Shown here: piece by piece, positions 1 to 64,000 of the stretch
How the letters are laid out: every line of letters begins with the position of its first letter
How positions within the stretch are numbered: position 1 is the first letter of the stretch
Assembly (NCBI GenBank): GCA_018389105.1
Contig: JACATO010000069.1
Coordinates: 250,501 to 314,500, forward strand
Direction: 5' to 3'
Source: Nautilus pompilius
Taxonomy: Eukaryota; Mollusca; Cephalopoda; Nautilida; Nautilidae
Length of the DNA stretch: 64,000 nt
Program-made: the position numbers and the translations under genes
Notes under the pieces: generated by a model
What the model was told of the DNA's origin: nothing
The model's database searches: none
Seen by the model: only the letters and a program-made list of their open reading frames with translations

Positions 1-1183
1 CTCTGCCTGGAAAGTAGGGGAGGTAACTCCGTCGGTTTTATTTGTCATTATTATTAGTTTGTGAAATATCCATTCTACCATCCCTACAACAACAGCAACA
101 AAAATGTTATTTAATGAACGAGATTCTATTCGTAAAAAAAAAACAGAGAGAAAACCGACTAATTTCAACAAACCGACAATAGTCGAGATGTCTCGTGCAC
201 ACGTCAGCTGCAGCGCGAAGACACCGGTAGGTGGAGCCCGCTAATCATGTTGCCACAAAGCCAACAAATGTTTCTTTTTTAGTAACATTGCACATAGACA
301 AGGCCTCTACGTTTCCGAGCATGAGGGCGATTTTAAACGTCATAACAAAACAAACAAGAGAGGGTTAAGTTGAGTTTTTTGCGATGCTCAGCAGGATGTA
401 AAGGTCAATGAAAACCCCTGAATCGACTCGGCCATCTTGTTCAGCCCATCTGCTGCTGCACCGCACGTTGTTCTCTCTCTCTCTCATGCTACAGGTGTTC
501 CAAAAAAAAAACAAAAAAACAGCTGGTTTAAAGAAATTCGTACCTAACTGATGCTGGTGCAGTTTTCAAATATCCAATGCAGCATTCCAATCGCCGTCGA
601 ACCGAAAAGATGGTGCAATCTGTATTCAGTTGCTGCGAGAGGTCAAAAGGCACGGGGCGGTTTGATGCGGTTTTAGATCACAAAGAGTTCAACAGTGGAA
701 AAGCTGGAAACTCGAGCAGCTGCGCAAGAAACCAGGCAAAGGCCTCGTTCAGAGCTCGGATTTCTCATCGAAACCCTTCAACCAGCGCGCGAAGCAAAAT
801 AAATACATGAAAGGAATCCTGTTGTTCAATAGACGCACAATTTTCTAGTACAGAGGTGTTCTATGGCTTTCTGGTGAACAATGTCTCTACAGAACTTTTT
901 CGCAAAAGCACATCTGCGGAGATTCCAGAAAAACCGATCTTTCCATGTCCATGTTGCCAGTCAGTGGGGCAGGGAACACTCGGAGGTGCCTCTTCCAGAG
1001 TTCTTCGTGAAGAGTTGTCACAGAAGAGAGACGCAGTATGTCTCCCCTGAAGCTTTCCACAGCGAATCGTCACTGCGCCGTTTGATCCTCATCACTTCAG
1101 CTGATAAATTCACACGATAAGCTCGTATAATTCCCTCCCCTTGCATCTCCTGGTGAGGAAAGTGCGAAACCGAAAGAGAATTC

Positions 1184-1185
<2 letters not shown>

Positions 1186-1216
<31 letters not shown>
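1186..1216. repeat. (TG)n microsatellite
   Basis: About 15 uninterrupted TG units. Confidence 0.95.
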
Positions 1217-1218
<2 letters not shown>

Positions 1219-1986
1219 AGTGCCGGTCGCAGACAGAACTGCGCCATCACTCCTCTTGAATTCTCAGGAAAATCCACCACCGCACCGACTTTTCCAACTT
1301 TGAGCCGCGCCGCTTCTCGCATCCCCAGAATCCCGCCATGGCTCAGCTGATGGAGAGACAAGTCTTTTCGACATTCGGCGGCAACATACGAGATCGCGCG
1401 AGAACGGATCTTGGAAAAGGCATCTTAAAATTGCTGCTGCGGGCCTATGACCTCCGATATCACACGAGGCCGGTTAGTGTCTGGATACAGTTCATATCAG
1501 ATATATTGTTACTCGTAAACTCACAGGCGGCGTACAGCGAGTGAAGATCATCTTTAATTTTACCAGTTAGTCCACGTTTTCCTGACCACCAAAACAAACA
1601 CCGATATCTACTCACATTCTATCGCACCGATTATCACCCGTTTTTGTTTTTGTTGTAATGAACACCGATAAATCCCCCGGGGGGGGAGATAATTAGAATT
1701 TTAAAAACCGAAAACGAGGGTGGGGGGCTGCACATACATCACAGCACTCGCTGGGTATATGATATATGCTGTTCCCAATTAAAGCATGACACGGGTCAAC
1801 AGGGGTCACAGCTGCAGAAGCTCGCTACTCGTGTTGCCAGGGAGCTGAATCTTGTCTTCACTATCTTCAGTATTTGGCAAAATAGCAAAAACAACCATCA
1901 ACTTAATTAGACAAACTGTTAGAAAAACAAGATTTCTTAGGGATAGATTGTTTGGGATTGTTTTGTTTTGGTTCTTTTCAAGATGA

Positions 1987-2031
1987 AGGGAGGGAGAGAG
2001 AGAGAGAGAGTGTGTGTGGTGTGTGTGTGTG
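1987..2031. repeat. (GA)n-(TG)n compound microsatellite
   Basis: A GA run continues directly into TG repeats with one GTGG interruption. Confidence 0.9.
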
Positions 2032-2705
2032 TTCCGACCGACTGACGGATAACGAGCTGGCCTAAAAATATTTTAATTAGTACAGCAGAGAAAGCGGCTG
2101 CCAGGCTGGAGCAGTGCGGTGTGTCATACAAAGATCCTGCGCTTGTCCTACTGTTCTCGTGTCAAGCAACGCGGACCAGACAGCACGGCTGCAGCCAGCC
2201 CCCCTGCGTACCCTGGTACCTGCTGCCACGCGAGAATTACGTTCAACGCTTGCTCTTTCGTTTTCCGTCACAGCGCTTACAGGTCTTGATTTATTGTACG
2301 TCTCTGCACCCCCATCGGTTCTGCTCACACATCAGTCTTTGCTCTTCGTCTTTGTTTTTCTTCTTTCTCTCCCCCTTATCAGTACCTTCGCACGCAAGGC
2401 TGACAAAGCTCGTAAAGAAACCCCTACTATGTCATTCTATACCAGTTCACCTACTTTCGTTATAGCTTTCTTTGTTTTTGTTTTCTTTTTTTAGATTGAC
2501 GAAACGATCGCTCGCCGCCTAATCACAATAACAATTCGCTATCGGGGAAACAGGGGCTTGGTGCATCGGGGGCGGACTTATCAACCGTCAAGCGGTTTTT
2601 GTTTTATTAGGTGCGATAAAGAACGACTTTGTGTAGTTTGACATCATATGAACGATGCACTAATGGCTGAATCGGTACTGAACTATTGTTTTGGAATCGA
2701 ATAAC

Positions 2706-3964
2706 TCTTTTTACACTCCTCCCTAGCCATTCTACATCTCTATCTCCTCTCCGCTCCCCCTCTCTCTCTCGTTCTCTCGTCTCTTTCCCCCCTCTCCTCC
2801 ATCTCACTCCCCTCCTCTCTCTCTCTCGCCTCGTACACACCACACACACACACACTCCTCTCTCTCTCTCCCTCCATCTCTCTCGCACTCCTCCCCCTCT
2901 CTTTACCCCTCTCATCCATCTCTCCTCGCACTCTCCCCCTCTCTCCATCTCACTCTCCCCTCTCTCTCTCTCTCGCCCTCGTACACACACACACACACAA
3001 CTCTCTCTCTTTCCCTCTCTCTCCATCTCACTCTCCCGCCCTCTCTCTCTCTCTCTCCCTCCTCGCCCTCAACACACACACAACACACTCTCTCTCTCTC
3101 TCTCTCTCCCTCCATCTCTCTCGCACTCTCTCCTCTCCTCTCTCTCCCCCTCTCTCCATCTCACTCTCCCCTCTCTCTCTCTCGGCGCACTCCGTACACA
3201 CACACACACACACACTCTCTCCTCTTTCCCTCTCTCTCTCTCCACCACTCTCCCCCCTCTCTCTCTCGCCCTCGTACACACACACACACACACTCTCTCT
3301 CTCCCTCTCTCTCCCTCCATCGCTCTCGCACTCTCTCCCTCTCTCTCGCTCTCTCTCTCGCTCTCTCGCCCTCGCACAACACAACACACAACACACTCCT
3401 CCTCTCCTCTCCTCTCTCTCTCTCTCTCTCTCTCTCCCTCCATCTCTCTCGCACTCTCCCCCTCCCTCCATCTCACTCTCTCTCTTGTGTCTCACTCTCT
3501 CCTCTCTCCTCGCCTTCCATCTCACACTCTCCCCCTCTCTCTCTCGCCTTCGCACACACACACACCACTCTCTCTCCCCCTCCTTCCATCTCACTCTCCC
3601 CTCTCTCTCTCTCCATCCATCTCCCCCCTCTCTCTCTCTCCCCTCGTACCATCACACTCTCCTCCATCATCTCTCTCTCTCTCTCTCTCCCCTCTCCCTC
3701 CTCTCTCCTCCCCCGCCTCTCTCTCGCCTCTCTCCCCCCCTCCCACTCCACACCTCTCTCTCTCTCCCCCACCCTCTCCTCTCTCTCTCTCCTCCTCCCC
3801 CTCCCACTCTCCCACTCCCTCCATCTCACTCTCTCTCTCTTGTCTCTCACTCTCTCTCCCCCTCCTTCCATCTCACTCTCCCCTCTCCTCCTCTCTCTCC
3901 TCTCTCCCCTCCCTCCACTCTCTCTCTCTCTCTCTCTTGTCTCTCCCTCTCCCCCCCTCTCTCC
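2706..3964. repeat. 1.25-kb polypyrimidine minisatellite with CA blocks
   Basis: Almost pure C and T on the plus strand. It is built from diverged copies of a unit of roughly 100-130 bases: CT runs, CCATCTC and CGCACTCTCCC motifs, and often CGTACACACACACACA. The right half loses most CA blocks. The pyrimidine runs are able to form intramolecular triplex (H-DNA) and the CA runs Z-DNA. The very long frames on both strands (up to 432 codons) encode only Ser/Leu/Pro/His or Arg/Glu/Gly/Val repeats and are not genes. Confidence 0.93.
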
Positions 3965-6900
3965 AGCAGGTTTCATTAACTTAACTTCTCATTTTAAAAG
4001 AAAAACCACCAATCTCTGCCAGTATCGCTGATACCACCGTAGCAACAGTCATAACAAGAGCACAACGAACGGACGCTGCTGACCAGACGCAGAACGAAGC
4101 AGCTGAGCGATCTGAATGGGATAACGAAGAGTGACGGAGGAAATACAGCTTCGAACTGATGAGGATTTCATGTGTTTCTCTAATCCACTGCAGGCAGCTG
4201 AAGGCGGAAGAATGAACGGACGGGAACGAGCAGACGAACTACACCGTTTGGTCATTTTTGTTTGTTTGTTTTGTTGCATGAACCCGGCCACAGATCGGAG
4301 TAAAAAAAAACGCGCCACGTGCATATCCCCTCCCCCCCGGGGGGTAGTGGTGGTGGGGGGGGGATGGAGGGTAACCCGAGACCAAACAAAACCTTTGATT
4401 CGTCTGCTAAAACTTTTCCTTCCATTTTTTTTTTTTCCTTTCAGCCCTAGAACAAACTTAACATCTACGTCCGCGCCGCGAGATAGTCCCGCTTCTTTCA
4501 GCAGGCAAAGAAACACAGCAATAACTGCAAGAATTATGAGCCCATGTACTCACCATCTCCTCGGTCTTCCGATCCCAGATTAACCTTCTAGCATCCCGGC
4601 AACACCGCAAATACGGAAAGGACCTTTCTGCGTCTGTGTGTGTAAACTTATCTCAGACTTTCGTAGTCACATCGGAAGTTTCTTACGGCGGTTTGAGAGA
4701 TGACGTCGTTAAACGGCCTGTACCATTTTCCGACGGGGAGTGGGTGGGTGTTCTAAGGTAAGATGGGTTAGGAAACCCTGAGGACGAATCCATTTCAGGT
4801 CGTAGTATCGCGTTCTATCAGTCGTCACCATTATTTCCAGTTAGGAAAGACATTCTTTTGTTTATATATATAAATCGTCAGTGGGGCACGACGCTAATAG
4901 GTAAACATTATCCGACGTTTCAAAAGAGAATACATTCAAGTATGACACGTAGGAGAAACCGTTCAATTTTATTGATGATTATCGATCAATACTGATGTCT
5001 CAGGTTTTCGTAAAAGAAACTATAATTAAAGCCTCGCATGTTTTTCCATATAAATATATAACTCCTCCCTTTTCCTGTGTTTAACGTCTTCATCGGGTTT
5101 CACGATATAAATCAGCATCTTTACCTATATATCTTCTGTTATTCGAAACACAAAGACAATCCAGTCGGTGTTCAAACGTGTATACGCGGTCAACCCTACG
5201 TCGGTGAAACGTCGCACAATTTCCATCTCCGCGCACACAAACAAGAAAGTCTCACAAAGCCGTCGGAATCGGCTCGTCCGTCATCTTTACTTTTGTTCTG
5301 GAAGCTCCTTCCCTTAGAGAATCATAACAAATGTCTACTTTTTTTTTAGAAAATCAGAATAACAGCAGAAGCTTCCCGTGCACTGCCAAAATTCTCCTCC
5401 CGCCTCCCCCGACAAACAAGTCAAAACATTCTATCTGATGTTATATTCCACAGGGATATTCTTGACTTTTGAAATCTGCTGGACTTTTATTCTCCGTGAT
5501 CAAACAAGCCAAATCTCGGTCCTAGCCCCTACGGCGACATCACCAACCAGGTAAACCGATATACAGTTTCTAGGGTTGAATCGCCGTCTTCTGGGAAGGC
5601 GACGCCGCCGGAGGGAGGGGGAGAGAACTCGTCTCTACGCGATCTTAGATAATATCGCTTAAATACGATTTCATTTGTTTCTCCGAGGAAATGGACGTGG
5701 ACAAAAGTTTGCTAGACAACAGATGGAGGTTGGAGTTTTCTTATGCATTATTTCTATTACGTGACAACTGGTAGACACTGCGTAGACAGGCGACTTCTTA
5801 CTTGCAAGTCATGCGATCATTATTATTAGTAGCTATAGTGATAGTAAATTTCCACAAACGAGATAACTATGCGCCAACTTTTCCCAATTCACAGTCTTTA
5901 CAAAAATCCGATAGGCTGCCGCTTCGAGAGGATGAGGTGTTCGAAACTCCATATATATATTTATTTTTTTTTTTTTAAGTTGTTGACGGTTTTTGTTTTT
6001 TTTTACGATTTCTCATAATTCTCGAATCATGGCAGAAATTTCACCGACAGTATTTTTAAAGCAAATCGTCAATAAAACATTGCTATTTGAAAATAAACAT
6101 TGAAATGTTACTTTCCCGACTTTAATTTTACCAGCGATTTCCCATTACTCGTTTTGTCCTAATGCGACAACTTTGCTCTAATTAATAGTGACTTTTCCTC
6201 AGGAAAACTGAGTTTTCAGATGGCAACAGGGTTGAACGGATATCAAAAATTAATTTATAGCGTGTAAGTGAGAAATGTTTTAAAGACTGTGGCGCCACAA
6301 GAGGGATATGGAACATTTTACTTTAGGATAAATTATGGCGCAATCAAAAATAATTCTTCTAACCAACCGCTCGAATGTCTGCGATCTGATGAAAAAACCT
6401 ACAAAGTTACGAGTTCGGTAATTTTTTTTTTCTTATCTTTCTCGAGAATCACATTTTACCATGATGTCATTTGCAAGAATGACAGGAATCAGCCGTTTCC
6501 GTTTCGTGGAAGAGTGCGATATCGTAACGGAAAAAAAAATTCCGGTCTCTCGGCTACGTGAACCCGTTTGCCATCTAAAACGACAACAAAGGGGCCAGCA
6601 TGTGCAGAATGGTGGTTCTCGCTTTGATCGCCAGGTGGCAATGCTTGTTTATACCAAGTAGTACCGCATTACAAAACTTCTCCATATTCCTCTAAGCTAC
6701 CAGAAGAAGAAGAACAAAAATCAAGCAAACAAACTATCCCCCCAGGCTGGAATCTTTAATCAAGTGCGTGCTAAATGTAAGAATAGACGCTGAGGATAAA
6801 CAGATGTATAGTTAACTGATCTGTCCGTAATTGTCTGTTTGTTCATTTATCTTTTTTTAGTTGTTTTGCGTGGGCTCACTTTCGAATGACAAAATTAATG

Positions 6901-7236
6901 TAAGTGTATCGCCTCTGTCTTAAATACAACCGCTACTCCCCGGGATTTTCAGCGGCTGGCATTCACATGTTTAAGTTTTTACAAATATAGGAGAACTGTT
7001 GCCTTTCTTGATATACCGTGGAGATTTAATTCGTGACTCGGAAATTCTGGTCATGAATTTGAAGCTTGAAGCGATGATACCGTATGGATTAGGACATTTT
7101 TTCGAAATCACTATAACTTAAACGTAGGTCGTGCACTGTAGAACAACATAGGTTACTTTGGTTTTACTCAATGTAAAATTGCGCCAGATAAAATAATTTT
7201 AGCAACTCTCAAGTTGTAGTTACAGCAACATTTTCG
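3965..7236. other. No gene recognised
   Basis: Unique-looking sequence with C/G homopolymers (near 4330-4360) and A/T runs. A frame at 5077-5349 contains GQPYVGETSHNFHLRAHKQ, faintly like the GIY-YIG nuclease pattern YxGET..xxxxR..EH. It is too short and isolated to call. Confidence 0.55.
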
Positions 7237-7460
7237 TTGGCCTCTCTCTCTCTTTCTCTCTCTACTGATGTGTCTTTCTCTCTCTGTGTACTGACGTCAT
7301 CTCTCTCTGTGTGTACTGACGTCATCTGTCTCTCTCTCTGTGTGTACTGACATCATCTCTCTCTCTGTGTGTACTGACGTCATCTCTCTCTCTGTGTGTA
7401 CTGACGTCATCTTTCTCTGTGTGTACTGACGTCATCTGTCTCTCTCTCTCTCTCTCTCTG
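7237..7460. repeat. CT/GT-rich array with five TGACGTCA palindromes
   Basis: Units of the form CTCTCTGTGTGTACTGACGT with CA following repeat with spacings of about 25-31 bases. TGACGTCA is perfect at 7292, 7317, 7375, 7402 and 7427; the copy at 7348 is mutated to TGACATCA. Read on the minus strand, the core ATGACGTCAGTACACA with GA runs is the same unit as in the array at 29.7 kb. Confidence 0.9.
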
Positions 7461-8294
7461 GATGCGCCTACCTCGAGGTAACCTTAAGTTTCGATCGAGC
7501 ACATTTTCCCATCGTGTTTGTGGTCTCCCTTTGAGTCTTATATCCACGCAATTACATCTCATACGCTTTCACCATATTTTTTTCACCCCCCCGCCCGCAA
7601 AATATGTGCAGCCCATCTAAATTTTGCTGCCCTGAGGATGTTCATGACCTTCTGCACTCTAGTCAATTGTCGCACCTCTCTCCATTGTGCCTCCTCCTCC
7701 ATCGCTGCTGAACTTCATCACATACTGGCCCACATATCATTTTCAAGCAGGCATTTCACAACCTCAAGATGTTACGTATTTGTGTCGTAGGTTAGTATTG
7801 AGATTACTATGCTATGTTATTATGAATCATCGTTAAGTGGACCCTTCTGAAAAAGAACCTGCCCCGACGGGTTCCCCAATGCATAGAGAGTCTTGGTTTG
7901 CGCCCTTATTCGTGCCTCAACAAGGGCTGTTCAAACGGAACCCAAATGAAATAGTAAAACCTTAATGAGGAAACAGGGTGGTAAATAAACTAGCACAAAA
8001 ATGAAAGATATTCCCACAAACGTCCGACTATGGAACGATATTCCGCTTAGTTACACTCAAGCACTATGCGAGTAAAGGAGGAAGTGTTGAAGCAGTACCG
8101 CAAGGTGTTGCACGCAAAGTGCTGATTATCCATCAGTGGCTAATAAACAGGTAAACAAAAAAATTTAAAAAAAAAATCTTTTCTTATTGTTCGTGTCCTC
8201 AAGCGACTTTAAAAAGGTTCGGTCGGTATTAGCGCGGTAACTGCTAAGTAAGGTGTCGCCATAATCTGGCCCACTGCTGCACGTTCCGGCTGCT

Positions 8295-8340
<46 letters not shown>

Positions 8341-9342
8341 ATGTGTATAAAGAAACGTTTCATTATTGGTTGGTTTGGTTTTCTTAAACGCTACCACCGT
8401 CTAGAACGACCTTTCGTATTTCACTAACCCTCCGCCAGGTGGAGGAGGGCTGGCGCGCGCATGACGTTACCAACAGACGGTCTCTGTAATCCCAGGAATG
8501 TTCCATGACCGGAGTGGCGGATGATAGAGGGTCTTTACTTCGCCCTTAATGATTAGCCCGAGAGCCCACTTTTTTACATCCCACTTGCATATTTAATGCG
8601 CCGTCCGTACCACGCAGGCGCCGCCCCTTTCACCCCCAAGCTGGTCGGGCAGATAGGCGCACAGTCCCCTAATCTCATGACCGGGTAAGTGATCCGGGTG
8701 GGTGGGAGAGAAGCCTGGAACAAGGAAAGACGAAGGCGATGACATCAACCCACGTAAGAAGAAGATGGCGCGGTCGTTCGTAGCCAAAGAGCTCGGGGTC
8801 GGCTCCGTCCTCCGTCCTCCCCCCCACCCACCCGTGGCAACTTCCTTTTGAAGAAGAAACCCGTTTATTTTTTTTTTCTTAAGCTAGAGCGGGTCGAGGG
8901 CTCATTTCTGGGTTTTCGACTCCCGACTGAACCCGGTCGCTCGAAGAAGTTTTAGCGAGATCTCCCGGCGCGGTGCTCGGGGAAAGCCGACATGTCTCCC
9001 AAAACGAACTGCCGGCACAAACGTGGAAGGAAATCACCGAAAGTAGTTACGGGCGAAAAGAAAAAAAAATTCGTATAATTCTGTCTCCCCCACCCCCCAA
9101 CTTTTTTTTTTTTTTAAATTTTATAGCACCCAACCGTCGTAATTGAAGGTGTGTGTGTTGTGTGTGTGTGCTGCTGTGAGTGTCGCAGAAGCCATGTGTT
9201 GATACCCGGATGGACATGGAGCGAGGGTTGGGCGAGAAGTTGGCACCCACCCCGTGTAAAAATAAACAAAAAAAGAACCGAGCTACAGAAACGAAATTGA
9301 TAGAAACGAAACAAAAGCGGCCCGGCCGCGGAAATGATGACG
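7461..9342. other. No gene recognised; GC-rich segment 8.4-9.0 kb
   Basis: The stretch from about 8400 to 9010 is noticeably rich in C, G and CpG and could be a CpG-island-like segment. No exon with splice sites is seen next to it. Confidence 0.5.
8297..8338. repeat. (GT)n microsatellite
   Basis: About 21 perfect GT units, the longest GT run in the window and a likely polymorphic locus. Confidence 0.95.
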
Positions 9343-9390
9343 GATGGAGACAGAGAGAGAGTGAGAGAGAGAGAGAGAGAGAGATGGGGA

Positions 9391-9444
<54 letters not shown>

Positions 9445-9582
9445 GAAGGAGAGAGAGATAGAGAGAGAGAGAGGAGAGAAGGGAGAGAGAGCGAGAGAGA
9501 GAGATGGGGAGAGAGAGAGAGAGAGAAGAGAGAGAGAGGGGGAGAGAGAGAGGAGAGAGAGGAGAGAGAGAGAGAGAGAGAA
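9343..9582. repeat. (GA)n polypurine tract
   Basis: About 240 bases of GA repeats interrupted by GGGGAGATGG and AGGAAGG. It has the same purine bias as the minus strand of the 2.7-4.0-kb minisatellite, but no TGACGTCA. The Arg/Glu frames through it are repeat artefacts. Confidence 0.93.
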
Positions 9583-10090
9583 CGGGGCTGGACTTATGTA
9601 GGGAGCAGCGCCGATCAGTGGTGAACTCTTGCCAGCAGCACCTCACTTGCCATTAGACACCGAGTGGATCGACTGCCTGATTGGTGGTTTTGGTACAGGT
9701 GAGTTAAAAGGTTTTCTTCTCTCCGTTTGGATTTCGATCAAGGTTAGCAGCCATATTACAATAGATATAGGTGTAGAACACGTGATCCTTCCGTACCCGC
9801 AGTGTCAGGAAATGTAATGCCCCCACGTTTAATATTAATTAGAAACATACCCCACCCGGCTGTGTCCGTGACACCTGAGGCGCTGAGGCGGGAGAAGTTA
9901 TAGGCTCCATTGCAAAAGGGCGACAGCGGCCAGCCGAAATCGACTTACATCTTCATTCTCCCGCTGACCACCGTCGGAACTTGTTTAGAAAAGACGAGTT
10001 GTTACCTTTCAGCTGAAAACAAAAGAACTGGGTTATCTTTCCTTTCTGTCATACTCTCCTGCTAATGAGCATGCATAGATTTCCAGCATT

Positions 10091-10103
10091 GATAATAATA
10101 ATA

Positions 10104-10153
<50 letters not shown>

Positions 10154-10167
10154 TAATAATAATATAA
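10091..10167. repeat. (AAT)n microsatellite
   Basis: A run of ATA/AAT trinucleotides about 77 bases long with three short interruptions. Confidence 0.95.
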
Positions 10168-10384
10168 TGCAAAGCAGGTATATTATCGACATATATATTG
10201 CAAGTATTTTTGTTAACCCTTTGAAGAGTAGGTTTCTAATACTCAGAGAAGTACGGCCGTATATCCATATATTTGCGGGAAGTGGGCACTGGTCTTGCCA
10301 GAGTTATCCGGTAAATGTACGGGCGCTTACTCCTCAAAGGGTTAGTTTTAAAGATACTGAAATCTAAACGGCATTTAACATATT

Positions 10385-10970
10385 AAGGTGTTTCAGAAAG
10401 TGAAGACGAGGTGACCAGGTACCATCTGGACTGCATCGTTTTTCTGCGTAGTCTTTTTGCTTTCCGAATCGAAACAATGCGTTCTGTGTTCCATCGCTGA
10501 CGACAACACGGAAGAGAAACTCGTGATTCCCATCTTGGCAACGTTGCAAAAGCTGGGAACGCAGGTGGGCACCATTCTGTCTACCAATGTCTGACGGTTC
10601 TTCTGGGTCCAAACGAGCGCGCACTTATCGGAAATTCAGATGTTTATCAATAATGACATGGATAGTGCCTGACCCCTTGCGGCGAATGCATTAACAAGTT
10701 CACCAGTGCTCACTCGCCGGTTACCATGGAGAGCTGCGTGCGTCCACCTGGCTAATGGCTTATCGGTGATCGCGCCAGTGGGGAGTCCTGGTCGATCTCC
10801 ATCTACTACTGACGTTTGGGCATTCTTAAACCCCCCCCCTGTCCACCTGCCCGTAGACGTTCCTTTGCACCACACAGTTTTCTCAATACTGCGCCAACGA
10901 TTCTCCGTGAATTTCGAATCGCGCGGACGGAACACTTCCTGCCCCAAAGAAAGCGAATTACAGGTCACAG
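10385..10970 (-). pseudogene. Mariner-like transposase remnant, N-terminal half
   Basis: Two adjacent minus-strand frames, broken near 10630, read PTGAITDKPLAR, GNRRVSTGELVNAFAARG, then ARLDPEEPSDIGRQN and HLRSQLLQRCQDGNHEFLFR followed by VVVSDGTQ. This follows the mariner order: a helix-turn-helix, (C)AR.DP., LLQR.., EFL.R, then (T/S)(G/D)(D)E around the first Asp. Here the key acidic motif is altered to SDG. Clear terminal repeats were not found. Confidence 0.5.
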
Positions 10971-13142
10971 CTCTTCCTCGGTGCTCGCTGATAACTGCGC
11001 AGCCGTGTTGTTTTTGTCGTGGGTTGTTGTTGTTTTTTTAAAGTGAAAGCCACTGACCCGAGAACTCCCGCGAGCGAGCGTCACGCAGCACGCCGTCTAG
11101 CGGGTATAGCGCGCACGAGCAAAAGCTGCGGGTGGTTTTTCAGACGGGAGAGTTTATGGCGACGCCCCCGCGGAGAAGAGTAAAGCCGGGATGAGGCCGA
11201 TTCTGAAATGACCACGTCTCGACGAGAGACGCTTTACCCGAAGAAACATCGATCAGACAACAGATTAAACGCGAGAATGGAATTAGACCTGACACCTGGG
11301 CGGTCGTAGTATCCATGGGCGAGGGTTCCGTCTGAATGCGTGCCACGCGTGTCACGTGTCCGCCAGGGAGAGGCTGGGCTTCCGGCGGAGATTGCGCTGT
11401 TGCTATGCTGTGCCGGAAGCAGAGGAGAGCGGGTTATGACGTAATGAACAAAGCCACTCGAGCACTGGCCACAGCGGAACTTAAAAGTCCGGAATCACGG
11501 GGAATGCGGATAAGTTCCGCGAGTCAGGGCCGAAAGGGCAGGGTTCGGGTCAAAGGTTGCAGACCGTACCGCGCCTGCTGCTAAACAAACCGACCGGCGA
11601 TGTCTTCCGGCTTCTTTTTTTCTTCTTCCCGAAAGGCGGTAAAGGCTGATCCCTTCCAGCTACTACCACCCCGCCGCCGACCTGGGGAACCATCAGGCAA
11701 AACAATCCTGTCATGGCGTTTCTCCTGAATGCAGTTTTCTGTCGCATCTGCAGCAGTAGGCTGAACCCTCTCCCCCCCCCCAAACAACGACGATCGGAAA
11801 ACTCGACGGTGGCCTGACTTGCACTTACTTCCCTTGCGCGGGATGTGGTGGATGAGGAATGACCGCTAGATGGCGCCAGCAACTTTATCCTCTACCAGCC
11901 CCAACCATTCAGTCTACGTGGCATCAGCTATTTCCATACTTACATTTGTTTCCGGTAAAACATTGAAAACAACAAAAAACTATTACTATTATTATATTTT
12001 TTGCTCTCGTCTCTCATTCACCGCCGATTTAAGCACCAAAGGGTGGGGGAGTGGGGTGATGTGTGCTGCCTTAAGTCATCCCAGTCGTAGTCTTTCATCA
12101 TTAATTAGTGTTTTAAGTAAGCCCTTTTAGATCCAGACAAACACCCAACCCTTATAAAACGCACGCGCGCCTTTTACATTCTCGCAGTATTTAGTTTCAA
12201 GCAGAATCCCCTTTTTTCTTTAACGCGCCATCGAAAAACAGGGGCTTTTCGTGTCGGGTTTAGGTTTCCGGTAAAAAGTAGCAGCAGCGGGCAGCCAGCT
12301 ACACGATGAGATCTCCCCCTCGTAGTTCGCTCTAGAAGGGTTCGGGGAGAACGAACACAAACAGAATCGGGTTTGGCAAACATTGTTATTAGTTGGCAGT
12401 GAGTAACCCAGATGTTGTTGGTTTTGTTGTTGATAGTCAGCAGCCAACATAGCTCGCATACCCCCCTTTTTTTTCCAAAAAGAAATGACGAAACGAAGAG
12501 TGATGGTGGTATGGTTATAAGACCCGGCAGCGATCTATTATAGCCGGCTAATTCGTTACCATTAGTTCATACCAAGTTTCGAATATCGTAGAGTTGACTT
12601 GGCAATCTGCTCAAGCATTTCACTATATCTGGTTGTTCGTGTTGGTGGGGGGGGGGAGAAGAGGGAGGAAGCGAAACACGTGATGCTAGTGATGCTACAA
12701 ACAAACCGTATTGCTTCAAATTCCTTTCCAAATCCGGATTAGGGCAGCGTGAAGGAGTAGTTGGCCTATATTCCTTTCTAATTTCACTTTCGAAACAAAA
12801 AGGGCGCACTTGTGGGGAAGAATTGCTGTGTTAATTTTTAAAAAAGGGAAGGGTTATAATTCTCACCCATGCAACAATAAACGAGTATTTAAAACTTTAG
12901 AATTTCGATAAGACCCAATGATCACCCGGGGCAAGTGATCAGAACCAGTTCGGTATAGCGGCTCGGAATTGACCGATCAACTAATCAGCCACAGGTATAC
13001 ACGAATATGGCTGTAAGAAACCCCGCACACTTAAGCAAAATAATTTTAAAAATAATTTACTTACGAACTTTTGTCGCAAACCCCCCCCCCCAGGAAATAT
13101 CTTCATTTGTGAAAGAATGCGTTGCATTTTTCTGGATGGGAC
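10971..13142. other. No gene recognised
   Basis: CpG-rich around 11.0-11.9 kb, with poly-C and poly-T runs. Frames of 60-110 codons exist on both strands but overlap each other and lack any recognisable motif or splice signals. Confidence 0.55.
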
Positions 13143-14545
13143 TGTTCGCAACATCACCGATTGGACATCCTCGTGTAGTTTTGTGGGCGATCCAGGAAGA
13201 ACATCAAGGTCGCGACACGTAACCCTATTTTTGTGTCATCCCCGAGATACTCAGTAACCATTTGACCCTCTTTTTTTCTCTCTCCATGCTAGAGTCTTTA
13301 TGATGTCTCCAGAAAGTAAATTTAGAAGCCTTTACCATTATCCACCATTACTACACTGACAAAGCATTCCAGTCGGTACTTCTCAGATGGCAGGTAACTT
13401 ACCCATCTGAAATGGAAATAGTGTTAATCAAGCGTGGAAAGGAGATACTGATGGTGGATGGTTATTCCTAATATTCTGATAGAACGAGTGGCGACAAAGT
13501 ACAGAAGTTCTGGTGTTGTGAAGAATGAGAGAGCGGCAAAGCAAGAATCCACACAGATGACGAAAATGTGAGGCTGAAAATTGGCATACATCCTCAGGTG
13601 TTTCGGCTGCAAAGGTGGATGCTTTGAATGCAGTGATGACAAATATAAAGCGGTGCGCAGCAGAAAACACGGAAGCTGTGGCCCAGGTCAATAGTGAGAG
13701 CGCGGTTGGTTTGTCGTGAGCAGCTCAGATATCTCTTCCCAATTTCGCAGCAATGAAACACGCGGTGAGGAGGAAAGAAATGACGTCGATGCAGTTCCTC
13801 TGCTCCCAGACAATATTGAAACTCTTATTATACCGGAAAACTATAAGACCTTTGATCCGTGACTTTCTGTTGTTGAAAACCTTTTGATCGCTGGCAGTGG
13901 CCCTAATTCACGCAGGATACTACTTTTTGGCAGCCAACGGAGTCTACTGATATCAAAGGAATTGAAAACCTGATCTGTTGACAGAATGTTTCGACCTGCG
14001 CCACTATTATTTTCACAGCTGTAGATCATACTGACAGAAAGATTTGGAGGAGTTCATCCAGTATTTCATGCTTTGCTACCTGACAAGCAAAGGAATATAT
14101 ATGAAAAACTCTTCCAATTTATTAAACAACTGAACCTGAAGCTTCCCCAGACTCTGTTTCGTCTGATTTTGAAAATGCAGCATTCACTGCAATAAAGAAT
14201 ACCTTTCCTGGTGTGCATCTCAATGGAGGCTTTTTTCACCTTAATCAAAATATCAGAAAACATTTACACGAATTGCAGCTGTCCTTTGGGTATTACGACG
14301 ATGCTGGTTTTGCGTCGAGTGCAAAAATGATCACCGCAGTCACATTTGTACCTATCGCAGACTTGGACGAGACCATGGATAGACTGGCGGCGGAAGAACT
14401 GCAGCCACCGCTTACTCGGATCGAAGATGGTAAGCCGCTCTGTTCGCTGAAGAAATGAAAGACGTCCGACAGTTTTCCGCAGAAATGTGATCCTTGTACA
14501 ACAGGGTCCTCAACAGAGAAGACTGGACCAACAATCAGGCGGAGA
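13143..14545 (+). pseudogene. FLYWCH/MULE transposase pseudogene, left arm of inverted repeat
   Basis: The plus strand encodes a dead Mutator-like (MULE) transposase with an N-terminal FLYWCH zinc finger. MVDGYS, then a stop, then YSDRTSGDKVQKFWCCEE and a stop, then SGKARIHTDDENV covers the FLYWCH domain (13440-13580). GVHLNGGFFHLNQNIRKHLH (14210-14270) is the conserved MULE segment around the catalytic Glu region. The end reads DWTNNQAETTRRRIWEW (14520-14570). Several in-frame stops are visible. The whole 1.4 kb is repeated in inverted orientation at 16942-18348 with very few differences. A minus-strand open stretch at 13841-14029 (62 codons) is identical in protein sequence to that of the other arm; it is antisense to the transposase and probably not a gene. 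Confidence 0.8.
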
Positions 14546-16941
14546 CAACCCGTCGAAGGATATGGGAATGGCATGTCCAACAATGCCGAAAGTCATTGAT
14601 GGCCTCCGTAAAGTGCATCATGGGCGCGATATATATATATATTACGGACAGTTAGTGGCTGGTCACAACCCACCATAAAAATTGGTAAAAGATCGTGACG
14701 CAGATGAGCGGATATTAAAAATTGCCACAGATTATAACAGCAGGGACATTATAACATCTTCAAGGACTAGCAAACAATTACAGTATGGAGTAACATTTGC
14801 CACTTAGATTTACTATATTAGATTATTGTATTAACTTAAATTTGCATAAAATTAATTTTAAAATAAAATGAATTCTGTTACATTGAAATTCATTTTATTT
14901 ATTTAAATTTAGACATATTTCCACGATTTTAGAAATGATTCCAGAAACGTGTCTGGGCACTGGCACACTAAAGGTATAGTGCACAGTAACCCTCGTGGCG
15001 AACTGTCCTAGACCCCTGTGGAAGAGACAAAAGGAGCTTCAGGTTTCTCCCTGGAAACCAGAAGCCCTGACATGAATCTGAATGATAGCCAACTGCAAGA
15101 AACATGATCTCCCCTTAGGTCCGTGACAGATCCGCATAAAAGAGAACTCTGGCAACGGTAACACATATTTTCGCCTACTTTTAATGATCGAAATTATAAT
15201 ATTATACGGTATTGGAAAAAAGAAAATTATAAATTTGAAATGTGAAAATATGAAGGAAAATTACGGAATACCTTTTATTATTTTCTCGACGTCTTTAACT
15301 GACTTAAAATCCCGAAGAAAATCTAGTATTTTTGTGTTGAAGCTCTTTGTCTTACTCAAAGAGTTGAAGGTCACTGCCAGGCGAGAATACAATTTGCCGA
15401 TGAAAGATATTGATGCTTTTTTATTCCAAGAATACCGAACGCCTTTCAATAATTAAGCTTCGTTGTTTGGTTGCCATTTAATCTTTTTCGTCCTGATATA
15501 AGCTCACTCAGTTTCATTGATATTCATTTGGGAACTTTGCGCAGGACAAGTTATGCATTGTAGTACGGCACCAGTCCTTATTGGTAAATGTGATTTGACA
15601 ACATCTGCTGTACGCTCTGAATCCTAGTCATGCGGGAAAGATAGAGCTGTTTTCAATTATCCGAGTTTCAAACGGAGCTGCATAATGTATAAGAACCTGC
15701 TTATATATTGGGAGGTAAAGGGGCGTCGACCTTGCAAAATATCTTCAACTCTGTTTGCGGAAGATACAAATTCCAAATCTTGATTCTGTCCAGCTTCATG
15801 CTTCACGAAAAAATCTGTGTACATCGACTTTTGTACCTTCGCCGCTGAACAAACTGTTGTTTACTCTTTTCAAATATCACAAATATTGATTCATCTATAA
15901 ACAAAGATCTCTGCATTCCAATGCTTCTCATCTCATTGTTTATGTTCTGATGCTCACCTCATCATTCTTCCCTTCTCAGAAATTTTCATTTTAAACCGCA
16001 ACACGCCAAAACCACTTTATGATAATTTATTTCCTACTGTTTCTGGCTTTATAATTGCGTTCCTTCTTGCAAGATGTGGCATCTTCACCTGGTTGTCGTC
16101 TGTCGCCCAATAAACAGAACCGTAGATACTCAGCATCATTCAACTTTTGGAAAATCTTATCAAATATTTATGTATAACAATTGGCAAAGCTCTGGGTTTA
16201 GTGGCAATTTTCCTCATAGAATATCCCTCAGTAATCCAGGAAATTCTCTGCACATTTATCACCAGGCATTTTTCTTCTGGGAGTATGTCTGCTTTCATTA
16301 TATTAGCTTTAAGGTGATATGACTGTGGAGAAGTCCCTTATTGGTCACCTAAATGCAAATCACAAGATAAAATAACGGATCACGTGACGGAAAAGTGTAA
16401 AGTAGATTTGCATGCATTCTAGTCTTTTAATTTACTGTTATTTGCTTTTCTTTGTTGTTTCCGATGTACATACAGGATTTAAAATAAGTGTAGACACACC
16501 AATATAACTTGCAAATAAAGGCAGAAAAAATATTCATTTACTATCCATTTTACATACTATAAGTGTAGGTTTAATGATGAATCTTAATCATGGGTGATAT
16601 TTAAAACAACTGTTTAGTCACGTGGTCAAAACTTACTGATCTCAATTTATATTACGTGACATTTAAATGTTAATACGGCACGAAAAAAAACCAAAATCTA
16701 TTTTAAGGACTCTCTCTTTAATGACGTCATATCCGCCTATCTAATGACGTCGACTCTCTGTAATGACGTCATATCCGTCTATATAATGACGTCAAATCTC
16801 TGTAACGACGTCATCTCTCTCTCTCGTTCACTTACTCTAGTTTTCTTTTGTCATGTGTATTTCGGTAAATGTGAGCAGTGCGATAGTTCTTACACACGAA
16901 GAACAGTCCGTTGACTGTACGGAAAAGGGAAGATGTATTTC
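14546..16941. other. Spacer of the inverted repeat, no gene seen
   Basis: An AT-rich 2.4-kb stretch. Its left 60 bases continue the left-arm transposase (RRRIWEWHVQQC). It holds a (TA)5 run at 14632, and at its right end the TGACGTCA cluster at 16722-16794 described separately. The longest open frame (15184-15456) has no recognisable features. Confidence 0.6.
16715..16826. repeat. Small TGACGTCA cluster
   Basis: Three perfect TGACGTCA sites (16722, 16764, 16787) and two one-base variants (16744, 16806) lie in about 90 bases, in units resembling TAATGACGTCATATCCG and ending in a (CT)n run. The flanks differ from the GTAC-containing unit of the other two arrays. Confidence 0.85.
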
Positions 16942-18348
16942 TCTGCCTGATTGTTGGTCCAGTCTTCTCTGTTGAGGACCCTGTTGTACAAGGACCACAT
17001 TTCTGGGGAAAAATGTCGGACGTCTTCAATTTCTTCAGGGAAATGGGCGGCTTACATAATCATCTTCGATCCAAGCAAGCAGTGGCTGCAGTTCTTCCGC
17101 CGCCAGTCTATCCATGGCCTCATCCAAGTCTGCGATAGGTACAAATGTGACTGCGGTGATCATTTTTGCACTCGACGCAAAACCAGCATCGTCGTAATAC
17201 CCAAAGGACAGCTGCAATTCGTGTAAATGTTTTCTGATATTTTGATTAAGATGAAAAAACTCTCCATTGAGATGCACACCAGGAAAGGTATTCTTTATTG
17301 CAGTGAATGCTGCATTTTCAAAATCAGACGAAACAGAGTCTGGGGAAACTTCAGGTTCAGTTGTTTAATAAATTGGAAGAGTTTCTCATATGTATTCCTT
17401 TGCTTGTCAGGTAGCAAAGTATGAAATACTGGATGAACTCCTCCAAATCTTTCTGTCAGTATGATCTACAGCTGTGAAAATAATAGTGGCGCAGGTCGAA
17501 ACATTCTGTCAACAGATCAGGTTTTCAATTCCTTTGATATCAGTAGACTCCGTTGGCTGCCAAAAAGTAGTATCCTGCGTGAATTAGGGCCACTGCCAGC
17601 GATCAAAAGGTTTTCAACAACAGAAAGTCACGGATCAAAGGTCTTATAGTTTTCCGGTATAATAAGAGTTTCAATATTGTCTGGGAGCAGAGGAACTGCA
17701 TCGACGTCATTTCTTTCCTCCTCACCGCGTGTTTCATTGCTGCGAAATTGGGCAGAGATATCTGAGCTGCTCACGACAAACCAACCGCGCTCTCACTATT
17801 GACCTGGGCCACAGCTTCCGTGTTTTCTGCTGCGCACCGCTTTATATTTGTCATCACTGCATTCAAAGCATCCACCTTTGCAGCCGAAACACCTGAGGAT
17901 GTATGCCAATTTTCAGCCTCACATTTTCGTCATCTGTGTGGATTCTTGCTTTGCCGCTCTCTCATTCTTCACAAACCCAGAACTTCTGTACTTTGTCGCC
18001 ACTCGTTCTATCAGAATATTAGGAATAACCATCCACCATCAGTATCTCCTTTCCACGCTTGATTAACACTATTTCCATTTCAGATGGGTAAGTTACCTGC
18101 CATCTGAGAAGTACCGACTGGAATGTTTTGTCAGTGTAGTGGGTGGATAATGGTAAAGGCTTCTAAATTTACTTTCTGGAGGCATCATAAAGACTCTAGC
18201 ATGGAGAGAGAAAAAAAGAGGGTCAAATGGTTACTGAGTATCTCGGGGATGACACAAAAATAAGGTTACGTGTCGCGACCTTGATGTTCTTCCTGGATCG
18301 CCCACAAAACTACACGAGGATGTCCAACCGGTGATGGTGCGAACAATA
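16942..18348 (-). pseudogene. FLYWCH/MULE transposase pseudogene, right arm of inverted repeat
   Basis: This is the reverse-complement copy of 13143-14545. It keeps the FLYWCH stretch with FWVCEE (near 17985) and MHLNGEFFHLNQNIRKHLHE (near 17270). The two in-frame stops in the FLYWCH region are shared with the left arm. The homology stops abruptly at both ends: outside GCGAACAAT (18348), and inside at the NQAE codons near 16945, where the left copy continues with more transposase codons and this copy does not. Confidence 0.8.
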
Positions 18349-21300
18349 TAACCTTATCCTCGCTTTGAGATATGTTAGATGAGACTGGGGCGTAGTAAGA
18401 AACCCACTGGGAAAATGTTGTTTAAAACCTTTTGCTAATCGAATATGTCAAACTTAATATAGTCCCCTTTGTCCATTGCCTTTGGCTTTAAGTCCACACG
18501 TCATCACATCCTGGACAAACAAAGTGCCAGCTACCTGGCTGGCGGTGGATTGGCCCATTCCCTTTCCATAGAGTGATGAATTAAGGGGTTCGACATGCAG
18601 CACGATCTTCTTACCATAAATGTGGTTCGGTATCGCTTGTCACGACGTAGGCGAAAGTCGGGGCTTACGGAAGCTAATATAAAACTCTGATTTGCGTGTT
18701 TCCAGTACACGGACTATAGAATTTTAACTGTTCTGTTCTGTTCTTCAAAAAGTCCCATCTTCGTCACATTATGTCGAATAGATGCACGTGGGTATGGAGG
18801 AAGGTCAGTCGAGCATTTCAGGTCTGCTTGCAGCCCACAGAGATTTAGGACTCTGGATAGGTCGACCGACCTGGTCACATTCAGAAACGTCTGGATGCTG
18901 CTGCTCGCCCATCTGTTCTCAATGACCAATATTACGCCGCTTTGCTAACAAGGGATTTCGAACTCCGAAACCGAACCAAGCTCAGTTCTGTTTCTACTAA
19001 CAGGGTGAATGGAAAATGGCCTAAACTGGCCTTCAACTTCCACTGCCATTGACCGTAATTTTATCGTTGGCGATACGGAATACATGGCATGCTGTGCGCT
19101 ACTCTGAGAAATCTGTCTGCCATTGCAGGACTCGCAATAAGACGGTTTTAAAATTAACATTCATCCTCGGCTTAAACTCTCCGTACGGTTTCGCCAACCA
19201 TCGCGAAGATCACGTCTGTCGCGAGACGGAGCGTGAAATTCCTATAGGATATCTCTGATATGCTACCTGCGCACTTCTCCCTCTGCATTTTAACGGGAAG
19301 GAGTGGCTGGGGATGGTGTTAAGGTCGCGCCGGACAACCACCTCACAGTCGCAGTTACGTTCGCTGCTGGGTCTGAGCGCTTTAATTCTTACGGAAGATG
19401 TTTTTTTTTTCCCAGCGCCGGACCAGGATAAAATGTACGTGGTTAGGGATGTCAGACCACCGCCCTAATTCTCTCCACCCCCCTCCCCAACCAGTCCCCA
19501 AATCCATTCTCTCGCCACCTGACGGCCGGCAGATCTTTCGAAGTAAATCTAAGAGAAGTACGACGAAACCAGTCGTTGAGATTTGTTAGCGGCAAAGCGC
19601 TTAACTGTTAACTGGTAAGCAACGGTACGGAAATCCTCTGGCGATGGTGGTCAGCCACGGGACCGGTGTCAAAAAAAAAGAAAAACCAATACGATTCAGC
19701 TTTAATGCAGACCGTCGCTAGGGCGGTCGGCGAGTGGAGTGATTTACGGTGGGCAACAGACAGCCGGGCGATAAAACCCCTGGAAACCGTTTTAGCACTA
19801 AGCGGGATTGAGCTGTTGTTAATTCTCGTAAACGTATTCTCTTTCGCGACCGAAATTCCGTTGTGGTCCGAGCGGATTTTATGAGCGGTAAAACATAATA
19901 AAATACAGCTCCAGGATTGACAGGAAGTGACGGGGAAAAGTCAGGATCCATGTCGTAGACCGAGTTTCGAATCAGCAGTCAAATTAAAAGTAGACACCAT
20001 CAGAGTTATCCGCCCATCTCTCTCTCTCTCTCTCTCTCCATCAGAATAGTCTACGGTAACAGTTGTTATGCTGTTGTGTGGGATTGGCGTGGACAGATCT
20101 TTGGCAGCACTCTCTGTTGTTCCCGCGCTGCAGATGCGCCGAAGACCCGTGAGCATCGGCATGAGGAGGAGGAGAAGGATGAGGAAAGCCAGCCAAATGA
20201 CGCTGGAACTCGGCTGGCGTAGTAACGAGGCAGACTTGCACTCAACTTTGGCTTGGCGCTCTAAAAACATCTTGGAAAATCAAGAGCCTGGGGTGAGGGG
20301 AGCTGATAGGTTAGATCCTTTTCAGCAGTTCACCAGCATTGTTCTGCCCCCCCCCACCGGGTGGTTCCTGTTGTCGCTGTTTGCCGTTGTGTTTGTCTAT
20401 AGCGAATTCTCCAGCAGCTGTAACAAATAGACCGTCCGAAACAGTTCCGGTTAGATCCGGCGTTGGCCGGCCGAGCGCGGCAGCTGAACATCGTCAGTCT
20501 CCCAACTTCTCTGAAAGAAATTTTACAAAGGACGGATCTTTGTGTGTGCCAGCATTAAAAATCGAAAATTCTGGGGTGGGGGGTGATGGAAGAGGGATGT
20601 GATTCCTAATTTCTTAATGTAATCTAAAACCAGTGGTTCCCTAACTTTGACGTCCGGCGAGACGAACCCCCCCTTTTCTAGAAATAAATATATATTCCAG
20701 GGATCTTCTCCCTCAGACGAGTATAAACTATAGGAGCAGCCATCTTGGAAATATAAAGTTTGTTTTTCCTATGACACTTGTATCATTTCTCATCACGTTA
20801 TTAGTTTCATTCCTTCAAGAAAACAGCAGCACTCTCCCAAGAGTTCACTTTCGTAACTCGTACCACTTTGGTTAAGCCGGAACCTGTAGTTAATCCAGAA
20901 GTTTGTCCATTCAGAGGGATGGATGCGGTTGCTTTGATCGGCATAGATCCTGGAAATCCAGAACCCCAAGATAAAATCTCAGTTCTCGCTTCTCTATTTG
21001 GATCTAAGATGCGATTACGATGGAAAATGCTTTCTTGCGTGAGCACGTTGCTGAAAACGGTAACAGAACTGCAGTGGCTTTCTCTGCCGGCAGAGGGCGC
21101 TCGTTTCTCAAACTTGGCCGATAGCTGATCGATGTCAGACTTCTGAAACGTCTTTTCAGCTCGTGGTCGCAGGAGATCCTTTTCAGGAACTTGTCCATTA
21201 CGGGATGTAAAAACGGTTCACCAGGGAACATTCAATCACGTGTCACCGGAACAGAAGAATGGGTCCCGACCGACTGCCGGCCCCATCGGCAATGGCGACC

Positions 21301-23449
21301 CGAACTCTGTCCGGTCCTCAGAGCGGTCTGTTACTGAGTGAATTCGCTCGTTCTTGAAGGGTGCCAAACCGACAGCTGTTTCTGAATGATTCACAGCAGC
21401 ACAAGCCATTTCGGTATATTAGGTCTTTCTGGTGAAGCAAAAACGCCAGTTTATATGTTTACTTATTTTCGGAATCGTCTCAAAAAATTGTAATTAAAGC
21501 TTCCAGCAACTCGTCGTTGCCTACGCATCCCCTTCAAATTTGCTACGACCCAGAACGCTGGGCGCAATGGCTACGCTGTTTTCAACACATTTGTGGCATC
21601 GTTCGGTAAAAACAGAATAAAATTATGCCTTCAATCTGAATTGGCCACCGCGATAAACTGCAGGCTTCGTGTTTCTGCCTCGTGGGAGGTGCTAGAAACC
21701 TCTACAACGGCTTAACCGGGTGTAAGCCGTCATTCTTTTAGTTTATTTGGCACCTGTGTAGTTAATGAACAGGGGTGGGAGATTGTCGCCCCCCCGCCCG
21801 CCTGACGCGTCAGTCCACGGAGTTAATTTCTACCGAGTTTCCAACAGTTCGTTTTCCGCCAGCAAGACGGATAGCTGAAAGGAGAAGATAAGCGCGAAGA
21901 GCACCGGACGCGCTGCTGCTTCTGCTATACGAACCGATGAGTGAAGAGGGAACCCTAAGTAAAATACTCCATGATCTCTTAACGAAGTTTGTACGTTGTT
22001 TTGTGGTCTTAAGACTCGGAATACGCTGAACGATTTAAGATGTTACATTTATCAATTTTGAGCTTTGTATGCTCGAGGGGAGACCGTATAAAGGAGATCA
22101 GAACAGTTAGGGGATTTGGAAGAGTGGACAAAGAGGGAGACTCCTTGTCAACTATATAGAGATCATAATTACAAATTAGATACAATTTCAGCACTATACG
22201 ATATCAGAAAATATCTTTTAGTATCAGTAATTCTAACCAGTAGAATAATTTACCAGCAAGTGTGGTCAATAATAATAATAATAGAAGAATCAGTCATTTT
22301 AAGAATAGCATCCGATTTCTTCTCACAGATAGCTAATGAGTACGCCATGATGGCTTCCTACCAAACATTATGTGTTGTTTACTGGGGTATTTCGATAAAT
22401 CGTGATATCTTCATTATTGTCATCCATTTGATCACGTGGCTTCTTTACGAGGCAAATTTCAGCTCTCCATTTAACAGTATTCTTTAGTGCAAAATAAACT
22501 CCGTTTACATCTCTCTGTGATTTAGTGCAAAAATGCGCGGTACCGCACTTGGACTATTTATAGTCCAACCAACTTTCATAATTATTATGTTAACAGTCTG
22601 CAAGTCTTATCATATTCCGGATGTTCTTGGAGGTTTTATTGTGGACAATAACAGTAACATTGTCCTTCAATCCCAAGTTCCTTTTATAAGATTCTGCAAA
22701 GATTTATCAGATATTTTGTACAACAGAAATCAGAAGCTCACTAATTTTTAAATTCTATTATTTCTTATTTTTTTAAAACTGACTTAAGCATAACGGAAAT
22801 TGACGGAAAAGGCCGAGTCGAGAAGCGCATGGCGTCGGTTCAGCAACACGATCATAGCTGGCGTGGGTTTCCGTTGTTGAGCAGAGCAAGCACCGAGAGT
22901 TGGCACGGGGTGGCGGGCGAATTAGACCACGCCGCTGAACGGTGCTGTCGGTCTGTTGTGGTGGTGAAATTGGCTGACTGGAGATGATGGAAAGTTTTCT
23001 TTGCTTAACGACATGCGTGCCACTTCGTGGTGATTTCATGGATGATTTCTAGATGATGAAAAGCTTTTACACTGTTTTCCAGAATTTAAGCAGCAAAAAA
23101 ATGTGAACAAGCTGAATCGTGTTAAAAAAAAAACGCAATAAAAATCCTAGGTGATGATCGCTTCGCCCCGGAAGTCCCGACAGGGGTCGCTGATTATATG
23201 CTCGAAACACGAGCCTTCTTGTACCTAGCAGAGCGCCAAGATGAACTAGCTTTATAAAAGTAGCGATACTGAATGCCTGGATAATTGGACGCCAATTGGT
23301 TTGTTAAACAATGATTATAAAACAATAAATGAAATCCTATTGAATAAACTAGCGAAGGTAATAGGATAATAAATCAGGACCAAACCTACTCAGTTCGAGT
23401 TCAACTGATCAGAGAAATTTTGCACAAATTAGACGCGGATAACTCCTCC
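18349..23449. other. No gene recognised
   Basis: About 5 kb of mixed-composition sequence. The longest open stretches (20068-20430; 22116-22487) show no domain, and their composition follows local base bias. No transposon ends were recognised. Confidence 0.5.
20017..20039. repeat. (CT)n microsatellite
   Basis: About 11 CT units. Confidence 0.85.
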
Positions 23450-24560
23450 CGCGGTCTTCCTGTCAACGGCATTGGATAGAGTAAACCGAAATAATCTCAT
23501 CAAAACACTTAAAGCATTCAACTTCGAAAAAAACTGTATTAAATAGTTAAAGCTGTGCTATACCAACACAGAAAAATATTAATCAGAACGGCCATGCTTC
23601 TACGTACTTGAATTTATCCAGGGGACTACGCCAAGGCTTCCCTCTGAGCGCTATACTATATGTACTCGCAGCGAAGACGCTGTCATATACAATTCGGAAA
23701 GAAGAAAAATACCATGGATTACCTTAAGGATAAGCTAGAAAATAAAGCAATTCATTAGGCCGACGACAGCACGTGACTCTGACAACAGTGATACGTATTT
23801 TTTTCCTAAGCTCAGAGTTTACGAGACGGCATCTGGTGCTTGTATTAACACTTTCAAGAATGAAAGAATGTGATTGAGGTTCCTTGTGGGACAACAACAC
23901 AACTCTTCCAGTAACAAAATTAGATGGAAAAAAGGAAGAATAAAATTCTGGACTTTTATTTTCCGTTGTGTCCGAGAACATAAACGTAGAGGCAGCTGTG
24001 GATTTAAAGCAGGAGCTAGATGGCTGGGCAACCTATATCCTTAGTTTATCAAGAAGAAACAGTAATAAGCAACCTAGTTATTCTCTGCCCTGTGGTAAGG
24101 AAGTAGGATACCAAGGATACCTAGAATGGGCTTGTCGGGTCATCCAGCCAGGGCTGACCGAATTCGTATGGCAGGAAGGTAAACATCTGGTATATAAAAA
24201 TAAGGTCTACCTCCCCATGGATCTAGGAGAACTAAACATAGCCGACACAGAGAGAGAGTAAAATATGTGCTCAAATAGAGAGGCAGATTGCAAACAAACA
24301 AACAGACAGGAAATGATAATACAATGTCTAGAGCAAACAGGACAAGTCTACAACCCTGATCGTAGAATAGCGGCTCTACGTTCAGCCGGCTGCCTCAACG
24401 CACTAAATAGACACCCGAAGGATAGCATAGGAGGATGGAGAAAGAGCAAATTAACCCTTACCTGGAATTCACTTAAATTTAAGAGCCACACCAAACAACT
24501 AGCAAAGGTTTCGCAGCGAGATATTTATCATCTTTTAATTCATCAGGAAGAAAAAAAAGT
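23450..24560 (+). pseudogene. Non-LTR retrotransposon (LINE) fragment: reverse transcriptase end and C-terminus
   Basis: Broken plus-strand frames give ALDRVNRNNLIKTLKAFNF and then LRQG-like sequence near 23630. The catalytic motif near 23757-23770 reads stop-ADDS in place of YADD. It continues NINVEAAVDLKQELDGWA, VIQPGLTEFVWQEGKHLV and LPMDLGELNIADTE, typical of the thumb and connector after the reverse transcriptase. A further piece with AALRSAGCLNALNR is open for 136 codons from 24265. The clade is not resolved. Lesions throughout make it a dead 5'-truncated copy; no poly-A end was fixed. Confidence 0.7.
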
Positions 24561-25825
24561 AGACACCCGACGACACAAAAATTCCGTGGCAGGGAAGGGG
24601 CTCGGGTCCCCAAAAACTCGGAGCCCTTTATCCTGTTGTAACTTGTGGAAAGACCGTTCGGAATTGTCGGACTGACGACCATAACGGAGATGTCCACTGA
24701 CCCGCGGGGACGGGTAGTCCGCCACCTCGTTTAGCACCTGGCTCGGTACTTCCCGGTGGGGGGGGGGGCGGGCAAACTTAGTCTTTTCAGATGTGCCTTT
24801 GGTCCTGTCGGCACGAGACAACCCCTGCAAACCCGCCTTCTAAACGCCTTAATCTTTACTTTCTGGCAGATGATGCGAGTGCCGCTCCGAGCGAACTAGC
24901 AACTTTTTTTCTGGCGTTAAATGTTGCGAAGTTTCTACACATCGACTGCAACACCGAACCAGTTCTCCGCGTCCAAGTGCAGACCTAACGCGTCTCCAGT
25001 GCTCTCGAAAACGTCCGCTTCTGAACGAGCGATTCTATCTTTTCAGAACACCCCCTCCCCCACACGCACCACCACCACTCCGGGTGGGACCAGTCCAGCA
25101 GAATAAAACACTGTACAGAACCCCCCTCTGATCTTCCCATCAACGCGGGAGGGGAATATTTTATTTCCGACTAATATGGGGAATCGCAACAACAATAAAA
25201 ATGTTGGGGGGATGAGTTGTTTCGAAGAGCAAAACGCTGGCAGATTGTCTCAGGCGGAGGGCTATCGGTGGGATAGGAGCCGGACAGTGATAGGCCTGAG
25301 TGGCGGAACGGCTGATCGTGAACAGGTGTGGATTTATTGGTCGTGGAGGTATTGCCCAAAGCCCATTTCAAGTCGACAGCGGGTCACAACCCCCACCCCC
25401 GGCGGATGATCGATGTGAGTAACTCTTTGGTTCGGCGAAACGGAGCTTCAAGACCAACTCAAACTTGTTTCCGATCGCTCTACGGATTCGGGTAAATCGA
25501 TATCAGCTCCGACCACGCGCGGGTGGCTGCATGAAATGGGGTGGGCCCTCCGAATCTAGACGACTTACGTTTAATTCTCTTAACCCGCCGCCATCAACAG
25601 GAGCAGGTTGGACTGGTGCCGGAAACGTCGCTTGGACATCACGTGACTGCGAGTCCCCTCCCCCCATGTTCTCTTTACTGATAGATCGAGATTTAGCCTT
25701 CGATGTGATTCACGGTGTATATTCCCCTGGAAGGAACGTAGAACACGCAATCAGGCCGCAAACATCACGGAAAGGGATCGCTACAACGGTGGAAGCATGG
25801 TGGTCTGAGCAGAAATGCCATCTGG
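24561..25825. other. No gene recognised
   Basis: CpG-rich with a poly-G run at 24760-24769. A 128-codon frame at 25465-25851 precedes the Tc1 fragment, but its sequence does not look like transposase until the last codons. Confidence 0.5.
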
Positions 25826-26025
25826 TGAGCGCACGGATCTGTATGTTTTAAATACGCTGACTGTAACGAGGTATAGGACCGAGATTCTGGATCTCTAAGT
25901 CGGGCTATATGTAGATACAATTGGAGATAATTTCATCTTGATGGACGATAATGCTCATCCACACAGAACACCGTCATCGACCAATATTTTAAAAACCACA
26001 CCACTACCCGCATGACATTTATCTA
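25826..26025 (+). pseudogene. Tc1-type transposase fragment
   Basis: The plus strand reads LYVLNTLTVTRYRTEIL followed, after a stop, by TIGDNFILMDDNAHPHRTPS. The MDDNAHPH motif carries the second catalytic Asp of Tc1/mariner transposases. Only about 60 codons remain, and neither end of the element is visible. Confidence 0.65.
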
Positions 26026-27353
26026 ATTAATTTCAGTTTACAATCTTTATGTTAAGAGTTCCTCCTCCGCTTCCCCATTTGGTCTTTCTTCTCTTTTCTT
26101 TTCACTGATACAAGTTGTAACATAAATATGAGTTTGTGTCGATCCTTTTTATAAAGATGAAACTTGAACCATTTATGAAGTATTTCTGGTTGTTGGTTAA
26201 CAGACATCGTAGATATTTAAAAAAAAAAAAAAAGGCAACCTAAATAGAAATCTGAAAAAAAATACTAAATGGCATCTGGTGAGACATATTTTGTATGAAT
26301 AGCAAATCTCAACAGGTAAGCATTAACTGGAGCTAAAATACGTACGCACACACAACACACACACACACACACACTCACCCTCCTATTACGTTAAATAATG
26401 AAAACTGGCGGTAAAGTATAATTGATAGAGACACTAATGCTAGAAGGGTGGAGAAATAACGAAATGATGACGTCACAACGGGTCAGCGCGGGCAGCCGTC
26501 GAGAAGAGATTTTCAGAGAGAGAAAACTGGCAATGTGCTGAATCCATTTAATGCCTTCTATGACTCTAGCACAAATCGCAGCTTAGCGCAGTCAATCACG
26601 CTACTAATGAGTCACTGAATACTTACCCGGACCAAGTCGTTTGTTCTTCTACGAACGAGGACGTCACCATGTTTCTGCAAAGTTCGCTGTAGCACAGGAC
26701 GACGTCTTGCAATTGCAACTTGAAAGAGTGAGGTGTTGAGAATGAGCTACTCCAGGTACTGGTAGACTATCCAACCACAATGTAGACAGACGCTATCATA
26801 AATCAGGATAAAGTTATCCTCAGTGACAACAACATACAGCTTCACGTAAACACCAAAGATTTCATCCCTGCAGCCTAAATCTTTTATGGCGCTCTTTCGG
26901 AAAACACGGAAGTCAGACTTACCATTCGAGCTAGTCTGTTGTCACACCACCATTGAGCCATCCCCACAGTCATGTTCGGCAACGCTGGCATCATGTGATA
27001 GACATATCTTTTACGACAATGAGCCGTTATTAAAGGAATACTAAGCAGTTTGTTTTCCTGTTTTTTTTTTTTTTTAAAGAATTTATGCAAATGCTTCGTC
27101 AATTTTGCTTGATTTCCATAAGTGAAAATCTTCAGGAAGTCCACGTTTCGGCAGTCGGTAGCTTAACCTGATACTGTTATTACTTTACTACTGTGTGCAT
27201 GCACATCATTTCTGACTGAAAAGGTAACTATATTTGAAAAGGCATGAGATTGGCCATAGGGGAACCGAAATTCAAATTGCCCCCACACCTTTTCCTTTTG
27301 TCCTCTTTCTCTCAAAAAGAACGAATGACAACTAGCTTATTGTTATTCACGTA
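26026..27353. other. No gene recognised
   Basis: Contains the CA microsatellite, a 14-base A run at 26218, one isolated TGACGTCA at 26467, and a 15-base T run at 27061. Nothing protein-like was found. Confidence 0.5.
26345..26375. repeat. (CA)n microsatellite
   Basis: CA repeats with one CAA interruption. Confidence 0.9.
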
Positions 27354-28652
27354 CGAGGTCTGTTGAAAAAGTATCCGAGAGTAGGCTTGGAAAAAAAATT
27401 ACGTACTTGGTGGGGTTCAATTGCTAATCCCTTTCTAAGTAGGCCCCTTGTGCCTCCACACACAGCCCAGCGATCCTTCCACTATTCTAAGCACGTCTGG
27501 AATGCTTCTTCCGGAAGGGCTCTCAGCTCCGCCGTCGCATTTCGCATGATATCCTCTCGGCTCTCAAAGCGGGAGCCTTTCAGTGACATCTTTATTTTTG
27601 GGAACAACCAGAAGTCAGAAGGAGTCATGTCCGGAGAGTAGGGAGCCTGGCGAATGAGCGAAATGCCTTTCTTTGCCAAAAAACCCTTGGATCAGCTGCG
27701 ACGAATGAGCCGAGGCATTGTCATGATGCAGCTGCCAGTTTTGCGAGGCCCACAGATCCAGCCACTTGCGCCGAACTGCATCATGAAGACATCGGAGGAC
27801 TTCCTGATAGTACTCCTTTGTAACTGTTTGTCCTTCTGGTGCGTATTCGTGATTCTCAACGCCTCGGTAGTCGAAGGAAACAGTCAGCATCACCTTGATT
27901 TTTCTCCGGACCTTGGCGATGTTGGGTGCTTCCACTGTGATGACTGAGCTTTGGTTTCCGGGTCGTACCCGTCTACCCACATCTCATCTCCAGTTATCGC
28001 GGTATTCTGGAACAAAGGATCCTGTTGGCAATATTCAGCAGGTCCTGTGCAACCTCAAGACGAAGTTGTTGTTGTTCCTGAGAAAGCAGCTTGGGCACAA
28101 ATTTCGCTGCCACTCTGTCAAGCCCAAATCCTCCTTTAAAATTGCATGTGCAGAATCTTTACTGATCCCAACCTCCACCAATTTCCTGCACCGTCAAACG
28201 ACGATCCTCCATTATCAAGGTCCGCACTTTCTCGATAACAACTGCATTGCGGCTTGTTGACGGCCTCCAGGAATGCTGGTCATTCTCCGCGGCCACCTTT
28301 GAACCTGTTGTACCATTCCTTTATTTAGGTAACACCCATGGCATTGTCACCAAAAGCCTGTTGAATTTTGCGAATTGTTTCCGCTTGGGTATCTCCAAGC
28401 GTTTGGCAAAACTTGATGCAAGATTGTTGCTCCACACGTTCCGTCATCACGGGCAAAATGGAAATGCGACGAGTAAGTGGTACAGAACCTCACACACTGG
28501 CTACCTGACAGCGACTGACGCATCCAGAAAGCCCGCCAAAAACCACGCATGCGCACGAAGGCATGTGGCTCCACTATGCACACTTTTGCCTCCCTAACAT
28601 CATTACTTCCCACGGGAGAAAATAAAGTCGGATACTTTTTCGACAGACCTCG
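27354..28652 (-). mobile_element. Mariner element, full length (1.3 kb), inactive
   Basis: Ends CGAGGTCTGTTGAAAAAGTA and its inverted copy at 28627-28652 (one mismatch in about 25) are flanked by TA. The minus strand carries all parts of a mariner transposase in order: an N-terminal region broken by stops (LIMEDRRLTVQEIGGSLG near 28210), ITGDEMWVDGYDPET (first Asp, near 27980), NWQLHHDNASAHSSQ (second Asp, near 27740) and SPDMTPSDFWLFP (third Asp, near 27620). The pattern is consistent with the DD34D catalytic triad. A frameshift in the A run near 27675 and several stops disable it. The first and last segments remain open over 65-121 codons. Confidence 0.9.
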
Positions 28653-29703
28653 TATATTATCAATTTGATATATAATTATTACCATCCAGCCAAACAGGCA
28701 GGTAATTTAGCTACAGAAACAGTTTAGCTAAACAGATAAAATATAATGAATAAGTTTCAACTTCATCTTAAATTACTGTTTGACGTCGTTGATTTTTTTT
28801 CTCACTAATCGATCAAATATTTCGTGATATATTACATTTTTCATGAACACTTTTTCATTTTACGATAATTTTCCTTGGTTCTTATCCTCAACAACAATAA
28901 CAACAACAACAACAAATATCTTTAGATAGTTTTCTGATCTTGTTCGTGCCAATGCAGCACGCGGCAGTCCGTGAGCAAGCAGCTTCTTCAGGTAAAAATA
29001 CTGATCTAAAATCTGTCCTTGTGATCTATTCGCCATTATAACAGAAGCTGGATTAACGGATACTGCCATCTTTTCAACATAAAGGACAAACTTGTTTCAT
29101 TCTCTGCGCCAGATCAATTCGTGGAAAAATAACTCGCTCATCTTTGTTACTGCCAGTTAAAATCTCAGTATCTATAAAGTTATCGGGAGATCCTTCACAA
29201 TCAGCCTCCTTTCATTACATTCTTTGTACATACGCAAATCTGACCTCATCAAACACGCAATGACGTCAGAACTTGATGCCAGGAGCATTACCAAAAGACA
29301 ACTAGCTTTATACATATTAGATAGCAACTGTCGTTTTATCAGCACAGAAATGATGTCAGGACGTATCAAGGTGTTAAGATACTGTCGAGTGCAGTCGCTA
29401 TGACGACGGCAGCTGTAGAATATATATCAGCTTGCCAAGTTAACTCTATAGATTTTGAAAACCAAGGTTTTCTGTTTGGCGGAACTGATTTTTCTCTTAT
29501 TCGAATTTTATTTTATTTTATATTTTAGTCAAATTTGTTTATTTTAAGAAAATTAAATATATTTAAAACAAAACAATTTTTTAAGCAAAACTCTTACCTA
29601 TTATATAGGAATCGGCTTTAAATTAGCCTATAATTTTTTTTTAAAAAATTGCAGTTTTTCTTTTTGTTTATACTAAAATTAGAAGATAGATAAGTTTATA
29701 TCG

Positions 29704-29708
<5 letters not shown>
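28653..29708. other. No gene recognised
   Basis: AT-rich sequence between the mariner element and the TGACGTCA array. Short frames only. Confidence 0.5.
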
Positions 29709-29745
<37 letters not shown>

Positions 29746-30341
29746 TGACGTCAGTACGAGAACGAGAGAGAGATGTGACGTCAGTACACAGAGAGAGATG
29801 ACGTCAGTACGAGAACGAGAGCGAGAGAGAGATATGACGTCAGTACGAGAACAAGAGAGAGAGAGATGTGACGTCAGTACACAGAGAGGGATGACGTCAG
29901 TACGAGAACGAGAGAGAGATGTGACGTCAGTACGAGAACGAGAGCGAGAGCGAGAGAGAGATATGACGTCAGTACGAGAACAAGAGAGAGAGAGATGTGA
30001 CGTCAGTACACAGAGAGGGATGACGTCAGTACGAGAACGAGAGAGAGATGTGACGTCAGTACACAGAGAGAGATGACGTCAGTACGAGAACGAGAGCGAG
30101 AGCGAGAGAGAGATATGACGTCAGTACGAGAACAAGAGAGAGAGATGTGACGTCAGTACACAGAGAGGGATGACGTCAGTACGAGAACGAGAGAGAGATG
30201 TGACGTCAGTACACAGAGAGAGATGACGTCAGTACGAGAACGAGAGCGAGAGCGAGAGAGAGATATGACGTCAGTACGAGAACAAGAGAGAGAGATGTGA
30301 CGTCAGTACACAGAGAGAGATGACGTCAGCACGAGAACGGG

Positions 30342-30377
<36 letters not shown>
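29709..30377. repeat. GA-rich tandem array with 20 perfect TGACGTCA palindromes
   Basis: A (GA)n tract opens the array at 29709-29742 and another closes it at 30341-30376. Between them TGACGTCA occurs perfectly at 29746, 29776, 29799, 29835, 29869, 29892, 29922, 29964, 29998, 30021, 30051, 30074, 30116, 30148, 30171, 30201, 30224, 30266, 30298 and 30321. Nearly all are followed by GTAC. Spacings cycle as 30, 23, 42, 32-34, 23 bases, giving an approximately 150-base higher-order unit. TGACGTCA is the consensus binding site of CREB/ATF bZIP dimers; function here is inference. The apparent 92-codon frame inside the array is a by-product of the repeat. Confidence 0.95.
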
Positions 30378-30379
<2 letters not shown>

Positions 30380-31349
30380 ATGTACCAGATCGCCATTACG
30401 TAGTCGGTGCAACAATCGGTTCTGTTTTCGACTTTAGTACTAGGGACGTTTAAAAGAATCCGGCGATTCTATTTTTAGCTGGGTTTCATAGTACTAAGTG
30501 TCCAGGATGACTCCTCCTATGACTTCGTACCGTTATTACTAACGGACTATTAATGATACGTTCGGTGTTCCATTCGTTGTCGGCAGGTGGCGCGTTTAGA
30601 TGGAAACCATGGCGGACTGTGAAAACCGGATTTGTGGTGATGGCTCACCGAGACAAAGTCGGTCGTGGCAGTACAGTGAAAGTTCAGGGAAAAGTTCAGT
30701 GCCCATGTCCCCCCCCCACCAACAAACTTTAACTCCATTTACCGGTTTGTTTGGCAATTTCAAAACCAAGGCAGCAACGTGTAGACCGACCAAACGTCGT
30801 CGCCGCCCGGCTGCCCGCGCACCAATGAAACAGTGGAAGACATTCACCGTAGGGCGACTGACGGTCCGCCGACCCGTCAGTGAACGGACACCGATGTGTA
30901 AAGGACAAAAAATCTGGAAGATTCTTCAAAAGGACTTTAAAAAAAATTTTTTTTCCGTGCAAAATTTACGCTATGCTTTTTGGTGAAGAAAACAGTTGGA
31001 CCTTTGAGTCGATGGAAACCGATTCTTCCATTCTCGACAACAGGCCCGGGCCTTGATCCGTGCGACCTCTTTTATAGGAATACCTTAAGGAGAGCGAGTC
31101 TACCAGATTCGCTCCTAGGACAACGACCTGGAATCAGCAATCCTGGATCTATTAGCCTGGATATTTTGGGAAAAGTTATGGACAACACATGCACACCGAT
31201 ACGCAGGATATAGATAGATCCATTGTTCCAAAATTTAAAAATTGTACAAAATGAGAGTAAGTAGAATAAGGACTGACGAATGGAAATGTTAATTAAATAA
31301 ACAGCATGGGTATAAATTTTAAACGTATTTACTGTATTTGTCACTGAAC
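30378..31349. other. No gene recognised
   Basis: A 128-codon plus-strand frame (30600-30986) includes a basic patch TKRRRRPAARAP but has no homologue that I recognise, and a minus-strand frame of similar length overlaps it. Left uncalled. Confidence 0.45.
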
Positions 31350-33240
31350 GTGTGCCATCGTACTTTGTGAGAGCAATGTTTGTATTATACTTTTTCGCCA
31401 ACTTAACACGTCCACGGGAGTTCAGCAGCGTGGATATTTGCGTCCAGATAAATCAGTTCCTGGCTCACGTTAAGTATCCCCATTATTTTCAGTTTCTTGA
31501 ACTGTCATTGGCAGATCTGTCTTGTTGCTCCACAAATTTTCCCAGATGTCTGGCTTAGTATTTAAAGTGAATTCCGCTGGAAGATCAGTTTAGTAAGGAA
31601 ACTTTTCGAAGTCTTTTTTCCGAAACTGCTTATTTCTTTTACACTTTCCATGGGTACAATGCGCTCATATCCGCCTGTGGATCTACTTGTCAATAGGATC
31701 TAGGAATGGGATGGACAGGGACTTTCTGAAGTACTTCTCTACGTTATCAGCCCAACATGTTATTCAAATTCATTTGCGATCTCAGTTTTTCTAAACTTCG
31801 ACTCCAAGGTTTTCTATCCCCTCCTCTGCAGTTCAGAACCACTCGCTGTGATCTTCTTTAACTTCAGAACGGATCTTCCGCATGGCCGTTTTTGACAACC
31901 CCCAACGTCTTCACATCCTTCGAGCAGTTCCTGTAATTTGGTGGTGGCACCTCTAGTCTAGGCGTGTACTTCATTACACAAAAACAAGGGACACGATGAA
32001 CTCGATCAGGCCATCAGTTCTGGTGACGCCGTCTGTGTCTGCATTGTGACCGCTGTCTGTTATTCTTGATGTCGTCTTAATACTCCACTATTGCCCGTCG
32101 AAAAATAAAGGCAGTATCCGAGGAACCCGGTCTTTCAGCCCCATCCAAAATGAAATTAAAGGAAATAATTGTTTAAAGGGGGCTTTCTAGTTCTGCACAA
32201 ATCGCAAACCTGTCAGAGCCCCCCCCCACCCAAGCGATCCCTGACTCTGGACTCACTTCTTCTATTTTCACGTCTGACACGGAAATTGGCGGAAACAAAG
32301 TATTCACTTAATTATGGCGATACGCAGCTTTAAGTGGTTTCGCCGAGCCGCCATTCACTACACAGATTCAGTTAGCGACTTGAGCAGTGGACACATCGCG
32401 AGAGGATAGGGACTTCTTGATTGCGGCAGCACCACCCCTTAAGCCACCCGCATTAGTTGCAGCGTCATATCATCTTTGACCCTGGAAAGAATCAAGATAA
32501 ACTCCGAGTTCACTCTTATGCCAATTAGGACACAATTTACAGCAAAAATACCGTTTCTGTGTCCGGATCAAGATGTGAGACCGACCCTGTCACACAAGTA
32601 GAACAAATAAAGGCAGCACAACGTTATAATTGTACTCTCGCCACTTATTAAGAGGCGTCGATTTACCTAATTTTCGATAAAGGTAAAGTTTTACCTGCAT
32701 AAGGGCCCATGTTCGAACCCAGATCACTTACTGTTTCTGTAATAACTTTGGCAGTTGCTTCACTAGATACGTCTGGTTTGCATGCTATAAATCCTCTATC
32801 TTCACTGAAATATCTGTTGACATAATTGCTGCTGTCTGTGGCTGTATCCGCCGTGACTGCACACTATCCTGCAGTTTCGATGTCTTCAACAACAATGCTA
32901 TCACAGATGAAGTTTACACAACAAGATAGTAGTTCATTCCGAATACTTTTTTTGATCGATATATCGCATTCCGTGGTGCATTATCCATAATTCTACAGTC
33001 CAAGAGTTTCTGAAAATCATCTCTATGGCCCCTGTGTGCTAAATTCTGCTACCTGCTCAATATGATGATTTTCCTCTTTGCTGCTGCTTGATCCAGTGAG
33101 TGTTACACTGGGACAGTCTTGTTTTCCAAAGACTTTCTAAACTCACTTGCCATTAGCGTAGCTCCTTTGTATATTTCTGAGTTTAACTTGTGTTCCCTCC
33201 TGAATGTCCGTGATGCAGAGGTCCATATGTCACAGGGATG
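31350..33240 (-). pseudogene. Degraded hAT transposase with DUF4371-type core
   Basis: Minus-strand fragments appear in the order expected for hAT proteins. IMDNAPRNAIYRSKK (near 32990) is a hallmark of the DUF4371 region, followed by DIETAGYSAVTADTATDSSN (second-Asp region, near 32850). SEVKEDHSEWF appears near 31860. PDIWENLWSNKTDLPMT near 31530 resembles the C-terminal dimerisation region. Stops and shifts are frequent and no long frame survives. Terminal repeats were not identified, so the boundaries are approximate. Confidence 0.6.
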
Positions 33241-36200
33241 TGTAGACGTTGATCCAAATTTTGTACATTAGTTTTTCCTATTTCACAGCCAAACACAATG
33301 CCTGGTAAATAAAATACGTTATCTAACGCACCAGGGGAAGCCACTCACGGTTAACTAACTACCCCCAACCCCGCCAATACTTTTCCTTTGGAAACTTGAG
33401 CTGTTTATCTGATTTCCAAACAACTGTTAAGAACTTGTATTTATCTCTGTTCACTGGTGTGTGACCAGATTGTTTGAAAGCCCAGCTAAATAAGTTGGAG
33501 TTCTTTCTTGGTAGAACACTGTATTGTCAGGTACACTGGTGTCATAATCAACATCTTCAGTGCATGAAGCAGAACATTTTTTTTTAAAAAAAGCATAAAA
33601 TAATATGCAAACTTTAATTTACTGACATTTCGATTTACTCCACACGAATAATGTATCTTAAAAAATAGAATTTAAAACAATTTTAATGAACAGTTTCCTC
33701 GCTCTCTTAGTTTGTACTGCTGTAGATTTCACATGCACCGAAATCCCCCACCATGAAGCCGAGTCTTTCGTCGTATCGTTGAGTGGTTGTTCTAGCCTTG
33801 GTTGGGCCACCGCCTACGTCTAGAGATAAAATATCCCAATTAAACGGCCAAGCTCTTCTGCCCACGAGAGCACGTGTGGCGAATCCTCGTGCCATCATTT
33901 TTGGATCCGCCACTGCTAGAAGTACTGTACTATCAAAATCCTAAAACTTCTATTCACCTTCTATTAAGGAATAGAACATAATGTCGGTTCGCACCGCGGT
34001 CATATTTTTGTGGCGAGGTTTAATCCAGAAGAATTAGACGATGTGAGACGCGCATTTATGTATTCCGTTCTGTAATCCTCACACGAGCCGAGCTCGAAAT
34101 TCACACGGCAAACTGTACTCATTGACGCCATTTTCAGGTTTATGGCGGTCTTTCTCGTGACGTTGTTTCCGGTCTGTCAGCTGACCAAATTGCTGTTTTT
34201 GCGTGTTTACATTTGTCACTACTTTCCGAAAGACGGTCTAGATCCGCTCCGGGATATGTGCTGACCTCGAGCGGTAAGACGGTCGTATTGAGCGCATCTT
34301 TACAGGAAGCAACTTCAAACTTTCTTCTGTGAAGTTGTAGCATCTCTATATTTGTGCCATTAATGGGTTGTTGGTGATAGATGTGTAAAATCAGGGCCTT
34401 TTAGCTGGAACAACCCACATGATGGACAACCTAGCCATTTGACTGGCAGCATAGTACAAAGTTTTGCACGAGTTTAATTTGCATATCTATTCGAAGAGAA
34501 GATTGGTCAATCATATTCATTAATTTTAGATTCAGCTGGAGCAAGTTGGAATCAACTTATAATTGAAACACTCACTTTTCTGTTTCTTTACCCTGTGTTC
34601 TTGCTTCAACACAGTTCCCACCGTCTGTACTGTTGACACTACGATCGAACAAGTTATCAATCAAAAAGGATAATTTAAGGGGTGTCATCTAACGAAATTA
34701 TGCGCGTGTTATCTATTGTGGCTACAACAAACCCGAGTTATCTCCCATGCATTTTTTTTTTTTTTTAGATTTAAAATGCAGTCAGAGGAAAATAATTCTG
34801 ACGGTACCTTAAAAAAAAAATAACAGTAAAGCATAATTTTATAAATTAAATCCCTACCCCGTGACAGCATTGGTTTCTTGCCTGTTATTATTATTATTTC
34901 AATTATTTATAACGTGATGAAAATGGTGAGAGAAATTAAATATATCTTGAGTTGTGTTCTGGTCGAGAACAGCTTACTGGAAGTTTCAGCAGCGACACTA
35001 CTTCCGACAACAGCTGGTAGCCATCTCCATCATATCAGACGCGTAGATGTCCTGCAATTTAGTAGCCCACGTTTTGTTGTCTCTGGCATCGTAGAATTCA
35101 GAGGTCTGTCGTGACATTCTAGTCAAAGGGAGGTAATTTCATTTTCGGATCGCGTTCTTTCCCACCCCCAATAAGGATTTTATAGTTAATGGAGCTTCTG
35201 AACTCCCTACACAGTTCATCCTGCTTCGCTAATAAAATTCTTCTTTTGTTCGTTAAAAATCCACTGTGATTTCTAAACAAATCTACTGTATGCTCATAAC
35301 TGTGGTTAGCTAACTACAGCAGTTCTAATAAAAGCCTGTTGTATGTAAGGCTCATCTTACCTCATCCACAGCACAGTTGATGTTGCTTGAATAAAAAGCA
35401 GAATATTTGGTACAAACAGAATCCAAGGACAATGAAACTTTCAGGTACTATCTCCCTTCGTTGAGCGCACAGTACATATCAAAAGAAATGCCCTCCAACT
35501 CATTAGATGCTCAAACTTTATGAAAATCCTGGAAAAAAAAATAGACTTTGTATCTTCTTTCCATGTTCCAAAGTCTTATACTGAGAGAAAGACGAGTTCT
35601 GAATTCACGATTCGGTCAAACAATCTCATACAACTTCCACTTTCTAAGATTTGCACACTGTCAGTAATAATTATACTAGATTTCCTTCAGATTTAAACTT
35701 TTCATAACACATGACAATTCTACCTGTTTTCGTATTTCTTATTTGCCTTTTGACTGATTGGCACAATCTCCTTTTCCTATGTAAACTTCACTCCCACCTG
35801 CAGTTTCCTTTCCACCCTACCCACAGCCTTTATGGAAATCTTCCCATGGTGGTTCACTTAACATCCTCTAAAATAACCAGTAGTTAAGGGGCAAAACTAT
35901 GCTGGTGCAGTTAGTACACCTGGCTTTTGAAGTAGCTGTTAATAAACGATACAGAAATGGAATAATTTGTACAATGAAAAACAATTGAGGAAATTTACAT
36001 CAAAGAAGCCAGCATGAAATTTTTTAAGATGAATTAAATTATACTCATTACCAAACCAACAAACTGAGTTATTTTATTGGTTTTGGTTTCCCTGCATACC
36101 AACAGATCATTAGTGAGACCACTTTCTCTCTTGAATAGAAGGTTCAGATATGAAAAACATTGTTACTAAAGATACATGTATATTGTAAAACAGTTCAAAG

Positions 36201-36291
36201 ATTTATTAAAATAGAGAGTAATCTGTGCAGTCTTAGTGAAGAAGAAAGCCTAGATAAGTTTTGGTTACTTTGGCTCACACCATCACTGCTA
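33241..36291. other. No gene recognised; base composition shifts here
   Basis: From about 34 kb rightward the DNA becomes clearly more AT-rich and CpG-poor. No element ends or exons were recognised. The right part of this stretch may include distal sequence of the hAT fossil. Confidence 0.45.
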
Positions 36292-37544
36292 TTAGGTTGT
36301 TACAAAAGTTTTGTTGGATTTTTTACCGCAACAACAAGACTTCATATTGTTGCTGAACAGGAAGTTTATTAATCAAAGTAAGTTCCATTACAATTAATAT
36401 ACTTCTGCCCAGGAGTTACAAGCGCATTTATACCATTTTGAAAAAAATCTGGATTTCTGGAGTCAATAAACTTTTGGAAAGTAGTTTCAATTGCTGCTTA
36501 GTTGGAGGATGATTTCATACGGAGTAAGCTGTTGAGGTGTTTGAAAAGGTGGTAGTCTGTGGGAGAAAGGTCTGGTGAATAGGCTGGGTGAGGGAGAACT
36601 TCGTACCCCAATGTGTTCAGTTTCTGAAGAGTCACTTTTGCAACATGAGCACAAGTAGGATTGGGCCTCTTAGATTTACCAGTGCTGGCTGTCATTGGGA
36701 GAATTTCTGATGAACGTTTAATTCACAACAGTAACTTTCAGCTGTGATGCTTTTGCCAGGTTGCAAGAAGTTATCATGGATGACACCAGTTTCAGACCAC
36801 CAGACAGAGACCATGACCTTCTTTGGGTGGAGGCTGGGTTTTGGAATGTGGTTAGGTGCCTTGTCTCTGTCGAACCACTGTGCTGATCATTTGTGACTAT
36901 CGTAAAGGATTCATTTTTCATCACACGTAATGATTTGGTCAAGAAATGGGTCAATTTTGTTTCTTATGACAAGCAAAGAGCAGATCCCCATTGTTGGTCA
37001 TTCAACTCATGAGGCACCTACCTGTCAAGTCTTTTCACCTTGCCGATTGCATCAAGATGCCGGATACAGCTGCAGTGCTTACGTCAAACTCTCCAGCAAT
37101 TTCTCGCACTGTTTTTCTTAGATCGGCTTCAATTGAGGCTTTCAGACGGTCGTCATCACAGTTGGAAAGATGTCCACTTTGTTCCTTATCTCTGAGCCTC
37201 ACATCTCCTGATCGAAACTTTGCAAACCATCGTTGTACTGTGCGCTCATTTGCTGTCCTTGCCCCATGTTTTCTTAATGTTAAGAGTTGCCTCACTCGCT
37301 TTGTGGCCTGGTTTGAACTTGTGAAGCAAAATGGCACAAAAAACTTTTCTATCCATGCTTCACTCAGAGCCCTGAAACAAATATCCATTTTATGATTTTT
37401 AAAAAAGTAGGTTTTGCATAATGTATGCCAAAGCACAATACAAAACGATATATAACTTATCTACATACACCCTCACAAGCATGCAGAAAATGAACCCCAA
37501 ATTAACATAATATAAAAACTGACAAAACCTTTGTAATGACCTAT
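36292..37544 (-). mobile_element. Mariner element related to the SETMAR/Hsmar1 group, inactive
   Basis: Imperfect terminal repeats (TTAGGTTGTTACAAAAGTTT at the left; inverted, decayed copy ending 37544) with TA flanks enclose about 1,250 bases, the normal mariner length. The minus strand encodes an N-terminal helix-turn-helix (TVQRWFAKFRSGD, KTVREIAGEFDVSTAAVS) near 37400-37040. The catalytic C-terminus, LGYEVLPHPAYSPDLSPTDY, lies near 36630-36550. The middle is broken by stops and frameshifts. The third catalytic Asp is present in the SPTDY motif. It lies downstream of the ZMYND8 3' end in the same orientation. Confidence 0.88.
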
Positions 37545-38035
37545 TACTTTAAAAATCTTTTGTAAAGAAACACAAAGGCAGGTATACATTGTGTCAGTAG
37601 TATCAAATACACAAGAAATGTTATTAGTTTGACAGCAGGTTTGTTTTTTTTTATTATCATAATGTTTGCTATCATTACTTAACAAAACAGGTAGAAGAAG
37701 AAAAGTATTTTTCTAAACTAGATAAACACTATTTTGGCAAAAGAGGGGTTTATGTTTTAGAAAATTCCTGCACCTCTATATTTATCTGCATCTATCCAGT
37801 ATAAGTGTATTTTTTAAACTGGCTGATTTAGTCAGTTAGGGAATTTTATGACATTTTCTGGGATAAAAAAAAAGATTTTCTATGTGATATTTCTTTGCTT
37901 TTAGATGTATACTTGATTCGTAAGTGAATATACAGTTTCTAGAGAAACAGAGACAGATGAGACAGTGAATACAGAGAGAGAAATTAAAGATCCCCCAAAT
38001 AAGCTATTTGCCAATGTGTCTTATATACACATATA

Positions 38036-38525
38036 CAGGGTGTTCCAAAATGATGTATATATAACTTTCATATGTTACCATACAAAAACATTTTCTCTCT
38101 CAACATCAAGACATATTTCATTTGGAAGCTCACAGATGATGGCACTGTGTAATGCAACAGCATGTGGCAAAGATGTACAGGCATTTTTTGATGAACACTA
38201 CTGGGAATTGGAAGGCACAAAAGACCAACTGAATACCTGCTACCCTCCATAGATCTCTTCGTGTGGGGTGGGTTGTGTTGCAAAACCAGCTATCATCTAT
38301 GAACATCAAGAGAGAATTTTTGATGGTTTAATAGCCATTCCTATGCCACTGTGCTGCTCTGCTGTCAGATGCTGCAATGCCTACATGGCTACTGAGTGTG
38401 TTTTGAACACCAATTATAGTATGGCATGTTTGAAGTGTTTGATATATAAACAAAAGCTCTATCTAGAAATATGCCTTTCCTTACTAGGCAAAAAGTGTTT
38501 GTATACATCTTTTTAAGTTACCCAG
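38036..38525 (+). mobile_element. Short degraded mariner-type element with related ends
   Basis: The left end CAGGGTGTTCCAAAATGATG is preceded by TA. The right end, near TATACATCTTTTTAAGTTACCCAG, is a decayed inverted copy of it. Internal fragments (FFDEHYWELEGTK, then IDLFVWGG in a shifted frame) correspond to the C-terminal catalytic part of a mariner transposase. It shares the first 15 bases of its terminal repeat with the element at 38665 but not the rest, so it is a related, older family. Confidence 0.6.
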
Positions 38526-38664
38526 TTTATATTAAAACCATTTGAAAAATTTTGAATATTTTAAAATAAAAAAATTACTGCTCCTACCATTTAAATTATA
38601 GTTCTGACTTTTCTCTTAACCAAGGCAAATCTGTCAGCTAACATATTGTGAATCTCTGAAAATA

Positions 38665-39372
38665 CAGGGTGTTCCAAAAGTCTTGGGCACATTTGAAGTC
38701 CCCATATCTATTTAACTATGAATGGTAGTAAGATAAAAGTTGTGTCAGTTTAAAGCTAATTACATTAATTTTTTTGTAAGGCTATTGATTTTTAAAATTT
38801 CTTTTCAGATATTAAGATTTTTTTAGATTAAGATTTTTTTAGATATCTTTTCAGATTTTTAGTTAATGGATAAATTGAGTGAGAAAGAGTCTGGTGACTT
38901 CATTTTCCAACAGGATGGAGCGCCACCACACTGGGCCTCAGGGTTAGACAGTTTCTGAACATAAAACTGCCAGACAGATGGATTGGAAGGTCTGGGCAGA
39001 ATGATCATGATCTCATGTCCTGGCCACCCAGATCTCCAGATCTCACACCATGCGATTTCTTTTTGTGGGGATTTGTGAAAGGATTGGTATATGTGCCCCC
39101 TATTCCCAGAGACGTGGATGAGCTGAAGGCACGAATAACAGAAGCTGTTTCAACCATTGACAATGCAATGCTGGGGACGCGTTTGGCAAGAATTGGACTA
39201 TAGGCTTGATGTGTGTCGTGTGACCAATGGTGCTCACATTGAACATCTTTGAACATTCCATGTAAAAATTGAGATTACAAGCTTTCTGAATTTACCAGAT
39301 GCGTTTTTATATCCTTAATAGTTTCCGAGATATTCATTGTCAAAATGTGCCCAAGACTTTTGGAACACCCTG
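38665..39372 (+). mobile_element. Mariner-type deletion derivative with perfect 30-bp terminal repeats
   Basis: The two ends are identical inverted repeats of 30 bases beginning CAGGGTGTTCCAAAAGTC, flanked by TA on both sides (38663-38664, 39373-39374). The 708-base body keeps only the C-terminal part of a mariner-type transposase on the plus strand: QQDGAPPHWA (second catalytic Asp) and, after a frame change, SPDLTPCDFFLWG (third catalytic Asp), then DVDELKARITEA. The N-terminal DNA-binding domain and first Asp are missing, so it could move only in trans. The perfect ends suggest fairly recent activity. It lies just 3' of the ZMYND8 stop. Confidence 0.88.
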
Positions 39373-39634
39373 TATATCTACACCTAAGTAAACATTGCAT
39401 TTAACATGAAATATTTAACAGGGTTGTTAAGTATTATGATTTCATATTTATTAATAGAATTTTAGAAAAAATTTCCACTCTAAAATTAGAAGTTGGCTGC
39501 TGCTGCAAACTACTTATCCACACTGGTAGCATCTTGCTGATAGTTACCACCATTTGGTGCAGCAATTAAAACCAATTGTTGTTGCATCAAATTATTGGTT
39601 ACATTTCAGACACAACACAAATATTAACAACTGC

Positions 39635-39640
39635 TTTATT
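39635..39640 (-). promoter_or_regulatory. Candidate polyadenylation signal AATAAA for ZMYND8
   Basis: The minus strand reads AATAAA about 75 bases after the TGA of the last coding exon. This AT-rich DNA holds further copies downstream, so the site actually used cannot be decided from sequence alone. Confidence 0.35.
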
Positions 39641-39713
39641 TGACTTCTTTTCTTTCTCTTTACATAAAGAAGGAAAAAAAAGAAAATTTGTTGAAGATGA
39701 ATTATATCTTATT

Positions 39714-40022
39714 TCAAATTACTATATGTTCTTGTTTTTTCATGAAAGTTGAATGCTGATCAAAATGCTCTGGTGGTGGTGGTGGTGGTGGTGGTGGAGG
39801 AGGAGGGAGAGAAGAAGGAGGAGGAGGATGGTGGTGGTGGTGGGTTGCTTTGAAGACGACATGTGCTGCTGAGAGCACAGAACTGTTGTTATTCATAGAT
39901 GCTATTGGTGGATGAATGACCGGGATCATTTTGGGTTGTTGAGTGCTACTCATTCTGCTGGTGAGTGTCTGAGGCTGTGAAGGAACTGATGGGTTTGGAA
40001 AAGTCATAGTCCTCAAGTTTAC
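39714..40022 (-). CDS. ZMYND8: ZMYND8 last coding exon with His and Pro runs
   Basis: Acceptor ttttcag precedes [18 protein letters not shown]. The exon stays open for 102 codons to TGA at 39714-39716. It contains KATHHHHH followed by P4-SSL and a run of twelve prolines, seen on the plus strand as a ggt/gga-rich repeat near 39771-39842. The run is prone to length change and may bind SH3/WW or profilin-type partners, which is inference. The vertebrate tail is unrelated in sequence. An alternative reading would be an unrelated 3' exon, but phase agreement favours this gene. Confidence 0.7.
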   Translation of the reverse strand, partial: VNLRTMTFPNPSVPSQPQTLTSRMSSTQQPKMIPVIHPPIASMNNNSSVLSAAHVVFKATHHHHHPPPPSSLPPPPPPPPPPPPEHFDQHSTFMKKQEHIVI

Positions 40023-43000
40023 CTGAAAATTTAAAGTGAATATTGCATTTAAAAAAAACATTTAAGTAAAACAATGAGATTACTCAGAATTTTAAAAAAA
40101 ATGCCGTTCACCCATATAAAAACAAAAACAAACAAACAAGCAACACCCATATGGGTAATAGAAGCTGAGATTTAAAAGGAAATGTATATAGTCCATTTTC
40201 CATGTGACAACTTTAAAAAAAATTTTTTTTAATGTAGTATATTTAAAAGTACTTTATTTTAATAACAGGCTGCTTCTGTTTAACAACTAATCAAAATCTT
40301 CTATTTTATTATGGTTTCAACAAAATAAAACAAAAACCAATTGCAAAGTCTGATAATAATAATTATTAACAAAGAATGTGAACCTAAGTGGCGAGGGAAC
40401 ATGGATTACTGCCTTGAAAGAGACAACTGTAGTTACAGAGATGCCAAGCTGATTATTAGGTTAGTAGAATTAGAAAGGTATCAGTTTAAACAGTGGATGG
40501 CACTACTAGGTGTAATAAGTGACTGACCCTATTTCTAGTTATTATTTCCCTCTTGAATGCTTGCATAATGAATAAGAAAAAGCAGATAAAGGAAAACTGT
40601 TACAGGTTACTATCATTGTGCACAAAAGATTAAAGTTCTTGTTAACATTGTCATTCCTGACCCACTCTGAACACTGACTCATTGTTCATTTTCTTATTTA
40701 TTTATTTAAATTTAATTTTTATAACTGGTATCTAAACTGAAAGCTTCTGAAATGCCTTTCATAAATCAAAAACAGTCAGTAGCTCTGGCAGAAGGATATG
40801 ATGAAAACAGATGTTTTATTTTTACCTTCAAGACGTCTTTAATTCTGGAGTTAAATCACATTTACAACCACTGTATATTCATGTGTTTCATGTTAGTTAG
40901 CCAGTGTCTTAAACAATTTATTTAAAATAATAATAATAATAATAAAATATTTCCATGAATGAACCAGCAAAAATGCTTTTGTGCTCCTTTTTGTAAACAT
41001 TTCTTTCCCTCTCCTATATGCATACATTTTCTCAATGGCAACTGCTGCTAATTTCATATTCAGTTTTATGTACTGCAGATTATACAGAGTGAACAAAAAA
41101 TTTCTGGTGAATAAGTGAAATATATTTCCAGACTTCTCTCCTAGTTTAGCAGTCTGCATTGAAGAATACGGGCAACAGTTATACGCATAATTTTACTTTT
41201 TTTTTTTGTTCAAGCCAGCCAAAAATTGGTCAGACAATATTTTACCCAGCACAAAATGCACAACAATAGGTAGTATTGTAAAAACAACAAGCAGCAGGAT
41301 ATTTCAGAGTGATAAAAGTATGGACAAATAATTGCCTTAAAATATTGCACACAGCAAATACCTGAGGACTTTATAAACCGTCTTAGATATAATACAGCTG
41401 AGAGTCAGTGGGTTAGTTTCTGGAAATTTCTGACAACCTTGTTCAGATGTCTAGTGGAATAATATGATAATACTCTAGAAAGCTAGAACCAGACAAAATA
41501 CACTAAATTAAGAATGAAACATTCCACCTTCAACATTGGCCAACTCAAGATGAAAACTTACTACCACTTGTGTTGATGGATGTAGAGAATGTGCAGTCTT
41601 ATAAAAAATTAGTTAACCCTTTCTTATTCAGACAATTTCCATAATGGCTGCACAGAATGCACCTACTTGATTTAAATGATTAAAAACATTAAAGAAGCTA
41701 TGGAATGACTCAAATAGCAAAAATGACTTAATGCAGTTCAGTAAGCCAAAAATATAAATAAAATCACTTGATTGTTGTCACAGAAGAGCCAATATTGATT
41801 CAATTTCTTGTTTCTCCTCAGTCTAATAATCTTCAATGGATGCCATCTCCCTTATGGTGGTGTCCATCCAGGCATAGCGATTAGACTCCTCAGCTACATG
41901 GTAGAAGAAAACTTCTAGTACCAGCTCACAGAAGAAATACACTGGCCTTGCATTATCAGGGAAAATCAACTTCAGGCTAGCATACTGAAAATATAAGCAT
42001 GTTATTCGGCCACAGATGACTCAAACACTGCTCAAAAATTCCACATCACCAGAAGGAAAGGACTCACTGTTGGATTTCACCATGTATCAAGTAAATAAAC
42101 AAATTAGGTAAAGCACATAGTTCAAGCCAGTAGCTTCATTAGTAAAACAACTTTCACAAGAAAACAAAGCAATATAAATAGCAAGAAGAAGTGATAATGT
42201 GAACCAGCAACTTTCTACATGTACTGTCTATGGTATAAATATTAAAGTGATCATTAGATGACTCACAGTGCCTGGCTGATTTTAATGATTTGCTCTAGTG
42301 AGTTTCAGCCAACATGAACAGGAAAAGATTAACAAAACTACAACTTAAATGATTCGGTGAACAAAGACTGGATTTAGGATATGAGACTTGCTGCATTGAT
42401 AAGGTTTCTTGGTGAATTGAGAAGCATTTTTGTCATGCATATCATTAAGCAATTTTTATTGGAATTAATTTTTTTTCTTGTGTAAAACTCATAATCACAT
42501 GGTTTGAATTGGTAATACAGCACCCAGCACCTAGCAACTGACTGATCCACATGATTACATTAGTTCATGAAAATCAATTTTCTTATAAGAATAAACTAAT
42601 TTTTTTATGAGAAATGTTTCCATTTACCAACTCTGTGAAAAACAATAATTCTGCTTAGTAAAAATGCATCAATGTAAAAAAAAAAAAAAAAGTAAATTAA
42701 GTCAAAATTAAAATAATCTAAAATAAATAACCCAAAAAATAGAAATGGAGAAAATTTTAGTTAAAAATTTGATAAATTAAAGGTTTTTTGTCCATTTTTA
42801 AAATATATTATAGCAGTTTTAACTAACATTCTAAAACCACCTGTCCCCTATTCCAAAGTAAAAGAATTTATATTAATGTACGGAAATTTAAATAAGACTT
42901 TGAAAGATATAAATAGGAAAAAAAAACAAGCAAAAACTATATCTGTGTACTGTACTACTGGCAATTAAGATGTATCATCTTATTTATTTATCCCTATTTG

Positions 43001-46000
43001 CAGCCTTATAAATATCAGACATGGTAACTGGTTGTGCTTTTGCTGTTTATTTTAATTTATGCAAAAAAAAGAAAAAACCTTTTATTGTACCTGCTGTGTC
43101 AATGGATGGAAAGTCTGCACATGAGGGGAAGACAACTGCACTGGTCCATTTGTAGCTGATGGAGCAGGTTGGATGTAATGCAACCGAATTGGCTGGGGAG
43201 ACTGGAAAACTGGAGCTGTTGTATTTAACACCTGAATGAACACAAAGATAGTATTTAATAAATGATCAAGTAAAAATATTTTATTTCTCATTCTGGAATG
43301 GTTGCCGGGATACAAATGCTGCAATTGGAGCCCCTAACTATATCTGATGTCTGAGATATCAGTTATTCTGGCTACTTTTCTTTTCTAATGGAACTGTTAT
43401 GGAAACTACAGAAAACGGGTCACACATGAGAGGAAAAAAGGCAACATTTTATTCAATAAAGATTATCATCTTCACACCACACACACAGAGAGAGAATCAG
43501 TTAATAATATTAGAAAACAAAAAATAGCATGATTTATTACCTTGATAATTAACTTCCAATAATATTTTGTAATTACTAAAAATTTCCATATCTTTCCTAA
43601 AAAAAAAAAATTTGCTGGTATTTTTTTTGTAAATAATTTGAAATAAATAATAAACAGTTTTACATTAGTATACCAGTTCTCTTGGCCTTTTGTTTATCTG
43701 AAGTTTATTGTGACCACTTTCTTTCCTTCATCTTAAGAAATATGGTGCGTAAATAAACATCCATGATACTTTCACAGAGTTTACTTTAAAGAAAAACCAC
43801 CAACAACAACTAACTTACCTGTGTTGTGGTCACAGGAGTCCCAGCAGCTTGCAGAAGATGATAAGGCTGTGGAGCAGCAGAAATTACACGAATTTGGGAT
43901 GAATTCTTGGCCTGCTTGTCATCATTTTTTAACACACACTGTGCACTGGAAGGAATTTTTCCCTTTTCTGATACATTCTGCAGTAAAAGGTTATAAGAAT
44001 TGCATTAAAACACTCACTTTAAAGAATTTTAATGAATTTTATTATAAATACATTTCTTAATAAGTGACTATATGCAGTAGTACAGGATTTCTAAGATTGT
44101 AATTTTTAACTTTTCATAAACTTGAATTGCTCTAAAGCAGTTTGTGCTAGTTTCAGTCTATAAATAGTATTATTAACCAAGCAGGCATAAAGTAGCACAA
44201 TATTGTGCCACTTGCTTAGTATACTTACTTGAGTAATTTGTACTAGTGCTAATTTTTATTTTTAGTCCATAGTTATTTGACCAATGATTTTCCTTTTATT
44301 AAAAGTGGATCTGAAAATTTATTTCAAACATCAGCCAAAAGAACAGTTAATTTTCTGCTTGGAAATTCCATTTCCCATTTCTGGTAGGACTTGCAGTGTT
44401 CTTTCCACACAAAAAAAAACTACTACTAAACACACAGATGCTATGTGATGTGCAGCACAATGTTGGGACTCACTATGAAAGAACTGGTACAAACTGTACT
44501 TACTACTCCTTTGCTACTCTCCACACAATTTACTAGTGGAAACACATGCTGAATGGTCATTGGTTTCTGAGGTTGATTTAGATTACCACCTTCTGTGCTG
44601 CTTTCTGAGGTTGTGGTGGTCTGTATGGGTGGTGTTCCATGTGCTTGGCCATGGTGGCTGGCATGTGAGTCACAGTAACGTGTAACAACCATTGCCTCCT
44701 TACCACAGTTCGCGAAAGACAAAATCGTGCTTCTTTCATAGTTGGCAGTTCACAGTAACGTTGGTCTCACATAAACAACTCTGTTCCAAACATAATTGCC
44801 TCCTTACCACAGTTCGCACACTGAAAGACAAAAATCTATTGCTTTGAAAAATACTTTTCATATATAGTTGGACAGTAAAATGTGGAAATTGTTATAATAT
44901 AAATTAATTGCAGGAAATAACCTGATTAAGTGTTTTTCATCATCAGCTAATATAAAAAAATCTATTATTTGATGTCAGAAAATTAATATTTTAAATATAT
45001 CATGAAATAAAGCAAACATATGGGAATTAGATAAAGATACTGAGTGAAAGTGGACTGTAGCACAAATTAAACGTTAGAACAATAGTGGCTCAGACCTGAT
45101 GCTAACTAATAGTTTTATCTGTTGTATAAAAGATTGATGAGAATGGAAAATGGGAAGGGGGGTATTAAAAAGAAAAAAAAAAGATTCAGAAAAGTCATAA
45201 AGTTTGAAAGCATTTAGCCCAGCAAAGGAATAATAATAATTTGGTTCAAATTACTAAATGGTTTCATTAATTATAAAACTACTAATAAGTTAGTATCTAA
45301 CAATAAATTAGTTTAATAAATAGCTACAATTTTCTGTGTAGACTCAGCTACAGTTTGCACAGTTCAGGAGAGGGTGGTCTGACCAGAAATGCCAGGCTGT
45401 ACCGAGCCTACAGACCTCTTCTGACAAGTAGTGGAGAGAAACACCTGCTGAACAAACTGCTACAAATGAGAAATCCAACTCTGGATAGATGTCAGAAACA
45501 GCCTGAACATTACAGGCCTGCAATATAGCATAGTGATGTAAAGCGCAATAAATACGAAAAAGTATACAACTTTAATATTTGTTGTGACAGAGATTAAAAT
45601 TTCAATATCATTTGCTTTAAGATTTGCATGTATTACAGACAAAAAAACCTCAATGGACGAGTTTATAATTTTTTCTCTTTTTTTTTTAAAGCAGATTTTT
45701 AAATTATTTCTTACATGAAAGAGAACTTTTGGACAGAGCTGGATCTGTGTGTACCAATTTTATCCCCAGAATGTATCATTTTATTTCAGCTTTGCTACAC
45801 TTAGTCAATTCTTAAACTAATTTCTCTCTATCTCTCTCTCTTTTTTTGTTGAAAAAAGTGATTTTAAACAATAAATTTCAATGTTTTTCAAAAAGTTTTA
45901 ATTTCTAAAAAGTGAAATCTTATAAACTCCTTTGGTATTTTGAAGATGACAAATCGATAAATATTATATTAACTCAGTTAATACTGACCATTCTGTATTT

Positions 46001-49000
46001 GTTGTTGTAGCAATTATTATTATTAATGCTTTAGGAATTTTCTAAAGCAGCATCTGAGATAAATTCATTATAATTATTTGTTTTCACAAGAAATAGTTTC
46101 ATAAATTTAGATTGTCTAATATTTTGCTTGGATAAAATTTCATCAAATAAAATTGGTAAATTTAATCTAAGAGTTAAACTAAACAATAATTTGCTGATTT
46201 TGCTCTTAACTAAATAAAATTTTCATCATTTGTCCACTTTTTTTAACATAATGCTGCCTGACTTATAGTCTGTAACTCACCCACTGTTTCTTCTTTGCTT
46301 GCTCTACAACTTTTTGCTTTTCCACCTCACACTGCTGCTGCACATCTGCAATGATGCGTTGTTTCTCTATTTCCCAACAGTCTCTCATCTCAGCCAGTGT
46401 TAGATCTGGAAGCATTGTATACAAAATTTCAAAACAAAGAGCTGGCTGATGATAATAAAAAGCCAATTAATATCAAGATTAGGTAGGTAAAAAGATGCAC
46501 AATACCATACACTCTTGATAACATCAGTATAGAGAAACAATATGGACATAGATTTTGACATTCAAATCAATTAAGTAACTTCTTCAACAAAACTATAATT
46601 ATAAAATTCTGAGAGTTTTGTGTAAACTGCAGCTGATACTTATTTCAACATAGTTGGTATAGGACACATTACATAAATACATGCACCCAAAAACATACAC
46701 TACATATGTTATATCTCTATACATAATAATAAAAATAACAGGCTTTAAGTGGTAAGTTGCACATTTTTGTCAGAAACTCAACCTTACAACATGTTTCACT
46801 GGTAAACTAATAGAAAGTAAATACTTTAAAACAGTATCTATAATAATGATTGGTGAATCTATACAATTTAATATAAGATTTTAAATGGATCTCAGGTTTA
46901 AAAGAAAAAGAAATGTTTTAAAACTTTTTTTACAGAATTAATTTTCATTTTGAAAAGTATAAATTTTGTAATGAAAAAGTGAAATTTAATCTCAAGTTAA
47001 TGTCATATACATACAAAAGCACAAAAGCAATTAGTGAAATAAACATTAACAATTTTAGCTCTTGATTTTTCTTTGTGATTAGATTCAGCATAATTCAATG
47101 GTAACATCATTTTAAAAAAGTTAACGCTGCTTAAAACAATAAAACAAATTTTAAAATAAAATTTAATATTTTTCTGTATTTAGAAACTTCTTTTAAAAAA
47201 TAAGAAATATGGAATCTTAAAAATTTTATTTCCTTAATTCTGCTCACATTTCTAATGTATTCGGAAGTTGTACAGCTGGAAGGAAATGCATCTGATACAA
47301 AAGAAAAACTGACTTAGCCAATCTGTGCTGAACACATTGGGTTATATGTTTTGTTTGTTTGTGTGTGTGTGTGTCTCTCTCTCTCTCTCTTAGTGAAGCC
47401 TGAAATAAACCAACAATATCTTGTTGCAAACTACAGAATTCACAGCCAGATAAACTGATCCCAAGATACCAGTGGTATCATATCTCGAGCAGGAAAACTC
47501 CCACTAAAACTCTTCTGAGAATAAATGGGTAGAAAGCACTGTGCCCAGAAGAAACTAGTAGAGAAAAGTAATAGAAAGCAATCATCAATGACAATCAGGT
47601 GCCAGTCCAGACCCAACAAGGAACCAGAGTATAGCTACAACCAAGACAAATGAGCACACTACACACTCTGTCAACCATACATCCACAACATCTTCAAAAA
47701 CAAAAAGGAAAAAGAGAAACAGGCTGGCAATTTAACCATTTAAAGAAAAATATTTTGAGCAAGCAAATATGTAATTTTTGTTTCACACAAAATGATAAAA
47801 AAATTTGTACGAATGCTTACAGAAGTCATGCAAAATGAATGAATTTTGTTTTACATTTGGTTTATTCTGTGTTTTTCCAAACTTACAACTATTGCTGTAG
47901 TCATAAAAACTAAAACAAACAACAACAGTTACCAAGGAATATTAAAGATAGATACAGAAATTATTAGTATTATTAGCAGTGAATTATAAAAGGCATATTT
48001 GTAATGAGAGAAATCTCAATGATAAGAGATTTATAGTACCTACCCATATTGTGCTTCATTTCTGATAACTCTTGCTGATGACTCCACCGTAATTTCTCCA
48101 ATTCTAAGTGATGGTGTTTCACAACAGCCTATAAAACATCAAGCGTTCAATTGCTGCTCAGATTAATATTTAAATGATGATATTATAAAATACTTGAATT
48201 AAAATGTATTAATTTTCAAGATCAAGCCACAGTAAGAAAACAAAACTAAAAAAATGTGTCTGTTTTGTTGAGTGGTAATATAATTTTATAAATCAGTATC
48301 AAGAAATGTCAAAAATACAGTACTTGCTGAATCTCTGCACTCATCATATCATTGTACAGCTCTCTGAAAGTTCCCTGAATAGATGACACCAACTGAAAAA
48401 TAAATCCATACAATGTTCAATGTTATAAGAGACAAAGTTGTAATAAAAAATCTCAGCTTAATTTTACACATTTGTTTTTTTCACATTTATTACTAATGAA
48501 ATTTTTTATTTTGTAGAATTTTTAAAATTATGGAAATTTCTATTATCTAAAATATTAACTATTAATCTGTATTATCTCAATAATTGCAATGTGAAGATGA
48601 TCATTTTTATACAGTAGAAATGAATTAGTCTAGAATACACCAAAAAACAATGATCTCTACACTACAATTTTTTCTACAGAACCAGAGCAAAACATGAATT
48701 ACCCTACTCAAATGTTAAAAAGATTCACATTGCATGCACCAAGACAATAATTAAGACAAGTCATAAATGTTAATGCTAATAATAAAGTATTTTCACTTCC
48801 ATAATAGAGTGCGTGTCGAGGGAGGGAGAGAAAAAAAATGAGAATATTAATTTCAGATGGCATTAGATGAAATAAGTGAGTTTCCTCATGGTCTTCACTT
48901 TTGAGAATATTAAAAAATAAGGACATGTTCTTTGTCCCTTTTTATTTTCAAAATGTCACATCTATCAGAACTTCAACAATAATCAACAATATCTTACATT

Positions 49001-52000
49001 TAATAGAATTATTTTTTCTTTATTTTGTAAGTAAAACTTATCCAAATATTTAATCTTGTCTATTCCAGTATACATCTAATAAATAATAATAATAATAATA
49101 ATAAATATACCTTGTTTGTGTGCTTTGATACCAAATTGTTCACCTGTGAAGGAGTATTCTCAATATCCAATACCATGCTAGGAGAGGCAAAAGATCGAGA
49201 GTTGTTAATCTTTCTTCCAGCTAAAGAGTGTTTTAAGTTGGCTGTTGAATAGGATGAATTCTGCAACTTACTTAGTCGAGAATTTGTTTGGGGCTGCAAT
49301 GAGACTAATTCAGCCATTCTCTGAAGCCTGCAAAGACATTGGAGAGGAATGCCATAAATAACTAGATCTTCTCATATGATAAAAGTAGCAAAGTAATCAT
49401 ATCATACAGGGTTGTTTAAAATCCAACATCAATGCAGAGTAGTTTAAAAAAATCAAATGTTAAAAAGCTATGAATCAAAGCATGAAAATGCCTTTATTTT
49501 TTCAAATGTAAAAAACTGAAGAGGCTCAGGTCATTAGATGATCAAGGTGCTTCACTAGAATAGTGTACAATGCTTGGATGCTGAGCAAAAACCAATTGAT
49601 GCTATCTATGTCCATTCACTAGTCAAGGATACCAGAAATGAATAAGAAAACAATCAGACTGGCTGATAAGAGCAAGTAGTTATTAGATTATGTAAATATT
49701 ATTGAAAATAAAAATCAATTAAGAACCCATCAGTGAGTTTGCAGAATTGTGAAAAATCAAAATTTTAAATAACATCAGAGTGTCTATTTTACATCTTGTA
49801 ACATTCCCCCCAAATTGTGTAATCATGGAATATGATCAGGTCACTGAAGTTTCAGGAAACAAGCAGGATCAAAAGACACATAGTGAAATTTGAAGGCGCT
49901 AATAACAACATATAACCTAGGTGATTATTTTTTTGGCATACATATGTAAAAGTAATATTGCATTTTTGCTCTATATAATAATAACTATTTTAAAATGTTC
50001 AGTTTATTTATAACCTATATGATTTATTCATAGTAAAACTTATTATTTATTAAATGAGGCTATCTGACCAACATGGCCAGGAAGTGTTCAGACAGATGTC
50101 AGCCACAGATTAGAGTGGGGGATACTTCAGACTTCTGTCAAACGCCAAACATCATTCAGATCATGTACCTCAAAAGCTCCATTAGGTAGTGTCGAGAACA
50201 AAAATCATAAACAAGTGTTCCAAACAACAATTATTTACAACTAGAAAAAAATGTTTGAAAATGTCTTAGCATCAATAAAGTATGCAATTTTCTATAAGTC
50301 TAGAAAGAAAAAAAAGAAAACTTTAACTGTATTATTATTCCTTTTGGTTTTATGCATCAAAGGAGAAAGAAACAAAGTACATTCTACAGATCTTTTATAT
50401 TAACATTAGCTGAAAATAGTGCCAATCAGGTCTTTGATCTAACAATGGTGATTTCGACATCTAAAGGTGTTCAATGATATTCAAAATTATAAACCCACTA
50501 TACAAACACACTGTCTGGTTATTAAAAACTATTGTTAATGAAAACACATCCCAGCGTTTGAAAAAAAATTCTTATAAACTACATATTAGAACATAAATCA
50601 CTAATTCTAACACTGGTATCATTTAAAGCTGTTTGCATAATAGACCCAGTAAATTATTTCCATTTATATTAAATTTAGTTCATACTAAAAGCATGATGTT
50701 AATATGTTCATCTCATATCATTTCTTACTACTAGTGAGAATAACTGTTAGCTCATACTATGCCTTTGTATAAATGTTAATGAAGCTCATTATTGCTGACT
50801 CCTATTACTTGGCCTATCAGAAAAAAGTGGCTCCTAAAATGAATTCCATATGAAACAAAGCTATCTACCTCTTATTGCCCTTCATAGGTCTGGTTATTCT
50901 CAATAGAAAATCATGAAAAACATGGGGGCACATGCAAACAACCATCCACAGAATAATGTAATGTCAACTGACTCAACTATAAACTTAAAGGGCCATGAAA
51001 GAAAGAAAAAAACATAAAATGGAAAGATGGGTTGCTAGTTTGAATCTAGAGACACCCTTTCTAGACAGGTAGCCAATTAAATGCTGAGCACAATTCCTCT
51101 GCAACAGTTAGTATCTCAAACTCTACCACTAAAAGATGGTCAAGAGAGGCTAGATCAATTAGATGAATAGCAACTAAAAAGCCCTGAAAGTCAACTTGAT
51201 TGAACAAACTATCAGAACTATACCTTGAAGCAGTGGAGCAGTCAGATAAGAGGTGGTTTGAAATATTTGGTTTTAAATGACAACAGTATGTTAGAAGGCT
51301 GGAGAAAAATATGAGCTGTATTTGCCCTACAATTAAGCATGTTGGTACAGAAATTAAAGTATGTTATGCTGGTTTATTCATTAGTAAAACAAATTAAAAT
51401 AAATACTATATTTTTATGTTGCATGCCATTGTCCTTGAGGTAGTGTATTATTAAAATATAGACCTTTTCTGTTCAAATCTCTCTCTTTCTCACACTCTCA
51501 CACAGACAGACAGACAGAGACAACAACAAAAAAAATATTAGGTACTTACCGAAGAGATGAACTGGTATTTGGTGATTCACAAACACTGTCATTTTCTGAT
51601 ACCATTGATAAAGAAATAGATCCATTAGTAATTGCAGAGTGAAAACTTAATGCACTTTCTGTATTAATAGCATCTTTTCCACCTGATGAGTTAATGATTT
51701 TGATTATCTGCTTTCCATTTTTAGAATCAGAAACATCCCTCTGCAAATCAATACTAGTACCACTATTAATATTTTCATTGATCATGTCATTACTGTTTGT
51801 ATTGCAATTAACAATTCCTTCTATATTTGAAATTTTCATTAAGTCCAGAGCATCACAATCTTTTGATGAATCATCAGCAGTAAAATTACTCTGTTCTGTA
51901 ACAGGGTTTTGTAAAGTTAATATAGGATTTACAATTCTTTCACAAACATTCTTCTTTTCATTTGTCTTTGATAATTGGTCCATTGATTCTTCAACCTCTT

Positions 52001-55000
52001 CCATAGCATTCTTACTGATGGTGATTTCATCATCTGGTACAATTCTTTCATTTGTTATTAGTTCAACAATTGTTTCTTTATCTTTCTCTCCATCAGGTAG
52101 TAAGTTAAGTTCATTCCCTGAAATCTTTAATTTAGCTTTACTTTTTTTAAATCTTTGAATGTACAGTTTCTTCAAAGTGCCAGTGTCAAGAGAGATATTT
52201 TCTAATTCTTTCACTTTACTCTCTTTGGGAAGAGTTTCGTCTATGACTAAATCTTCATATTTCAAAGACTGGTCTTCATTACTGGCCACAGCAGAGTTAC
52301 TTCTGTTTTTTGATAAGCACTCGTTGGTGTCCTTCATTTGGGTAGCACTTCTCTTGCATTCTAGACGCTCGTCCACAGCATCATCTTCAACATTGTTCAT
52401 TTTCAAAATCGACTCTTCCAACTTTTCAATGATTTTTTTGTCTGGAAGACAAGGTTTTAGAACAGCAGTAGTGTCAGGGAAATTGAGCAACAGTGACGAG
52501 CCGTCAGGACATCCGTCGCTAACAGTGAAAACTCCAGGAGGACTCTCTCTCTCATTCTTGGGTGCGCTTTGCTGGTTGGTTTTCAGTGCCGCTCCGCGTC
52601 GAGTTGTGATTATGCTATTGTACTTGTTCTTGACAGCAGAGGCTGTTTTTGTAACCCTTGAAACCTTTTCAGGCAGTTTACCCTCGGACGTTTTGCCCAC
52701 GTTTCTCTTAGGATTAGCTATCTTTGATTTGGTCTCTGCCTGATCAAAGCCTTCTTTTTCAAATATTTGATGTTTCAATTTAGAGGATGATGATTTTGAT
52801 GATCTTTGTGAACTTGCATCAGTCTGGTGATAAGATGTTTTGGGGAGTGCATAATCAAATGTTCCAAACTTCTCTCTGAAAAAAAAAAAGCAAAAACAAA
52901 AAACATATTCATAGAAAGAGATTTTGAAAACCTGTGTGTAAATATGAAGCCCTAAATTCTATACTTTAGTTTTCTGCTGAATAAATAAATGAGCAAAATA
53001 AAATTTGCATTAAGAAACTTGCAAAAAAACAGCTTTAAAAACAAATTTCCTGGAAATTATGTACATCTGCCAATCATTTTCCTTGGTTGCAGCACATGCA
53101 TAATTGTCCTTTGGCATGTGCAACTTACACAGCTGCATAGGATACCACAGGGCAGGGATAGGGAGTACCAATTTTAAAAAAAACAAACAGGAAATTTCAT
53201 TATAATCACCACAACTATAACAGATAATTGCATTGCAACAATAGAGATTAAGATTAATTACTCTACGATTGACATCTGCCATGCTGTGATTGGCAGGCAG
53301 CCACATGTCTAATTGGCAGACTGTTAGGTTTAGTTTGTTCTCTTGCACTTGTGTTCTTTCATGCAGTTGGAGAAATATTATTGGGTAATGCACAAATGTT
53401 TACAAACTTCTGTGATAGCAAAAAGCATGGACTACTTCTGTTGGATTCTGAATTTGGAACCACCATTACGTGATATCAAGAAACTCAGGAAAATGTAAAT
53501 GAAAGACCTAATAAGAAAGTGTGAAAACTTGCAACATTTTTTGATGTATGGTAACAGTTCTAATGTAAATGCAGTTTAATTCTGTGGGAAACTGAGTACT
53601 TTTGCAGCAATGCTGCCTCAGTCACAATCAGTTTCTGTACCAAAAGCTCTGCAGTTCAACAAATTCATAGACACATCCCCAAATGCATACATCATATTGC
53701 AAATTCTGCTGATAATTCTGATGACTGGCATTTGATGTAAAAAGTTATTTCAAAGATTTAGCTGATAAAACATATATGCAATCAACAAGGAGCCAAGACT
53801 GATTGATAAGACTTGCCATACTTGCAAATGAGCAAGACACTGTATCTTACATGTTTTCTTGAAGGTATTGTAGATGACTTTGCTAGCAGAAAGTCAGGCA
53901 AAATTATCTTTTAGATATTTCAAAGTTACAGTATCATGTGCTACCTTCAAATATTAGTATGCTTCATACTTTATATGCAGTGCAAGCTTTCCTATAGCAT
54001 ATCAGTGCAATGATAATTTATCATTGTTTGGCTGGGGCAGTGGGCCTATCACGATGTGTAAGGCACCATACATACTAAGGACGACTGAGTACATTAAAAA
54101 AATTAACAAATTAAGGCACTGCTCCTAAGAAAATTCTACAAAACATACTCTTGTCTGTCATATAATGAAACATTCTGTAATGAGCATCAGTAGCTAAGAT
54201 ACCACTAAAAATGCATCAATTTATTAAAAAAGACAATACCAAGTCTTGTTGTTTTTTTAAACACTTTATCACTATAGTAAACACAAAAAATTGACTGCAT
54301 TTTGAAAATGTAAACTTTATATGTCAGTTCAATATACTATGACTATGCTCAAGTATTTATGCTATTAATTAGAAGTACACGTACAGTAGTTAGGAATGTA
54401 AAACGTTTGTTTTCATTTATCTCTTCATTAGATAACATTCATGTCATCCATATTCCAGCTACTTATGTCAAGAAATTAATGTACATTTCTTGAAAGAGAG
54501 TGAGCTCTGAGATGGAATAACCTCTATTTGTTTTGCTTTTATTTAATTAAAAATAATATAGATGCAGTCATGATATAAAGAGAAACAAAAATATTTTCTA
54601 AAAGGACTGCAGTACTAATCTAGTAAACATATTCCCTAGCAACAGAAAGAATTTTAAAAATGTTTAATTTCTTTAGGCAATAGTAATAATAATGAAATTG
54701 GTAAAATTAGAACAGAAAAATATTTCCTTTATTATATGAGTATTCACACTAAAAGATTGGGAAGACATGTTGATTATACTTATCATTTGGTTTTCCTTGA
54801 ATTCAGTAAATTTAAACGAGATGACTCTACCAATAGAATATACTACAACCACCTGTTGTATTGATTTAAATTACAATGATAGTGATGATACTGTCTAATG
54901 AGAGTAGGTAATCAAATGAATGTCCTGCATTCTCTACAAGATTACTTATCCTAGAAAATCAAACTGTGAATCTATCATACATAGATAGTTGTTTTTCAAG

Positions 55001-58000
55001 TGATTTTTCCAAAATACTTTTACATGAAACTCTTTGATTCATTAAAAATAAGGGGAGCTTTAGGTTGGCATGGTTTCTTCTTGCTCTTCCCCTGCTGGCT
55101 GTGTTTCTTCCCAGATCTAAAAATGAATGATTTTAGTGTGGTTTTTTAGTGATACTTCAATGTAATTATCATGGAAGGATCAGGCTGCCTGCTCAGTACC
55201 TACTATAATATTATTGGCCACGAACACAATGCTGAGACATTATACATCTCACTGCAGCCAGTCTTGGATCATCCAATTTCTCTTGTTTTAGTTAGTTTTC
55301 TTATCTCCAGTGTTCTCCACATGCTATTTTGACATGGTATGGCCCCATGTATAGATAGACGAGTTTAGATTCATGTCATGTTCAGAAATGTTGTGCTGTC
55401 TGGAATACTTGTATTGTTCTTAGCATGTTATTGACCAAGAATAAACAACAAATTACACACATTGGTGTTACAATGAATCCATGCAAATACACATCAAATA
55501 GAGCATAAATTTCCATGGGTATTTTACATGACACCATTTTACTCTTAAAATCCAAAGTCTATACATCACAAAGCAAAATCACAGCATTACATTTTTTTTT
55601 CATATCAACTATTAAGAAAGAAAGAATTGAGACTGAAGAGAATGAGGACAAGGAGAAAGGTTCTAGTCACCAGAATCTCGTTTCACAGAACATTACAACT
55701 TCTACCAGGTCCAATGTGATGGCTGACTTTTATCAGGAAAAATATAGCTGGTTGCAGTATGAGGCAGACAGGGATAAGTTTTGTTAAGTGTATGCAGTTG
55801 AGGATATGGACAAGGACTGGCTGCAAATCTACAGGCAAGACTTCATCTGACAGCATGCTGAGTTAACACCACACACAGTGGCAATCAAGCTGGAGACTGA
55901 CTGAAAATAGAGCAAAAAGGACAGTGTCAAACAGTTCATATAGAAGATGATCACAGTTGAAAGGCAAGCTTTTGAAACAGTGCTTCACTGTATGTACTGC
56001 CTTATGAAGAGGAAGATAGATCACACAACAAATTGTGGCCCTGTGTTACACTTGGCAGTCAACACGGGATGAATGTATTTAAAAGTCATTGGAGAAAAGT
56101 CAATACAAGTACCAATCTGAGAGAACAATGCAAGAAATGGTCATTTCATTGGGAGCTGTTGTACATAAAATTTTGACAGAACTAAAGGTGCTCAGATGGA
56201 CAAAATAACAGAATATGTTAGAGGTTGCCAATGGTACATCTGCACCTGTCACAAGTACCCTTCTAAAACATTTGGCATTGTTAGAAATTCCTCTAGCAAA
56301 AATGCTAGTCAAATTTTGCAGCAGTGGTGCAGGGTTCATGTCAGTGTATGCGTTTGTATCATCACAAAGTTGAAAGAAGTTTCACTAATGTTGATAGTCA
56401 ACCAGTACTGCACATTGTTTTGCACTTTCTAGTGCAGAGAATGCAGCAGAAGTTCAATACAAACAATGACCACATTTACAGATTTTATGATTTTAGTGCT
56501 GTACTTCTTGCAGCAGTAAATATCCAGGAAGTCATGCATGACCCTAAACTGAAACCAAAGCAAGCAAAAGCTGAGATATGGCTTGGCCATGAATCAGTTG
56601 TAACACAACATGTTAGATCCTACCAATCTTCATCATTCTTCATTGAGATGCTATGAACAGCAAGCTGCTGATTTGGTAAAGTTTGCTGAGAATTGGCAGT
56701 TTGTAGCAACTCTGTACATAATGTGCAACATCCTGCCAGAGTTAGCTATCTTATCTAAGTGCTTTGAGGCAACTAGTCTCAACTACTGTCATGTTAAAGA
56801 TCTTGCTCAAAATACACTTGATATCCTGGATGCTGAACTGACAGTCATGGGCAAGCACTACAGGGAAGTGAAGAAAACTGTTAAATGGTGAAGGCAGTTT
56901 CAGTATCTTCTGTACAAGGAGAAGACTTGGTGTACCACAAAAATAATGTTCATGACAATTTCATTCTGTCAGTTAGCAAAAAATTTCCTGATACACAGAT
57001 CATTTCTTCTCGATATTCAGTGCAAGACTTGCTAGATGTAAATGTGGGTATGCTTGAAGAATAGAGAATGACAGATTTTTTTGAATAAGAAAGAAACCAG
57101 GAAAGAGTACAGTGGATCGAAGGACTGTTGAAAAAATGAGGTGTTTTACCACAAAGTACACAGAGTTTGCCAACACATTTCAAAACTTTGGGAAGTTTCC
57201 AGACTTATTCTGGCCTCAAATGCAGATTGTGAGCATGGCTCTAGCTATATGAGTAGGATAAAGAATGAATTTAAAAACTGACTCAGTCAAAAGTTCTGAA
57301 CTCATTGATAATGGTAAGCCATTTCCTTTGACTATTCTGAAGCAGAAGATGTATAGTCTGGTTTGTAATCAAAAGTTGGTTATATGAATTATGGTAACTA
57401 GAATTACATCTATTTCCTTGAACTTTTGTCTGAAAGAGTGGTTAGTGATGTTTTAAAATGCAAAATTCTATGGATGCTATAATTCTACTCAAACTGTATT
57501 ATATCAGTGCCAAAACATAAATTCCCCACCAACACAAAGTGCCTTTTGCTAAGTGATTTTCCATAAAAATGCATTTTTTACAGCAGAAATACTTTTATGT
57601 TTTTTAAAATGTTTTCGACTCTAATTTTAAAATAAAAAAAATAAACACTTAAAATTTACGTGTGTTTCTTGATGTATTGGTCAAGTTCATTCACAGACTG
57701 CTCAAAGCCACCTCTTTTGCATCGAATAATTGTTGGGGTATCTTTAGATAGCAGATACACTTGAGACACAGGAACCCAGGACCTACATACAAAAGATATA
57801 TATCCGTATTCTTGTTACTGTTTCATTTTGTAAAACTTGTGATAAAAAATCATAGTGCTCAACTTGCCAACAAAAAACAAAAGCTGCTATGCACATGGCT
57901 TTGTCATTAGTATTGCTTATTTCATGTTTTTTGTGAACAAAATCTGTAAAAAGGCAAATAAATATATAATGAAAATTTAGTAGTGTCTGATTAAAAGTTA

Positions 58001-61000
58001 GAATATCTTTAGCAATGATGAAAAGACAAACATACGATGTATCTGAAAGACCTGAGAGTAAGAGCAAACTTTAGAAGATTTAAGGCATGACACTCTGCAC
58101 TAACAGGTTTTAAGAAAATTATTAAATGACAATCCAAAAGAGATTTTTTTCCAATCTTTTTTAAAGGATAAATACATAAAGCTAATTTTTAAAGATATTT
58201 TACATTTTATTTTTAAATGTAAATGGCTTACTACCACATGTCACTAAACATACCGGTCATGAGCACCAAAGAACCGCACATCCACTTGCCCTTTCACCTC
58301 TCGTAATGCCTGACAAACAAAAGAAAGGTAATAGTTTAACAGCTGCACGTGGTTAGCTAACTTAGTAAAGCAGCATTCTAGAAAAAAAGGTTTTTCGTAA
58401 TTATTAACCAGCCTACAAGAACCAAACCATAGTCAAACCTTACCTAATAACAGCACTTTCAATTTGTGACATGAAAGTTTTTAAAAATTGTATCAAATCC
58501 TAAGAAATAAAACTTATCGGAAATAATTTCAGCCCATTTAGTGGTGAGCACATAATTATTTGAAATCAATCATGTATTCAAAGAATGTAATTCAAACAAA
58601 TTTTTTTTTGTTTTTCTAAATTGGTGAAATCTCTATCATTTTTCTCAGAATAATTTATCCAGAAGCACTGAGGACACTTACACAGGTGGTCAGCCCAAAC
58701 CATTCTTCCCAAAAGAAAGATATCAAAGGGAATTATTAAATTTTAAGATTTTCAGCTTTTATGAAAAGTCAAATAAAAGCCCCATAAAAAGAAAAAAAAA
58801 AAAAACAGTAGTGAAAAAGAGTAAGTTATTATATGTATACTGTTGATTAGGTCAAATGTTCAAAATGCAGAGGAGTCAAAAAGCTGGAATTCTTCTGTAA
58901 ATCTACCTCTGAAGGTTTAAGTCAGGGAGAATGAAGAAATCTAGTAAGGACTTTTGTCTGCTTAAGTTGGTAGTGCTGGCCCCTCATTATGCAGGATAAC
59001 GCTCCCTAGCCAGGGTAGTTTCCCTTACAAAGACTGGTGAATTAAAAAAAAAACAAAAAAAAAATCATCTTTATCCTTGTAATAACTAAACTAAGTAACC
59101 ATACTAATGAAAATTTCCAGTTTTGTTTATGATCTTATTTAAGAAAGAACTGAAATGAAGAAAAAAAAAATAAGAGAGAAGGGTCATACTATGAGCAAAA
59201 TATAATTACAGAAAAATCACTATTCAGAAAAGCCTGTTGTTTTATTCACGTATCTTGGGAAAGTACTGGAACAAACCCAAAATAAATAGTGTTACTTTTC
59301 CATGTGATCCCCATTTCTGCTGACATACTTTTCTCACTAAGGTTTCCTGCTGGCCAAACCCACTGCAAAAAATTGATCATCAAACAGTAGATTCACCACA
59401 ATACTAGTGTTTTATATTTTAAAAAAATTTAGAAATTTACTTACCTTGGCAGGCCAGTATGGGTAACCTTTTAATTTTGCCCAAACTAAAGTGTGTGGTA
59501 TTGACTAAATTTTAAAAAAGAAAGAAAATAATTGATAAGTTTTTAATATTTATCAGCAGCTATCATCAAACTTATACACACAAAAACACATCCACTCACA
59601 TAAACAGTATATAAAAATAAAGAAATGACTTACACATGGTTCACAGAACCAGTCATCAGTTTTCCTAACTGAAGAGTTAATGTAACAGTCAGGACAAACT
59701 TCTATCTCACTCATCTGTAAACAAAAAAAAATTTACAAATAATTCATCTGAGAGGGTGGTATAAGTTCATTTGCCAACTACATCAATTATTAAATTCATA
59801 CATAGGGCCTTCTCACAGGTTAATAGAACAAACAAACAAAAATCTAGATGCTAAAATTCCAATGGCATGTGTATATACCTTTTATTTGTTATGGAAACAG
59901 TTGATAATAGAATAACTACATATCCCTCAATATCAATCTATTAGAAAAGCTAACTTTCATCATGAACTAAAGAGATAGGACAATCATTCTGTTAAATTTT
60001 TAATGTTTGAAACAATATTCTTGTTCCCTATTATGGTCGGATGTCAGATTATTAACACAAACATTATGCTGTAATGCGACAAAATGTATACTTTCTCTAT
60101 TTTACCTTTAGTTCCTATTACTCAAAAGACTGCATTATACAAGGTTCCAAATAGTCTAATGAATTACTCCACAATATTATCTAAGTTAGCCAATTTTTGA
60201 TTAAAAATTAGTAACATCATTTTATCAATGGCTCCACTTAAATTGAAAGAAAGTGTACCTCTTGCTTGCAGATCTTTAAAACCATTTTGGCACTTTGAGT
60301 TAGCTTGTGATGTGCTGTAAAAAATAAAGCAATAGTTATGACTGCTCAGGCTGTTCAACAGCACTAAAAAACAAACAAAGGAAAACAGCCTGTTTTTCAG
60401 CCTCTTCTAACATAAAAAATATTGAGCAGAAATGTACCAGTTAAAAAAATACAAGCAAAAGTAACCTAAAATAAGTATGCTAGTAAAAATATTTTAAATA
60501 ACTCACTGAAAATAGAGCTACTGGACTTCAGGCAATTCACATGATGTGTATGTTAGGGTAATGACAAAAAAAAATTTTATTACCCTGCAGTGGGATTCGA
60601 TGAACTTTTTGGTACGAATTAAGAATATGCTGATCATTCTTCTGAATTTTGAAAAAAGTTCCCCCAGGGTTAGACTTAAAGTTTTTAATATAGTGTTTTT
60701 TTTAATTTTCCAATTTTCCAAAACATGAGAGTGATTTGATTTAAAGATTTAAAAACAAAGTAAAAAAATCAAAGAAAGACTATTTCTTTTCAAAAAAGTA
60801 ACAAATTGTACAATACTACTTATTAAAATAATTAGAAGTTGTTTTTTGAAACAAATTTTATATTTAAATACTTATCAGTTTTACAAGTTTCCCTTAATTC
60901 TTCCATTAGTTTAATTCCCCTTTAAGCAATAATATTTGATCGCGGTATATCAATAACAGAATTTTCTTGGGACCAGTGAGTTTTGAAGCGTTTTTCAGCA

Positions 61001-63989
61001 GTTCTGCACTTAGTTTCTTTAATATTTGACAGGAGTTTGTCATATATTTCATTCTTAAATTTTTGGTTAGAAAACCATACTTCCTGCCAACCAAAAGCTA
61101 TGAAAGTAGCTGGTTTCTCAAGTATTGCTCTCCAGTTTGGTAACAAAAAATAAGCAATAAGGGAATAAATTGCTCTGGAATTCCATCGAGCACTATGAAT
61201 TGATGGTAGAGATCGCCAAATTATTTTCAGTAATTTGCGATTTTCCTTATATTGTCGAAATGCAAAGAATAAAATATAAAGGAACCTGAAATCATCCCTC
61301 CATCCAGGATTTTCCACAACGGGCATCTCTACCTCCAGAGTATACGATTCTTTTAAGACCTCATACCCTTCAGTTATTTCATCTATAAATTTATAATTCA
61401 AATTAGGACCTGTGGTATGCTTATCAAGATAGAAGTCAGGAACATGTTTTAATATTCTGTCCAAAAACGTGGTGTTGGAAACCTATGTACTGAGGTACAT
61501 TTAGACCCATTTGTAACATTTTTTGCTGTATTCTAACTACAACCCCATTAATATGGCCAGTATTTACAGCAGTAGTATCACAAATGATCATTTTGATGCT
61601 AGACCATGCATCACTGTCGTCAAGAATACTAACAATTCGTTTAAATATACTTTCGGCTGAACCACTTTCACATCTGACCACCCCTAATTTAATTTTTTTC
61701 GTGGGACTTTGAAGGCATACAACTTGATACTCTTCTCCATGCTTTACCTTTTCTTTTTCTCCTAGTAACATTTTTCCATCAAAATGCAAGCAGTAATCTT
61801 TCACTTCTCTGATTTTTTATTTTCAACTTTTGCTCTTCCCCACATTTAATCATACGTTTGAATATTCCAGACTGAGGAGTTGGCAGATTTATCCCCTCTT
61901 TTGCAAGATTTAAACAAACTTTTGATGCTTTATGAGTAGAAAGTGATAGTTCAGTAACTAATTTGGTAGGCAGAGACGTAGAAAATTTTTGCTTTGCTTT
62001 AGGGGAAGATTCATAGATGCTTTCATTAGAACTGGTATCGGAATTGGTGGTTGAACTACTTGATTTGTCATCTTTTATATCATCTTGTGGCACAGTTTTA
62101 TTGTCTTTTTGAGTGCATCTGTCTTTTTGATGGATGAATTGAGGAAATTGGAGCTGGTTTATGAGTTGTGTAGCCTATTTTTCCTTCAGATTCGATCTGT
62201 TTTTCATAAAGTTTGTCTTCTTCACACAACCACTGTCCTTCTGGCTTTGTAATGTCAAATACAGTATCTAATTATTTTTTAAATTCTTCTTTTGGATATC
62301 TTTGATTTTTTTCATATTCTAATATTAGTTTATTAATACGAGCAATGATTGCCTGCTCACTGAGTACGGGAAAACTCATCTTCTTCCATAGATTAATTAA
62401 TTCTTCATGAATAATTTTAACTCTTGATTTTTCATTATCAAGTAGTGTATGGTAACTTCCTAAAATATCTTTTTTTAAAGGTAACCTAATGTAATCTTTG
62501 AAATTTTCAATTCTTGGCAAATTTCTTTTGTCTTTTAGTCATACTTGGCAAATTTTGGCCCAAATTTTAGCATTTTTTGTCTATTGTATCACTTGACTTA
62601 AAATCAGCCATTAGACTAAACTTTATTATAGAGTTATGCATCAGTTATGAATAAATTTGTATGAGAATGCCAATACATCAATATTTATGAAATTTGCCCA
62701 ATTAGAGCGTAAAATGAAAATTTTTATTTGGCAGCCTGAGGCAACTTTTTTCACACAAATCAAAAACGAGCTTTATATTAATGTTTTATATGCAAAAGTC
62801 CACCCCATGTCATAGCAGGAATTTTGATATTTAAAAATAAGATCTGTAGTCATCACCATAATGTGTGTGTGTGTGAATGTGCTGGAAGGTCTGAATTTAG
62901 GTATGTTGATACATTTACCAATTAAGTGTTTAATAATAATAATGATGTTTTTTTTTGCTTGAATTTGCAAAGAAATAAGATTTTTGATCCTTCTTTATAA
63001 TGTCAGCTCTAACCTTTAAATCTCCAACTACTTTAGTGTAAATGAATTTGAGCATATTTATAAAAAAAATAATGTATTTCAAAATCTGAATGTTGTTGGC
63101 ATATACTGACGTCTACAGGGTAGACAACTCTGGTGAAGAAGTATGGTGCTGCAGTTGTTCGCTAAATATTTCCAAACCTGTAACGTGTGGCCAGCTACTG
63201 TGAGTGGCAGAAAAGTTCTTTATGAAGCTGTTCATTTCTAGATGTGAAAGGAAATCAATGCCAGAGTCATTCACATGGGAAGTGAACTCAGATCCCTGAC
63301 CTTAGCAGTCTAGTAGTCCATCCACCTGACTGTAGTGCTGCCCAAACTAATAGGTAGCCATTATCAATGGCAGCAGCATTACTGCACAAACAGTATCCAT
63401 TTTGAAATTTTTGTAATGCGTCAGTAATTAAAATCACTTACAATTTAACATTAATTTTTTAATGTTGTTTATCATATTAATAGGATTCTAACCATCACAA
63501 ATAGGAATTTTTAAAATATAATACCAGTCATAAATTTTTTTTGTTGGTTTTTCTTTAAGTTTATCTTTGTTCAAACACATTCATTAAATACCATTCTTAG
63601 GGAAATAGAACATCCAACATACATTCTTCCCCTTCTTTTATATACAATCTTTTCTGCCACCAACGTTTTCCTTATTGTGTATTTTACCAAGTATGAAGCA
63701 TATTAAGTGTTGCAATGAGTGATTGAAATTAGGTGTGTTCCTTACTCCAGTTCAACCAGCAGAATTTATTAAATAAGAAATACAGTATGTACTATAATTT
63801 CCATTCTTTTATATTGTCAAGATCTATAAACTGTTTCCCCACAATGTTCAAAAATCAAAATTTGTGAAACTATAAGAAAACAAGGCAACTGTATGCACAA
63901 ATTCATACAGACATTAGCATTCTCAAAAATATTTTAAACTTACTTCCATTAAATATAATACAGTCATGAAGAATCCACTTAGCATCAGC
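39714..63989 (-). CDS. ZMYND8: ZMYND8-type chromatin reader, 3' part, 15 exons
   Basis: The gene runs right to left and is cut by the right edge; the start codon, PHD finger and most of the bromodomain are outside the window. Exons, from 5' to 3', are 63944-63989, 60259-60314, 59634-59714, 59445-59504, 58254-58309, 57660-57782, 51550-52875, 49111-49327, 48324-48392, 48044-48128, 46281-46405, 44504-44820, 43819-43977, 43091-43231 and 39714-40022. All have AG acceptors and GT donors. The first eleven join in phase into 748 codons without a stop. Visible in order: the bromodomain end, a C4 zinc linker, a PWWP domain, a long Ser/Lys/Asn-rich segment, a coiled coil with [17 protein letters not shown], a MYND start and a novel tail. 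Known vertebrate ZMYND8 reads acetylated and methylated histone H3/H4 in the nucleus through its PHD-bromo-PWWP cassette and recruits NuRD and KDM5-type co-repressors. The same role here is inferred. The MYND exon is disrupted. Orthology is near certain; the C-terminal exons are less certain. Confidence 0.93.
40023..43090. other. ZMYND8 intron
   Basis: AT-rich intron before the last coding exon. It holds an (ATA)n run near 40928 and the exon-like open segment at 41823-41986. Confidence 0.65.
41823..41986 (-). pseudogene. Exon-like open segment, possibly piggyBac-derived
   Basis: Within the intron between the last two ZMYND8 coding exons, the minus strand has an acceptor-like ttttcag followed by about 53 open codons (start [18 protein letters not shown], then [13 protein letters not shown]) and a TAG. 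The pattern of an aromatic-rich stretch followed by EE(S/T)NRYA recalls the N-terminal part of piggyBac transposases. That is recollection, not a search result. No inverted repeats were found. It could instead be an unrecognised alternative terminal exon. Confidence 0.3.
43091..43231 (-). CDS. ZMYND8: ZMYND8 C-terminal exon, Pro/Gln-rich
   Basis: A 47-codon open exon from acceptor cattcag to donor CAG|GTACAA. It includes [15 protein letters not shown] and [10 protein letters not shown]. It is phase 0 at both ends and similar in composition to the preceding exon. No domain is recognised. Confidence 0.75.
43819..43977 (-). CDS. ZMYND8: ZMYND8 C-terminal exon, [13 protein letters not shown] segment
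   Basis: A 53-codon open exon from acceptor ctgcag to donor CAG|GTAAGT. It starts [13 protein letters not shown] and ends [16 protein letters not shown]. It has no recognisable domain; it is Ala/Gln/Pro/Thr rich like many transcription-cofactor tails. Length and phase (0/0) agree with its neighbours. Membership of the same transcript is inferred from phase and composition. Confidence 0.75.
44504..44820 (-). CDS. ZMYND8: ZMYND8 MYND exon, internally duplicated and frame-broken
   Basis: The acceptor ctttcag at 44821-44827 places CANCGKEA directly after KKKQW, exactly where the MYND finger should start. The frame then meets TGA after 17 codons. About 104 bases downstream a second copy of the same start (ANCGKEA, near 44713) appears in another frame. 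That frame runs open through YCDSH and a Thr/Ser/Gln-rich stretch to a GTAAGT donor at 44503, and joins the next exon in phase. The exon is 317 bases, not a multiple of three. The CC and CQ..HW..C ligands of the MYND fold are not intact in any single frame, although their nucleotide traces (TGCCAGC, TGGCCAAGCACATGG) are visible across frames. Possible explanations are a real lesion, alternative exon ends or an assembly error. Confidence 0.6.
44821..46280. other. ZMYND8 intron upstream of the MYND exon
   Basis: AT-rich, with no additional exon candidate. In particular I looked for an alternative intact MYND exon with CCWNTSYC-like sequence and did not see one. Confidence 0.6.
46281..46405 (-). 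CDS. ZMYND8: ZMYND8 exon: coiled coil, second half, ending KKKQW
   Basis: A 125-base exon beginning [20 protein letters not shown] and ending AKKKQW at donor GTGAGT. Vertebrate ZMYND8 has the same charged helix and the same KKKQW immediately before the first MYND cysteine. That fixes where the MYND exon should begin. Confidence 0.96.
46406..48043. other. ZMYND8 intron within the coiled coil
   Basis: Contains the GT/CT microsatellite at 47361. A less AT-rich segment around 47420-47650 may be an old interspersed repeat, but I could not identify it. Confidence 0.55.
47361..47391. repeat. (GT)n-(CT)n compound microsatellite in ZMYND8 intron
   Basis: A short GT run is followed by CT repeats. Confidence 0.85.
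48044..48128 (-). CDS. ZMYND8: ZMYND8 exon: coiled coil, first half
   Basis: An 85-base exon that includes [20 protein letters not shown], almost identical to the vertebrate coiled-coil segment upstream of the MYND finger. It ends in phase 1, with donor GTAGGT, and joins the next exon to give the Asp of DLTLAEM. Confidence 0.95.
48324..48392 (-). CDS. ZMYND8: ZMYND8 exon: IxGTxxElYND helix
   Basis: A 23-codon exon encoding [20 protein letters not shown]. It lines up with the vertebrate ZMYND8 segment with IKGTMTEIYND just ahead of the coiled coil. Acceptor ttttcag and donor GTACTG are present, and the phase is 0 on both sides. Confidence 0.9.
49111..49327 (-). CDS. ZMYND8: ZMYND8 exon: linker before the coiled coil
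   Basis: A 217-base exon from acceptor ctttgcag to donor AAG|GTATAT. Its first base completes an Arg codon from the large exon. It encodes [13 protein letters not shown] at the start and [13 protein letters not shown] at the end, with a Ser/Asn-rich middle. No domain is recognised; placement rests on exact phase agreement on both sides. Confidence 0.85.
49328..51549. other. ZMYND8 intron
   Basis: AT-rich. Segments near 50050-50200 and 51030-51200 have the higher GC content and B-box-like words (GTTTGAATCTAGA at 51037) expected of old SINE copies, but neither is clear enough to call. Confidence 0.5.
51550..52875 (-). CDS. ZMYND8: ZMYND8 large central exon, mostly disordered
   Basis: The largest exon (1,326 bases, 442 codons) is open throughout, from acceptor tttttcag to donor CG|GTAAGT. 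It starts [17 protein letters not shown], matching the conserved strand just after the vertebrate PWWP helix. After that it becomes low complexity, rich in Ser, Lys, Asn, Glu and Asp, with clusters such as SSKSSSSK. Vertebrate ZMYND8 has a similarly long disordered middle with nuclear-localisation and partner-docking segments, but sequence similarity is lost here, so no specific motif can be assigned. Codon use and the absence of stops over 442 codons in AT-rich DNA argue strongly that it is coding. Confidence 0.93.
52876..55499. other. ZMYND8 intron, left part, unidentified repeat-like segment
   Basis: A 127-codon minus-strand frame (53010-53393) and broken plus-strand frames from 53420 to 54100 (for example [20 protein letters not shown]) give a transposon-like appearance, but no family was recognised. 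The rest is plain AT-rich intron. Confidence 0.45.
55500..57260 (+). pseudogene. Degraded hAT (ZNF862-like) transposase in ZMYND8 intron
   Basis: Antisense to ZMYND8, between the exons at 51550-52875 and 57660-57782. Plus-strand pieces include [15 protein letters not shown] (a C-x-x-C zinc-finger-like start), [35 protein letters not shown], and [19 protein letters not shown] followed by [17 protein letters not shown]. The order and flavour fit the C-terminal half of hAT-derived proteins of the ZNF862 type. Stops and frame changes occur every 100-300 bases. No inverted repeats were recognised. Confidence 0.45.
57660..57782 (-). CDS. ZMYND8: ZMYND8 exon: C-terminal PWWP helices
   Basis: A 123-base exon beginning [16 protein letters not shown] and ending in DQYIKKH plus two bases of a split Thr codon. 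SWVP supplies the last strand of the PWWP barrel; the remainder is the C-terminal helix. The donor GTAAAT is weaker than its neighbours but gives the exact phase needed to join the 52875 acceptor. Confidence 0.93.
58254..58309 (-). CDS. ZMYND8: ZMYND8 exon: middle of PWWP domain
   Basis: A 56-base exon encoding [19 protein letters not shown] with the last codon split. It corresponds to the PWWP strand pair carrying the FFG aromatic-cage segment, and nearly every residue is shared with vertebrate ZMYND8. The donor is GTATGT. It ends in phase 2 and joins the exon at 57782 to complete Arg. Confidence 0.95.
59445..59504 (-). CDS. ZMYND8: ZMYND8 exon: start of PWWP domain
   Basis: A 20-codon exon encoding [20 protein letters not shown]. 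This is the opening beta strands of a PWWP domain; the name-giving tetrapeptide reads PYWP here, a common variant. The family PWWP domain binds methylated H3K36 and DNA. Acceptor tttag and donor GTAAGT are both present, and the phase is 0 on both sides. Confidence 0.95.
59634..59714 (-). CDS. ZMYND8: ZMYND8 exon: C4 zinc linker between bromodomain and PWWP
   Basis: A 27-codon exon beginning [15 protein letters not shown] and ending DDWFCEPC. The two CxxC pairs (CPDC and CEPC) are the ligands of the zinc site that packs the bromodomain against the PWWP domain in vertebrate ZMYND8. The donor is GTAAGT. The initial Met is internal and is not a translation start, because the previous exon joins in phase. 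Confidence 0.95.
60259..60314 (-). CDS. ZMYND8: ZMYND8 exon: C-terminal bromodomain helix, part 2
   Basis: A 56-base exon with acceptor ttttttacag and donor GTACAC. It encodes [18 protein letters not shown], closely matching the last bromodomain helix of vertebrate ZMYND8. It is separated from the previous exon by a 3.6-kb intron that holds a transposase fossil and a probable SINE. It ends in phase 0 and continues into the zinc linker. Confidence 0.92.
60906..62530 (-). pseudogene. Distant hAT-like transposase fossil in ZMYND8 intron
   Basis: The minus strand encodes, in pieces, a protein of roughly 520 residues. An N-terminal segment begins [17 protein letters not shown] and runs through [18 protein letters not shown] Ser/Thr-rich linker follows. 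A core then carries [33 protein letters not shown] and ARWNSRA, ending [10 protein letters not shown]. The order Asp motif, (C/x)xHxLxR, then RWNSR recalls the hAT fold, so a DDE/RNase H-like transposase is inferred. I recall similar uncharacterised proteins in other invertebrates. At least two frameshifts (near 61455 in a T run, near 61800 in an A run) and a stop near 62274 show it is inactive. It lies in the 3.6-kb intron between the two bromodomain exons, in the same orientation as the gene. No terminal repeats were identified. Confidence 0.6.
63110..63343 (-). repeat. Probable tRNA-derived SINE
   Basis: On the minus strand a segment starting GGGCAGCACTACAGTCAGG contains an A-box-like CAGTCAGGTGG and, about 50 bases later, a B-box-like GAGTTCACTTCCC, with spacing as in a tRNA. 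An unrelated tail of about 150 bases follows. That is the layout of tRNA-headed SINEs. It has no clean target-site duplication that I can see. It lies in the ZMYND8 intron between 60314 and 63944. Confidence 0.4.
63944..63989 (-). CDS. ZMYND8: ZMYND8 exon: C-terminal bromodomain helix, part 1
   Basis: A 46-base exon with acceptor ctttcag and donor GTAAGT. It encodes [15 protein letters not shown], which matches the end of the ZMYND8 bromodomain; the N in IIFNG sits at the conserved acetyl-lysine-binding Asn region. It ends in phase 1, and the first base of a Thr codon is completed by the next exon at 60314. The exon lies only 11 bases from the window edge, and the preceding exons are outside. 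Confidence 0.9.
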
Positions 63990-64000
63990 CTGAAAGGCTT

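Follow-up and report, generated by a model that had tools for sequence, protein, structure and literature searches.

The 1.688 family of Drosophila consists of many short euchromatic arrays with array-specific variants, in which related arrays lie near each other, and its unit is much longer than the one described here. GGAA microsatellites serve as neo-enhancers for EWS-FLI1, and the major immediate-early enhancer of human cytomegalovirus is a compact element with repeated consensus CREs; function has been shown in both cases. GA tracts are unstable on their own. On the Drosophila X chromosome, expansion of GA dinucleotides has been linked with CLAMP binding and dosage compensation (PMC4945028), and microsatellite families with similar flanking regions have been described in the silkworm (PMC7043130). 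The heptamer ATGACGT is needed for the M26/CRE hotspot of S. pombe, together with Atf1–Pcr1, and ATGACGTCAT creates a hotspot in S. cerevisiae (PMC9775316, PMC3534124). The locus described here, an array of the CRE octamer TGACGTCA embedded in GA tracts, resembles each of these systems in part.

Organization of the array and its window

The window, that is, the whole 64-kb stretch of DNA that was analyzed, contains the following octamer-bearing features, with coordinates counted from its first base.

29709..30377, plus strand (purine strand): array 1, 20 TGACGTCA units with GA linkers and GA tracts at both ends
29708..29743, plus strand: (GA)18 tract to the left of array 1, from TRF
29740..29862, plus strand: higher-order repeat copy 1 of array 1, units 1–4, spacings 30-23-36-34
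29863..29991, plus strand: higher-order repeat copy 2, units 5–8; unit 7 is composite, its left half being that of a 23-bp unit and its right half that of a 42-bp unit
29992..30141, plus strand: higher-order repeat copy 3, units 9–13, 150 bp, same sequence as copy 4
30142..30291, plus strand: higher-order repeat copy 4, units 14–18, 150 bp, same sequence as copy 3
30341..30377, plus strand: GA tract to the right of array 1, from TRF
7262..7445, minus strand: array 2, unit GATGACGTCAGTACACACAGAGAGA, array 1 family in opposite orientation
16712..16820, minus strand: array 3, related units with TGACGTCATTA
26468..26475, no strand assigned: lone TGACGTCA
29261..29268, no strand assigned: lone TGACGTCA

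All 20 octamers of array 1 are perfect and span 583 bases inclusive (29746–30328). The first-pass annotation had called this density far above chance, and dinucleotide-shuffled windows agree, with a mean of 0.54 and a maximum of 2 matches to TGACGTCA against 30 in the real window. Successive octamers are spaced 30-23-36-34-23-30-42-34-23-30-23-42-32-23-30-23-42-32-23. Within this series, the block 30-23-42-32-23 recurs exactly, from 30021 to 30171 to 30321, and sums to 150; TRF reports 2.9 copies of period 150 with 97% matches, and a run of 183 bases matches itself perfectly at lag 150, which bears out the proposed higher-order period of about 150 bases. Higher-order repeat copies 3 and 4 show no difference over 150 bp. 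Copy 2 lacks one 23-bp unit, and the composite unit 7 would be the product expected of a crossover inside the shared core. Array 1 is thus composed of about five unit types ordered as a higher-order repeat, so that its 20 octamers represent about five lineages rather than 20 independent sites.

The description of the octamer as kept amid varying linkers was right about the octamer but drew the kept block too narrowly, since TGACGTCAGTAC is unchanged in 19 of the 20 units and the last unit carries GCAC. Substitutions affect 0 of 160 octamer bases versus 1 of 80 bases in the adjoining GTAC (Fisher p 0.33). Eleven units have A and nine have G immediately 5′ of the octamer. As a unit for the array, ATGACGTCAGTAC had been suggested; it matches ten of the 20 units, while the other ten differ. 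A coding repeat was considered and rejected because the long open frames that run through array 1 arise from GA tracts without stop codons. An Rfam search of the whole window at gathering thresholds gave no match to an RNA gene.

Five octamers of array 2 are intact, a further copy reads TGATGTCA on the minus strand, and another is badly decayed. In array 3, three of five octamers are intact, with ~70% similarity to stretches of array 1. Both arrays have their purine strand on the minus strand. CpG observed/expected, computed in 2-kb steps, is 0.77–1.17 up to 36 kb and drops sharply to 0.10–0.40 from there to 64 kb, which looks like mosaic gene-body methylation. The CpG-normal part contains all 30 octamers of the window, hence all three arrays; the CpG-poor part has a minus-strand exon that resembles ZMYND8 (ZMYND8_CC, E 1.5e-15). 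This coiled-coil exon (46266–46466) marks the nearest identified gene to array 1, ~16 kb off. Closer to array 1 lies an open frame at 30600–30983, of interest for the idea that the array is the promoter of a downstream gene, for which no Pfam family was found.

The window has several further features. A 1.4-kb inverted repeat (13143–14545 and 16940–18345, 97.3% identity) has its second copy starting ~120 bp from array 3 and probably represents two copies of a mobile element. In a mariner-type remnant at 27352–28654, the terminal inverted repeats measure 27 bp and are 96% identical, and the minus strand encodes a partial Transposase_1 domain; another mariner-type fragment, at 37038–37460 on the minus strand in the CpG-poor half, has an HTH domain of the Mos1 type (PF17906). 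At 60922–62538 (minus strand), several open frames resemble one coding unit, perhaps a transposase; two pieces of these frames gave no match in Pfam.

Abundance, context and relatedness of the arrays

Array 1 is not unique but one of very many repeat blocks of GA and TGACGTCA in the genome. In the host assembly (727,640,739 bp, 2,558 contigs), TGACGTCA occurs 93,914 times versus 19,528 for its reversal, an approximately tenfold excess over the ~9,400 copies expected from composition, as extrapolated from contig C1. The genome scan for the unit proposed in the first-pass annotation gave 27,590 copies of ATGACGTCAGTAC versus 70 of the reversed control, a reversal without CpG, and tandem head-to-tail units occur at many loci. 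Positions 1–200000 of C1, an atypical stretch with about five times the mean octamer density of the genome, contain 136 octamers versus 2.6 expected under a first-order model; 123 of these fall in 12 clusters of at least two, all near GA/CT tracts. Among its 13 single octamers, two (124610 and 129528) are repeat units, and five of the other 11 read GTGACGTCAC. These 11 non-repeat octamers also exceed the 2.6 expected and may be ordinary promoter CREs. A separate observation concerns C1:725000–725800, where octamers abut directly at two places (TGACGTCATGACGTCA). In a sample of 1.5-kb stretches at fixed coordinates (19 chosen, 15 usable, four contigs being too short), octamers were present in three, two of which are arrays; all three are CpG-normal, and the four CpG-poor stretches contain none.

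The association with GA is seen from both directions. Starting from tracts of at least six repeats, TGACGTCA lies within 150 bp of 18 of 49 GA/CT loci, compared with 1 of 21 for CA/GT and 2 of 18 for AT. Conversely, in the window and C1:1–200000, a GA/CT tract of at least four repeats occurs within 150 bp of all 15 multi-octamer clusters, 4 of 15 single octamers and 12–14% of random windows.

Arrays in C1:1–200000 sit in CpG-normal DNA, and the central CpG of the octamer in such arrays is probably unmethylated. CpG-poor arrays also exist: flanking values are 0.14–0.28 both at C1:497.9 kb, with a single intact unit, and at C1:843 kb, where 2 of 10 units are intact. None of the seven units is intact at C1:993 kb, where the surrounding stretch has a CpG observed/expected of 0.42. 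The CpG is kept in 6 of 18 units of three CpG-poor arrays (one consisting of just one intact unit) versus 302 of 376 in 29 others, a comparison in which units are not independent and for which a per-array test gives p 0.28. A tie between octamer loss and CpG-poor surroundings is, therefore, only suggestive.

For a carrier, we compared the flanks of 17 sites (34 flanks of 770 bp), comprising 15 arrays and two single units in GA context, and found no flank-to-flank match at E 1e-3. Two flanks matched non-flank sequence: the right flank at C1:11639 did so through leftover array sequence, and that of array 3 through the 1.4-kb repeat. The right flank of array 1 (30378–30610) matched itself, plus a 41–45-bp piece at three other places. 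The shared flanks or ends of a transposon-borne repeat were thus absent among the sampled sites, and features of a dispersed minisatellite were found: tandem units at many loci, array-specific variants with in-place homogenization and, at the 17 sites, carrier-free flanks.

Unit variants are common mainly to neighboring loci. The array 1 linker variant GTACGAGAACGAGAGCGAGAG has 55 copies, which are distributed over 23 loci and 11 contigs, seven of the loci being on one contig and four on another. Pairs of these loci share a contig in 31 of 253 cases versus at most 0.36 expected under uniform placement, an expectation that is too low because array density is uneven, so that the contrast is overstated by an unquantified factor. 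Among 24 arrays of at least three units on C1, k-mer sharing declines with distance (Mantel rho −0.39, p 0.001). Sharing of unit k-mers is 0.25 below 20 kb, 0.31 at 20–100 kb, 0.26 at 100–300 kb and 0.16 beyond, with 0.105 between contigs. Sharing is low among the three arrays of the window (0.05, 0.20 and 0.04) and, on C1, lower below 20 kb than at 20–100 kb. Most movement of units thus seems to cover short distances, although relatedness does not fall off smoothly. Of the two options in the first-pass annotation, recent expansion of array 1 from a CRE-containing unit is supported by the identical higher-order copies, the crossover-like unit and the presence of the linker variant at 23 loci only.

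Similar patterns were sought in other genomes and in the literature. A single copy of the 14-mer occurs in each of 53 IMG/VR stretches, and GA or CT tracts of at least six repeats are absent from all of these loci. Triple-octamer patterns occur in 24 viral stretches and at least 119 prokaryotic genome stretches; among the 226 triples in these 143 loci, one linker has three GA/CT-type repeats and none resembles the array family. String searches of the literature did not find TGACGTCAGTAC or GTACTGACGTCA or any description of the array unit. TGACGTCATTAC and GTAATGACGTCA occur in one paper each, and one of three linker strings occurs in one duckweed paper. In one microsatellite paper, TGACGTCA appears in a primer, without the array unit, and it is absent from the main text of another.

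Retention and decay of the octamer

Broken octamers are widespread: 25 of the 31 sampled arrays of at least two units contain one or more, and 244 of 393 units are intact. In the array at C1:1035400–1036600, the octamer is intact in 3 of 19 units, ten units carry a single CpG transition and GTAC is kept in 16; this is a subarray amplified after CpG loss. An apparent strand bias of CpG changes (40 C-to-T versus 5 G-to-A among 218 distinct units) was discarded, as it shrank to 11 versus 6 arrays when counted per array.

We expressed relative decay as the array-weighted ratio of GTAC to octamer. This ratio is 1.39 (0.90–2.25) for the 31 arrays of at least two units, 1.66 (1.12–2.61) for 29 arrays of at least three and 1.43 (1.00–2.19) for 25 arrays of at least five. 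Leaving out the octamer CpG, the values become 1.59 (0.95–2.64), 2.07 (1.39–3.20) and 1.86 (1.26–2.93), respectively. An earlier version that included single chance matches (62/63 groups) gave 1.15 (0.78–1.65) and was replaced by the one restricted to arrays of at least two units. Counted per array, GTAC is more decayed in 15 of the 31 and the octamer in 12, with four ties. Decay at T10 (0.083) and A11 (0.046) is similar to the octamer base mean (0.079).

Genome-wide, single-change variants of the 27,590 exact copies number 4,192 at C4 (15.2%), 3,475 at G5 (12.6%) and 2,287 at C7 (8.3%). The number rises to 9,867 (35.8%) at G9, just outside the octamer. G9 is the one flank base counted genome-wide, and although the difference fits some retention of the octamer, this base also distinguishes subfamilies (for example TTAC and CTAC). 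Among 214 octamer spacings of up to 80 bp, which are not independent, no helical phase was seen (R 0.045 at 10.5 bp).

A comparison of octamer and linker divergence, which the first-pass annotation had put forward as a check, thus cuts both ways: non-CpG octamer positions decay at about half the GTAC rate in arrays of at least three units, but most arrays contain broken octamers. Octamers mutate, perhaps at about half the GTAC rate, and some retention is possible. Selection may act on the octamer, although the data do not prove it, and for most copies it would be mild at most.

Origin of the arrays and related systems

Array 1 is probably one locus of a very large, dispersed and carrier-free minisatellite family that is anchored in GA, grows in place and seeds nearby GA tracts, with the CRE mainly a passenger. 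Direct support comes from genome-wide abundance, GA association, unshared flanks at the sampled sites, local relatedness of variants and the in-place higher-order repeat. The family unit would be approximately (GA)n-(TA)TGACGTCAGTACAGAGAGA, with a shorter form TGACGTCAGGAGAGATA, seated in GA/CT microsatellites. Within an array, units would increase in number through unequal exchange or replication slippage, with higher-order repeats and linker variants limited to few loci as the outcome. Units would also reach other GA tracts as copies, usually over no more than some hundred kilobases and without a carrier transposon, most likely through ectopic gene conversion or because repeat circles reinsert where GA homology exists. 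As part of the unit, TGACGTCA would be amplified along with it, and most octamer copies are probably without individual function and decaying.

The arrays might instead be selected cis-regulatory elements, acting as enhancers that respond to cAMP or stress, or as a sink on the scale of the genome by which free bZIP proteins of the CREB/ATF type are buffered, which we consider unlikely. The perfect consensus of TGACGTCA and its genome-wide excess would suit such a role, as would the location of the arrays in the window and C1:1–200000 in CpG-normal DNA, where the central CpG is probably unmethylated. The same applies to the lower variability of the tested octamer positions than of the tested flank base and to the slower decay of non-CpG octamer bases than of GTAC in arrays of at least three units. 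Yet most sampled arrays harbor broken octamers, one array lost most of them while keeping GTAC, and inside array 1 GTAC is conserved as well as the octamer. Octamer spacing has no 10.5-bp phase, although helical spacing is not required of all enhancers, and the nearest identified gene, ZMYND8-like, is ~16 kb away, with the open frame at 30600–30983 nearer. Quite unlikely, in our estimate, is a self-propagating CRE minisatellite in which ATF/CREB-type binding at unmethylated ATGACGTCA would open chromatin, attract break repair, lengthen arrays and seed neighboring GA tracts, making the ~94,000 CREs both a bZIP sink and recombination sites.

By analogy with yeast, the arrays could be ATF/CREB-type hotspots, at which a bZIP protein bound to ATGACGT would open chromatin and attract meiotic breaks; repair of these would lengthen arrays and place copies of units in nearby GA tracts. 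This heptamer is present in 11 of the 20 array 1 units and in the 27,590 13-mers, ATGACGT and ATGACGTCAT are active as yeast hotspots (PMC9775316, PMC3534124), and frequent break repair would give both in-place higher-order growth and short-range spread. We nevertheless judge this very unlikely: nine of the 20 units read GTGACGT and were amplified equally well, and the array at C1:1035.4 kb was amplified although most of its octamers are altered. GA tracts are also unstable by themselves. Still less probable is transposon cargo, with the array as an internal minisatellite of a Helitron-, DINE- or MITE-like element. Thousands of dispersed loci and the ~120 bp between array 3 and the repeat copy at 16940–18345 would be in keeping with it; however, the 34 flanks at 17 sites lack mutual similarity, the right flank of array 1 is unique except for the 41–45-bp piece at three places and the other 1.4-kb repeat copy has no octamer within 12500–16700. 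Least probable of all is a marking of chromosomes or domains, by analogy with the Drosophila X, in which a CLAMP- or GAF-like factor would bind GA tracts and arrays would help to label a chromosome or domain. It could draw on the link between GA expansion, CLAMP binding and X dosage compensation (PMC4945028) and on the differences in array density and unit variants between contigs, but it leaves the octamer unexplained.

If the GA-anchored minisatellite reading is true, tens of thousands of perfect bZIP sites with carrier-free short-range spread would offer a natural test of how dispersed satellites move and of whether repeats titrate or rewire a conserved transcription factor. The repeat blocks give the genome an unusual surplus of CRE binding sites. 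CRE motif scans in the host species will be dominated by repeats, and CREB/ATF ChIP peaks probably will be too.

Among known systems, the CLAMP-bound GA repeats (PMC4945028) likewise combine expanded GA tracts with transcription factor sites, and the M26/CRE motif of yeast, a bZIP-dependent hotspot heptamer, recurs as ATGACGT in 11 of the 20 array 1 units. The arrays differ from the former in interleaving a bZIP consensus and from the latter, a 7–10-bp motif, in being amplified. Insect microsatellites also fall into families in the silkworm (PMC7043130), but there the flanks are shared, whereas here the flanks sampled show no relationship to one another and loci have the repeat itself in common. 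Like the GGAA repeats of EWS-FLI1, array 1 is built of transcription factor sites; factor and motif are different, and it is for GGAA that function has been shown. The 1.688 family of Drosophila shares the many short dispersed arrays, the array-specific variants and the proximity of related arrays, whereas the family described here is anchored in GA tracts, bears CREs and has a different and much shorter unit. With the human cytomegalovirus enhancer, the arrays have in common several consensus CREs arranged as short direct repeats; that system is one compact viral enhancer, whereas here tens of thousands of sites are spread through a cellular genome.
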